The notes below the pieces were generated by a model, which had not been told where the DNA came from, ran no database searches, and saw only the letters and a program-made list of their open reading frames with translations. Both the position numbers and the translations under genes were made by a program. A stretch of DNA of 64,000 nt from Rhytidiadelphus loreus (Eukaryota; Streptophyta; Bryopsida; Hypnales; Hylocomiaceae): assembly GCA_947034895.1 (NCBI GenBank), contig OX344761.1:77189839-77253838 (forward strand). Direction: 5' to 3'. How positions within the stretch are numbered: position 1 is the stretch's first letter; every line of letters starts with the position of its first letter. Positions 1-64,000 of this stretch are shown one piece after another.

Positions 1-3000
1 AACCATACAAAGCTCAGGACACACAAGTCTAACTATTTCTAATAGTAACCACATTATTTGTCTAAATTAATGCCTAGATCTCCTTTGAATCTGAAAGAAT
101 GTTCCAAGCGATGATTATAATAATGGATTTGCGGGCTCTATTGAGCAGCAGGGTTATCAGTATCTATATATCCACTCCTGTTCAGCCAATGGAAACTGCA
201 TTGAGAAACTATACGTAATTCAACTACATTGTTTCGTGTAACAATTGAATGCAGTACGTACTGGAAGGTTAAGGGTCTTAGATTACATACTTGATGACAG
301 TGGTGACGTTCTCGATGGAGAATGCGTCATATGTTACATGGGTGATGCTATTGTTGCTCAAACTCAGCATCCTCAGCTTGTTGGTTGAATTAGAATCCGA
401 GTTTGTGAGTAGTAATTGCAGTTCATTCATCCGGATAAGATCAAGTTCTCCTGAAAGACTGTTATTGTGCAGGTACCTGCATTTCAGACAAGGTGGTCAA
501 TTGTACGCTAGGTTTGTATAAATTGATTTTATATTCATAATATGTGTTACTGAGGGCATAGTCCTCGATTTCATGTAATTTTATAATCCACTGAAGTCGT
601 ATATACTGTGTAGTTTGCAGATCATATGAGTGATTATTTATGAACCTAGGTAAAGCAAATGAATATTGGTCCACGTAAGCATTTAGGTTACGTGGAACAG
701 GGGATGCCACTCACAGTTCTTGCATATTGCCAAGGTACCTTGTGGAATTCCAGGCTGGAAGACCACCAGATAGATTATTGCCAGACAGGTCTAGCGTAGT
801 CACTTTGGCACTCAGATTGAAGGTATCCTGTAAATTCCCTGTCCAGTTGAAATTGTTTCTGGCCAAATTCCTGGTTCAAATCCACACATGCATGCCAAGC
901 CGTGAGCCAAGATATTGAAATACATGTCGAAAATTCCTGTTTGTTAAAAGGGCATGTTTGAGGCACCAATATTGTGGCATTCAAGTGGCCATAACCTGAA
1001 AACTAGGACACACATAAATTCAAGCTAGGTTTCAGATGGGTGATTTCACTGAAATCCGCCATTTTCACAATTATGAGGTTCAGAAGAACTACGAACAATG
1101 ATTGTGCTCACTATCTTGTGCAGTTTCAATGCAATTTCTAAATGACCATGACCTTCAATTCAATCATTTCTGCAAATGAAGAAACCAAATTCAAAAAGGA
1201 TAGGGATCACTCATCATCAATACTTACACAGTCTGTAGGGCGGAAAAATTCCTAAGATCAGGTAACGACCCCACAAATTCATTCCCAGAGACATCACTGC
1301 ATTATCACCAGAAATGAAAGCAGTTAGAAGTGTCACATACCTAAGTCCTCTTAACTCAAGTAGAACAATGACTACTGTCCAGGAAGCAGAATGATTACAA
1401 AACGTTTCAGTAAATTAATTTCTTCAAACGGTGTAACGTGATCAGGGAAAGTAGACAGACATAGCTTACAAATGAATCAATTTCGGCATCGTAGATAAGT
1501 CTGGCAACTCCCCAGTGAACTGATTGTTAGATATGTCCCTGCCAGAAGTCAACAGAATCCATCACGCACATGTTCCAATGGGACACGAACTCCGCATACA
1601 TGTATGCACAAATATATAAAAGGAAATTTCCATTAAATTATAGAAATTATCAGTTGAAATGGCAAAGTTTTGTACGATTGTACTAATCTGAAACCTGTGC
1701 TTGTCCCACCGTGAGACACTCATCACCAAATAAATACTGATTCTGCGAAAGATGCAAACCGACTTACAGTGTTTCTACTTCCGTCTTATTCGTGAAAGCG
1801 TAGGACGGAATTGGTCCCTCTAGAAGATTGTTACCGATGCTGAGTACTTGGAGGTAATGCATGGCACTGAGCTGGTCAACCGGATACAATCCAGCGAACT
1901 GATTGCCACTCAGATCCCTGTTGAATTTTTAGAACAAAGGAATAATTATTAGAACACTGAACCGGAATATTGGAATGAAAAATAAATTAAGCACTTTGCG
2001 CTAAGTACTAAAGTATTACCCGGGATAAAGATTATTGCAATGGTCTAGATTTTTTTACATTGGCAGGATGCCAGCCCAAAAATTTGAGACATATATACAT
2101 GTACATAAAGGTTTAGAACGTAGGTTAGGTATAGATTTATGTTTCAAAAGGCTAGTTCTAAAAGGTGCCGAAGTATTTAAATGCCGCCGATTTAATAAAA
2201 TTGAAATCATCAGAAACTCAAGCGTAATTATACAGGCTCTTCAAGAATGAGAGGAAACTCACAATTGCACGAGATTCCAGAAATAGGTCCAGTTTGGAAT
2301 AATTCCGTTGAAACTATTGTCATGAACATCCCTACCCATGTATTCAGATGCAATCAGTTAGTATTATTTGATAGCCAGGTCAAAATAGTGGACAATGATA
2401 ATCATCTCATTATTTGGCTACAAATTGAAGTCAACCCAATTCATTTGATAATTGATGGTCCTATCATTGGAGGCCGTTAGCAAACTTACAAAACATTGAG
2501 CCACAATTCCTGGAGTCCTATAGGAAGTGGACCAGTGAGGTTAGGATTTCCTGTCAATTCTCTGAAAGCATCAAAGGATATGATTGTTAGGTGCAAGAAA
2601 AATCAGGTAACTGGGGAACACTGGTGCAGTTTTCTAATTCTAAGAGGTTCGATATGACCATCTAACGAAGGTTGAGAAGCACATTAACAGTCAACAGCTT
2701 TGCATACTGTAACTTAGCCAATAGATGTTTTCTGATTTAGAAAAAATAACGTCAATTTCGTTAAACTGGCACAAATCCATTAAAATGGCGGGTTAGCATA
2801 TTCCACTGAAATGGTTTACGGTGAAAATCATAGTTTTACAAGTTATCAGTGCACAATGGTACAATGAAATGCAATTTGCATATGCATCTGCATAACAAGC
2901 TACTGCAAATGTCAAAATGACGCATGGAGTATCACGAATCTAACAAAATTGACGTCAACTAGAAATGACATTTTCAGGTACTTAAGAGGCTCGTTCCAGG

Positions 3001-5785
3001 GAACTTACAAAGTTGTCAACGACCCCATGTCTGCAATGGCTGGTGACAAAGTGCCAACAATCGATGCATTGGATATGGACCTGTTCGGAGGCATTTCAAT
3101 TCATTTCACACAGATCACTATTAGAAGTAACTCGATTAAGAAGGTCTCACACAGTAACTATCAACATGCACCATTCATTATTTAAGAGTAGCATAAAACA
3201 GCACTAGAACCGGGGTTTGGAACATCAATTTTGTTATATTGACAATTCAAAGCACTAAATGGTGGCACTCATCACTGAAAAAACTAAGACTCTTGACTTG
3301 AAAAAACGTCAATTTCATTAAAGTGGTGTGACATTTATGATTGTACATAAAGGTCTAAAATCTAAAATAGGAGAGGTATGAATTTGTGTTTTAGAAAGCC
3401 AAGTGCCAAAGATTTTTTTTTTTTTGACAGAAGCTTGTTAAGGAAACACACTGCAAGGGTTTTTCCTTTAGGTGGAGAGGCTGATTTCACGCTAGGTAAA
3501 GAAGTGCCAAAGATTTGGAATACAGCAGAAACTTTAACAAAATTCACGTTAACCCCAAAGTGACAAAGAGGACAAAAAGTGTCCTCACACAGTTTAAGGT
3601 CTAGTTCAAAGTGCTGTAACTTTTTCATCCAAGGTCCAAATTCAATCAAACTTGTTGGAAATGTTGCGTTCTCCCCTCTATTTTGTATGGTGAAATTTAC
3701 AAATCAATCCAAGATTTATTGATTTTTTGGAAGCCAATCGAAGTTCACAACTTCAATTTGAGTACACCAAACTGCATTTCAGGGGCTGCAACTTCGGGGC
3801 CTTGTATCTCCTTCATCCATTTCTCATTTTCAATCAAATTTGTTGGGTTTTTTTCCCTTGAAGTATAGTTGTTGTGGTAAAGTTTTCATGTCAATCCAAG
3901 TTGTTTTGAATGTTTGGGACCAATTCGAAGTTCAAAATCCTGCCATTTTTGGAGTATAGTGAACTTTGGCTGCTTGTTTCTTCTTCATACAAAGTTTATT
4001 TTCAATAAAAAATTTGGAAAAAGTTTTGTATACTAGTCTAGTTCGTGTGGCTAAAATTTCATGTTAATCCAAAAATTAATGAGTGACTGAGAAGCATTCT
4101 AGTAGAAGGAGGTTCACCTTTAGATGTGGTTTTTGCAATTTTTCTTGTTGATTTTTGACATTTCAAAGCCGTTTTGTAGACACAATGAGTCAATTGAATG
4201 AATTTTTTTTCCACCAATGTGTTTATATACTAGTTTTGAATCATTTTGTAGTGTAAAGTTTTTACATTTGAGTAGGTTTGGAAATCAAATTTCACCTCCA
4301 AATGTATTTTTGGGAAAATTTCAGCATCCATTTTCAACACTAAAACATTATGATCTTGCAATCTATGTGGCCAAATGACTTCAAATTTTCTACATGTCCT
4401 CTACAGCATGTACACTATAAGATTGTACAATTGAGATTTGTATAACTTGAAGACATTTAGATCCTTAAAGCTTCAAAAGCAATGATGTTTTTGAACCCCA
4501 GAAATTGAATGTCACTTTGGGGTTAAAGGTGCCAATGTCGGGAATGTCCACGAATGTAACGAACAGATTGACTTCTTAATTAGTGCGACTCGGAGTTCCG
4601 GGGACCCTCGCTCGGTAACCCGACGTAAGTTTCTTAAAGTGCTTGTTATCCTGGCCCTATTCAATGGCCTCACACCAAACCAGCTTACCTAATTGAATAA
4701 AAGCGTAGAATCGAATAGTGTAGAGAGTGAATAGAAGCACGCTTACAAGCCAACCACGACGACGTCCCAGGTGGTATCATTATTTGCGTCTTCAGTATAG
4801 TTCTCTTTCAAACACTGCACTCCTCGCCAATTGGGAAACGTAACGTCTGGCCATCTCAGATTCGCGCAAGGAAACTCTTGTGATGTATTCCAGCCATACA
4901 GGTTGCTGCTCTGATCCGGGGTTTTATTCCAAGCTGCAAAGATTTCCTGGAGAGCGTCCACTGCAATCAAACAAGTGCATTCTAAATTTATATTGCAAAC
5001 ACAAAACCCCATTGAAACACAGAGTGAAACTCTGACTTGCAAGTTGCAAACGTGCCTTCTCCGACGACAGTGTGCATGATTGAGTACTACGACTCTCGAG
5101 TCTGGGTTAGAATCGTAAACTATTCACTAACAGGCACTCCAATGGGCCGTCCTGAGTCAGTCAGACGATCAGTCACTCAACTCTCCCACAGGGGCTCTGC
5201 CAAATTCTCTTCATCTGTTTGCCAAGGAAAAGGAATTTCGAAAACTGTCCATATGGGCAATTTTGTTAAGATGGCGGTATTCCATGTGCCATTTTTAGAC
5301 TGCCTGGTGAGAACTGTAAAAATGATATCTAGGATAGGTATAGATTTCACAAATCTTTTATTTATATATACTTCAGAAATCTAAGACTGGTATAGATTTT
5401 AGAACACTCAATTTGAACTACAAAAGTGACATCTAAGATTGATGTAGATTTCAGATATCTAATAAAGATATTTCAAACATCTAAGACAGTTGTACATTTC
5501 AGACAGCCCGGTCTGAATCTTAAAAACTGCCAAAGTATTGGAATGGCGCCATTTTAACGAAATTGCCCATCCATCAGCAACGTACTCTCTACTACTGCCA
5601 AACTGCCAACTTTACAGAGTAGAGGTCTAGAGGATTTCCAGCCATTGAAACTTACGGTCATATGTCGAGTACGTAATAGTGTCGTTGCCGCTTCCTTGCA
5701 CAAAGCAGACACTGCCAAGTACAAGCAGTAAGGCTATCACAGATCGGCCAAAATGATCACAAAGCAGGTGCGACTGCTGTCCCAT
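1..5785 (-). CDS. LRR receptor-like kinase A, ectodomain part (gene continues past the left edge)
   Basis: Ten exons on the minus strand can be placed with GT-AG sites and agreeing phases: 5785-5656, 4960-4747, 3080-3009, 2561-2490, 2331-2263, 1917-1768, 1538-1470, 1296-1228, 870-715 and 476-291 (about 395 codons). The first exon encodes a signal peptide (hydrophobic [13 protein letters not shown] after MGQQSH). The second is an LRR N-cap ([20 protein letters not shown]). The remaining exons are mostly single LRRs of 23-24 residues with NNxLSG or NxFxGxxP cores. The membrane span and kinase should lie left of the window, as judged from RLK-B, whose exons match this gene one for one. It has one more LRR than RLK-B, because exons 870-715 and 476-291 correspond to a single 234-bp exon there. 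The family acts at the plasma membrane as a cell-surface receptor; the ligand is unknown. The start ATG at 5785 is the one conserved in both copies. No disabling mutation was seen. Confidence 0.87.
3549..4526. mobile_element. TTAA-inserting MITE in an RLK-A intron
   Basis: Sequence between TTAA (3549-3552) and TTAA (4523-4526) starts CCCCAAAGTGAC and ends GTCACTTTGGGG, a near-perfect terminal inverted repeat; about 970 bp. The paralogous intron of RLK-B has a single TTAA (20673-20676) in the same flanking context (CACG-TTAA-AGGTG). That is the empty site, so the element duplicated TTAA on insertion. It has no coding capacity. The inner sequence resembles 13,083-14,248. Confidence 0.85.
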
Positions 5786-6144
5786 CTTCTTACAACTGCA
5801 ACAGGGAGTTTGATCCTTATAACAGTACTAAGAACAAGATGACAAATCTTCAAGACAAAACAAGAAACTCGCACTCGAACTGAGGTTCTCTCCATCCCTC
5901 TCTTAATTACTCCGAGCGCAAGGTAGCTCCTTCACCTCAGTCTGCAGCCTGCACTGCATGATCGATCCACGGGTGCCTGTTCGGCGATGATCTAAATAAA
6001 GCTGTGCAGGTGGTAGACGGACTCTCTTCCTGAAAAAAAAAGAAATGGTAAAATACATGTATCACGCTTCAAAGCCGCGTCCACTTGACTTCTCTACGTG
6101 GAAGAAATGGTAAAGTACATGTACTGGGAACTTTGGTGGCGTTA

Positions 6145-6407
6145 GAGCATCCCCACCAACGTGTTCTCTATCCCCAAACTTGGGACCTCAAAGTAGTCAA
6201 CCTTGACTTTATAGAGATGAGACCTCGCGAGTTCTCTATATGAGCTCCAATATAGGGAATTGGACCCAACTTTTACCGAGTTCTCTATAAATTTGGGGTA
6301 GAGATTTTGTTTTGGGATTGGTGCGCGCAAGCTTCTGTATCTCCATCCCCATCTAAGGTCCTCTCCCTAAATATTTAGGGATACAGAATAGATTGGTGGG
6401 GATGCTC
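6145..6407. mobile_element. Tourist-like (PIF/Harbinger-type) MITE
   Basis: The terminal inverted repeats GAGCATCCCCACCAA and TTGGTGGGGATGCTC are flanked by TTA on both sides (6142-6144 and 6408-6410). A 3-bp TTA duplication with a short non-coding body fits PIF/Harbinger MITEs. It is absent from copy B, so it inserted after the duplication. Confidence 0.8.
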
Positions 6408-6469
6408 TTATCCCGGGGAAATCTGGGAAGCATTACCCCCAGCTGCCCCCCATTACCCCGAGATGGGAT

Positions 6470-6675
6470 CAAGGTGGATTGACCCCTCACTCGTCCTTAC
6501 CAGGGGTGCAAGTAAAAAAAATGCCCCCTATTTTGGACCATTCTAGGGTATACTCTTGACCTCACCTAGCTAATTTAGGGCCTCTGATTGCAGAAATGAA
6601 TTCAAAATTTGCAAAAAAATTCATGTGCAAAAAATAAATAATTCCAGGATTTGCCCACAGGGCCGAGCGAGGGCC
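6470..6675. mobile_element. Truncated MITE of the GTGAATTGACCCCC family
   Basis: It begins CAAGGTGGATTGACCCC and contains the body seen in the copies at 27,534 and 27,884 (in partly opposite order: GTGCAAGTAAAA, GGGTATACTCTTGACC, CCAGGATTTGCCCACAGG). It ends at GGCCGAGCGAGGG without the full second terminus, so it is damaged. It is absent from copy B. Confidence 0.6.
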
Positions 6676-7142
6676 TCAGATTTAGAGGTAGAGCTTTAGA
6701 GGTACCCGCAGTATAAAGCGATGAAAGTTCCCAGTTAAAGCTGTGCAGGTGGTAGACGGACTCTCTTCCGGAAAAGAAAGAAATGGTAAAGTACATGTAT
6801 CAAGCTTCAAAGCCGCGTCCACTCGACTACTCTACGTTCAATGCACAGTAGTCGCCGTTCCAGTTGAACGTCCGATTGATCTAGTGACTTTTTCATTGTA
6901 GTGACTTTTTCATTTTGATCTAACTACAGTAGTGACTTTTTCATGTCTTCCATACACATGTGATAATTGGTGATGCTGTATCTAATGAATTAAGCATCGG
7001 TCTGGGTGATACTTGGGTAAAATTTGACTATTGGTTCTAAATACAGCATGAATCTAGCTACTTTTTTTTTTTAAACTTAAATACAATTCCATTATAAAAA
7101 AAAATAGCCTCTGTTTTCTCTACAGCAAAGTGGCAAAGAGTC

Positions 7143-7662
7143 CCTAGGTATGCAACTCTTGTATTATATGGCCCTCATTATAATCACTTATAATGCATTT
7201 TAGTCCGATCTGAAGGAATATAATTTGTTTTAATGAAGAAAACTCTTGTAGCCCTTTCAACAAGGAATTCAAAAATGTAAACATACATATGAAATGAGCA
7301 TTTTTGAGGACAATAATAGCATTAAAAACCTAATTATATGAGTTTTTTTAATACATGTATGATAGATTCAGCTACCCAACTTTGGGGGCTTCCTAATAAA
7401 AAATTAATTTTAATCCAAGGAAGAAACTTCTTGTATGGAATTTTTTAAACTATACATAGATGTTTCAATTCTTCATACATATTGCGAGTTTTTTTTCTAA
7501 TATGTATGCAACCCAACATTTTCTACATTTAATTTCTTTTAATTTGGTCTTCACCGAAATTTTTGGTCTTTCTAATTTGATGTAATTTTTACAAAAGCTG
7601 TCCTCTAAGCCATTTTAATGCCAATGACCCCTTCATATAATACAAGAGTTGCATACCCAAGG
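7143..7662. mobile_element. MITE with TATGCAACTCTTGTATTA termini (copy A)
   Basis: It begins CCTAGGTATGCAACTCTTG and ends in the inverted form CAAGAGTTGCATACCCAAGG. Direct repeats AAGAGTC flank it (7136-7142 and 7663-7669). Body 520 bp, AT-rich and non-coding. The same element in the same place in copy B (23,447-23,955) shows that it predates the duplication. A 7-8-bp duplication would fit a hAT-type element, but the termini are not decisive. Confidence 0.75.
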
Positions 7663-8980
7663 AAGAGTCATGCCAAAACAACACCATTGGATTGATAGAA
7701 CAATACTACAATGGACTCTAATTTATTAATCCTTAAAAGAACATTTCATGTCTAGGCTTGTTCAAACTTCATGAGAAATCTACAATAAACCTTAAACAAT
7801 GCCACAACCATTTTTTGGCCTACGCATAATAAGGAATCTCTCCATGCAGGACAAAAATGCAACTACTCATCTTCCAAACTTTTTATGAAAATGGAGGGCC
7901 TTATATAGTAGTTAGACTTTCAATGAGTTCTTTTTTATTTTTTAATGTAACAATTTACATGGTACCAAAACAAATGATTTCCATGATGACCAACTTGTAC
8001 TTTAAGGGTTGAAACGCACATTTTAATTTGATGTTTGTAATTATGAAAAAATGAGATTAAAGTTTAGACATGTACAACATATGAAGAATATCAAATTGAA
8101 TTTTATATGATTTTTTAAAGAAATTCCTCTATAAAAATCATAGCAATTACAAAAATGTTAAAAATAATATAAACTCTTTAAGGAAAATGGAAATAATAGT
8201 GAAAAAATCATGGTGTAATTAATGTATTCCTTGAGCTCACACCAAGAGAAATTAAATAGAAAAAATTCCAAACAATGGTGTTTTTTAAGCTTTCAAGATG
8301 CTATTTTCAAAGTGTTATAAAAATAACAATTTTAACAATTTTGAAAAAAACTTAAAATGGAGTAACAAGTAGATTATTCATTATTGGAACTATATTTTTT
8401 AGTTGAGCTTTAAAACATTTAAAATCAATAACTATGTGAAAATTTAGATTTTGACATTCAAAATGCCTATAGGGCTTGCAATGTCTTCAAGGGTTAACCA
8501 AGGGTCTTCAAAGAACCAAGGAGCCCACTTTGGGCTTGGGGGGAATTTGGTCAGGCTCTATTGACTTTATAATTTGGAATTTTTGCATGAAATTTTTAGG
8601 ATGGATGCTACTCATTGTAATTTATGTGTGAAGTTCTATTTCACAACATTCCAATAAATATTGCAAAAGTTAGAAGGATTTCTCTGACTCCAATATCAAA
8701 TTAGGTAGCAAAAACGTATTCCATAAAAATATTAAATATTTCATGGGGATTATATAGACCCATACCTACTCAAAAACATTTGAACCATTCAATTTTGAAT
8801 AATGAGGTAAAAGTTACGAGGAGTTTTATTTTACAAATAAAAATAAAAATAAAGAGTATTGATTGTTTACTAGAACATTCTCACTATTGGGATTAACAAT
8901 CCTCAATTTCTTATAGAAATTATTAGTATACCAGTTTTTTCTTTCAGTCAATATCGATCACCTTCCCCTTTATTGTTTTC

Positions 8981-9566
8981 TTAACCCCTAAAGTCCCAAG
9001 GCCATTTTTCTGCCAAAACCACTCAAAACTACCACTTTTGCTATGTTCACCTATGAAATAAATTTTTAAATATTTTTAAGAATCTAACCGTAGGATCTTG
9101 TTCTACACTTATCTTAGATCACGCGACAAAATTTTTGTGATTTTTGACCATATAGATTGAAAGATAATAGCATTCAAAGTGGAAGAAAAAAATTTATTTC
9201 AAGAAGTTGCTATGATTGCCCGCAAAACAAGAAACTTCATAACTTTTACATCACTAATCCAAATGGAATGAATCAAAGCTTCACATTTAGAAGAAAATAT
9301 AATCTACAAGAAAAAAAATATTAAAATTTTTATTTCAATTTTTGGTGGATTTTCTTTTGCTGCCCGGTCTCCCCCATTTTGATGTTATTGTGGCATAACT
9401 TTTGCTTCCGGGCACCAATTGGAATAAAAATTATATTCCCGGAAAGCTCATAAGTTTATCTATCTTATGAGAAAGTTTCAAAATGTTTCGGTAAAAATTG
9501 AGATCATAAGAGCCTGCCCGAAATCCATTTTGTCCCCCGTAGGGACAATGGGACTTTAGGGGTTAA
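8981..9566. mobile_element. TTAA-inserting MITE, 578 bp, inverted
   Basis: Flanked by TTAA at 8981-8984 and 9563-9566, with termini CCCCTAAAGTCCC and GGGACTTTAGGGG. Copy B has the empty site TTCTTAAAGATGA with one TTAA (24991-24994). Just inside the right end is the subterminal palindrome GTCCCCCGTAGGGAC that typifies the family. Post-duplication insertion; non-coding. Confidence 0.88.
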
Positions 9567-9852
9567 AGATGAATATGAAAGTTTTTTTGGTTAAAATTTT
9601 AAACATATATTTTCAACACGTTTTCCAACTTATATATTGACTAATAAAATGCACAAGTTATAGGACATACATGTTTTTTTTTCTAAAAATGTTGAAAGAC
9701 AAAACTTCACCTTTTTGAAGGTCCCTAAAAAACTACATTTTGAAGTTAAAGCACTTATTGAACTTGCAATTGGTGGATATATTATTCACTCTAAAATTGT
9801 GGGTCAATGTATACATGTGAGCAAGTCAACCAAAGGATCCTATAGTCATTAC

Positions 9853-10072
9853 ATTGCTAACCAGTTCCCTAGCTTCCTCCCAGGTGGAGGTATCATTCCT
9901 CCCTATATGCGGGGGAGATTTAAGTTATAATTATTAAGTGGTGATTGGCTCTTACAGGTACTGCTACAACAAATTTGTCAAAGTTGCAATGTGATTGATA
10001 GTAGAGGCACTTTTTTCCTAGGGATTCTTGATTTGGAGGAGCAAAAGGGACCCCCTAGGTCTGGTTAACAAT
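9853..10072. mobile_element. ATTGCTAACCAG MITE, copy 1
   Basis: Starts ATTGCTAACCAGTTCCCT and ends CTGGTTAACAAT, an inverted terminus. The body of about 220 bp includes TGATTGGCTCTTACAGGTAC. The copies at 25,276-25,492 (orthologue) and 10,749-10,969 share termini and body. Non-coding. Confidence 0.7.
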
Positions 10073-10748
10073 GTTATGGTTGGATTCATTAAACTATAAA
10101 TATTGATGAAGATTTTGACCTTGCTTTTGCTTTTGAAAGAACTGTGTGGGTTAAAAACCTCTGGAAGGATTGTGTGAGTTTGGAATTTGTTCCCTCTTGC
10201 ATTCGAAATTGTCAACAAAGCCGGAGCACTACGCTGTGTAATTCAATCCGTTTGACCTCGCGAAGACTTCTCATTCTTGTCGTTGTTTCTTCTTCAAGAG
10301 AGGTTCTGCAGGACGGAATGATCTTGTTTGCCACTGGGTAGTGGACTAGTTTGGTGGACTGTTTGACACTGAGTAGTGTCAAAGTATGCTTGTTTGGATT
10401 CATTTGCCGTGTTTGTGCTCCTGCAAGAGTGTCGGCTGCCATATTATTTTGCGATGAGACAATTCAGTTTTTTCATGGAAACTTCAAGTTGCAGCAGGTT
10501 TTCTCGGGAGGACAGCTGTTACTTGAAAGGGGAAATTTCTGGGACTAGAGAACGACTTTCTGTGATTGTAAAGGCAGGACGCTAAACCCGTCTGGCCCAC
10601 AACGGAAGTTGGACCAGCAGGGTGGATTTAAACGTAGGGTGGAATATTTTATTTGCCACAGAATGATGATAAAATTTGCAAATTTTGAATTCATATTTGC
10701 AATTGAAGACCCCCAAATTTGTAGCTTCCTTAGAACAGGTGAAGAACC

Positions 10749-10969
10749 ATTGCTAACCAGTTCCCTGGCCTCCCCCAGGTTGAGGTATCATTCCTCCCTA
10801 TATGCCTGGGGAAGATTTAAATTATAATTATCAAGTGGTGATTCGCTCTTACAGGTACTGCTACAACAAATTTGTCAGAGTTACAATTTGATTGGTGGTA
10901 GAAGCATTTTTTCCCAGGAGGCTACTGATTTGGGGGGAGCAAAAGGGACCCCCCAATCTGGTTAACAAT
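10749..10969. mobile_element. ATTGCTAACCAG MITE, copy 2
   Basis: Same termini and body as 9853-10072, same orientation. Copy B has only one such element, so this one was added in copy A by transposition or segmental duplication of the 9.85-10.1 kb region. Confidence 0.68.
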
Positions 10970-11853
10970 ATTATGAACATAGACTTAAGGTAGAACTACC
11001 TATCACCACCCAGATTAGCAATCTGAATATGTTGGGGTCAACTGCAAGAGGGGTACATATTTTTCAGAGGTGTGAAAATGTTTCACAAATCAAACCCAAG
11101 TGGAATTATAATTTTCCGATCAAAACTGTAAATTCTGTGAATTTTTGAAGTAATCAGCCAGAAATTACAAAACCGTCTCTAGACTAGAGTCTTAAATGTC
11201 TTATCAACAACCCAAAACCGCCTTTCTATGTATCTATTAGCACTTAACAATCCACCAATCAAGGGCTGACACGTTATCATTAATTACATTAATGTGCTAC
11301 TTTTTGTCAAATTTTGTTGACGGAATTGAGAAGTTGAGCGGACAGAATTGGGGCTAACTGTAGGGTGACGGAATTCGGTCATCGACGGAATTGGGTACTT
11401 TTACCTTATTATTAACACAACATTTCATTGCTTGCTCCTTTGTTGACTGACTGGTGGTGGTTTCCTGTTTCTTGATTGGGTGACGAGGGGTCTGGGAGCA
11501 GAAGAATCATTTTTGAAGTCCCATGAACCTTCGCTGCCGCTCAAGGACAACTCCATCAACAAACTAAGTCTAAGGTGTACAACCTATTTCCTACAATGTT
11601 ACGCGTTTGAGCATATACTTGATTGAGCAATGGTGGGGCGATAATTTTCTCTAATCATGAAATAGAAATAAGAAAGATTGCACTATTTATTGCTAATTTT
11701 TCATGAAGTTTGAAATTAACACAAATGAAGGAAGTGTAGATTATCCTAAACATGGCACAAAATAGGGGGCTTTTTTTTCTTACTTTTACCTTGGAGAACA
11801 CAAGATTCACCTTGCTAGTCCCACTTCGTGAGATGGGTGTAGCGTCCCGCATT

Positions 11854-12787
11854 TTAACCCCTAAAGGACCATTTGTCCCTTCAAGGGACAAGTGGGATTT
11901 TGGGCAGGTACCTACAGTCTTATTTTTTGTCCTAATATATTTTGAAATTTTTTCTGAAGATAGAAAAATTGATTAGCTTCATGGGAGTATAATTTCTTTT
12001 TTCAATCGGTGCCCAAGAACAAAAGTTATGCCCAAATAAGCTAAAAAAAGGGGAGAGAAGGGGTATAAAAAAAAATCCAAAAGTTAGAATTAGAATTAGA
12101 ATTTTTTTCCTCATAGGTAATATTTTTGTCTACATGGAAAGCTTTGATTTATTCCACTTGGATTTGTAATGAGAAAGTTATGGATAATCTTGTTTTTCAG
12201 GCAATTAGAGCATCTTTGTGAAAAAATAACTTGTAGGATTCATTTTTGAATGCAATTCTTACAATTTTTCAAATAAAGAAGTTCCACATGGTTTAGTTTG
12301 TTTTCTAAAATAGTCTCACCATTGGGATTAGTGCATTTAAATTCCATCTTAGAGATATTAATAATTTGGATTTTCCTTCTAATCTCGTACCTACTTCTAC
12401 TTAATATTTTTTTAAAGAATAAAAATTAAGTTTTCTTTATTTTAATTTTCTTTCCTAGACTCTCAACTCAATTCTCCACCATAAAGATTTATAGTTCAAA
12501 ATTTTGTAGAGCAAAAAGTTAAAGTTAAGAAGGTTCAAAGTCAAATAATATAGTCCTTCAATGTGCTGAAAAACTTGTTTTTTTTCACTTTGAACGCAAA
12601 TATCTTGCAATTTGTATGGTCAAAAAATTTGAAATTCTTCCCACACATTTTAATAATAGTTAGGTGTAAGATCCTAAAGTTAGGTGTGCAAAGAAAAAAA
12701 ATTAAAAAAAAAATTTACCCTCGCTATAGAAATGGCAATTTTGAGTGTTTTTTGGCAGAAAAAAGGCTTTGGACCTTTAGGGGTTAA
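11854..12787. mobile_element. TTAA-inserting MITE, 926 bp (copy A)
   Basis: Flanked by TTAA at 11854-11857 and 12784-12787. It begins CCCCTAAAGGACCATTTGTC and ends with the inverse terminus GGACCTTTAGGGG. A subterminal palindrome (GTCCCTTCAAGGGAC) follows the left end. The same insertion is present in copy B at 26,258-27,178, so it predates the duplication. Body length equals that of the independent insertion at 20,778-21,703 (926 bp). Confidence 0.87.
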
Positions 12788-12813
12788 AATTGTTGACATT
12801 GGTTGTAAGGTAA

Positions 12814-13078
12814 GGTAGGGTGCTCTAAAAGAAACCTTGTCCTAAAAGCAACCCCAAATATAGAGGTACTTTTTGCTTTCTTCTATGTACCAATAGAGTT
12901 TTTCTTTTTAGTGACCATTGCATTTCAACTTGAAAATTTCGTAACTAGTTCCAAAAAGGTCCCAAAATATGAAAAGACTTGAGTTAGATGCCACTTCCAT
13001 TTTCTTCCTATGAAAATTTACTGATAATTGTTTCAAGGAGTTTAGCTTCCTCTGAATGCAAGCAGCTCTTAACACTTC
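12814..13078. mobile_element. GGTAGGGTGCTCT MITE, interrupted on the right
   Basis: The left terminus GGTAGGGTGCTCTAAAAG and the body match the complete copy at 27,205-27,492. The right terminus is missing because a TTAA element (13,079) follows directly. Confidence 0.6.
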
Positions 13079-14252
13079 ATTGCCGAAGAAAATGTCATCA
13101 CATAGTTTAAAGTCCAATTTAAAATGCTCTAACTTTTGCATCCAACATCTGAATTCAATAAAACTTGTTGTGAAATTTGCGCCCTCTCTTCTACTTTTTG
13201 TGGTAAAATTTTCAAATCAATACAAGATGTAATGATTTCTAGGAAGCCAATTGAAGTTCACAGGTTCAATTTGATTTCACCAAACTGCATTTGAAGGCTA
13301 CAATTTTGGGGGCTTGTATCTCCTTAAACCAATGTTAGTTTTCACTAAAATTTGTTGAGTTATGTTATCCTTGAAGTCTAGTTATCGTGGTAAAATTTTC
13401 ATGTCAATACAAGTTGCTTTGAATGTTTGGGAAAAGTTCAAAGTTCAAAATCCCGATATTCTAGGATTATAGTGAACTTTGGCGACTTGTATCTTCTTCA
13501 TACAGTGTCAATTTTCAATACAGTTTTTTGGAAAAATGCACATACTAGTCTAGTTTGTGTGGTTAAACTTTCATATCAATCCAAGAAGTTATGAGTGACT
13601 AAGAAGTATTTTAGTAGAAGGAGGTTCAACCTTAGATGTGTTTTTTGCAACTTTTCTTGCTAATTTTTGACATTTGAAAGTCATTTTGCAAACACAATGA
13701 GTCAATTCAATGTTATTTTCTTCCACCAATGTGTTTGTATTTTGGTTTTGAATCACTTTGTAGTTGAAAGTTTTTTCATTTGAGTAGGTTTAAAAATCGA
13801 ATTTCACCTCCAAATGTGTTTTTAGAAAAATTTCAGCATCCTTTTTCAACACTAAAACATTATTATCTTCCAATCTACACGGTCAACCGACTCCAAATTT
13901 GATTCACATCATCTACAACACGTACACTACAAGATTGTACGGTTGAGATTTCTATACCTTATTGAAATTTTGAACTAAGAAATTTCTAAGAAAATTTTTA
14001 TATCTTTTCAAACCAATGTACTACAAGATCCTATGGTTACATGTGTCCAAAAATGTTTTTTTTTCTAAAACTTGTTATTTGTACTAGAAATGACAGGAAA
14101 TTTGTATATCTTTTCAAACCAATGTACTACAAAATCCTAGGGTTACATGTGCCCAAAAATGTTTTTTTTTCTAAAACTTCGTACTTGTACTAGAAATGAT
14201 AGTTTTGGATTGTTTTTGGTGCAAACAACATCAAATAACTTTAGGGGTTAAA
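13079..14252. mobile_element. TTAA element with an internal 106-bp tandem duplication
   Basis: TTAA at 13079-13082 and 14249-14252. The right end is CTTTAGGGG; the left end is diverged (CACTTCATTGCC). The body is related to 3553-4522. Inside, about 13,996-14,207 holds two copies of a 106-bp unit (each starting TATCTTTTCAAACCAATGTA). Copy B carries AGCAGC-TTAA at 27,471, compatible with an empty left junction, but the right flank does not align. Confidence 0.6.
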
Positions 14253-14585
14253 TGGCTTAGAGGACGACTTTAGTAAAAAATATATCAAATTTTAAAGACT
14301 GAAAAGTTAGGTGAGGATCCAATAACTTAAATAAAATGAGATGTAGAAAATCCATTGGGTTGCATATTTAGTTAAAAGAAACTTCACAATGTGTATGAAG
14401 AATTGAAACACCTTCGCATAATTCTTAAAAATCTACATGATAGTCAAGAAGATCCTTCCAAATAAAAATATAATTCATTTGTAGTAATTTATTTGTATTT
14501 TTGAATTTTTAAATTTTATTAAGAAGTCAAAAAATTAGGTGGCTTGGCCTATGACAAATGTATTAGAAAAATTCATATAATTAGA
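14253..14585. repeat. Inverted partial copy of the 7,143 MITE body
   Basis: Reads, in reverse complement, like the right half of 7143-7662 (AAGCCGTCCTCTAAGCCATT, then a fragment with the GCATACATATTAGAAAAA sense). Neither MITE terminus is intact. It lies about 100 bp past the RLK-B stop codon. Confidence 0.5.
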
Positions 14586-14685
14586 TTTCTGATATTGATG
14601 TAATCGAAATGCACCGGAGTATTGAACTCGCTGTAATCGAAAAAAAGTCTGGATTTCTAAAGTACGAGGCTCCCTACTCTCCCAA

Positions 14686-17600
14686 CTACCTGCCTCGGAT
14701 CAGATTGAGCTCCACAGCGACACTGAGATCATCCGAAGGTCCACGTCGAGGCCTGCCATGGCCCTGGTAGTATACTTGCCCGGACGCGCTTCCTTCTTCC
14801 GAGACGCTGTCCAGGCCGCTGTTGCTACTGTTCCAGTAGTCCACGGATCCTCGTTGCGACCGGGTTCCCAGCCTGTAGGCCGACTCGCTCTTCCCCTCGC
14901 CCAGCACCAGCACTTCCGACTCCGTGTCGTTCTGCAGGATTGAGGCAATGCGAGCCATGGAAGGCCGCTTCTCGGGTGCGATTTGGATGCACAGGAGGCA
15001 CACGTTGATGACGCGTTGGACATCGCGGACTTCATCGTCGGTCAGGTGGAGCGCCGGGTCAACGAGGTCGAGTAGTCGGTCTTGTTCGTGGAGGATCCAG
15101 ACCTGCAGGATGTTAGATGATCGAGAAGTTAGAAGGACAATTCCGTTGAAATGGGGTATTCCAACCACCATTTTGACATTAAATGATTCCATGAGAAGTC
15201 AATTGCAAATCGTTAATTTGACACAATTCCGATCCGGCATTAAAAGATGTTTCATACTGTATATGTCCATAATACATACCACCAGTCTTATATAAGGTTT
15301 ACGTTCCGAAACAGATAAGGATTTACTTTTCGAAGCCAGTTCACTGAAACTTGCCAAAGTACTGGAATACCGCCAATATAACGAATGGACGTTATTAGCT
15401 TGTATCCATGCATTTGCAAATTCATATGCGAATTGCATTTCATCACAACAATGTACCCCCTAAGCTAGGATTTACACCCACCCACACCAACTGGCTCCAT
15501 AAATCTTTTCCATTTTTTCCTTGCTTGAGGGTTCACTACACCAGTGTAAAGAAACTAATGTTTTACTTGGTTGAGCACGTGATGCATAGCAACCTAGGGG
15601 AGACGATCCTTCTTGAAGAATGAATAACAATGTCACTCTTTCCTTCGACATCACTAAATTATACGCATATTAAGGAAGTGAATGCACGGTTGGAGGCAAA
15701 TGTATTCCGCAGTTGTAGAATTCGGCAGTTTGAGCAATAGAGTCTGGCAAGCTACGTGGTTCAACAGAGATGGAGATCATACCCATTTGGAGAGGTACAC
15801 TTGGTCTAGATCAGCTGACTCATCGATGTTCCGTCGACCACTGATAATCTCCAAACACAACACTCCAAAGCTGTAGACGTCCACTTTGTCGCTCAGTTGG
15901 CCAAGGGAAGCATACTCTGGTGCCAAGTACCCTCTGCATAGTTGATCATTTATTTTGCGCAATAATCAATAAGCATAGAATTTTGGAAAAACCTCATTCT
16001 AAGCAAGAGAAGGATAAAGTATAAAAACATGAATCATTCCTCCTTTCCTAGCTTGTACTGAAAGTTGGAATTGCTTTTACGAAAAGAGGTGGTGCTTACT
16101 TTGTTCCGGCAACATGAACAGTCATGATATGGCTTTGTTCGTCCGGGAATAACAGAGCCAAACCAAAGTCCGCAATCTTGGGTTCCATATTCTTATCTAA
16201 CAAAATGTTGCTCGCCTTAATGTCCCGATGGATGACTCTTGGATGTGCCAACGCATGCAGATAATGCAAACCATGCGCAATCCCCAGACAAATCTTTAGC
16301 CGCACAGGCCAACTGACCACCTGCCTTGTTGTTCCTGTCGTAATGAACAGGATAACGTACTTAGTACTAGTTAAATAACCAGATTGAAATACGAATGGAT
16401 GTAAACAACACTATGCCAGTGGTATCTGCGAAGATGATTTCAGGAAATTGATAATGCCTAAACAAAGATAAGTGTGACTCGAGGTGTATGAGTCCCAAAC
16501 ATACCAAGTAAAATTTGGTCGACGTCGAAGTTATCCACATACTCGTAAACCAGCAGCTTTTGGTGTTCACGAAGGCAACATCCTTTCAGGTTCACCAGGT
16601 TTCTGTGCTTCATTCCAGTGATGAGGACAACTTCGTTTGAGAATTCATCGATGCCTTGTGAGGTCTTGACGAACAGCTGCTTCACAGCCACCACGTGTCC
16701 ATTCGGAAAGATACCCTGCAGAGGTGCAAGAGAAGGTAAGAATGTATTGCACAAATTCCCAGTAATTATGATTCAAATACTAGCTCACATCTGAGTTAAC
16801 AGATAGATGTAACGGCGGGATTATCTAGCTTTGCTTTGCACAATGATGTGGATGTAATGCAATTTATGTATTAATTAGAAGTTCAATCGGCACAACAAGC
16901 CACAAGGACTCTTGGAATACCACCAAGATGACGGAATTGAGGTGTTTTGCACCTTGTAAACTGCGCCATAGCCACCCTGGCCCAGTTTCATATCGTCGTG
17001 AAAGTCTCTTGTGGCGGCCCTGAGCTCATGGTAGGAGAATATGGTGGGCTTGACATCATACTCTTCAAATTCTGCAGAGCATAGAATTAAATTATGTTGG
17101 CACCAAAGAAATCCAAGGTACTCACTGTGAGAAAGTGTTCATGGACAAGACTAATACAGGAATATTCAGAGGTCCTGAGTACTCACTCTTCCTGAACTGA
17201 AGTTGCAGATACTTTTTGTATCTTCTGTTTTGATAAAGTATAGCTCCCACAACAACTGCCAGTATCAGTATCACCGAAGCCACACTGGTCGTGACAGAAG
17301 CGATGATGACCTTGCGGTTGTTTGTTTTTGCTGGACAATAACAGATAAGGATCTCGTCAATTCACATAAATCCTAAGTCCTAAACCAAGTAACATAATCA
17401 CACATTTTTTTCTTAAATACAAATGCTCAAGTGTAAACATCTGCTAAATGAATACTGACCTGGATTTAGAAAGCAGATTTGCTTACAGAAGCATCTCTGG
17501 CCATCATTTCCAAAGTCGTAGTGATCACAAAACGGATTCCCATCTAGTCTGCAAAATTAATTTATCCACACAAAGCTCAGGACACACAAGTCAACTATTA

Positions 17601-20600
17601 CTAATAGTAACCACATTTTTTTAACTAATGCCTAGTTCTCCTTTGAATCTGGAAGAGTAATGTTTCACGCTAGTGATAACTATGATAATGGATTTGAGGG
17701 CTCTATAGAGCAGCAGGGTTATCAGTCACTCTAAATCACTCCTGCTTAGTCAATGCAAACTGCAATGAGAAATACATATTAATTCAACTACAGTCACTTG
17801 CAGCAATTGAATGCAGTACGTACTGGCAGGCCAAGGGTCTTGGATCACATACTTGATGACAGTGGTGATGTTCTCGATGGAGAATGCGTCATAAATTACA
17901 TCGGTGATTCTGTTGTTGCTCAAACTCAGCATCCTTAGGTTACTGTTTATTTGCAGTTCAAGTCTGATAAGATCAAGAACTCCTGATAGATTGTTGCCAG
18001 ACAGGTCTATCGTCGCCACTTCGGCGGTCAAATTGAACGTATCCTGTAAATTCCCTGTCCAGGAGAAATTGTTTCTGGCCAAATTCCTGTTTCAAATCCA
18101 CACATGCCAGCGGTGAGCCAAGATATTGATATACATACCGAATTATTCCTGTTTGTTAAAAGGGCATGTTTCAAAGCACCAATATTGTGACACTCAAGTG
18201 GACAAAGCCTGAAAACTAGGACAGGCATAGATTCAAGATAGGTTTCAGACTGGGTGATTTCACGGAAATCCGCCATTTTCACAAATATGAGGTTCGGAGG
18301 AACTACGAACAATATTTGTGCTCACTATCTTGTGCAGTTTCGATGCAATTTCTAAATGACCATGAACTTAAATTCGATCATTTCTGCAAATGAAGAAACC
18401 AAATTCAAAAAGGATGGGGATCACTCATCATCGATACTTACACAGTCTGTAGGGCGGAAAAATTCCTAAGATCTGGTAACGACCCCACAAACTCATTCCC
18501 AGAGACATCACTGCATTATCACCAGAAATTAAAGCAGTTAGAAGTGTCACATACCTCAAGTACTCTTAACTCAGGTAGAACAATGACCAATATCCAGGAA
18601 GCAGAATGACTACAAAAGGTTTCAGTAAATTAATTTCTTCAAACGGTATAACATGATCAGGGAAAGTAGACAGGCATAGCTTACAAATAATTCAATTTCC
18701 GCATCGGAGATAGGTTTGGCAACTCCCCAGTGAACTGATTGTTAGATATGTCCCTGCCAGGAATCAACAGAATCCATCACGCACATGTTCCTATGGGACA
18801 CAAACTCAGCATATATGTATGTCCAAATATACAAAAAGAAATTCCCACTAAATTATAGAAATTATCAGTTGAAATGGAAATGTTTTGTACGATTGTACTA
18901 TTTAATCTGAAAACTGTGCCCGTCCTACCACAAGACATTGCTTCAGCGAAAGACGCAAACCGACTTACAGTGTTTCTAGTTCCGTCTTGTTCGTGAAAAC
19001 GTAGGACGGAATTGGTCCCTCTAGAAGATTGTTACCAATGCTGAGTACTTGGAGGTAATCCATGGTGCTCAACTGGGTAAACGGAAACGATCCAGTGAAC
19101 TGATTGCCACTCAGATCCCTGTTAAACATTTAGAAGAAAGGAATTAGAACACTGAACCGGAATATTAGACAAAGAAGTAAATTAAGCAATTTGCGCTAAG
19201 TACTAAAGTATTACCCGGGATAAAGAGTACACCAATGGTCTATTTCGTTAAATTGGCACGATTCCAGTCCAAAAATTTGAGACAAACATGTACATAAAGG
19301 TGTGAAATGTAGGATGGGCGTAGATTTATGTTTCAAAAGGCGAGAACTTTCTAAAAGGTGCCGAAGTATTCAAATACCCGATGTAATGAAGTTGAAATCA
19401 TCAGAAACTCAAGCGTAAATGCATAATTATATATACAGGCTCTTCAAGAATGAGAGGAAACTCACAATTCCTGGAGAGACCAGAAATAGATCCAGTTTGG
19501 AATAGTTCCGTTGAAACCATTGTCGTGAACATCCCTACACATATATTCAGGTGTAATCAGTTTGTATTATTTGATAGCCAGGTCAGAATAGTGGACAATG
19601 ATATACGGAGTACATCTTATTGTCTGCAAATTAAACTCAATCTGAATGATAATTGATAATTGATGGTCCTATCATTGGAGGCAGTTAGCAAAACTTACAA
19701 AACATTTAGCCATAAATTCTGGAGTTGTAGAGGAAGTGGACCAGTGAGTTGGGGATTTCCTGTCAATTCTCTGGAAGCAACAGAGGATATGATTGTTAGC
19801 TGGAAGATAAATCAGGTGGGGAATACTGGTGCAGTTTTCTAATTCTAAGAAGTTCGATAAGATCATCGCTACCATTTAACAAAGGTGGAGAAGCACGTTA
19901 ACAGTCAACAGCTTTGCATAATGTAACTTAGCCGATACATGTTTTTGGATTTAGTAGAACTAAAGTCAATTTCGTTAAAATGGCACAATCCCATTAAAAT
20001 GGCGAGTTGGCATATTCCACTGAAATGGTTTAGCTAGAGAGCCGGGAATGGGAATGGGGTGAAAATCTTAGTCTTGCAAGTTATCAGTGCACAATGGTAC
20101 AATGAAATGAAATTTGCATATGCAGTGTCATGAATCTAACAAAATTGACGTTAACTAGAAACGATATTTTCAAGTACTTCAGAGGCTAGCTCCAGGGAAC
20201 TTACAAAGTTGTCAACCACGTCAAGTTTTCAAACAATGGTGACAAAGTACCAATAATGGATGCATTGGATATGGACCTGCTCGGAGGCATTTCAATTCAT
20301 TTCACACATATCACTGTTAGAAGTGACTCGATTAAGAAGGTCTCACACAGTAAGTAACTAAGTATCGTCATGCACCATTCATTATTTAAGAGTAGCACAA
20401 AATAGCACTAGGACCAGGATATTGACGGTTTAAAGCACTAAATGGTGGCACTCATCACTCGAAAAACTAAGACTCTTGATGCTTTACGTTTCCAGGCTCT
20501 TGACTTGAACGAGCGTCAATTTCATTAAAGTGGTGTGGTTCCGACTTGAAAATAAAGTGGTGTGACATTTATGACTGTACATAAAGGTCTAAAATCTAAA

Positions 20601-22820
20601 GAGGTATGAATTTGTGTTTCAGAAAGTCAAGTGCCAAAGATTTGGAATACAAACACTTTAACAAAATGCACGTTAAAGGTGACAATGTCGACAATGTCCA
20701 CGAATGTAACGAACACATTGATTTCTTATTCGGCGCGAGTTCCGGGGACCCTTGCTTGGTAACCCGGCGTTCTTTAACCCCTAAAGGACCATTGTCCCCT
20801 CGGGGGACAAAATTAATTTCGGGCAGGTTCCTATGATCTCAATTTTTAGTGAATTTTTTTGCAAATTTCTCATAAGATAGAAAATCTTATTAAGTTCGTG
20901 GGAATATAAATTTTATTTCAATTGGTGCCCAAGAGCAAAAGTTATGGCATCTTAAACATAATTTTCACGTCACCGGGCAAAAAAAGAAATCTACAAAAAT
21001 TTGAAATTTATTTTTTAATTTTTTTCTTCTTAAAGATAATATTTTTATCTACATGTGAAGCTTTGATTCATTCCATTTGGATTAGTAATGTGAAAGTTAT
21101 GAACAATCTTGTTTTTCAAGCAATTTGAGCATCTTCTTGAAAAAATAACTTACAGGATTCAATTTTGAATGAAATTTTCACAATTTAAAAAAAAAAAATT
21201 GTTTGACAAGGTTAAGTTTTCTAGCTAGAACAATCCCAGCGTTGAGATTATTGTGTTTCAATCCCATTTTAGAGCTATTAATGATTTAGTTTTTCTTTCA
21301 ATCTTAGACCTACTTTTACTTAACAATTTTTTAAAGAATGAAAATCAAGCGTGGTTTTTTTGAATTTTTTTTTCTGGACTTTCAACTCAAATCTTCAACA
21401 CATAAAAATTTTAATTCAAGGTCCATTGTGCAAAAAAAATTCACAAATGGCAATCAAAGTCATCTGAAATTGCAGGCCAGTGTTCAAAAAAAAATTCTTT
21501 TTTCAACTTCGAATGCTAATATCTTCCGATCTGTACAGTCAAACTCCATGAAAATTTTACCACATAATCCTTGACTAGTAAATTACAAGATCCTACGGTT
21601 AGATTCTAGAAAAAAAGTTTTTTTTTGTTTTTTTGGATGAATGCAGAAGAAATGACAGTTTTTAGTAGTTTTTGACAGAAGAATGGCCCTGGTCGTTTAG
21701 GGGTTAAGGTGCTTGTCATCCTGACCCTATTCAATGGCCGCACAACAAACCAGCTTACCTAATTGAATAAAAGCGTAGAATCGAATAGTGTAGAGAGTGA
21801 ATAGAAGCATGCTTACAAGCCAACTATATTGATGTTCCAGTTGGAATGATTATTTTTATCAAAAGTATGGTTCTGTTTCAAGCACTGCACTCCTCGGTAA
21901 TTGGGAATCGTAACGTCACGCGAGTTCAGATTCGGGCAAGGATCCTTTTGCGATGTATTCCAGCCATACAGGTTGCTGCTCTGATCCGGGGTTTCATTCC
22001 AAGCTGCAAAGATTTCCTGGAGAGCGTTCACTGCAATCAAACAAGTGCATTCTTAATTTATATTGCAAACACAAGACCCATTGAAAACACGGAGTGACAC
22101 TCTGAATGCAAGTTGCAAACATGCCTTTACCGACAGTGTCAGTTCTACGATTCTCGAGTCTGGGTTAGAATGATTATCGTAAACTATTCACTGATAGGCA
22201 CTCCAATGGGCCGTCCTGGGTCAGTCAGTCGATCAGTCACTCTACTCTCCCACAGGAGCACTGCCAAATTCTCTTCATCTGTCTGCCAAGAAAAAGGAAT
22301 TTCGAAAACTGTCCATATGGGCAATTTCGTTAAAATGGCGGTATTTCATGTGCCATTTTCAGACTGCCTTGTGAGAACTGTGAAAACGATATCTAGGACG
22401 GATATAGATTTCTCAAATCTTTGATTTATATAGACTTCAAAAATCTAGGACTAGTATAGATTTCAGAACGTGCGGTATGAACTATAAAAGTGACATCTAG
22501 GATTATTGTACATTTCAGATATCTAATAAAGATATTTCAAACATCTAAGACGGTTGTATATTTCAGACCGCTTGGTCTGAATCGTAAAAACTGACAAAGT
22601 ACTGGAATGGCGCCATTCCAGCAACGTACTCTCTACCACTGCCAAACTGCGAATTTTACAGAGTAGAGGTCTAGAGGATTTGAAACTTACGTTCGTTATC
22701 TGCGTAAGTAACGTTGTATTTGGTGCTTCCTTGCACAAAGCAGACACTGCCAAGTACAAGCAGTAAGGCTATCACAGATCGACCAAAATGATCACAAAGC
22801 AGGTGCGACTGCTGTCCCAT
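14686..22820 (-). CDS. LRR receptor-like serine/threonine kinase B, complete (16 exons)
   Basis: Exons: 22820-22691, 22030-21817, 20276-20205, 19770-19699, 19534-19466, 19118-18969, 18753-18685, 18510-18442, 18086-17853, 17548-17487, 17330-17187, 17071-16953, 16715-16505, 16334-16100, 15933-15783 and 15102-14686. All sites are GT-AG, phases agree, and the total is 805 codons plus TAG. Domain order: signal peptide (about residues 1-32), LRR N-cap, about eight LRRs, a Cys-bearing juxtamembrane segment ([10 protein letters not shown]), membrane span (about 387-412), kinase, and a Ser-rich tail. Kinase landmarks are the GQGGYG loop, VAVKQL with Lys about 480, HRDIKASN with Asp about 576, DFG with Asp about 594, and GYLAPEYA. 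This is an RD kinase and looks catalytically competent. LVNLKGCC and the layout recall LRR-VIII-type plant RLKs, although no malectin domain is visible. It is a tandem partner of RLK-A. Substrates are unknown. Confidence 0.93.
20774..21707. mobile_element. TTAA-inserting MITE, 926 bp, in an RLK-B intron
   Basis: TTAA at 20774-20777 and 21704-21707. Starts CCCCTAAAGGACCATTGTC, with subterminal palindrome TCCCCTCGGGGGA, and ends GTCGTTTAGGGG. RLK-A has the empty site TTTCTTAAAGTGCTTG with one TTAA (4634-4637). It therefore inserted after the duplication, into the RLK-B intron between exons 2 and 3. Confidence 0.9.
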
Positions 22821-23446
22821 CTTGTTACACCTGCAACAGGGAGTTTGATCCTTGTAACAGTACTAAGAACAAAATGACATATCTTCAAAACAAAACAAAA
22901 AACTCGCACTCGAACTGAGGTTCTCCATCCCTCTCTTAATTACTCCGAGCGCAAGCTAGCTCCTTCACCTCAGTCTGCAGCCTGCACTGCATGATCGATC
23001 ACCGGGTGCCTGTTTGGCGATGATCTAAATAAAGCTGTGCAGGTGGTAGACGGACTCTCTTCCGGGAAAAAAAGAAATGGTAAAGTACATGTATAACGCT
23101 TCAAAGCCGCGTCCACTTGACTTCTCTACGTGGAATGCACAGTAGTGTACTTTAGCCGCCGTCTAGTTGAACGTCCAATTGATCTAGTGACTTTTTCATT
23201 TTAGTGACTTTTTCATTTTGATCTAACTACAGTAGTGACTTTTTCATGTCTTCCATACACATGTGATAATTGGTGATGCTGTATCTAATGAATTAAGCAT
23301 AGGTCTAGGTGATACTTGGGTAAAATTTGACTATTGGTTCTAAATACAGCAGGAATCTAGCTACTTTTTTTTTCCAACTTAAATACAATTCCATTATAAA
23401 AATTAAAAAAAGCCTATGTTTTCTTGGTAGCAAAGTGGTGAGAGTC

Positions 23447-23955
23447 CCTAGGTATGCAACTCTTGTATTATATGGCCCTCGTTATAATCACTTATAATGC
23501 ATTTTAGTTCAATCTCAAGGAATATAATAAACTCTTGTAGCCCTTTTAACAAGGAATTCAAAAATGTAATCATATATATGAAATGAGCATTTTTGAGGAC
23601 AATAATAGCATTAAAAACCTAATTATATGAGTTTTTTTAATACATGTATCATAGGCTCAGCTATCCAACTTTGGGGGCTTTCTAATAAATAAAAAATAAT
23701 TTTAATCCAAGGAGGAAACTTCTTGTATGGAATTTTTAAAACTATACATAGATGTTTCAATCCTTCATATATATTGCGAGTTTTTTTTTCTAATATGTAT
23801 GCAATCCAACATTTTCTACATTTAATTTTTTATAATTTGTTCTTCACCTAAATTTTCGGTCTTTTTAATTTGATATAATTTTTACAAAAGCCGTCCTCTA
23901 AGCCATTTTAATGCCAATGACCCCTTCATATAATACAAGAGTTGCATATCAAGGG
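23447..23955. mobile_element. MITE with TATGCAACTCTTGTATTA termini (copy B)
   Basis: Orthologous copy of the element at 7143-7662, flanked by AGAGTC on the left and AAGAGTC on the right. It has the same non-coding body with small indels. Confidence 0.75.
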
Positions 23956-25275
23956 AAGAGTCATGCCAGTAGACTTTAATTTATTAATCTTTAAAAGGAC
24001 ATTTTATGTATGGGCTTGTTCAAACTTCATGAGAAATCTACAATAACCCTTAAACAATGCCACAACCATTTTTTGGCCCATGCATAACAAGGAATCTTTC
24101 CATGTAGGACAAAAGTGCAACTACTCATCCTCCAAACTTTTTATGAAAATGGAAGGCCTTCTATAGTAGTTAAACTTTCAATGAGTGTTTTTTCATTTTT
24201 AATGTAACAATTCACATGGTACCAAAACAAATGATTTCCACGGTGACCAACTTGTCCTTTAAGGGTTGAAATACACATTTCAATTTAATATTCTTCACAT
24301 GTTGTACATCTCTAAACTTTAATCTCATTTTTTTCATAATTAAAAACATCAAATTGAATTTTATATGATTTTTCAAAGAAATTTCTCTATAAAAATCATA
24401 GCAATTACAAAAAGGTTTAAAACAGTATAAAGTCTTTAAGGAAAATGGAAATAATTATAGTGAAAAACATGATGGTGTAATTAATGTACTCCTTGAGCTC
24501 ACACTAAGAGAAATTAAATAGAAAAAGTTCATAACAATGGTGTCTTTTGAGCTTTCAAGATGCTCTATTGACTTCATAATTTGGAATTTTTGCATGAAAT
24601 GTTTAGGATGGATGCTACTCATTGTAATCTACGAGTGAAGCTCTATTTCACAACATTCCGATAAATATTGCAAAAGTTAGGAGGATTTTTTTGACTCCAA
24701 TATCAAATTAGGTAGCAAAAATGTATTCCAAAAAGATATTAAATATTTCTTGGGAATTATATAGACTCATACCTACTCAAAAACATTTGAACCATTCAAT
24801 TTTGAATAATGAAGTAAAATTTACAAGGAGTTTTATTTTACAAATAAAAATAAAAATGAAGAGTATTAATTTTTTACTAGAAAATTGTCACGATTGGGAT
24901 AAAAATTCTCAATTTATTATAAAAGTTATAAGCAAACTAGTTTTTTCTTTCATTTAGTACCATTGTACCACCTTCCCTTTTATTATTTTCTTAAAGATGA
25001 AAAAGAAAGTTTTTTTGGTTAAAATTTTAAACATATATTTTCAACCCATTTTCCAACATATTGACTAATAAAATGCTCAAGTTATAGGACATACATGTTT
25101 TTTTTCTAAAAATGTTGAAAGACAAAATTGCACCTTTTTGAAGGTCCACAAAAAACTACAGTTTGAAGTTAAAGCACTTATTGAACTTGCAATTGGTGGA
25201 TATATTATCCACTCTAAAATTGTGGATCAATGTATACATGTGAGCAAATCAACCAAAGGATCCTATAGTCATAAC

Positions 25276-25492
25276 ATTGCTAACCAGTTCCCTAGCCTCC
25301 TTCCAGGTGGAGGTATCATTCCTTCCTATATGCGTGGGGGGAGATTATAATTATCAAGTAGTGATTGGCTCTTACAGGTACTGCTTCAACAAATTTGTCA
25401 AAGTTGCAATGTAATTGGTGGCAGAGGCACTTTTTCCTTGGGGGGCTCTTAATTTGGGGGGGAGCAAAAGGCCCCCCAGGTCTGGTTAACAA
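25276..25492. mobile_element. ATTGCTAACCAG MITE, copy in duplication B
   Basis: Orthologous to 9853-10072, with the same flanks (GGATCCTATAGTCAT on the left). Present before the duplication. Confidence 0.7.
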
Positions 25493-26257
25493 TGTTATGG
25501 TTGGATTCATTACACTATAAATATTGATGAAGATTTTGACCTTGTTTTTGCTTTTGAAAGAACTGTACGGGTTAAAAACTTCTGGAAGAATTGTGTGAGT
25601 TTGGAATTTGTTCCAACAACCAGTCAATCAACAAAGCCAATGCTTTTGGAGCACTACACTATGTAATTCAATCGGCCGTTTGACCTCTTGCAGACTTCTC
25701 ATTGTTCCTGGTAAGTGCAGGAATTTTTTAAATTTGCCACAGATGATAAAATTTGCTAATTTTGAATTCATATTTACAATTAAAGACCCCAAATTAGTAG
25801 CTTCAGACGGAGAGGTGAAGAACATAGACTTAACACAGCATTTGCTTGCTGGTTTGTTGACTGACTGGTGGTGGTTTCCTGTTTCTTGATTGGGTGACGA
25901 GGCGTCTGGGAGCAGAAGAATCATTTTCGAAGTCCCATGAACCTTGGCTGCCGTTCAAGGACAACTCCATCAACAAACCAAGTCTAAGGTGTACAACCTA
26001 TTTCCAACAATGTTACGCGTTTGAGCATATGCTTGATTGAGCAATGGTGGGGGGATAATTTTCTCCAGTCATGAAATAGAAATAAGAAAGATTGTACTAT
26101 TTATTGTTAATTTTTCATGAAGTTTGAATGAAAGAAGGTATAGATTACCCTAAACATGGCACAAAATAGGGTTTTTTTTCTTCTTACTTTTACCCTAGAG
26201 AACACAAAATTCACCTAGGTAGTACCACTTTGTGAGATAGGTGTAGCGTCTTGCATT

Positions 26258-27178
26258 TTAACCCTAAAGGACCATTTGTCCCTTCGGAGGACAAGTGGAT
26301 TTGGAGCAAGTACCTATAGTCTCAATTTTTGTCCTAATATTTTGAAACTTTTTTTGAAGATAAAAAAATTGATTAGCTTCATGGGAATATAATTCTTTTT
26401 TTTCAATTGGTGCCCAGGAACAAAATTTATGCCCAAATAAGCTAAAACAGAGGAGAGAGGGGGCATAAAAAAAAAGTCTAAAAATTAGAATTAGAATTTT
26501 TTTCTCATAGATTATATTTTTGTCTAGATAAAAAGCTTTGATTTATTCCACTTTGATTTGTAATGAGAAAGTTATGGACAATCTTGTTTTTTGGGCAATT
26601 AGAGTATCTTTGTGAAAAAATAACTTGTAGGATTCATTTTTGAATGCAATTCTTACAATTTTTCAAAAAAAGAAGTTCCACATGGTTTAGTTTGCTTTCT
26701 AGAGCAGTCTCACCATTGGAATTAGTGCATTTTAATGCCATCTTAGAGATATTAATAATTTAGATTTTCCTTCTATTTCATACCTACTTCTACTTAACAA
26801 CTTTTTAAAGAATAAAAATTAAGTTTTTTTTAATTTTAATTTTCTTTTCTAGACTCTTAACTCAATTCTCTACCATAATGATTTATAGCTCAAAACTCTG
26901 TAGTGCAAAAAGTTAAAGTTAAGAAGGTTCAAGGTCAAATAACATAGTCCCGCAATGTGTTGAAAAACTTGTTTTTTTCACTTTAAACGCAAATATCTTG
27001 CAATTTGTGCAGTCAAAAAATTTGAAATTGTTCCCACACATTTTAATAATAGTTAGGTGTAAGATCCTACAGTTAGGTGTGCAAAAAAACGATTTTCAAA
27101 AGCTTTTACCCCTGCTATAGAAATGGCAGTTTTAAGTGTTTTTTGGCAGCTAAAAGGCCTTGGTCCTTTAGGAGTTAA
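26258..27178. mobile_element. TTAA-inserting MITE (copy B orthologue)
   Basis: Orthologue of 11854-12787. Termini are slightly decayed (CCCTAAAGGACC and GGTCCTTTAGGAG). Non-coding. Confidence 0.83.
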
Positions 27179-27204
27179 AGTTGTTGGAACTGGTTGTAAG
27201 GTAG

Positions 27205-27492
27205 GGTAGGGTGCTCTAAAAGCAACCCTGTCCCTAAAAGCAACCTCTAATATAGAGGTACCTTTTGCTTTCTTCTATGTATCAATAGAGTGTTTCTTTT
27301 TAGTGACCATTGCATTTCAACTTCAAAATTTTGTAACTAGTTCCAAGAAGGTCCAAAAAATATGAAAAGACTTGAGTTAGATGCCAATTCCATTTTTCTT
27401 CATATAAAAATTTACTGATAATTGTTCCAAGGAGTTTAGCTTCCTCCAAATGCAAGCAGCTTAAAAGGTTGCTTTAATAAGAGCAGACTACC
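27205..27492. mobile_element. GGTAGGGTGCTCT MITE, complete copy
   Basis: Starts GGTAGGGTGCTCTAAAAGC. The inverted right terminus includes GGTTGCTTTAATAAGAGC and ends at GACTACC. 288 bp, non-coding. Target duplication not resolved. Confidence 0.62.
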
Positions 27493-27533
27493 TTAATTGG
27501 CTTTGCTGCGGGATCCCGTCCTCGGATGTGGGC

Positions 27534-27753
27534 CAGGGTGAACTGACCCCCTCACTCGGCCCTGAGGGCAAACCCTGGAATTATTTATTTTCTGCACATG
27601 AATTTTCTTGCAAATTTTGAATTCATTTTTGCGATCAGAGACCCTAAATTAGTTAAGAGAGGTGAAGAGTATACCCTAGAACAGCCCAAAATAGGGGGCT
27701 TTTTTTTTACATGCACCCCTAGTAAGGCCGAGCGAGGGGGTCAATCCACCCTG
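27534..27753. mobile_element. GTGAATTGACCCCC MITE, copy 1
   Basis: About 220 bp with inverted termini CAGGGTGAACTGACCCCC and GGGGGTCAATCCACCCTG. A further copy follows 130 bp downstream in the same orientation. Non-coding; weakly related to 6470-6675. Confidence 0.78.
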
Positions 27754-27883
27754 ATCTTGGATGTGCTGGTGGAACATGTTGACCTCAGTTTCTTCTTCGA
27801 AGTTAACTCAGTGTTGTCCCTCTTCATTGGGACCAAGATCGATGGTCTCTTTTTTTTTGGACTTCCTTCTCCAAAGAAACGGC

Positions 27884-28102
27884 CAAGGTGAATTGACCCC
27901 CTCGCTTGGCCCTGTGGGCAAACCCTGGAATTATTTATTTTCCGCACATGAATTTTTTTGCAAATTTTTAATTCATTTTTGCAATCAGAGACCCCAAATT
28001 AGTTGAGGGAGGTCAAGAGTGTACCCTAGAACAGCCCAAAATAGGGGGCTTTTTTTTACATGCACCCCTGGTAAGGCCGAGCGAGGGGGTCAATCCACCC
28101 CG
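27884..28102. mobile_element. GTGAATTGACCCCC MITE, copy 2
   Basis: Termini CAAGGTGAATTGACCCCC and GGGGGTCAATCCACCCCG. The body is nearly identical to copy 1, so one of the two is recent. Confidence 0.78.
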
Positions 28103-28956
28103 ATCAAAGAAATAAGGCGCAGCTCAAGTTTTTTTGGTTTTTTGTAATGACAATTTCAAGAAATTATTGGTGATACTTGAATACTTTGTCACCTTCCAAA
28201 CTGGTGTTTTTGAAACATATATCCATGCGTGCCCTAGAATTTAGACCTTTATGGACAATTTTTGGCACTGGAAAGCAACCCAAGTTTATATAAGAAGAAA
28301 GCAAGCCCAAGTTTAGAATAATAGGGAAAGCCCAAGAGTTTCTTTTTTGTTATTTTATAACACAAATGCGAGCACAAATGAAAATAGCAACTATGCTACA
28401 AGAGGCTCTATTCATGTAGCATTGGCTTGCTTTTGAAATATTAAAAGTTCTTACTATTCAAACTTCCTCACATCATGTAGCTTCTATGGATGCAAAAGCT
28501 TCCTTCCTTTTGAATTAGAGTATGAGAGTTCTTCATCGCATTGGTAAAAGAAAACTTAGAGTTGGCCGGTAGGGAGTGTATGGGATCCTAAACCAATTTT
28601 CCTTAAAAGCAATGGACACCTATGATGATTTTGGTCAATTTTTAGTCAAATGATCCTTGATGAAAAAGGGCCAACTAGCCCATCTCATATCACCAAAATA
28701 AGCACCCTCCATCTTGCACTCATAAATACATGCCTATGTAGGTTGGAGCAATGTTCCATGCAAAAGTCTCATTGGAATTTGCCATTAGGGCCTCAAAATT
28801 GTTCCAAATTGGGCCCTAAATACAAATTCCAGAACACTATCAATCCCACAAACACCCAATTCAATGTGCATGGACCAAGATGAATTTGCACTACAAATTA
28901 AGCTCCAAGGTTCAATCTTTTGGCCAATTCTCTCTAAAAATTACAATTAGGGCATG
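28103..28956. other. No gene recognised
   Basis: AT-rich sequence between the MITE pair and the 5-kb insertion. No splice-consistent coding region, tRNA or repeat terminus was seen. Confidence 0.5.
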
Positions 28957-30278
28957 ACAATGTACCCAAAAGAGGCATCACTGAGTTTGTTGTTCCTCCT
29001 GTCCCTCCGCAGCCGTGGATCTCGTTAAATGATCAAGATCTGAATGTTGATTCTGCCTATAATTTAGGGAGATGAGAGAAATTGTGGCCATCGATAATTT
29101 TGGGAAAATAAAGAAGCCTAAGCTCCTGGTCATTGATGCCGCCCAATCTCAAAAATTTAGAGCCGTTCGTAACGCTAGGGTTTGGAGTTGTTAGGGATTG
29201 GGAGCTGTTACGCTAGTCTGTTGCAATCGCTGAGAGAGATTGATGCTGCATTGATCGGGGAGTGATCGGGAAGTCTGCTTTGTTCCGATGGTGGTGATTG
29301 CTGATCAGGAGTTGTTAGGGATCGGGAGATGATCATTCTTGATCGTCTTTGAGAGGTTGTCCATCTCAGAGCTCCAAGGGTATTAGAGCTGTAGCAGAGA
29401 GAGCTTGCGTAATCACGATAGTTGGAAGATTCGGAAACAATTGTTGTTGCAGTGGTAGTGGATTGGAGTTGCGGTGGTAGGCGTGCATTGTGTTGATCTC
29501 TTGATTTGTTTCCCACTTTGCCATTGATTTCATCAAGCACATGAACATGTGTTTTCTTGAGTTTTAGGATTTTCTACTCCGCCATTGAGGAGCTGCTAGA
29601 GACATGTGAGGGACGACAACTGATCGAGATGTGTGAGGGCAGTAGGGAGGTGTAACCAAGGAGGAAGGTGCCATCAAGGTGGAATCAAGGTGCGAGGAGG
29701 AAGGCGTGATCAAGTAAAAAGCTCTCACCTGTTTTTAAAACCCTACTTCTGTTGGAGATGTATTTCAGTTTTTTAGGATTTTAGTCTTTCAGCTCTGATA
29801 TTTGATGTTTGATTGGTACAGGAGACTACAGAAGAGGCAGGGTTGCATCAAAGGACTACTGAAGATAGTTTCAACTTAGAGGTTGTTGTTTAGAGGTTTT
29901 AGCTTGAGGTATTAGTAGTAGCATCTCTGCCATCTGAAGCTTATATTAGCTTCATCTTATGAGGCATCCAAATTCTAGGGAAGAAGCTCATTGGCGTTGG
30001 TACTTCTCAATGTATGGTGTTTCTTAATAATTAATCGATTCCCTTTGTTGTTTCACAATGCTTGTATAGAGTTTAATGGTTTCATTCTTGGTTTCACTTG
30101 AATAGGGTTTTGGTAAGCCCCTGTCTCAGGTCTGGCGCCCCCCATGTCACAAATTCTGAAAGGATCTGCACGCAAGGGCAAAATGAGGGTTGAAGATACT
30201 TAGGGAAGTCAACTCCCTCCAGCTTTAGTTTAGCCAGGTGCTTCTCAAGAAACACTTGTTCCACTAGCACTTTCTCAA

Positions 30279-31520
30279 ATGGCTACTCCTTCTAAAATGC
30301 AGAAGCTGTCTATTGTAGCTTCTAAGCTGAAGGCTGTGAAAAAGCCTCCTATCCAAGTACCTCCTCCACATCAAGCTTCTACTTCTCAACCTACTCTTTC
30401 TAAATCTCAGAAGCCTTCTGCTTCAGCCTCAAAGCTAAAGGCTGTGAGAAAGCCTTCCATTCAAAAACCTACTTTGCCACAACTTGGTGCACCAAAAAAA
30501 CCACGCACTCGAGCTCCTGCTCCAACAAAGGAAATGGATCTTAGTGTCACAATTTTTGTGGGCAATGATGACATATCCATTGGAGTTCTTGAAAAGGTTG
30601 ATGAGTTTCTACAAAAATAGTGCATATCATGCCTATGTTCCGTTGAACGAGGCAGTGGTTTAATGAGACTCCACTTGCAGAGGGTGTGCAGACTTATGAC
30701 TTCTTCCGCAACCATGGTCAGTAAGACTTTGAAGCGGTACCTTGGATAGGATGATCCAGAGAAAGCTCCAGCAAGGCACAACATTTTAACAAAAGTTATT
30801 TGTAACTCAGGCCTACACACTTACATTGGATGCTTGATTACTGTACTGTGGACAAAGGCCAGGACCACTTCCAATGCATTCAGAAAGATGTTACGGAAGC
30901 GCAATTGGAGGAAGGTGTGGAGGAGTTCATTAAGTACAGCACTCTTTTTGCTAAGAATTGTATTGGGCTCACTCACACAAATCTGATTGAGTGTACTGCT
31001 ACATATTGCAGATACAAACTGCAAAAGAAAATTGAGAGTACTCTTTCTGGAACTCTACTTCCTATGCTCCAATCTGGATAGTATATACCATTTGCTTCAT
31101 GGGTTTTGCCCGTTCACCAAGGAGGCATGGAATTCAACAGAGTAGCAATACTCTAGAAATGCATGATGAATCCAGAATTTGTGGAAATGCAAGATGTTAC
31201 ACAAATCTTCTTTGAGCACACCAACCTTGGTTCTTGGTTTGCAGACTTGAGTCGACAACGTCTTGCAGCTGAGCTTGATGAAGCAAGTGAAGGTGTAGTT
31301 CATCAATATGATATTCCAGGTATTTTTCATTAACTACCTATATCCAATATATTCCAAGTTCCTCTATTTTTTCATTCTTTCTATGTTCCTACTATTTTGC
31401 CTTCAGATTCCTCTTTGCACTTTGTTCATCTTCTTTTTTGTTTCTCGTGCTATTTTTCTCACATGTGACAAACCTGTTGCAGTGGTTCCTCAACCAGTCA
31501 TAGTTTTTGACAAATCTTAG
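30279..31520 (+). pseudogene. Broken gene of unknown function
   Basis: An open segment at 30279-30620 encodes a Lys/Pro-rich protein with an internal repeat of about 36 residues (SK.QK, ASKLKAV, KP.IQ twice). A second at 30830-31081 is in another frame (FQCIQKDVTEAQLEEGVEEF), and a third around 31,100-31,310 reads protein-like (NLGSWFADLSRQRLAAELDE). Stops and frame changes separate them. They may be exons of one decayed gene in the 5-kb insertion. I do not recognise the family. Confidence 0.4.
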
Positions 31521-31766
31521 GGTGATCCAATTCCACATGAAGACATCATGGAAATGGATTCACATCACACACTCACTATAAGCTGTTCAGCTATGTATAT
31601 TCCAGTGGTGTATGGAGATCGTTGTCGCACTGTAAATGCGTACATAGTGTAAAAATGCATAGTAATACATTATTTCCATAGATTTGATTTTAATAATATA
31701 AAAATAAAGATGACATCATCCTTAATAGCTTCAAGATGACGCCTTCTCACAATGACATGAGCCATC

Positions 31767-31773
31767 TATATAA
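31767..31773 (+). promoter_or_regulatory. Probable TATA box of the short gene
   Basis: TATATAA lies 71 bp upstream of the ATG at 31,844, at a spacing that allows a short leader. The inverted homologue has an AT-rich match (TATTTAAAAT) at a similar place. Confidence 0.4.
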
Positions 31774-31843
31774 GAATAGGTTATCATCTTAGAATGCCAC
31801 CAAACTTGAAGTAGTTTCTTTATTGTATGTTATAGATTTCAGT

Positions 31844-32302
31844 ATGTCGAATTGGAGGGTTTTTTCTGAGTCTCAGGATGAGGAGCCTCTACCAGAATCG
31901 GAGTTTGAGTTTTCGTTATCTCAACTACCGGCTCAACCTCTTCAACCGCTAGGTCTTTCATTATCGCACGAGCGTCCTCAAGATGAATCTGGGCCTTCTC
32001 GACCGCCAAAGCAACCCCGTGTGGAGCAGCGATGGCACGGGAACCTACAGCGTGGAGCTCGAGCACTAGTGATCCTGTTGCAGGTTGGGTGTGTTGAACC
32101 TGGTACCCAAGAAGTGACATTCGAAGGGAGTTTTGAAGATCTTAACGACGATCAATACTATTGTATGGTCAGGCCTATTAAAGGGAGTCGCGGTCACCAA
32201 CGATGGTTAGAGGGGCCGGTCAATCCCTTGACAAAGGTGGATCGTGTTGAGTTTGTTGCTACTACCATCAAGCGAATTCTCAAGTTCTTGAAGATGGAGT
32301 GA
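31844..32302 (+). CDS. Short protein of unknown function, 152 aa
   Basis: Single-exon frame from ATG 31,844 (MSNWRVFSES) to TGA at 32,300-32,302. An acidic/Leu-rich N-terminus (residues 1-45) and a Pro/Arg patch (GPSRPPKQPRVEQRW) precede a globular-looking C-terminal part (ALVILLQVGCVEP, DDQYYCMV, IKRILKFLKME). A second copy at 56,035-55,589 on the opposite strand is about 80% identical over the last 106 residues by eye. The flanking non-coding sequence is clearly less conserved, which suggests past selection on the protein. I recognise no domain. It sits inside the 5-kb insertion and may be a mobile-element gene. Confidence 0.55.
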   Translation: MSNWRVFSESQDEEPLPESEFEFSLSQLPAQPLQPLGLSLSHERPQDESGPSRPPKQPRVEQRWHGNLQRGARALVILLQVGCVEPGTQEVTFEGSFEDLNDDQYYCMVRPIKGSRGHQRWLEGPVNPLTKVDRVEFVATTIKRILKFLKME

Positions 32303-34174
32303 AGTTTCTTTGAAGACTTTAGTTTTTTACCTTTGAGAAGACATTTATTTTATGTTAGTTGTTTGTAGATTTCATTTTGGGTGTTGAAAATAGAGAAAGA
32401 AAAGATAGAAAGGAATTAATGAAATAGTTTTCCTTCTAGGTGAACTTGAAGTGAATTTTCTTTCTAAGATAAAGATAAAGAGATAGTTGTGAGGTCAAAT
32501 AAGGGCTCAATTATTGATGTGAGAGCTTTGGGAGTGAGTTAGGGGCTGACCCCACTTGTTTGGGTGGTTAGAGTAGAGATAAGGTGGAGAAAAAAGGGAA
32601 CACTATTCACCTTCTCTCCCGTTGTGAGTTTAGAAAGGCCCGAATGTTTGAGGGCTCATTGTGTTGTGAATTTGAAGTATTTTGAAATGAAATTTGGAGG
32701 TGTTGTGTATCATGGTGTGTAGTTTTCAAATTGATCTCACTTGCTTGATTTGGAGTTGTGAAGCAAAAGTTGTGCTAGTTTGAGTGGAGGGAGGTTTGTT
32801 GCCTTTAAAATTAAGAGGCAGAGACTTCGACCGACCATAAAAGACGGACAGGTTCTTGTTTTGCCATGAAATTTAGAGGGAGTGTAGGAAATTGTGTTAG
32901 CTTTTCATGAAGCTATCATTCGTTCTATTTGGAGTTTGTATGAGAAAGTTGTGAGTGTGGAAGCGAAGGAAGGTCTGCTGCCTTTCCCTTCTCAAGGCCG
33001 AAACTTTGGATGGCCATAGAGGTTGGACAGAGTCTTAGAATTGTATGAAATTTGGAGGAGAAGTAGATGATTGTTTTAGCTTTCCGAAAAGCTATCATTT
33101 AGTTCATTTGGAGTTATAGATCAACAAAGACACTCATCCAAAGATCAGCTTGGGAGTTGGAGTTGAAGGAGTTGGAAGACTTGTGTGTTTGTGTGTGTGT
33201 GGCTTGTGGCTTTGTAAATTTCATTTTATTGTTGCGGGCAGTTTGGTTCACACCAATACTAGCCTCATTTGGTGTTGTGGATGCGACGAAGTGGGGTTAA
33301 TTGCCCACATGGTCGAGACTTTTATGTTGTTCCCACTGGTGAGGCAAGTTTGCTGGTCACCATGGGTTTGAAATTTAGGATCCAATCCCTTGGACGGCTC
33401 AGCTCGTGGTCTGGCCGTCCCGTTTTACACGTCCGAAGCCCGTGGTTTCTTATCACCCTACCTTAACCCTTGGCCTATTTAGAAACACAACAGGATAGGA
33501 CAACGAGTAGCAGTTTGAAGATTTGAAGACTCGAAGATTTGAAGATTCGACAAGTTACAATTTATTTCATTCCCGAGCCATTTCTAGTCGCAGCCAAAAT
33601 CCTCGTGATTTCCCGAGGCAAACTCTCTCTACACGACATCGTGATGTTGCAAATGACCTAAGAGTGTAGTTTCCGGCATGTCTGGACATTGTACAATCTC
33701 AAATTGCCAGGGTTTTGGCAATATCTGCATTTTTGAAGACTTTGTGCACTACAGAATCTAGAATCCTCAAGACTTTCACTATGTTTGTGAAATCTAAAAT
33801 TTCCTAAGTTGTTTGTAAAATCTGAAATTTTGTAAGCTTTATTAACCTTTATGTGAAATCTGAAATTTTGTAACCATTGTGTGCCTTTGTGTGAAATCTG
33901 AAATTTTCTGTGTTCTTTGTATGTGGAAAATGAAATGTATGCAAAGTGTCACAATGTACCCAAAAGAGGCAGTAACTGCCTATTTCACACAATCACACAA
34001 TGGACCCTAATGGAGCCATGACCAAAAATTCCAACATACTACCACATGCAAAATTTCTCTAAAAATCACCATTAGGGCACCACAATGGACCCTAATCAAG
34101 TCATGACCAAAAATTTCAGCACAACCTCCAATCACCCCTGAACACATACAATCAACATGCATTGACATTAGAGT

Positions 34175-34600
34175 TTAACCCCTAAAGATTTTTTACTATG
34201 TTTTTACCAAAAACACTCCGAAACTACCATTTCTTGTACAAAGTACCAAATTTTAGAAAAAAAACATTTTTGAACACATCTAACCATAGGATCTTGTAGT
34301 ACTAGTTTGAGAAAATGTAAAAAAAAATTTAGAAATTTCCACCGTGTGGATTGTAAAATGTTAGCATTTGAATTGATAGAAATCAGTTTTTTGGCCCTGC
34401 AAAAAACAAGGTAGCTGCACTTTACAAGGTCACATTCTTAGAAAAAAATGTCCATATTGGTGGTGCTTCTTAGGATTCATTCTTCAAGACAAGTTGGCTA
34501 CATGTTTGAATGTTTTCAAATCATTTGGAATTGTACAATATATCGGAAAAATATAGTTATTAGAAAGAAATAGAGAATGATTCAAAATACTCAATTGTTA
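34175..34600. mobile_element. Decayed TTAA element, one end only
   Basis: Starts TTAACCCCTAAAGATTT. The inner sequence (CTAACCATAGGATCTTGTAG) matches the end region of 13,083-14,248 in reverse. The other terminus is not recognisable. Confidence 0.5.
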
Positions 34601-34719
34601 ACAATGTCGAAATCCGCCAATACCCGCCGTTCCCCGCCTGTACTGACCTGGCCAAGCGACTGCCAAGTCAGAGTTTTAGAAAAAAATATAACTTTGTTTT
34701 TCATTTTAAGGACTTACAA

Positions 34720-34721
34720 AA

Positions 34722-34761
<40 letters not shown>

Positions 34762-34763
34762 TT
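34720..34763. repeat. AT dinucleotide repeat followed by a T run
   Basis: About 11 AT units are followed by about 20 T. Simple sequence; no function inferred. Confidence 0.85.
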
Positions 34764-34909
34764 GAGAAAAAAAAAATGCCGGCGCGTTCGATGGGGGTCT
34801 TGGGGAACGGGGCTGAGAAGGACGCTGAAACGGCCCTCTAGCCCCCCGGAATCCCATCTAATGCATAATTGCCCACAAACTAAAACTCCTCATAACTTTC
34901 ATCTCATAA

Positions 34910-35777
34910 TTAACCCCTAAAGGACCAAACACCATTTTTTTCTTTTTTTTCTTTGAAGACTTCACACAATGTGTGACTGAGGAGTAGCTTTAAGGCACAA
35001 TAATTTTCATAACTTTCGACTACATGGTTCAAGAGTTATTGCATGATATGTGATTTTCAGTGTTCGACAGGCAATCTAGGCAGCCCAGAAAACTTCTTTA
35101 AAAAATCACTTTAAAAATAAATAAATCTGAAGTTTGTTTTCCAAGATAAATCATTCCATTTTGATTTATGAAATGAGAGTTATGAAGTGTTCTAGTTTGT
35201 GGGTAGTTATGGATTCCCTACTTGAAAATAAACTTTAGAGTCCTTTATTTAACTCAATTTTTTATATTTTTGGAAAAAAATAAAAGTATACGATGTAGAT
35301 TGTTTATTACTACATTACCACCGTTGGAATTGGAATTTTTCAGTTTTATAATTAAATTCTTAACAATTTAGTGTTTTGAATCACTTTGTACTTACTATTT
35401 TTTTCCTATATGTTGTGCAATTCTAAATGATCTAAAAATTTTCAAGCATGTAGCCACCTTGACTTGAAGAATGAATCGAAAGAGTAACCACCTTTTGGGA
35501 CATTTTTTCATACAAATGTGACCTTGTGAAGTGCAGCTGCCTGTGTTTTCACAGGGCCCAAAAAAGGATTTTTGTCACTTCAAACGTTAATATCTTGCAA
35601 TCTACATAGTAGAAAATTTTGAATTTTTTTTCGCATTTTTTCAAAATATTTTACTACAAGATCCTACAATAACATGTATCCACTAATGTTTTCCATCTAA
35701 AATTTGGTGCTTGTAAATGCAAGGGCACTTTTGGAGCATTTTTGGTGAAAATATAGTCTTTGACCTTTAGAGATTAA
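34910..35777. mobile_element. TTAA element, about 860 bp
   Basis: TTAA at 34910-34913 with CCCCTAAAGGACC; the other end is GACCTTTAGAGA before TTAA at 35774-35777. Same family as 11,854-12,787. Non-coding. Confidence 0.72.
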
Positions 35778-35778
35778 T

Positions 35779-36085
35779 CAAAATGGAATTATTCAAAAGC
35801 TTCCACATATACTTACATCTTGGAAAACCAATTTCAAATTTCTATTTCTTAAGAACTGATTTTTTAAGAATTTTTTGAGCTACCCAGGCTATCTTTAGAT
35901 CTTTGAAAATTATATATCATACAATAACTTTTTAACCATGTAGTCAAAAGTTATGAAAATTGTTGGGCCTTAAAGCTACTCTTTGGGCACATGTTTTTTG
36001 AAAATTTCAAAGAAAAAAAAAACATTCCATTTATAGTGAATTGCCCAAAATCACTATTGGTTGCCAATAAATGCAATTTGGACCT
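35779..36085. repeat. Inverted copy of the left part of the preceding TTAA element
   Basis: Reads in reverse complement like 34,915-35,110 (TTAAAGCTACTC, AACCATGTAGTCAAAAGTTA). It ends in TTTGGACCTT, the start of a family terminus, exactly where the 17-kb transposon begins. The large element thus seems to have landed in a TTAA-element cluster. Confidence 0.6.
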
Positions 36086-36098
36086 TTGAGAGAGAACA

Positions 36099-36155
36099 CA
36101 GGGTTGCTAGCGTGCGAGCCTGTGAGCCTGTGAGCCCATGAGCGGGAAATTTTTT
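36099..36155 (+). repeat. Left terminal and subterminal repeats of the 17-kb element
   Basis: GCTAGCGTGCGAGC is followed by three GAGC-type units (GAGCCTGT, GAGCCTGT, GAGCCCATGAGC) and GGGAAATTTTTTTTT. The inverse pattern at the right end suggests transposase-binding units (inference). Confidence 0.7.
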
Positions 36156-36448
36156 TTTGAAAAAAATGTATGAAGGACCTATCACCGTGGATAAAATTCA
36201 TTTTTCGAGTTCCAAAATATCAATTCATTATTGCAAAATTAAAGTCACCTACAGATATTTTTCACGATCTTCTGTTTCAACCAAAGTTGCACCATGCAAT
36301 TATACGTGATGGTTTAGGGGTCCCAAGCAACAAAACTGTAAAGCAAAATGTATCATGCTCAAAATGTAGCCATAAAACACACAAATCCAATCATATTCAA
36401 AATCAACACCCAATACAATAATTCACGAGATATATCAATCACGTGAAC

Positions 36449-39400
36449 CTAAGTCATAGTGGACACAGTTATAGAATCCTCGTCGGTAGATGACTCTGAA
36501 GTCTCTCCACCCTCGGATGCACTAACATCTAAGAACTCTAAAACATTCAAAGCATAAGTATCCCTACGCTTTTTTCTTTTAGAACAACCAAATTCTACAA
36601 ATGCTGTTGCCAACTTCTCTGCATAAACCGGCAAATCAAAAGACCTCTCTGGACTAAGAAGAAGCATTCGATTCTGCATCTTTGAATCTGTTGACATCAA
36701 CCCCTCGCGGCTGCAAAAATCCAGTAAAGCATGTTACAATCATGAATCATGTATATTTGTATGCTTATATTCAATTCAGATCTCAGAAAACTTACTTACT
36801 GGATTTAGTCTTCCGAGCAAATTTGTGCACCACGATGTTCATTGCATCCGGATCTTGAGACGCTGCAACCTCCGCAGAGTTTTCTTTTGTTACCACAGTT
36901 GAATTGGTCCTCTGCATGGGAAACAAAATTTCTTTGAAGATATCTTTGTCCTCCTCCAAAGCCACAATGTGGCGTCCAGTTCCACGACAAGCCGTAATCG
37001 ATGCACCTGATAAAACAATATGCAATTTATTAATTGCAAAATTTGTATTTGAAATAGAATTTCAATAAATAAATCATTGAATTGAAAACTTACCAGTAGC
37101 AGCAGTGCAGTCAAGGACTAAATCCCCTTCAATTGTTGTCCCTTCGATGAGAAACTGGAGAAATCTGGCGTCCTTCTCACGTGGTCCACGCCATGGTACT
37201 CGGTCATTCATCAACATTGTATCCTCCGTGATATAATTGATCAAGGTGTCGTCACGTTTGAGGTCAACTTTCGCTTTCTTCATGGCTTGTGTTTGATGGA
37301 AAGTGAATTTCGATTTCCCTCCCCGGTCAAGGTCTTTTACCAAGAGGGTGATCCCAAACTTCAGCGTCTACAAGAATTAAATAAAAAAAACCATTAGAAA
37401 TGAATAACATAGTATATTTTGCATGATTCTACTAAAATTAATAAGAAATGTTTGAAGTATACCGTGTTTGAAGGGTCCACGCCCGAAGTCAAGTGCACAC
37501 GATTAATGCCTAACCACTCTTTCTTCTTCACGATTGGATACACCTCACATAGTCCAGCAATGACACCCTTTGCGTTAGCACTCCATGAGTGAAATACCAC
37601 AACACAACCATGGTCCTGTAAATGTTTCTCTGCAAAATGAAAAGCCTCTTGAATTCCTTCATACTCTTTATCGGCGTTCCACTTTGGCACAAGATCTGTT
37701 GGAAACGACACCCCCGGGACGGGTAGATTTTCTTGGCAGTCAAATAAAATTAGATCTACTCCAGGCTGACAAGTCACTTCACCGCCGTACTTTTGAACTT
37801 TCTCAGCTGACAACTGCATACAAATATTTTGCCAATACACAACAATTAATATATATTAAAATCATAACATGCAATACAAATAATGAACTTGAACATTCAG
37901 AAGGTGTTTAATTACCTTCTCTAAAAACTCCATAAGATCTTTGTAGCATGTCCTCCCTTCTTTATCCTCGTTCTCCATCACATCATTGATGGACACGTTG
38001 AGAATCAATTCTGCAGAGTTTACCTCATCATCATCCCCAATGACGATGACTTCAGTGCCTTGCGTGAGCATTTCCTCAGTGACCTCAGGCAAAATGGCCT
38101 TCCTCTTCACTCCACTACGTGAGGCAGATTGCATTTGAGAGCCCTGGTCCACTGTTGAAGATACCGGAACTTGGTCAGTGCCTTCAACCTTCTTCTTCCC
38201 TTTGCCTTTTCCCTTTCCCTCCTTTTCAGCATCCTTCTCCTTCTCCGCCAACTTTGCCAAACGCTCAACTTCCTTCTTCTCCTTGTTTGCCCTGATTTCT
38301 TGTTCCTTGCTCTCTTTCTTCTTATCAGCAAGCATTCTACATGCAATAGCCCTCTTCTTTTGAATGTCTGATAGATCGGCAAACTCCGGCACCTCTAAAT
38401 CAATAACACCAAGGCCATCAAATGACTTCCGAAGCCACACCTCCGTTGGATGAGTGAATGTCACGGGACAATCCAAATACCACCCTCCTCTAGTAAGATT
38501 TGCAGTGGTAAACGTTCGAAGCTGACCCGCTGTATACATACACTCCGGTGAACTCCGATCCAACCATGAGGACAAGAAAGGTGGAAGGTCCTCTCGTAAT
38601 AAGGCTTTCTTTGCTACAAGCTCAAGCTTGAAGTACCTGACAAATGAACAAAGATGAAAACAGTCAATCACCATGAATTAAACATCTTTTACATAAAGCA
38701 CACAAATTATAAAACTTCTACATCAACATTTCACAACCATTTAAGAGATAACAAGAAGTGAATGACATCACAATGAAGTACATTATACTAAAAGAATTGA
38801 ACAGTTCTTATAATTAATCATAGTACCTCAACTTCTTATCCATTCTCATATTTGAATTTCCTCTCCTGAGTACACTAAAAAAAATCACTAGGAATTGTTC
38901 ATTCACAAGTTCAAAAATATTCTAAATTCAAAACTCGCATTCAAATATTATAATAATTTTATCATTCTTATTCATATTACAACATCATAGCGTGCATCTC
39001 CAGAACATGGATTAAATCATTGTAGGCCATGAAAAAAATATGAAAATAAAATATGAAAATTCGTGAGAATTTTCTAAGAAAACCGAAAGTGAGAGTACCA
39101 CAAGGTACTCCTAAAACCTCCGTCGGGTCCGACGGAGGTTTTTGGAGTACCTCATGGTACCCCTACTTTTGGTTACATCATGATATAAATTGAAGACACT
39201 ACTTGAAAATAATTAAATTTAACAAAAAGTAGAAATCACATTGCCTAGGAATCTCTAATAAAGAAGATAATAGAAAAAGGACAATCAAATTAATCTTACC
39301 GAAAAAGAACTCTTCGCACGGCAAGGTCCGATCCATCATAATTTGAGAAGGAGTCTGACTTCTTGAAAGAATTTGCCCCCTTCAAAAATGGCCCAAAGCC

Positions 39401-42400
39401 TTGCTCCCATATTTTTCTTCGCCATCCTTCAATGTATTGTGCAAGTGACTCTGGCTCAAGTGGGACATCCATGCTGATTTGAAGGTTGTCCTTGCTCACA
39501 ACGTTTTCAAAGTACTCTTGAGTGGCATCTTCAATCTGCAAGAGTATTAAGTAAAATCATATTCACAAGGTTATAATACATATGTAACAATCAATAAACT
39601 TGTGCACTACAAAAAGAATTGAAACGACTATGTGACATATGACATATTTAAATTTAAACATGATTGAACTTACTCCAGACCACCACACACACTTGTGTAG
39701 GAAGGGCAACAATTTCTCTTCAGAAACTGGCCTAGGTGGAAATTTTCGTGCTTCTCGAGAAGGCATGGAAGAATTCCACCATTTCAAATACTTCAACTTC
39801 TGGGTTGATGTCGTGTTACATGTTGCAACCATTTGTAGCTTTTCAAGTGTCATCTCTGGAACCTCATTGCAGGTCCAGTGCTTCTCAACCTACAAAAACA
39901 AATTGGTAAATCACCGGAGATTAAAAAAAATATATATATAATGAAAAGGTAAAATCATATATAACACTTACCTCCTCAAGAAATTCAGGACCTAGTGCCG
40001 GATTTGCCACAGTTAATAACTTCCCCATCTTCACGTACAACTTGGTAGACTTCTCCTTTGCTCCAAACCTCATGGCATTCGCAATCCCCTGATCACTCTT
40101 CTCCTCGAAAGGTGTGATCTCATTATATTTCCGTGCAGCACTATCCGCAGCTTGAGAAATCTCTTGCTGTAGTATTGTAAAAATATATCAATTTAAAATT
40201 CTCTTCAAAATCGAAACACAACAATGAACCGTGATTAATATAAATGAACCAAATTAAACATAATTATAAAATACGATCCTCACCCTGAAATTGAAAGCTG
40301 TAAAAACGTCGACAGGCATGGAGTACCATGTCTTCCTCCCAGCTTGGCTACCACAACGTTTCCTCTCAGAAGGTCTGAGCATCTCCATGAACTTTGCCAA
40401 TGGCAGTCGGCCATATTTTTGGACGCGGTAGAGTGTGTGCACCAAGTTCGTCTTCACATGAGAATCCTCGGTGGACCTAAAACAAAATAATTTCGTTTAG
40501 GCAATGAAGTCTCTGAAAAAAATCCAGTCCACAAAGATCAAAGTTTGGAAAACAATGCTCGATTCAACTTACACTTTAATGAAGAAAACTCACTTATTAA
40601 TGTCATGCATGACTTACATGACCAATTCGATTCTGCCTTTTGTTTCAAGAATAATGCAGTCCCCCGAGATGTGCCAGTTTGGGTCAACAGGATAACGCCA
40701 TGTAATATGACTCATCCATGCAATGCGACGGTGATTTCCGTTGCACACAAAGAACTTGAGGTTCTTCAGAAACTTCAGGTCAGGGTTCGATTCTACAAAC
40801 TTGTTGAAATCATCATTCGCTTGCTTCCACCAAGGGTCCCAACGATTGACCTCATCCTCTGTGAACTCAGAACTCTCTCCAGCCTCATTCGTAGTAGAGA
40901 CATAGAACACCGCTGCTCCCTCACGGTAGCCGTGAACAAACTCTTGCTCAAGCTTCAATAAGTCAGAAGACAGCGTAGGCCTTACCATAGGCATTGGGAT
41001 GAGTCTACAAAGTGGAATTCAAAGTCTTGAGTGTTTGTCGGGTTTCATTCTCAAACTTGCGATAGTGGCTACAGAGTCCACCTTCTGCAATCGCCGTAGT
41101 TCATCCTCAACCAACTCTTTCTCCTCGTCATCATCGTCAATGTCCTCAACTTGAAAATCTCTGTCATCTTCAGCTCCAATCTCTGGTTGTTCTGTCTCGT
41201 TAGTCCCAGGTGTTTCTTGTCGTTGTTCGTTTTGAGACAAAATGATTGGTGACTCATCCACCTGCATATTCCAAAATAAATATTAAAATGTCACTTGCAA
41301 ATAAAATGAAAACTTTTCAAATATGAAAAATATTCTAAGCTCTACAGAAAATAGTAAGTAACACATTCCAACAACAACATCTCCCAAGTAACAAGAGGCA
41401 TTCAAATTATATAAATCGTACACCAATTAATTATGATTTTAATTTGAAACGTTTTTTGAGATAACTCATAGAAAAGATATTACATTAACATTCAATCAAT
41501 GTCAATACTGCCCTCTGAGTCCGAACAAAGGTGGATCAAAACCACCTCATGCCTACGTGTAGGTGCACTACAAACACGTTGGCAAGATTTAGGAACCTTC
41601 GGGCTTGAAAGAGAAACCCAATCATGCCTACGTGAAGGAGCACTACAAACGCATTGGCAAGATTTAGGACCCCACGGGCTTGAAATAGACACTGATGAGT
41701 TTGAGGCCGAGCTACACTCTTCTTTAGAGCTATACTTAGTTTCAGAGCTTTCATCAGAAAATACTGGTAGCCTTCTCTTCCTATTCTTCGAGACACTAAC
41801 ATGACTATGCATGGGTACCTCCAATTGATCTGCAGCACGATCGCATGCGTCTAAAATATCCCCTAGACTTACCACGTCTGTCTCATCAACTGGCAAAGAC
41901 TCATTGCACAAATCCTCCTCTTGAACAGTAGGAGTTTGGGGGATTGATTTCTCCACAGCCTCCACAACCTCGTCTACTGCGGTAGTCACCATCGATGAGG
42001 AAGCCTCAACACATTTCTCTCCTATAACTTCCATCTACAAAATTTACAAAATTTATATTAGTATATTTTTCATTAATAGCAGTAAAAAATAATAGTATAT
42101 GACCACAAATGATAGTAACCATGAACATTGCATATGAATACAATCATTTTTAAGAAGATCAATGATCGTTTAATTGTACAAGAATTACAATGCTAGAATT
42201 GAAAAGAATATTTGGAGTCGCTTAACTTCAATAATTTGAATTGAATAATAATACAAATTATCTTACATCATTAGTACTCATTCATACAGTACGGTGTCTA
42301 AGAATATTGAATGTAGTCAAACTCAAACACTTTAAATGTTTATCCCTCACTTTTATGTTTACTCAAAGTACGTAGAACTAATCCGATTATGGAACCCATT

Positions 42401-45143
42401 TTCCAAAATTCATTAAACAACTAAGACTACATGAGAAGCCAACTTTAATACTCTATCTGAAACATATAAACTTATAGATGTAATGAATACATATAGCATT
42501 ATCTCAATGAAGTGGACTTTAACTAAAACCATAATGTACTTCAAACATGTATAGGAGAACTATAAAATAATTTAAAAATATAACTTATCATGTAATAGCC
42601 TTCTACCTATAAAACATTTATAAATAAGGCACTTCATAATTTGCAATGAAGTTTAAATACATTCCCTTCACTCTATTCTGATTTCAAATAGGATAAAATC
42701 ATTCATGCTCTACTCAAATATCAAACACGAATCTCCTACATGCTTAAAATGTTGCAACACTTGCGTAAGCAAATAAATGATTTTCACATCAAATATAGTT
42801 GCTTCATTTGCAAGATTTCAATAAATTCAACGTGCTTAGTATTGCTTCAAGAATATTGATACTTTAATAGGAATACTTTTATTCGTAGGTCAATTAGAAT
42901 TTCATTTGAAGAAAATGATTTCTACTGCATGAATAACTTAACAATATGATTGCTCACAGACTTGGAAGAATAGTATTTTAAAAAAATGGCGTTACATTAA
43001 ATTTCAAAGCACATAATCATTAGCATATAAAGCAAATTAAATTGTTAAGGAAATTAAGTAAATTCTCTTAAAGTTGAAAAATCTCTATGTATTGACCAAT
43101 ATCAAGGGTTCCATGAGGTCCCCAAAAAACACCCGTCGGACCCGACGGAGGTTTCTAGTGATCTTCACGCTACCCTTGAAATCGGTCAATACGTAGGGAA
43201 CGAGCAGTATTTCATACTAAGGTTTTAAAGTCCTTCTCTCAATAAAGGTCATAGATGTTAGCAAAGGAAATATACTAATAATCTTCAAAAAATGAACGAA
43301 TAAAGTATAGAATTGATAATTTTATACATAAATCTTGGCTCATCATTAAAAGGTTAAATTCAACCTTAACGTTCTAATATAGAATTGTTGACAAGTTTGT
43401 ACATGAAAATCTACGTTACGGATTTTGACTTTAAGTTTTTTCAACCTCTTCTTCACTATGGCAATCGGGTTTCAAGAAAATAGTTCAAGTATAATCACTT
43501 CAACTATCAAAACTAATACAAGTTCTTTTAATTTTTTCGCAAGAAAATAAAAATAAAAAATAAAATAAAAAAAATAAAAAAAATAAAAAAAGTCTAATTA
43601 CACTAACTGACTTTTTCTATTCTGCTGTATTATCTCGATCAAAGGTCAGGTCGACGGCCTCTGTGATCAGGATTAGTTTGTTGAAGGAAAAGAACATACT
43701 GGAGGCGACCGCTGCGACAGGGAGGATGGGAACTTCGGGGGGAGAGCCTTATCGTAATCTTGACACGACAGGATGTGAGAGTGGATTAATCAGTCCAATT
43801 GACCGATTTTGGGGGTAGCACCAGCTTCCTCCCAAACCAGCGTCGGACCCGACGGAGGTTTTGGGGGAAGCTGGCGCTACCCCCAAAATCGGTCATTTTT
43901 TAAGAACGACTTGAAATTTTTTTTAAAAATGGCCTCTCATTTCCGCTGTCTAAATGAAAATTCTTTCTGATTTATTTTACAGTCCTTCCGGTTGATCATT
44001 AATCCTTGACCTCACGGTGATAGCTACTGTGATTGGAGAGAAGCGGATTGGCACAGCAGCGATGGGCGTTATTTATCTCAAGAATGACGAACGAAGAAAC
44101 AAGGTAAGCAAGATTGGCGGTTCTTGCCTAAACAACAATACTTTACAGTTATCAGCATCTAAAAGACTTTTAAGAGAAGAGATAGATTTTTTTTTCTAAT
44201 GTTCGTCTTCTGTGACCGAAAATGGGGGTAGCGGAAGCATCCCCTGAAACCTCCGTCGGACCCGACGCTGGTTTGGGAGGAAGCTCCCGCTACCCCCATT
44301 ATCGGTCACTGCATGTTTTTAAAAAAAATTGGCTATATGGCTTTCTAATCGCACCTCTGACTTTGCTATAACTGAACTTCAGTAAACTGAAAACTCACGT
44401 AGGAGGGTCTTGATCTATCAACCTGAAATCAAAATCTAAAATGTTTATGTCGGTAGAGTCGGGCTAAAAGGGTTCGGCACTGTCGGGCTAGAAGGGTGCG
44501 GCACAGTCGGGCTAGAAGGGGAGCAGTACAATCGGGCTAGAAGGGGAGCAGCACAGTCGGGCAGGAAGACTGGCGGCACAGTCGGCTTGGCTGATGTCGT
44601 TTTCTACTGGAACGAAGATCCCCTGGACTAGAAGATCGAATAATACTTGTTTATTCAAACAAAGACAGAAGCCTTGTCGACCTGTGGATTTCGGGCATAG
44701 CTCCAGTGCTTCGAGAAGGATCTGAGATTCTCTTCTGATCTTTTAAAAGACGCACTAGTTGACTTTAGCGATACAGACTCACCAGGATGCAACGAGAAAA
44801 ACATTAGAGCGACAGAGTGGATGTATATCTCGACAAGCACAGAACAGGTGACAGGAACCGGAGATCGATAATGAAGACGTGCTGTTCCGGGCTAATGAAA
44901 TGAAGATGTGTTGAACTAAACTTCACAGGACTAGCAACGCCCGATTTTCAAATCCTTCAAATTCTCTAACTACAGCAATGCAAGAGTAAAAAACAAAGGT
45001 CTAATTTATAATACCTGAGACTGTGCCGTTTGGTGCTCCTCGTCAGGTGAGTGGTCCTCTTCGCTTTGCTGTGATTCCTCACGAATTCGACGACTCCGCG
45101 TAAGTCGAGTTGAAGTCACATCACCTTCTCGCTGTGTTGACAT
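36449..45143 (-). CDS. ParB-like / N6-N4 DNA-methyltransferase-like protein, multi-exon
   Basis: Exons with agreeing phases: 45143-45015, 42034-41546, 41261-40618, 40476-40284, 40166-39972, 39889-39674, 39535-39300, 38636-37916, 37813-37463, 37367-37094, 37006-36796 and 36710-36449 (over 1,200 codons). The N-terminal part is acidic and Ser-rich. Exon 41261-40618 carries FVHGYREGAAVFYVS and, near 40,705-40,745, NGNHRRIAW, like the ParB/Srx signature. Exon 38636-37916 has a long Lys/Glu coiled region. The C-terminal part follows the beta-class methyltransferase order: DLILFDCQEN (motif IV, normally DPPY) near 37,740, a GPREKDARFLQFLI segment, then VLDCTAATG and RGTGRHIVALEED (motif I region). 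Phage and plasmid proteins join ParB and methylase domains in this order. The altered motif IV suggests lost or changed catalysis. One in-frame TGA occurs at 41,021-41,019; translation could instead start at ATG 40,994. Confidence 0.72.
39081..39174. repeat. Element hairpin 1 (94 bp)
   Basis: Two 46-nt arms around a 2-nt centre: CCTCCGTCGG, GT, CCGACGGAGG. Outer arm AACC(G/A)AAAGT. It lies in the intron between 39,300 and 38,636. The centre GT (AC in the others) marks the opposite orientation. Confidence 0.85.
43091..43190. repeat. Element hairpin 2
   Basis: Arms start ATTGACC; centre CCGTCGGACCCGACGG. The middle of the arms is partly mismatched, more decayed than hairpins 1 and 3. It lies in the long first intron of the ParB/methyltransferase gene. 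Confidence 0.8.
43801..43894. repeat. Element hairpin 3 (94 bp)
   Basis: GACCGATTTTGGGGGTAGC at the left is repeated inverted at the right; centre GTCGG-AC-CCGAC. Only a few mismatches over 46 nt per arm. Forms an inverted pair with hairpin 4, 0.4 kb away. Confidence 0.87.
44212..44309. repeat. Element hairpin 4
   Basis: GTGACCG arms with GGGGGTAGCGG. Its one asymmetric mismatch (CTCCG against CAGCG) is the mirror of that in hairpin 3. Confidence 0.85.
44458..44590. repeat. Minisatellite, 24-25-bp unit, about 5.5 copies
   Basis: Unit starts GTCGGGCTAGAAGGG and ends CGGCACA, at 44458, 44482, 44506, 44531, 44556 and 44581 (last partial). It is inside the first intron of the ParB/methyltransferase gene. 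Confidence 0.85.
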
Positions 45144-45454
45144 GATGAATGACAAAGTAAGTCAGTAGATTGTCAATGGAAAGCAATAAGGTGTCCCGCA
45201 AGTATATGCATAATTTGGATTTGTTTTGTTTCCTGTGCTACTATATACTCTCTTGATGCGTCCCTACGACTTGTTGAACCGCCGACCCAACTTCATCACA
45301 AGCTTCGCGCCGATTGCGTCCCTCCAATCTTGGCCCCACAGTTGTTGTCGACTGCTACAGGTTCGGTGGAAAAGTCTCCGACAAAATCGGAGGGCTGGAA
45401 GGGAATCGAGAAGTTGCTGGCAATCATGCTGCAAGTGGGACCGCATTCTCTGGT

Positions 45455-45726
45455 GGCAGCATGGCTACTGCATGCGAGGAGTAAATCGTCCATGCCATTT
45501 TTGGCGATTTTTGGCGGCCATTCTGAGAAAGTGCTAATTTGATCCTGGATACTAAGCAAAAACTGCTAATTCGATCCGGAAATCTTCACAGGCAGCATGG
45601 CTACTGCATGCGAGGAGTAAATCGTCCATGCCATTTTTGGCGATTTTTGGCGGCCATTCTGAGAAAGTGCTAATTCGATCCTCGATACCAAGTAAAAACT
45701 GCTAATTCGATCCGGGAATCTTCACA
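45455..45726. repeat. Tandem duplication, two 136-bp units
   Basis: Two nearly identical 136-bp copies (45455-45590 and 45591-45726), each starting GGCAGCATGGCTACTGCATG, with the first bases of a third. The near-identity points to a recent event. The open frame across the first copy is probably incidental. Confidence 0.88.
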
Positions 45727-47043
45727 GGCAGCATGGGTCATTTTGTTCTGACTAACGGAAACGGGAGATATACGGCTACGTGTATGGCGTTAAGCATTCC
45801 CATGCATTATGACAACAAGGAGAGGAATAAATTCTGATTTTAGATTACAATCGAATTGGCCAATTTTTAATACTTCATACCTTGTGCATGATGAATAATA
45901 GAAGCGGATCTGCACTTTTCTACGAATCTAGTCGGTCCAAATTTCTGAGTACTTTTAATTCAAAAGCAGAGAATTTGATGATTTAGGCATTTAAATAGCA
46001 TGTTTAACAATTATAATCCTATTTGTATTGCTGCCTATTGCTACATGCTTATAGGAAAGCTGCTATGTCAATTTTATATTTTCTATAATGTTCAATAACG
46101 TTTAGTAGCTCACTATGAAAATTCAATGGAATTCATCCATTGAGGGTGTTCACTGTATATTTTTCTTCCTAAAATTCCAATATACATAGGCAAGTATAGA
46201 TGACTCTTCAAATTTGAGACCATGTAAATTTAGAAATTAAGAACATGAAGGCTAATCCAAGAAGCTAGGCACCGCATGTATAGACTTGAAGGAGATGGAT
46301 TGTTTTATCTTTAACATAATAATTAATCATTCATCTAGAATAGTGACATCTACATTTAAAGCCCCATTTGTGTGATTAGAGTTCAAATAGGACATTATTT
46401 ATAGTCATGATTCAACGCCTTTAATAACCAAATAATTGAAAGGCACGTAAATTATTAGACTCTTTAAATATTTTCATTTTTTATCAGGACTGTTATAGTT
46501 TTTAAATAAAAACTTTGTACATGAATACTATTATTTTGATTACTTTTTAGAGAATCCATTTAAATGATGCATAAACAATCATGACAAAAATCAATTTAAA
46601 ATGACTTATATAAAACTAACTATGTAAACGAATGAGAACTTTGAAATGTACTATAATTTTTTAAGATCATTAAACAGACATGGATTCTTAATTTAGTCGT
46701 ACATTCCAAATGTTATCCAACTATGGTGTACATCATGGTACGATTATTAATAATATCTTCTAATGCAAAATAGGGTTTAAAGGACAATGACACTCACTTT
46801 TATTATGAAGGTGTTAAAAGAAGATGCCTAATAATGATTGGCAGGTTAATCATTTTAACACTATTTATGATTAACGTGAAAAGTATATATATATACGTAT
46901 ATGGATGAAGTTTACAAGAATAAAACATATTTTAAATGCACAAAAAGGAGTCTAACCTCATGACCTTGTCCTAATTCAAATTTTAGGAATAGCAAATGAA
47001 TTTAGGAAAAACCAGAGTGTAAGCTTCTTATAAAAAATAACTT

Positions 47044-47314
47044 ACATGTGGAACTCCTTTCGATGAAACATGTCGTCCGATACCTCTACCCTCCAGCATG
47101 TCTTGTACCGAATCTATGTTTTGCACGTGAACATTCTCATCCTCGCCAGTACCTCCATCTTCAAAGTGAAGGACCTTCCGCAATTTGGCCGATGCTGACT
47201 GACCTGTCTTTGACAATGCCTTCTTTCCACGATTCATTCTAGATCTCTTGATTGCCTTTGGAGATGAGAAATACAAAGAAAAGCGCCTCTTACGCTTCTT
47301 AGAGAGCTCTGGTA
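47044..47314 (-). CDS. Basic, nuclear-signal-rich exon, perhaps 5' part of the ParB/methyltransferase gene
   Basis: Minus-strand exon between acceptor TTTTCTAG and donor GTAAGT. It encodes a Lys/Arg-rich segment (ELSKKRKRRFSLYF, RSRMNRGKKALSK) and an acidic patch. It ends in phase 0 (VPH). Skipping to an acceptor at TCAACACAG inside 45,143-45,015 would keep frame (REGDVTSTRL), so it may be an upstream exon of that gene. Its own 5' partner was not found. Alternatively it is a separate small gene of the element. Confidence 0.42.
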
Positions 47315-47772
47315 CTAGAAAAGAAAAACTATGACTACTTGTTAGCATGAGTGGAGAACATATTCTATCAAATCTAGCAGAGTGAAATACAAATGCTAGT
47401 CGTCTACCAAAGCATCAAAGACATTGTGGTATGGACAATTGGACTCACCTTATATGTCTTCCTAAACCGTGTGCAATTCTCCTAAAATGCGTTACCCTAT
47501 ACTAGGTTGTTGACAATTCTATCCACAAGAAATTGAGGGCTACTAAACTTGACAATGACTTCAATGTGCAGTCAATTTTCAAAATAAAGGTAATAGAAAT
47601 GGCACTCTGACCATGACCTCTACCTACTAGTACTGACAGTCTTCAATGAATTTGTCTAATGTGCACTATTTTGGCAGATTATCTTTCTGGTAAAGTCATT
47701 TACTATTGAAATCCTAATGTAACCAGACTCATTTTAAACATTCCTCACATACCCTCAATAGGGATTTACAAT

Positions 47773-48104
47773 ATGCCTGACGCTTCCGCTTTATGCTTGT
47801 ACAATATGCCTGACACATAAGCACTTAGCATTTACAATTTATGCCTGACACAGCCGCACTAGGCATTTACAATATGCCTGACACTTCTGCTTTAGTCATA
47901 TACAACATGCCTGACATAGCCGCACTTTGCATTTACAATATATGCCTGACACAGCCGCACTAGGCATTTATAATATGCCTGACATTGCCGCTTTAGTCAT
48001 ATACAACATGCCTGACACAGCCACACTTAGCATTTAGAATATATGTCTGACAGAGCCGCACTAGGCATTTACAAAATGCCTGTCACAGCCGGAGTTTGCA
48101 TTTA
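47773..48104. repeat. Iteron-like array: 101-bp higher-order repeat of three ~34-bp units
   Basis: Ten ATGCCTGACA-type units. Matching subunits recur exactly 101 bp apart (47773, 47874, 47975, 48076). Several units contain ATGCCT and AGGCAT as inverted arms. The array ends about 230 bp before the transposase ATG and lies between the two divergent genes, where control or binding sites of the element would be expected (inference). Confidence 0.85.
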
Positions 48105-48333
48105 ATGCATTCATAAATGGCTATGCTAATGGTGTGTTTGGCATGTGGCATAGTCAAGGCTCTATTAAGTGATGGAAGTTGTTGAAAGAGTTCATTCCAT
48201 CCTGTCTTTCACTTCTTGTAGTGTTCATAGAGAAACCACGTAATGCAAGTGCTTGTGTAAGTTGAATTCTCCATGAGTGTCACTTTGAACTGAATTCTTT
48301 GTTATCAATTTTCGTGAGTGTCTATTGTTAAAG

Positions 48334-51300
48334 ATGGCTTGCATCCGTGTAGATGGTCATGATGTTCCACTTGTGTTTCCAGTAGATGATGGAGATCGAA
48401 CTACGGTGACGAGCCATTTACTTCACGTTCACTTCAGGTTCATTGAGTCATCCATCTATGTCGAAGAAGAAAGGAAGTCCGAATCAGGAGAGTTGCAGCA
48501 GTTAGTTCCGGTAGTGAAGTCAATAGAAGAAGGAGCACACTATTGGTACCTTGCAGCTAGAAACTATCGAGCTTACGGTTTGCCTTTGTCCATGTTAGCC
48601 GCTGCAACAGAGATTCGTAGTGGACAATCTGATCCATCTACAGTAGATATGCCGTATGTCACTCACTCAATATCAGGAAGTCCACCTCCTGAAGTGTTTC
48701 ATGTCCTCCGTAATAGTGCGATTCTTCGGACAGTGAAGGTTGAGAAACTTGATCCTATTGTAGAATTGTCTAGCGAATCGGAAGGAGAGTCCCTTGATAT
48801 GACACTTCATAAGCAAGCATGCTCAGTTCTAGGTACATCAAATGAAATCAACATTTTGAAATCATTTTCAGGTACCCTTTCGAATAGCCCTAGCCAGTCT
48901 TTCTTGTCTCGCCCTCCAGTGCATCTGAACATAGTCAACTGAGTTAGCATAATGGATAGTTTGAGGAGACTAGCCAGTATGCATCGCTCCAGGAACGAAT
49001 TGTCAACGATGGATCTGAGTAGCATGAAACACCACCGCGTGCAATATCTTCCACCAGTTTTTGACGGGAATGTCATCTTCGAGCTGCCACCATGTGGTTC
49101 ATCGTCGTCTTCATCGGCAGCTAGAAACTTGGAGGGAATGGACAAGCGGTATGACGGACATCCGTGGTGCAAGTTGGTGACCACCAACATTCACAACTCC
49201 GAGAACCTGAGGTTTCATAAGTCTTATTGTGTTGGTCATCTTGCTTGTATGAATGAAGAGTGTGATTACTTGAAGAGGTCTGGAAAACGCAATGAAACGG
49301 AGTGGACTGGTTATACAACTTTTCCTTTTGTAGTAGGAGAGATTCCTCCTAAAGATTGTACTCTCCTTTGCAAGGTTTGCAAAGTAACCCCTACATGTCT
49401 CAGTACATGTAGTGGTAGAATTTACTATTGCTATTCCGACAATCCAAAAATGAGTAGGGCCGCTATTCATTTTGGAGTTCATGCTCATCCGGTAGCAAAA
49501 GGCATGTATAGAGATTCTACGGAGAAGATTTGTGAAATCATTGCAGAGCAAGTGGCTAAGACACCCAAGGCTACAAACTCTGCAATAGCATTGTCTGCTA
49601 GCAAGGACTTTCTAACTAACTATCTATTTCACAACGGAGAGGGGGAGAAAGAGATGTTGAGGGGCGAGGAACTAGATGAGGTCATGGATCGCTTCCAATT
49701 CTTAAGCAGTCCAAACATACGGAATGTAATATCTTCATTTCGTTCAAACAATCGTGGAGGTGTCATTGACAATATCATGACTATGAAGGAGTCGAAGTTC
49801 GAATTCATACATGACAGTGTCTTCCCTGGTCAAGGCAAAGAGAAGGTTTACATTTTTAAGATGCTCACGGAAGGACCTGGTAGTGGAGTGGATTTGGTGA
49901 AGCGTATGCAACCCGGAGGTGATCTTCAAAATGGATGGATGATGTTTGACCACGTTAAGCGCGTGAATGAGTGGACAACAATGGCTTGCCATGTGTATGA
50001 TCCTGAATACAAGAAAGTGATGACAATTGCAACATGTGATATGCAATCCGAAGATACTGAGATCCAAGTGCAGTTTTGGAATTCTTTGAATACTGTGATG
50101 TCACGATATGGTGTGGATCACCCGAACTTCAAAGGGTTTATGGCAGATAGCGCTATGGCTAATTGGAATGCGGTGCGTATCGTTTACGGTAGTGGTTTGG
50201 CCAATGAGAAGATGGAAAATTGTGAAAGAACATGTTTGCTACATTGGACTACCTCTCTACAGAAGCACACGCAGAAATACATCAAGGAAGCATTCCAGTC
50301 GCAACACAGTATGCTATGCAAGCAATATAAAGATGCAAAGACTATGGAACAAGCAGAGACACGATACTTGGCAATTCGGTCATGGTGGTTGTCATCTGGA
50401 GCTGCGAAAGATGATGCACTCGTTCACTTAGACCATTGGCTAGCCTTTTGGCATTTTCGTTACTGGCAATGGGGAGGGTTCATGCAAATGGTAAGTACAA
50501 TTGTTTTTTACAAATAATTTGTTTGCATTGTAGAAACGCATTTGTAAAATTATTTTCTTTCATTCTTCCTACAAGTAAGGATTTTTTAGTTTGAGCAAAG
50601 AAATTAAGAGCACCAGTTAGTTTAAAAAAATATATGTATATTTTTTTTTTCTGCCCTCAAACCAGAAATGGGGGTAATGGAAGGCACTTCCAAAACCTCC
50701 GTCGGACCCGACTGAGGTTTTTGGGTTCCTTCTCGGTACCCCTGATATTGGTTCGTGGAATGTGAAAAAAAAAACTAATTAGAAAAAAAAAATTATGGAC
50801 AAGTGAAGTCTGAAAGTGACTGTAAACTTTGCTACTCTGTAGAAGGGTATTTTGTAGAAGATAATTTTTATTTTATTTTGATGTTTTAGCATTTGCTTGA
50901 CATGATTTCAAATTATGTGAAATGACATATAAAAATTTCCTAAAAATTTGGTATGATTAGTGACTTATAAAATTGAATGTGAAAATTAAAAATACTCTGT
51001 GGATGCATTTGGAGGATTTAAGTTTGGAGGAGATGGCGGATATGCCATCGTGCAACTTGTCAGAAACAGTGCATAACAAGTGGCTTCAAATGTCTGGAAA
51101 TCGCGGAAACAATTTGTTCGACGCCACTTGCGATGACAGTATTCGTGCATGGATGCAAATGACCAATTATCGTACATACTTGAAGGGACATGCATCTGGA
51201 TCTGGTCCTTCAAAGGGGGAATTGAAGTTGAGAGCTGCAAGACGAAGCGGAGACCCTAAGAAGATTGCAGAGGCGCTGAATACATTACCTGGAAGTGAAG

Positions 51301-52403
51301 GTGTAGGAAGTCGTATACCGCATTTAGAAGGAGAAGAAATCTTTGGAAGCACAAAGAGGAAGTTGGATGTACCAATTGGCGATGCTGGAGACTCACATAG
51401 ACCGGATAAAGTGAACTTCTCCCAACCTCGTGTTCGAACGAGGTCCACAACGGCTTCAATTGATTCTTCTGGGGACAAAGGTAAACTCCCTGAAATGAAC
51501 ACTTCGAGACATGTGGCGGTTGCTTTTGAAAGTGATTGCGACACTTCAAAGTGGCATATAGCTAGAATCAACCACAAATCAAATGCAAAATGTTCTGCTC
51601 AGCAACGGGGTTCAAATGTGAAGTGCACTGCCAAAGTTGCAAGGGGACGGAAGGGAACCCCTGCTCCCACATATCGTGGTAGAAAAGAAGATTATGGAAG
51701 TAAGCGGGAGGTGGTGGTTGACTTCTGGTTTTGTGGTGACGATATTGAGCGATGTGTGAAAGGGAGCAAGCGCAAGTGGGTTGTAGATTGGCCAGAGATA
51801 CCAGAGGTCTGGCCTGTTTTGACTGGAACTGACTTGAGCCGGGATGAGACTTTATTATTGCAACATGGTGGATTTCATCTCCAGGAGCGTCCTGTACTAT
51901 CACCACGTCGACTCTTCAATCTATCTAACGTATTCAAGAGTGTGTTCTATGATCAATCACCTCCAGCAGATGCCAGTGTATATCCAACGGTTCGAAACAA
52001 TCGAACTATACGACGAATTGCAAATGCACCAACTATAGAACAACGGAACAAGTGGGAGAGTGCTAGAAATGTCAAAGGAGAAATTTTGGGAGTGACATTG
52101 TTGCCTTTCCCGGGACTAGGTGCCATAGTGTCACTCCAGACTGGATTTGATTATAACAAAAACGTGTACCGAATCACAGTCGGAATGTACCCCTCTTGTA
52201 CATGCCCGGACTACACAAACATGGCTATTTCAGCCATTGGAGGCCGTCAGCAATACGTAAATTGCAAGCACTTGTACTACTTGTTTAGGTACTTTTGCAA
52301 GATGGACATCCATGAGGATAAATTCATTCATGCACCAAGTTTTAGCTTCAACGAGTTGAAGCTTCTATTAGTTAAAGCAGGGATCATCACAATTTCAGAG
52401 TAG
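48334..52403 (+). CDS. Mutator-like transposase with GCM-type zinc finger, DDE core and SWIM finger
   Basis: Exons 48334-48871, 48974-50490 and 51015-52403 join in frame (about 1,147 aa). The first intron is inferred (GTACCC to ACTAG); without it, a TGA at 48,940-48,942 splits the frame. The last acceptor (GGAG/GATTTAAG) is the only one found that keeps phase 0. Residues about 240-350 resemble a WRKY/GCM zinc finger (HPWCKLVTTN, KSYCVGHLAC, CKVC, HFGVHAHPV). The core has D about 505 (MMFDHVKRVNEW) and D about 571 (FMADSAMANWNAV), followed by the C/H motif ERTCLLHW, as in MULE transposases. CTCPDY with CKH near residues 1080-1106 is a SWIM finger. It probably binds the element ends and catalyses excision and insertion. 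Likely nuclear. Confidence 0.82.
50660..50752. repeat. Element hairpin 5
   Basis: AACCAGAAATGGGGGTA at left, inverted copy at right, centre CCGTCGGACCCGAC. It lies in the second intron of the transposase gene. Arms are more decayed. Confidence 0.8.
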
Positions 52404-53160
52404 CGTTGGCTACATTGCCTTATGTACTTAAATCGTATTGTATTAATTTACATTTCTTCATTTGGGTTTTTATTAGTTTTTCTTCCCATCATGTTTTTCA
52501 ATTTCTTATTGTTTTTTCCCTGCATTCTCCAATTTAGGCTCCATATTTTATTTTTATTTTATTCTGTTTACATTTCATCACTAAGTTATTCATGTTTTCT
52601 TTCAATTTTTGGTTTATTTTTTATTTCGTTTCTTGTTTGTAAAAGGGCAGAAAAGTAGGGTGATAATGTTTTGGGCATGAGTTCTAGTCCATTCATGAGG
52701 TTCAAATATTCTTGTGAGAGGTTTGTAGAACTTGAATTAGGTAGCCACGGTTTTGAATCGTACTAAACTGCCCCAAAATTAAACTAGTGGACAGAGTGTC
52801 TAGGTTATAGTTAATCATTAAATCAATGTTCATGTAGAGAAGCATATGTGGAGGTTAGGCAACACTGACTTCTGTTTTTGTGAGTGTTACTTATTTAACA
52901 TATGATATTATATTCTTGAAAAAATTTGTAAGTGGCAAGACATGAGAATTTCAGTTGTTAAACTCAAAGCTAAATTATGTAACACAAATTGAAGTTGCCA
53001 AACTATTGGAAGAAGAAATTCGCAAACCTTTAAAAAGAAATCTCAAATACACGGTAATAGGGTAAGCGGTCATAGGTCCCCAAAAAACTAAAAATAGTAA
53101 GTTTTCTGTATAATTTTCCAAAAAAAAAATCCAAAGGAATTTTTGGGTAAGAAAGTTGAA

Positions 53161-53245
53161 AAAAAAATATTTCAAGGCTCCAAGCTCACAAGCTCCATGC
53201 TCGCAGCTTACAAGCTCGCCGCTCCAAGCTCGCACGCTAGCGTCG
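53161..53245 (-). repeat. Right terminal and subterminal repeats of the 17-kb element
   Basis: Read on the minus strand: GCTAGCGTGCGAGC, then repeated GAGCTTG/GCGAGC units over about 60 bp, then a T-rich run, mirroring the left end with extra units. Confidence 0.7.
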
Positions 53246-53258
53246 TTGAGAGAGAACA

Positions 53259-54239
53259 TGGAGTCTTGAGCATTGAGCACATTTTTACAAGGTATTTAAT
53301 TTAAACTACACTTCTATCCATTCATGAGTATTTACAATATTGCCTGAGCTTCATTTACATTGACTTGACCCCATCCAATATAGTTTTGGAAAGCTAAAGA
53401 GATTATCTACACTAATCTAAATCTAAGCATATGGTTTTAAATGTCTTGAAAGGCTTAAATTGAATTTGTAAATCCTATCTAATATTTGGAATTTTTAAGC
53501 AAAAGAAAATAAAGAAAATGACATGTTTAAGCACATATTTTGGATTCGCCATCTTTCAACATCTAAATGTAAATTGTCTTGGATACTCCATTATTCCATT
53601 TGGACGTTTTGTTTTTTTCTTGCTCATTGCTTAATAGGGCAGTTTAGAATAGGAAATGCAACTCTAATTCACAGCTTAAATTTCTTTTCTCCACTTTTTT
53701 TCTTTTTCTTTTCTCCCTTCTATTTCCTTCTCCTTTTTTATTTTTATTTTTGTTTTTTGTAGTATTTGTCAATGCCAAAGGGTTGACTAAAACAACACTA
53801 ATTCCTCCAATTTGATTAAAATAATATTGTCTTAATTCTCAAAGACTATTCTAACAATTCTTCCAAAGTCAAATGATTTCTTTCCTTGATTTTGTTTTCT
53901 CATCTAAAAAGTCAAGTTCTTCCTAAAAATCTATTTTGTATCCTAATTTCAACTTGTGACTAGAGTCTCTCTCAATTTTCTAGCTTTGTTATATCCTCAT
54001 ATATGCTTGTATTCTCTCTCTTGTCCTTTGATTAGTTTTTTGGACTCCTTTGGTAGTCCGAATTTCAACCAAGTTGCCCTGAACCCTTCTTTGCTTTGAA
54101 GCTCATGACACCTTGACTCAATTGGTAAGCCCTTACCCTTTGCTTTGAAGCCTCGAACCCTTTTCCAGCCTAGTGCGTTGTCAGGTAGAGAGGAGCGCGC
54201 TTAGGGAACGCACGGAGTGTTTGGTTGGTAATTGTTGAG
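53259..54239. other. No gene recognised
   Basis: AT-rich, pyrimidine-rich flank right of the 17-kb element. A short tRNA-like segment near 54,105-54,180 is discussed in the findings. Nothing else is supported. Confidence 0.5.
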
Positions 54240-56230
54240 TGAAAATTAACGAACGTCGAAAACTCGAATCTTCACTTAATCTTCCGTTGGCCTATCCTGT
54301 GGTGGCTCTATAGGAATAAAGATAAGGGTGTGTGATAAGAAACAAGTCATCGGACGGGTAAAACGGGACGGCCAAACCATGAGTTGGCCGTCCAAAAGAT
54401 TGGCTCTTAAACTTCAAACCCACGGTGACCAGCAATCGTGCCTCATCGGTGGGAACAACAAAATGTGACCATGTGGGTGATCAATCCCACTTTGTCACTA
54501 CAAATAGAAAATGGGACTACACTTGGAAATCCACATAGCCCGCAACTTAGTTTAAAAAACAGAATTGAAAAACAATGAGCCTCCAAAGCCGGCTAGGAAT
54601 AACTAGAAAAATAACAACGGACCACAAGACACAACACACAAAGGTCCCAAGTGATGGACCTTCAAGTCTTCTTGTCTTCAAGTTTCATTTCTCAACTCTT
54701 GAAGTGTTCAAAAACACTTGAAGAGAATTCCGAAACTCCCCAAACTATATCTAATACTCAAATTACTCCCACAGATGCCTCACAACTCCAAATTTCAAGT
54801 GCAATAACTTTTTAGAAAGCTAATGAAATAATCTAACACTCCTCCAAATTTCATCTCTTTCTAAGCTACTATCCAGGCGTTATGGCCGATCAAAGTTTCA
54901 GTCTTCCCTCTCTAGTTTTAATAGACCTTTCCACACTCAAAATAACATATCTCCCTCAAAACAAATATAAACCTCAAGTGTAATAGCTTTTTGAAAATCT
55001 AACCCCATGATCTGCAACTTCACTAAATTTCATTCAAATCTAAACTACTTTCCATTAGTTATTGGCCTCTAAAGTCTCGGCTCCTTTTAGCCGGGTCGCC
55101 ACAAACTTCAAAACTTCAAACTATCATAACTCTCTCAATAAGAATCCAAATCAAGCTTGCAAACACAATTCGGAAAGGTAATTGCACAAGGAACAATCTC
55201 CTCAAATTTCATTTAAAAAAATTCAGTACACAACAAGATATTTTCCTCTCCAATTCGGATTTTTCCCTCCCTTCACATGCACACACTTCCTAACCTCCAC
55301 ACACAAAACTCTCAACATCTTTTCCTACTTTCCCTTCCCATCAATAGTGAGGGGTGGGGCACATCAGCCCATGCCCCTACTAAGACTCCACTTAAGATTC
55401 CAACTACACCCCTATTCACACTTTCTCAACTCCAATTTTTCCAAGGTTAGTTTATTAATACTAACTTCTCTTCCAACAACTATAATCACACTTTGAAATT
55501 ACTGTAAAATACTCAAAATATAACAACAAGTGTTAACATCCAATAGATGTCTATTAGAGGTAAGAAAACTAGAATTCCAATCGAAGCTTCACTCCATCTG
55601 TAGAAACTTGAGGATGCGTTTGACGGTGGCAGCAACGTAGTCTGCACGATCCGCTTTGGTTAAAGGATTGACATGCCCCTCTAGCCAACATTGGTGGCCA
55701 TGACTCCCTTTTATAGGCTTGACCATACAATAATATTGGTCGATGTTTAAACCTTCAAAGCATCCTTCAAATGTCACTTCACGGCTACCGGGCTCAACAC
55801 ACCCAACTTGTAACAAGATCACCAAAGCTCGAGCATTCGATTGAAGGTTCCCGCGCCACCGCTGTTCTACACGAGGTTGCTTTAGCGGTCGAGAAGGTCC
55901 AGCTTCATCTCGAGAATGCCCATATGACAATGCAAGATCATGTTCCAGAAGAGGCTAATCCGATAGTTGTGAAAGTGAAAGCTCAAATTTAGCCTCTTCA
56001 TCTTGGGACTCAGAAAAAACCCTCCAATTCGACATTCTAAATCTAAAGTGAAAAAATACATATTACTAATGGAATTCAATGAAGCTCTAAGGCAAACCTG
56101 TCATTTTAAATAGATGTCATGCACCTCAACAGAACAACGTCACTTTGAAGCTTCTCAACGAAATAGTGTCAACATGAAATTACTCAATAAAATATATTAT
56201 AATATATTTTTACATTGTGTACAAATGTAC
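54240..56230 (-). repeat. Inverted repeat arm, right (short-gene region)
   Basis: Counterpart of 31,640-33,540 in the opposite orientation. It includes the interrupted gene at 56,035-55,589 and the CCCGTTTTACCCGTCCGATG-like block near 54,355. No target duplication was found that pairs the two arms. Confidence 0.62.
55589..56035 (-). pseudogene. Inverted copy of the short unknown gene, with an in-frame stop
   Basis: ATG at 56,035 (MSNWRVFSESQDEE) is in frame with the conserved C-terminal part (ALVILLQVGCVEP to KRILKFLQME, stop at 55,591-55,589), but TAG at 55,957-55,955 interrupts it after about 26 codons. A downstream ATG at 55,930 would give a 113-aa product. It is about 80% identical to the 31,844 copy over the shared part. 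Confidence 0.6.
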
Positions 56231-57085
56231 AATAGAACAACACCCTAATCCATTGACGAATATCAGTTGGTTAGGGGTCAAAATACTTGGTTTAGTTTTA
56301 ATTCACAAGTACATAGTATGGATTCAAACTTCTTGGGTTAGGTTCAACTGCTTGGAATGGGTTTTTAATTCAAACTGGTTGGTTGGATCAATTTTTGGGC
56401 TTGGTTCAAATTGATGGGGTTAGGTTTAATTCACAATTGCTTAGGCTCTTTTCAAATTCACAATGCTACTTTTGAACACAAAGAATTACTTGGATGATGG
56501 GTTTGGAAGGCAAGAAAATACAAAGAGGATGGTCTATACTCTACACATTGTTTTGACAATTTAAAAAAAAAAAATTAGTTCCTATGAGAGTTTTTCACTG
56601 CATATGTAAGAAAATCCTGAAGTTGGATGATAAGGAGGTGCCTTTCAAACAATGGACTCTAACAATATTTTTGGTCATTTTTTACTTAAATTACTCCAAA
56701 TAGGTGTAGGTTGTTTATTACAACATTACAACCATTGGGATTGGCATTTTTCAAACATGTAGCCAACTTGCCTTGAAGAAGGAATCTAAAGAGTAACCAA
56801 AATTTTGAACATTTTTTCATACAAATGTGACCTTCTGAAGTGCAACTGCCCAACATTTTGCAAGGCCATATGAACGGTTGTTGTTACTTCAAATGCTAAT
56901 ATCTTTCAATTGACATGGTGGAAATTTTTGAATTTTTTCCACATCTTTCAAACTAGTGTACTTCAAGATCTTACAATTACATATATCAAAAAATGATTTT
57001 TTTTCTAGAATTTGGTACTTGTCCTATAATTTGCAGTTTTGGAGTGATTTTGGTGAAAACATGGTACAAATCATTTAGGGATTAA
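56231..57085. mobile_element. Decayed TTAA element remnant and degenerate flank
   Basis: From about 56,690 the sequence follows the inner part of the TTAA family (ATCTTTCAATTGACATGGTG, ACTTCAAGATCTTACAATTA). It ends CATTTAGGGA before TTAA at 57082-57085. The left terminus is not found. 56,231-56,690 holds loosely repeated GGTTCAA/CTTGG phrases and no gene. Confidence 0.45.
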
Positions 57086-58800
57086 AGGACTACTAGTGAC
57101 TATCAAAATCATCTTTTTGATTACTATATGAATCATTCACTAAAGAAATTGCAAAAACACTCATTGGAAGTCAAACTATTGTAGAAGACCTTCCTTTTTT
57201 ACAACAAAATTTCAAGGATAAATAGTTGGTCTTTTGTCCTATTAGAAGGATTTTTTTGTCATCTATTAGACAAAAATGTCCCCATTGGCATTTAAAGGTT
57301 AAAAATTGAGAATACACTAAGCTGTGGAGAGCTCAAAACTACGAATAGGCTAGCCTCTGGGTGTTGAAAATTGAGAGTACACTAGCTTGTGTGGTGTTTA
57401 AAACTAAGAACATAGTTATTGGGAAGTTCAAAACTACATAGCAAAGCTAGAAAAGGATGCCTTTAAAGCCTAAAAACTCAAGAGAAGATTGTGAAGACTA
57501 GAAAGTGTTGGATTCAACAAGTGTAGTAGAAACATTAGATGTTATATGAGGCCTCTGAGAGACTGTCTAGCCATGGTTTCCCATGTTGTGAACCTTGACT
57601 GGACAATCAGATTATTTAATAATAAAAAAATAATCAAATTTTTTTAATTTAATTTAAATTTAAACTTTTAGAATATTATTATTATTATTATTAAAAATAT
57701 TGATTAAAAATATAATTTTTTTATGTAGTCCAACCTGGCAATCTCTCCACTATGTCGGACTGTTGATTCTGCGATGTTCCCATAGTCCAAGAACGTCAGG
57801 GAACTTGCAATCTCTCAATGGGCCGAAAAATCATCTAATGCTTTAAGTGTAGGATGAAGAATGGGAGCCTATCAATAATTAAAGAATATTTGAATCCCTT
57901 AATAATCAAACTAAAAGGGGTATGGGGTTCTCAAAAACACATTGAGAGAGTCTAGAATTCTCAAAAACATACTAAAAGAAGATTGAGGGTTCCAAAAAAT
58001 ACGCTAAGAATGGCTATGTTTCCAAAAACACATTGAAAGGGGTCTAGATTTCCAAACACATATTGAGAAGGTCCTATAGGTTTCAAACCCACCTGAAAGG
58101 GATTTGAGGTTTTCAAACACATACAAAGGTAACAAGTCCAAAAATCGCCCACCTAAGAGTTGAAACTGAATTTTAGGGAGGCAAAGCGTCTTAAAATAAT
58201 TTTCAGTAATTTTTTCTTGAAAGACAAGTGGAATTGGCATCTAATCTAAGTCATTTCATATTTTTTGGAGCTTTGTGGAATTAGTTATAAAATTTTGAAG
58301 TTGAAATGGCATAGGGCTCTAAAATTGCCCACTTCCTAAAATGTACATTGTTTGTATACATTGCTAAAGGCTACCAAAAAGCAACATGTCCACATAGTAT
58401 ACATTTGAAGATGTTGGCAGTTTTAGAGCTTATACGATTTTAGAGTTTGTTAACTTGAAAGGGTCTTGTGAATTCCAAAACTAAATTAAAAAGATTTAAG
58501 GATCTGTAGGTTCCAAAAATGAAATTGAGAGGGTGTTGCACTTTTTAGTGTCACTTACCACTTTAAGCTCACTTTCAAGTGCTTCTTGTAGCACTTAACC
58601 CCTAGTGACATCAAGGGTCATAATCTCCTAACACTACACATGCCACGCACAAACAACATTAGATTCCAACTCTAGTCATGGGGGTCTTCATTCTTCCATG
58701 ACTCTTTATTATCCACTTCTAATACTTAACTACCACAAGACTTTGGATATGTCATTTGATGACATAGGGCGGAACTTCCACTGACCAATGTCTAAGTATA
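57086..58800. repeat. AT-rich sequence with a degenerate tandem repeat
   Basis: At about 57,925-58,135 phrases of about 40 bp (TTCCAAAAACACATTGAAAG type) recur with many changes. No gene recognised in the rest. Confidence 0.4.
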
Positions 58801-59821
58801 AGTGAGCTATTAGGAGCCAAGGGTATACTACAAAGGAAGTTCATGGGTGAGGAGCAACCAAATCCTAAAAAACCATTTCTACTTTTCCTAATTACTTTCT
58901 AATGAACTATAATTTCAACCTACAATTTTGAGCTTTGTTTAATAATGTCTATAGGTTTCTATTGCCAAAAATTGTAATCCTAAATAACATGTGATATATT
59001 ATCTAAAAAGGATTGAAAAATGAATTGAAATGGCATGTTTTTTAACTAAAATATTTATAGAGATCACATGAAGATGACTATTGTATCAATATTTAGCCAA
59101 AATAAACTTTCAATAGAAAGCTATTTTATAGAATTTTATTTTTATTTTTCAATTTTTTTTCTTATATAATACATGGGTGTGAAAATTATTTTTAGCTTTA
59201 TAGTGTATCTTTTTTCTTCAAAACTTTTTAACTAATTATTATTAACATAAAAAAATACCAATAATTCAGAACATAAACTTTCAAAGTCGAAAAATCTATT
59301 CATATTTTTTTTAGAAAAAAATAAAATATTAGCATGTAATATAGGGGGGCCAAAATTTGGTCGCTCCTCATCCATGAACTTCCTTCGTAGTGCACCCCCG
59401 AGATTAAAAGCCAATGGCAACAATGAAAAGGTTCTTTTTGGAGTCCTTTATAAAATTTTAATGGAATATTTTACTCAAAAAATTCATCAATTTCATCAAA
59501 ATTAGTTTTAAAAATTATTCAAAGTTGTCAACAATGACATATTATATTCAAAATATCATTAATTTCAATGGAAAGGTTTCTATATAGTCTAATTTCAAAT
59601 TCAACAAAGGAGTAAAAAACATTTGTTACAATCCTATTTTTGTACTTAATTTAGATTAAATAATAACATCATAGGCTATACAATATTCAAACATGATACA
59701 ACAACATTTATGAATGATGAGGCATAGTTTTTTTGAAAAAATCTAAAACAATTTAAACTAGACATTCAATAATAGTTAAAAAAGCAGTGGTTACATTGAA
59801 GTTGGCTCCTAATACCTCATT
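58801..59821. mobile_element. MITE of the AGCTATTAGGAGCCAA family, split by an inner MITE
   Basis: Termini AGTGAGCTATTAGGAGCCAA and TTGGCTCCTAATACCTCATT. The body after 59,405 matches the unbroken copy at 62,499-62,927. The inner element 58,821-59,397 sits right after the left terminus. Confidence 0.72.
58821..59397. mobile_element. Inner MITE with ~40-bp inverted termini
   Basis: GGTATACTACAAAGGAAGTT at the left is mirrored by AACTTCCTTCGTAGTGCACC at the right; both continue inward (CATGGGTGAGGAGC). Possible target copies TTAGGAGCCAA and TTAAAAGCCAA flank it (two differences). Non-coding, 577 bp. Confidence 0.7.
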
Positions 59822-62498
59822 TCCACTCATCTAAGCACTTGGTAGAAGCACCACTCCCCACCGGTGCTACCCGTCCTTTAATCGTACACTTCCCTACTCG
59901 GTCCAATCCACTTTACTTTGGGACTCATGCCATAGCCTATTGGCGAATGGGACTCATTCAACTAGTATTAAAGACTGCATAAGTACTCTATGGTAACACA
60001 CAAGTGGTGGAAAGGCTCCAACACCAACCTCACCACTTGTGGCCACAATAGCTCACAATGACACCATTCTGGAGTGAGGAGTGGGACTACCCTTCCTCAT
60101 AGTATTCTTTGCGAGATTGGACAGTCCTACTTCCATCCTAAGGATCTCTTAAAACACTTATGACACTCCCCAACTTGGAAGACCACCCATTTTCAAGTCG
60201 TCCCCTTGAAATTGGGCCTCAAAAGACTCCCGAACTTCCCATCAAGATCACTTTTAGCTCCAGACTTCAAATCCAAAGTGTGAGTTCATTTTCGTGTTCT
60301 ACTCTTTCCATAAATCACCTTGGACTATTCATTTCTTCAATTCCAACAAGTATCAAGGAAGGTATGACCCTCTATTGGTCCAAGTCCCCCTAGAGAGTAA
60401 TTCACTCGAACTCCACCTTCTTTAGATGCCCATAATTCTTAGTACATAGCTTACCTCTTCAAGAGTCTCAGCATTCTAAAAAAAAAATTGTTTCTTTAGC
60501 TTTCCAACGATATGCGGCATGCCCTATTTTGCTCAAAAGAATCCTTCCAAACTTGGCTCCCACCTTCTTGAGACGCAGCCAGGACATTATCAACTTTGAG
60601 GAGCCATAACTTTTGACTCTCAACTCGGATCCTTGTGTTCTTTGGACCCATGTACACGTCTTCTTACAAGATTTCAAATTGTGTTTGGCAAGCTATCCAA
60701 TTTGTCCCAAGTAGAGTGCTACAACGCTCTCATCGCCTTCCAATTCCTCACACCTAATCTCTTGCAAGGCTTGGGGAGTCACCCCCAATGTCCCCCTTTC
60801 TCACTAAGGTTTCACGGGCATGCCTCAAGATGAGGGTTGTGACAAAGGGACTACGAGTTTAAAAAAATTAGTGGAATACATTAAAAGAGATTTGAAGGCA
60901 AAAAAATTTAATGTTTTTATATATTTTGAGTGGTTTTTAGAGTGAGGAACAAGCCTGAAACGGCCTTCCCTTGCCCACAAATCTCATCTAATGAGTGAGT
61001 TCTACTTGAGATCATTGGTTCCTAAATAATTATAAATAAAAAAAGGTCAAAACTACAACTTTTGAGACAAACTTAGTAATTAAGGGAATAAGTTGAATGC
61101 CTTAATCAAGGTTTGATTTAGATTAAAGACAAAAGTAAAAGCCAAAATCAAGCATATTTGAGTAGTTGAGATACCAAAACTTAACATATACTTAAGAGAA
61201 CTCATGAGGTCTACAACATCATTTTTCCTTTAATTCTCTAGTTAATTAGCAAGAAATTAGGAGTTATAGAAATTAAGAGATTAAGGCTCCAAAGTATACC
61301 AAAGGAAAAAAATATAACATAAGAAAAGAATTTGAGATAGAAGTGAAATAGAGATAGGTTGAAGAAGAGATTCAAGTGGAGTTAGTTTGCAACTTCTATA
61401 TTTTATTGTCGAAGTCACTTAAGTAGTACGGAAAATTTAAAGAAAACACAAGATGGAGCAAGACGGATACTACAAGGCAATCACGATAATGGTCAAGGAG
61501 GATGGAACCACGGTATCAACAAAACTAGAGGTACGTGCCTAAATTGCCTTTCTAGTATTCATTCTCTTTTGTAAGAATAGGAATTAAAATTAGAAGCTAG
61601 CTAGTTAAGTCAAAAATTTTAGCATTTAGCAAAATTCAACTTTGAATTTAAAAATACCTACGTAATTTCTAGAGGATTTTAGAAACATATTAAACTTAAA
61701 ATTGGATAGAGATTGAGGAAGATATGCATGAATAAAGTGGTTAGTTTTGGATGAAAATGAATAAAAATCATTCAAATGAATTCAAAAAGGAATATTTTTA
61801 TTTAAATAAAATTCAAAAAGAAAATCTTCAAAGAATAGCTGATTTGGAATTGTAGGTTAGTAAAAAACATTGCATGAAGTTTTAGAGCACCAATTAGTGC
61901 CCAAACTTCATCCATGTATAACTTTTGATAGGAAAGTCCAAACTTAAAAGTATCTTAACATTTTATAAATTCAATTTTACAATAGTCTCTATAGTTTAGA
62001 ATCATTAAAAAACTAAAACTAGCAAATAGAGATTAAAAGTCCAAAATAGTAGTCATTGAGTAGATGATAAAACGCCAATTGGACGAGCCCTAGGGCACCC
62101 ATTTAGAATTTGAAGATTAAAACAAAAAGAACCCAGATGTGCCCGCTTTATCTCAAAGATAAAGATAAAACACTTACACCATTGTATGTGTTCATCTAGA
62201 TTGTTTACATTAATTATCTATCATAATTAGCCCTTCAACTCCATCCAACAAAATCATCTATAATTATAAACTACCCATTAAGACTATCTAACTTGACTAT
62301 CTAGTAGGACTATTTGTTGGGAAGTCCATCTAGAAGGTCCATCTGGATGCCTGTCTAATGGGTCTAATTGTCTATTAAAAGTTTAAAACCATTCCAAGAG
62401 ATCGTATAGAGTGTCACTACTCAAGAATCGTAGAGCTCATTTGTCAAGTGGTCTTGTCCATTTAAATTGCGGTTGTTTTTATCTAGTCTTTGGGTACA
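59822..62498. other. No gene recognised
   Basis: 60,160-60,844 reads like non-coding retroelement sequence (see rejected items). The rest is AT-rich, without a splice-consistent gene or paired termini. Confidence 0.4.
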
Positions 62499-62927
62499 AG
62501 TGAGCTAATAGAAGCCAATGGTGACCATAAAAAGATCCTTTGGAGAATCCTTTATGAAATTTTAATGGAATGTTCAATTCAAAAACTTCATCAATTTTAT
62601 CAAAATTAGTTCTAAAAATTATTCAAAGTTGTCAACAATGACATATTCTATTCAAAATATCATTACTTTCAATGAAAAAGTTTCTATATAGTCTAATTTC
62701 AAATTCAACAAAGAAATAAAAAGCATTGATTACAATCCTATTTTTGTACATTATTTAGATTAAATGATGACATCATAGACTATACAATATTCAAACATGA
62801 TACAACAACATTTATGAATGACGAGGCATGTTTTTTTTGAAAAAATCTAAAACAATTTGAGCTAGACATTCCATAATGGTCCCCCAAATGTAGTGGTTAC
62901 GTCAAAGTTGGCTTCTATTACCTCAAT
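62499..62927. mobile_element. MITE of the AGCTAATAGAAGCCAA family, unbroken
   Basis: AGTGAGCTAATAGAAGCCAA at the left and TTGGCTTCTATTACCTCAAT at the right are inverted copies. The roughly 430-bp body matches 59,405-59,821. Non-coding. Confidence 0.75.
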
Positions 62928-64000
62928 TGAAACCCTCTCCACCACAATAATTAAATTACATTTATCCCCTCCCAATGACCTTGACCATGAATATTCTATT
63001 CTACCAAATGCCAAGTTTGAATCTTAAAATTATAATAGACGTTTTGACATCGTAACTTAGAATACTTATTTTTATAAAAATGAATAGACTTCATTTTACC
63101 TACTTGTTCATAATGCCATTATATGGTCAATTATTGGCTCCATAACAGAAAGCAGGTTTTTCCATTATGTTACATTTGGAAGTATATAAAAATAGTGCAA
63201 TTGAATTTTGATAATTCATCATTGAATGCATTGATGGCTTTCAATCAATTTTCATGTAATATCATGAAATTTGATTTTTAAAATTCACCAAAAGTTCTGG
63301 AGTTTTATTTTTTGAGATTGAAAATTGATATTTAAGATGGCAACTTCCTTACAATAATTCCTTACTTATTAGACTAATATTTGTACGTATTGTTAAAATT
63401 AGATTCATATGATTTGCTTTCTATATCTTAAATGAGGTTGTTTGTTTGTTTTGCTTATAATGAGATTTTTTGAATTGTGCACCTCCTAGTCACGTTCTTC
63501 ATTGGGTTAGAAAGTCCTTTGCAAGGAGGGATGCACAAACTTCATTTCATGCCATTTGGACCTATGGTATGAAAGTTATTGAATTTTGAAGTTTTGTGAA
63601 TAAAAAAATAGATAATTATTTTAATTTTAATTTTATTTCAATTGTGGCAATGGCATAGCCGCACTTGGCACACTAGACTATACCTTAAATGAGGTTGTTT
63701 GATTGTTTTATTAATTTTTTTGTTGCAATGAAATCTTTTGAAGTTTTGAACTATGTCACAATGGACTTGTTTGGAATTCCCTATGATTAGTTTGGAGATT
63801 GTGTAGTTTGTCCTTGCTAGTTTTTACTAGTTTTTATGTTTCCCTGTGTTCTAATATCATCATGGGGGGATCTTCAAAGAATTCCTATAGATAAGGAAAT
63901 TGAGTGGGCTTTCCATGCAAAATTTTTCATAAACTCTCTGCAAAATAATCCCCCTTATGCAATCCAAATTGGTAGATTTTACAACAAATTGACATATTTT
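62928..64000. other. No gene recognised
   Basis: AT-rich sequence; no feature supported up to the window edge. Confidence 0.5.

Follow-up and report, generated by a model that had tools for sequence, protein, structure and literature searches.

The question raised by this locus is what purpose a second long gene, related to DNA methyltransferases, serves in a Mutator-type transposon. The window, a 64-kb stretch of Rhytidiadelphus loreus DNA in which positions are counted from the first letter, resembles the nuclear genome of a land plant and contains a Mutator-superfamily DNA transposon of approximately 17.15 kb, in which a transposase gene and a partner gene are arranged divergently. The inverted ends were identical in all 14 bases, with GCTAGCGTGCGAGC located at 36106-36119 (+) and 53228-53241 (-) without any mismatch. 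These were the only two matches in the 64 kb when up to two mismatches were allowed (0.03 expected by chance; two were also reached in one of 100 shuffles). The left end is followed by GAGCCTGT-type 8-mers up to about position 36143, and the right end is accompanied by subterminal GAGCTTG-type repeats (53177-53238, -). Terminal inverted repeats of Mutator-like elements are quoted as 14-500 bp in the accessible part of PMC6446971; the 14-bp ends qualify as such, and the ends of the present element, 14 to 21 bp, lie at the low limit of this range.

A 13-bp direct repeat, TTGAGAGAGAACA, which probably represents the target-site duplication, flanks the unit at 36086-36098 and 53246-53258. Among 20,000 pairs of 25-base windows drawn at random, none had 13 bases in common, and the largest shared stretch was 11. 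With the 13-bp repeat the element spans 36099-53245, the same limits that the first-pass annotation had drawn. With a 10-bp repeat (AGAGAGAACA; 36089-36098 and 53249-53258) it spans 36099-53248, and seven bases precede GCTAGC at both ends, so that the reading is symmetric. Target-site duplications of MULEs are expected to be 8-11 bp, and the repeat found here is 13 bp, or 10 bp by the symmetric reading. The inverted repeats found between 31.8-33.5 and 54.3-56.0 kb were considered as the true ends but discarded: their similarity is 76-80%, and the 14-bp ends together with the flanking repeat account better for the boundary. Both the inverted termini and the flanking repeat of the first-pass annotation were borne out; its observation as a whole was confirmed, and its interpretation was supported in part. 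Rfam and tRNA scans of the 64-kb window gave no matches.

The transposase gene (48334-52403, +) encodes a DDE RNase H-like protein of the IS256/Mutator type. The first long exon (48334-50490, +) covers the N-terminal region, a cysteine/histidine-rich, GCM-like region, which may correspond to the GCM/WRKY-type N-terminal zinc finger of MULEs, and the first two putative catalytic Asp residues. The second long open reading frame (50964-52403, +; exon start approximate) carries the candidate catalytic Glu (NLSETVHNKW) and, at the C-terminus, a SWIM-type motif (CTCPDY..YVNCKH), a candidate for the C-terminal SWIM zinc finger of MULEs, which was spotted by eye and gave no Pfam match at E 1. The SWIM/DDE transposase had been annotated as intact-looking; the gene and a CxC..CxH motif are present, but the frame contains a TGA at 48940-48942, a position at which the frame of relative P0002, 80% identical, is open. 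Comparison with the ISCth4 transposase (6xgx) showed 10% identity over the aligned part, with an unrelated protein scoring close to ISCth4. ISCth4 is a member of the IS256 family and a bacterial insertion sequence, unlike the present plant element. No relative was found in IMG/VR scans with the transposase and with the ParB-like exon of the partner, or in a GTDB contig scan.

The second long divergent gene was confirmed on the minus strand (42034-36449) as 11 exons with GT-AG junctions. A possible twelfth exon, which would be the first, lies at 47237-47046 (-; MNRGKKALSK..GVPH, followed by GTAAGT); in the model it is in phase with 42034 and implies a 5,011-nt intron. The stretch at 42034-41492 is either a partner exon, which the model splices at 41873, or a 180-aa open reading frame that contains two tandem 25-aa repeats (75-bp repeat, 41547-41689). 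It is followed on the same strand by an exon with a ParB-like motif, CNGNHRRIAWM (41261-40618), four exons (40476-40284, 40166-39972, 39889-39674 and 39535-39300) and a lysine/glutamate-rich exon (38636-37916). The next exons contain the motif IV region, as assigned by position (37813-37463; FDCQENLPVPGVS), the methyltransferase-type motif X/I region (37367-37094; VLDCTAATG) and the continuation of motif I (37006-36796; ASITACRGTGRHIVALEED), and the last exon (36710-36449) encodes an acidic, Ser/Glu-rich tail. Two adjacent unrelated genes were considered in place of one, and this reading was dropped since the exon phases join. An in-frame TGA at 41021-41019 is the single interruption of a frame of 1218 codons; all 16 aligned relatives (of 120 listed) have a residue there, although these are called open frames and by their nature cannot reveal stops. 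Since each gene carries one in-frame stop, this copy has probably lost the ability to make both products in full length.

The hairpins proposed in the first-pass annotation were found as five structures of approximately 96 nt, all within the unit: H1 (39080-39175) in a 663-nt partner intron, H2 (43093-43188), H3 (43800-43895), H4 (44213-44308) and H5 (50659-50754) in the transposase intron. A scan of the 64-kb window with the hairpin core detected no further hairpin. The proposed iteron arrays were likewise present, as a 25-bp array of 5.2 copies (44457-44585), a 136-bp repeat of 2.1 copies with 96% matches (45455-45736) and a 33/68/101-bp array immediately upstream of the transposase gene (47764-48104). 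There is an even chance that the hairpins arose as nested insertions of foldback elements or MITEs, without any link to element function. They are self-contained palindromes with TGACC/AAACC ends in intronic or non-coding positions, and no H5-like hairpin was seen by eye on reading through the introns of P0001 and P0016, which suggests that members of the family do not all carry H5. Against this, all five lie within 17.1 of the 64 kb (probability about 0.0014 under a uniform distribution), and comparison of the hairpins revealed no common target-site duplication.

The same palindromes bear on a second explanation, in which the partner would serve as an accessory factor in transposition, similar to mudrB or mutB, that binds ends, palindromes or hairpins and has no role in silencing. 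Such a factor would aid synapsis or integration of the 17-kb element. The five hairpins share a constant core, both sides have changed in 16 of 46 pairs, and these palindromes could be its binding sites; extra genes with suggested roles of this kind are known in MuDR and Mutyl, according to the accessible part of PMC6446971. However, the hairpins lie away from the ends, and the apparent lack of H5 in P0001 and P0016 also argues against such a role, which we regard as possible but not likely.

The partner had been annotated as ParB/DNA-methylase-like; of the two parts, the methyltransferase similarity stood, and the ParB part is putative. The C-terminus descends from a DNA methyltransferase of the N6/N4 type, as judged from sequence: the motif X-I region matched a PHROG profile with E 3e-8 (residues 178-233 of 246), and reached 24.1 bits against Pfam, under the cut-off of 26.7. 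Single partner exons searched alone against Pfam gave no methyltransferase match. A beta-class order, with motif IV ahead of motif I, is tentatively suggested by phage match H1, the one of 20 listed phage matches that covers the motif IV region, and the MAFFT alignment agrees with it. At the aligned position, no contiguous catalytic tetrad D/N/S-P-P-Y/F/W was found. Its place, assigned by alignment only, is occupied by FDCQENLPVP, identical in all six sequences (the window and five relatives); decay of this copy was ruled out as its origin because the relatives carry the same letters. The FxGxG-type SAM loop of motif I is replaced by CTAATG, which was read from the window copy alone, a search for relatives of this exon having found none. 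The methyltransferase-derived part seems to be without the usual active site.

In the ParB-like exon, GNHR was present in all 17 aligned sequences, and presumably resembles the GxHR-type motif of ParB/sulfiredoxin, but no ParB family appeared among the weak profile matches. A structural model of this part (pLDDT 63) was built from an alignment with five wrong rows of 118, and the structure search with it gave no significant match and no ParB fold, a negative that does not disprove such a fold. A 253-aa part starting in this exon gave two matches against plasmids, with E 2 and 5.

It is improbable that the partner functions as an active DNA methyltransferase with altered chemistry or specificity and marks the DNA of the element. 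The recognizable methyltransferase stretch and the unusual block common to the five relatives found are consistent with an enzyme, and since MAFFT pairs D-CQEN-LPVP with the phage D-LPY, a shifted motif IV is possible; the missing tetrad, and CTAATG where five phage enzymes have a loop ending in GSG, speak against it.

Both genes belong to families that are present elsewhere. The full-length partner protein gave no match among 7528 candidates in the protein collection, likely because gene callers split the exons, as exon-sized queries gave 263 matches at E <=10 (120 listed). A captured host gene carried as a Pack-MULE-style passenger without function for the element is an improbable explanation, since these matches and the occurrence of partner and transposase matches on contigs of equal size, one of 15.6 kb, suggest a multicopy, element-borne gene whose long frame is broken by one stop only, even though that stop would suit a passenger and host-sequence capture is common in plant transposons, Pack-MULEs included (accessible parts of PMC6446971 and PMC13317346).

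We slightly favor the view that the partner acts as the regulator of the element that carries its gene, using a remodelled methyltransferase domain in a VANC-like role. The domain, without the standard catalytic and SAM-loop letters, may have been kept to recognize DNA or its methylation. The protein would bind the non-coding repeats of the element, namely the tandem arrays and possibly the hairpin cores, and would maintain the promoter of the transposase gene in an active or unmethylated state, in the way of VANC proteins in Arabidopsis VANDAL elements. The transposase would cut and paste at the short inverted ends, with the GAGCYTG repeats as binding sites. A further-reaching proposal, which we consider rather unlikely, is that plant transposons have a second anti-silencing system, independent of the first, in which a Mutator element captured a bacterial or phage-type methyltransferase whose catalytic motif was lost. 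The protein would have been rebuilt around the constant FDCQENLPVP block to recognize sequence or methylation, and would keep the element active by acting on its arrays or parS-like palindromes.

Among known enzymes, the beta-class methyltransferases CcrM and DpnA align weakly with the motif X/I stretch (E 0.04-0.1). They keep a DPPY-type motif IV, unlike the partner family, which shows none. The domain pairing suggested for the partner is that of a bacterial fusion of ParB and adenine methylase, for which the accessible part of its description reports nicking activity, whereas the partner has a putative ParB part and a non-standard catalytic block. MuDR of maize (mudrA/mudrB) and Mutyl (mutB) combine a Mutator-type transposase with a second gene, as here; the paper describing them does not mention 'methyltransferase' (PMC6446971). 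VANDAL21/Hiun of Arabidopsis is a Mutator-type element with extra genes and, similarly, with tandem repeats both within introns and upstream of its transposase gene, and its extra protein, VANC, binds the VANDAL tandem repeats (accessible parts of PMC5735166 and PMC10398659). VANDALs are termed non-TIR MULEs in the accessible part of PMC13317346, whereas the present element has TIRs. Unlike VANC, the partner derives from a DNA methyltransferase, and its repeat binding and demethylation are putative. A DNA-marking enzyme seems to have been turned into something else inside a mobile element. In plant transposons, VANC is the worked-out example of a protein that relieves its own element of silencing, and an element family in which a Mutator transposase is paired with a remodelled DNA methyltransferase offers a directly testable second case beside it.

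The boundaries of the Mutator-like element (36099-53245) were analyzed at its ends. The inverted end GCTAGCGTGCGAGC matched the 64-kb window, with up to two mismatches, at 36106 and 53228, one match per strand and no others, which is consistent with the inverted termini claimed by the first-pass annotation; 0.03 matches are expected by chance, and two were also reached in 1 of 100 shuffles. Immediately outside these ends, TTGAGAGAGAACA is present in two direct copies, and in 20,000 random pairs of 25-base windows drawn from the 64-kb sequence no shared run reached 13 bases (longest, 11). When all 13 bp are read as the duplication, GCTAGC is preceded by 7 bases at the left end and by 4 at the right end, whereas a 10-bp reading (AGAGAGAACA; element 36099-53248) leaves 7 bases at both ends and falls within the 8-11 bp quoted for MULE target-site duplications in PMC6446971. 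Both copies of the proposed flanking repeat stood; its length may be 13 or 10 bp, and on the 10-bp reading, which gives symmetric ends, the other 3 matching bases would be coincidental. GAGCYTG-type repeats run inward from both ends, where 6 of the 14 occurrences of this 7-mer in the window are located.

The element carries a Mutator-class transposase gene on the plus strand (48334-52403) and, divergent from it, a partner gene on the minus strand, for which 11 exons from 42034 to 36449 were joined in phase at GT-AG sites, with GTAAG or GTGAG donors in 8 of 10 cases; the second long gene that had been claimed was therefore recovered. A candidate twelfth exon (47237-47046, minus strand) joins in phase in the model and would add an intron of 5,011 nt, giving a frame of 1218 codons before its end, including one in-frame TGA (41019-41021). 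A residue occupied the TGA position in all 16 aligned relatives, chosen from 120 listed, which as called open frames are unable to show a stop. The 75-bp repeat at 41547-41689 (two copies, open frame) encodes a 25-aa unit twice in tandem, in frame, within an ORF of 180 aa; the splice model shortens this ORF, which could be an alternative partner isoform.

The C-terminal exons of the partner gene descend from a DNA methyltransferase, in line with the methylase likeness noted earlier. The joined C-terminal part matched PHROGs (E 3e-8) and Pfam N6_N4_Mtase (24.1 bits, E 4.1e-5, under the cut-off of 26.7), both in the motif X-I stretch; the Pfam score within the whole 1009-residue protein was 17.8 bits (E 0.0034), and single partner exons gave no methyltransferase match in Pfam. 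A PDB sequence search with the C-terminal part returned DpnA and CcrM (E 0.04-0.1), and tblastn against phages returned 267 records at E<=0.1, 18 of the 20 listed being annotated as DNA methylase or methyltransferase. The expected place of motif IV was covered only by the first of these 20 (phage record H1; 22% identity, E 0.02). In five of these phage proteins, aligned with the window by MAFFT, motif IV was D-L/P/V-P-Y and motif I was DNCMGSG, DPFAGSG or DPCAGSG. The window reads DCTAATG at motif I, a change known from this copy only, as the searches gave no relatives of that exon, and DCQENLPVP at the place of motif IV, opened by MAFFT to D-CQEN-LPVP.

Decay of the window copy was rejected as the origin of the latter block, because FDCQENLPVP, equated with motif IV by position, is common to the family: it was present in 6 of 6 sequences, namely the window and five relatives of the exon (52-65% identical to the window), which were collected by shared 5-residue words, a procedure biased toward identical blocks. 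The exon had no Pfam family match and one unrelated PDB entry (E 0.08). The five carriers, P0088, P0132, P0133, P0139 and P0184, are short proteins with zero Pfam matches. An active domain with shifted or unknown chemistry is the less favoured explanation; we favour a methyltransferase-type domain that no longer transfers methyl groups and would serve recognition.

The ParB-like exon (40618-41261) contains a stretch conserved in its family, FFxCDGNHRRxAWM, which we take to resemble the ParB/sulfiredoxin signature. No ParB match was obtained when 17 members were scanned against Pfam and NCBIfam, nor in PDB sequences or in fold searches, and the predicted structure was poor (pLDDT 63; five of the rows in its alignment belonged to the other exon). 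We treat the ParB label as a lead.

The full-length partner protein had zero matches among 7528 candidates in the protein collection. A query of the ParB-like and methyltransferase exons gave 263 matches at E<=10 among 301 candidates; the 120 listed all had E<1e-38, 5 covering the methyltransferase half and the remaining 115 falling on the ParB-like half (alignment places 114 of them there, and P0144 was assigned by coverage only). When 72 transposase matches were compared with 119 partner matches of known contig size, the exact sizes 15,646, 185,737 and 583,271 were common to both, and from these equal sizes we infer that the two genes lie on the same contigs; if so, both would lie within 15.6 kb on the smallest. 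On the 15,646 and 185,737 contigs, identity to the window was 73-76% for the transposases and 60-61% for the ParB-like exons. On the 583,271 contig the transposase was only 48% identical versus 60% for the ParB-like exon, so these genes may belong to different elements. With 120 of the 263 partner matches listed, putative pairing was seen on at least 3 of the 24 contigs >15 kb with transposase matches, and the pair probably recurs elsewhere.

The hairpins and repeat arrays attributed to the unit were both confirmed. Five palindromes of ~96 nt folded with z-scores of -4.8 to -14.4, with 30-42 of 48 arm bases complementary, and all lie inside the element (uniform chance ~0.0014); a scan of the other 47 kb of the window for the hairpin core found none. 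Across the five, 16 of 46 pairs were altered on both sides (shuffled mean 10.4; 16 reached in 7 of 500 shuffles), and 83.5% of the hairpin cells paired, against an average of 76.3% after shuffling and 36-51% when the partners were slid. The most constant parts include the core around CGTCGG(A/G)(C/T)CCGACG and the ACC/GGT ends. No common target duplication was seen at the five, and the hairpins may equally be nested MITEs or parts of the element. By eye, the transposase introns of two relatives, P0001 and P0016 (frames read through), contained no hairpin like H5 (50659-50754, transposase intron), which means that H5, at least, is no constant component of the element. Outside the modelled exons there are three tandem arrays. 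The 33/68/101-bp array sits immediately upstream of the transposase gene, and the other two, of 25 bp and 136 bp, fall in the would-be first intron of the partner.

The window looks like land-plant nuclear DNA, with spliced genes having GT-AG introns and, in the left flank, a leucine-rich-repeat receptor fragment (4743-5123; LRRNT_2, 22.3 bits, E 1.7e-4). In regions 1-13,067 and 17,566-27,461, long duplicate pieces run in parallel; most are 85-91% alike, with a spacing of ~14-17 kb. This part of the window, which holds the receptor fragment and an ORF at 14686-15198 that by eye resembles a kinase tail (zero Pfam matches), is perhaps a tandem receptor-kinase cluster. Inverted duplicate segments (31,833-33,505 and 54,285-56,045; 76-80% alike), each with a similar ORF without a Pfam match, lie on either side of the element, and the spacer separating them seems to be where the element inserted. 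Another dispersed repeat family occurs in both orientations near both sides of the element (34,174-36,020 and 56,748-57,086).

Taken as a whole, the unit is very likely a transposon of the Mutator type whose partner gene derives from a methyltransferase. The transposase would cut and paste at the short ends, and the partner would bind the element and act as its regulator; this combined explanation, with the partner as self-regulator, is on balance plausible. An anti-silencing role of the partner, suggested by analogy, is more tentative. The CpG observed/expected ratio was 0.71 in the element and 0.53 and 0.37 in the flanks, which fits either recent arrival or low methylation.

The extra genes described for MULEs in PMC6446971 and PMC13317346 include mudrB, mutB, vanB, vanC and Ulp1 domains. 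Among the results listed by searches of open full-text papers, there was no MULE whose partner resembles ParB or a methyltransferase, in agreement with the first-pass annotation. The nearest functional model is VANDAL21, in which, according to PMC5735166 and PMC10398659, VANC induces methylation loss and recognises motifs that lie in tandem repeats, both upstream of VANA and within introns of VANB and VANC, to which it binds. The array layout of VANDAL21 agrees with that of the window element; the likeness is one of layout.
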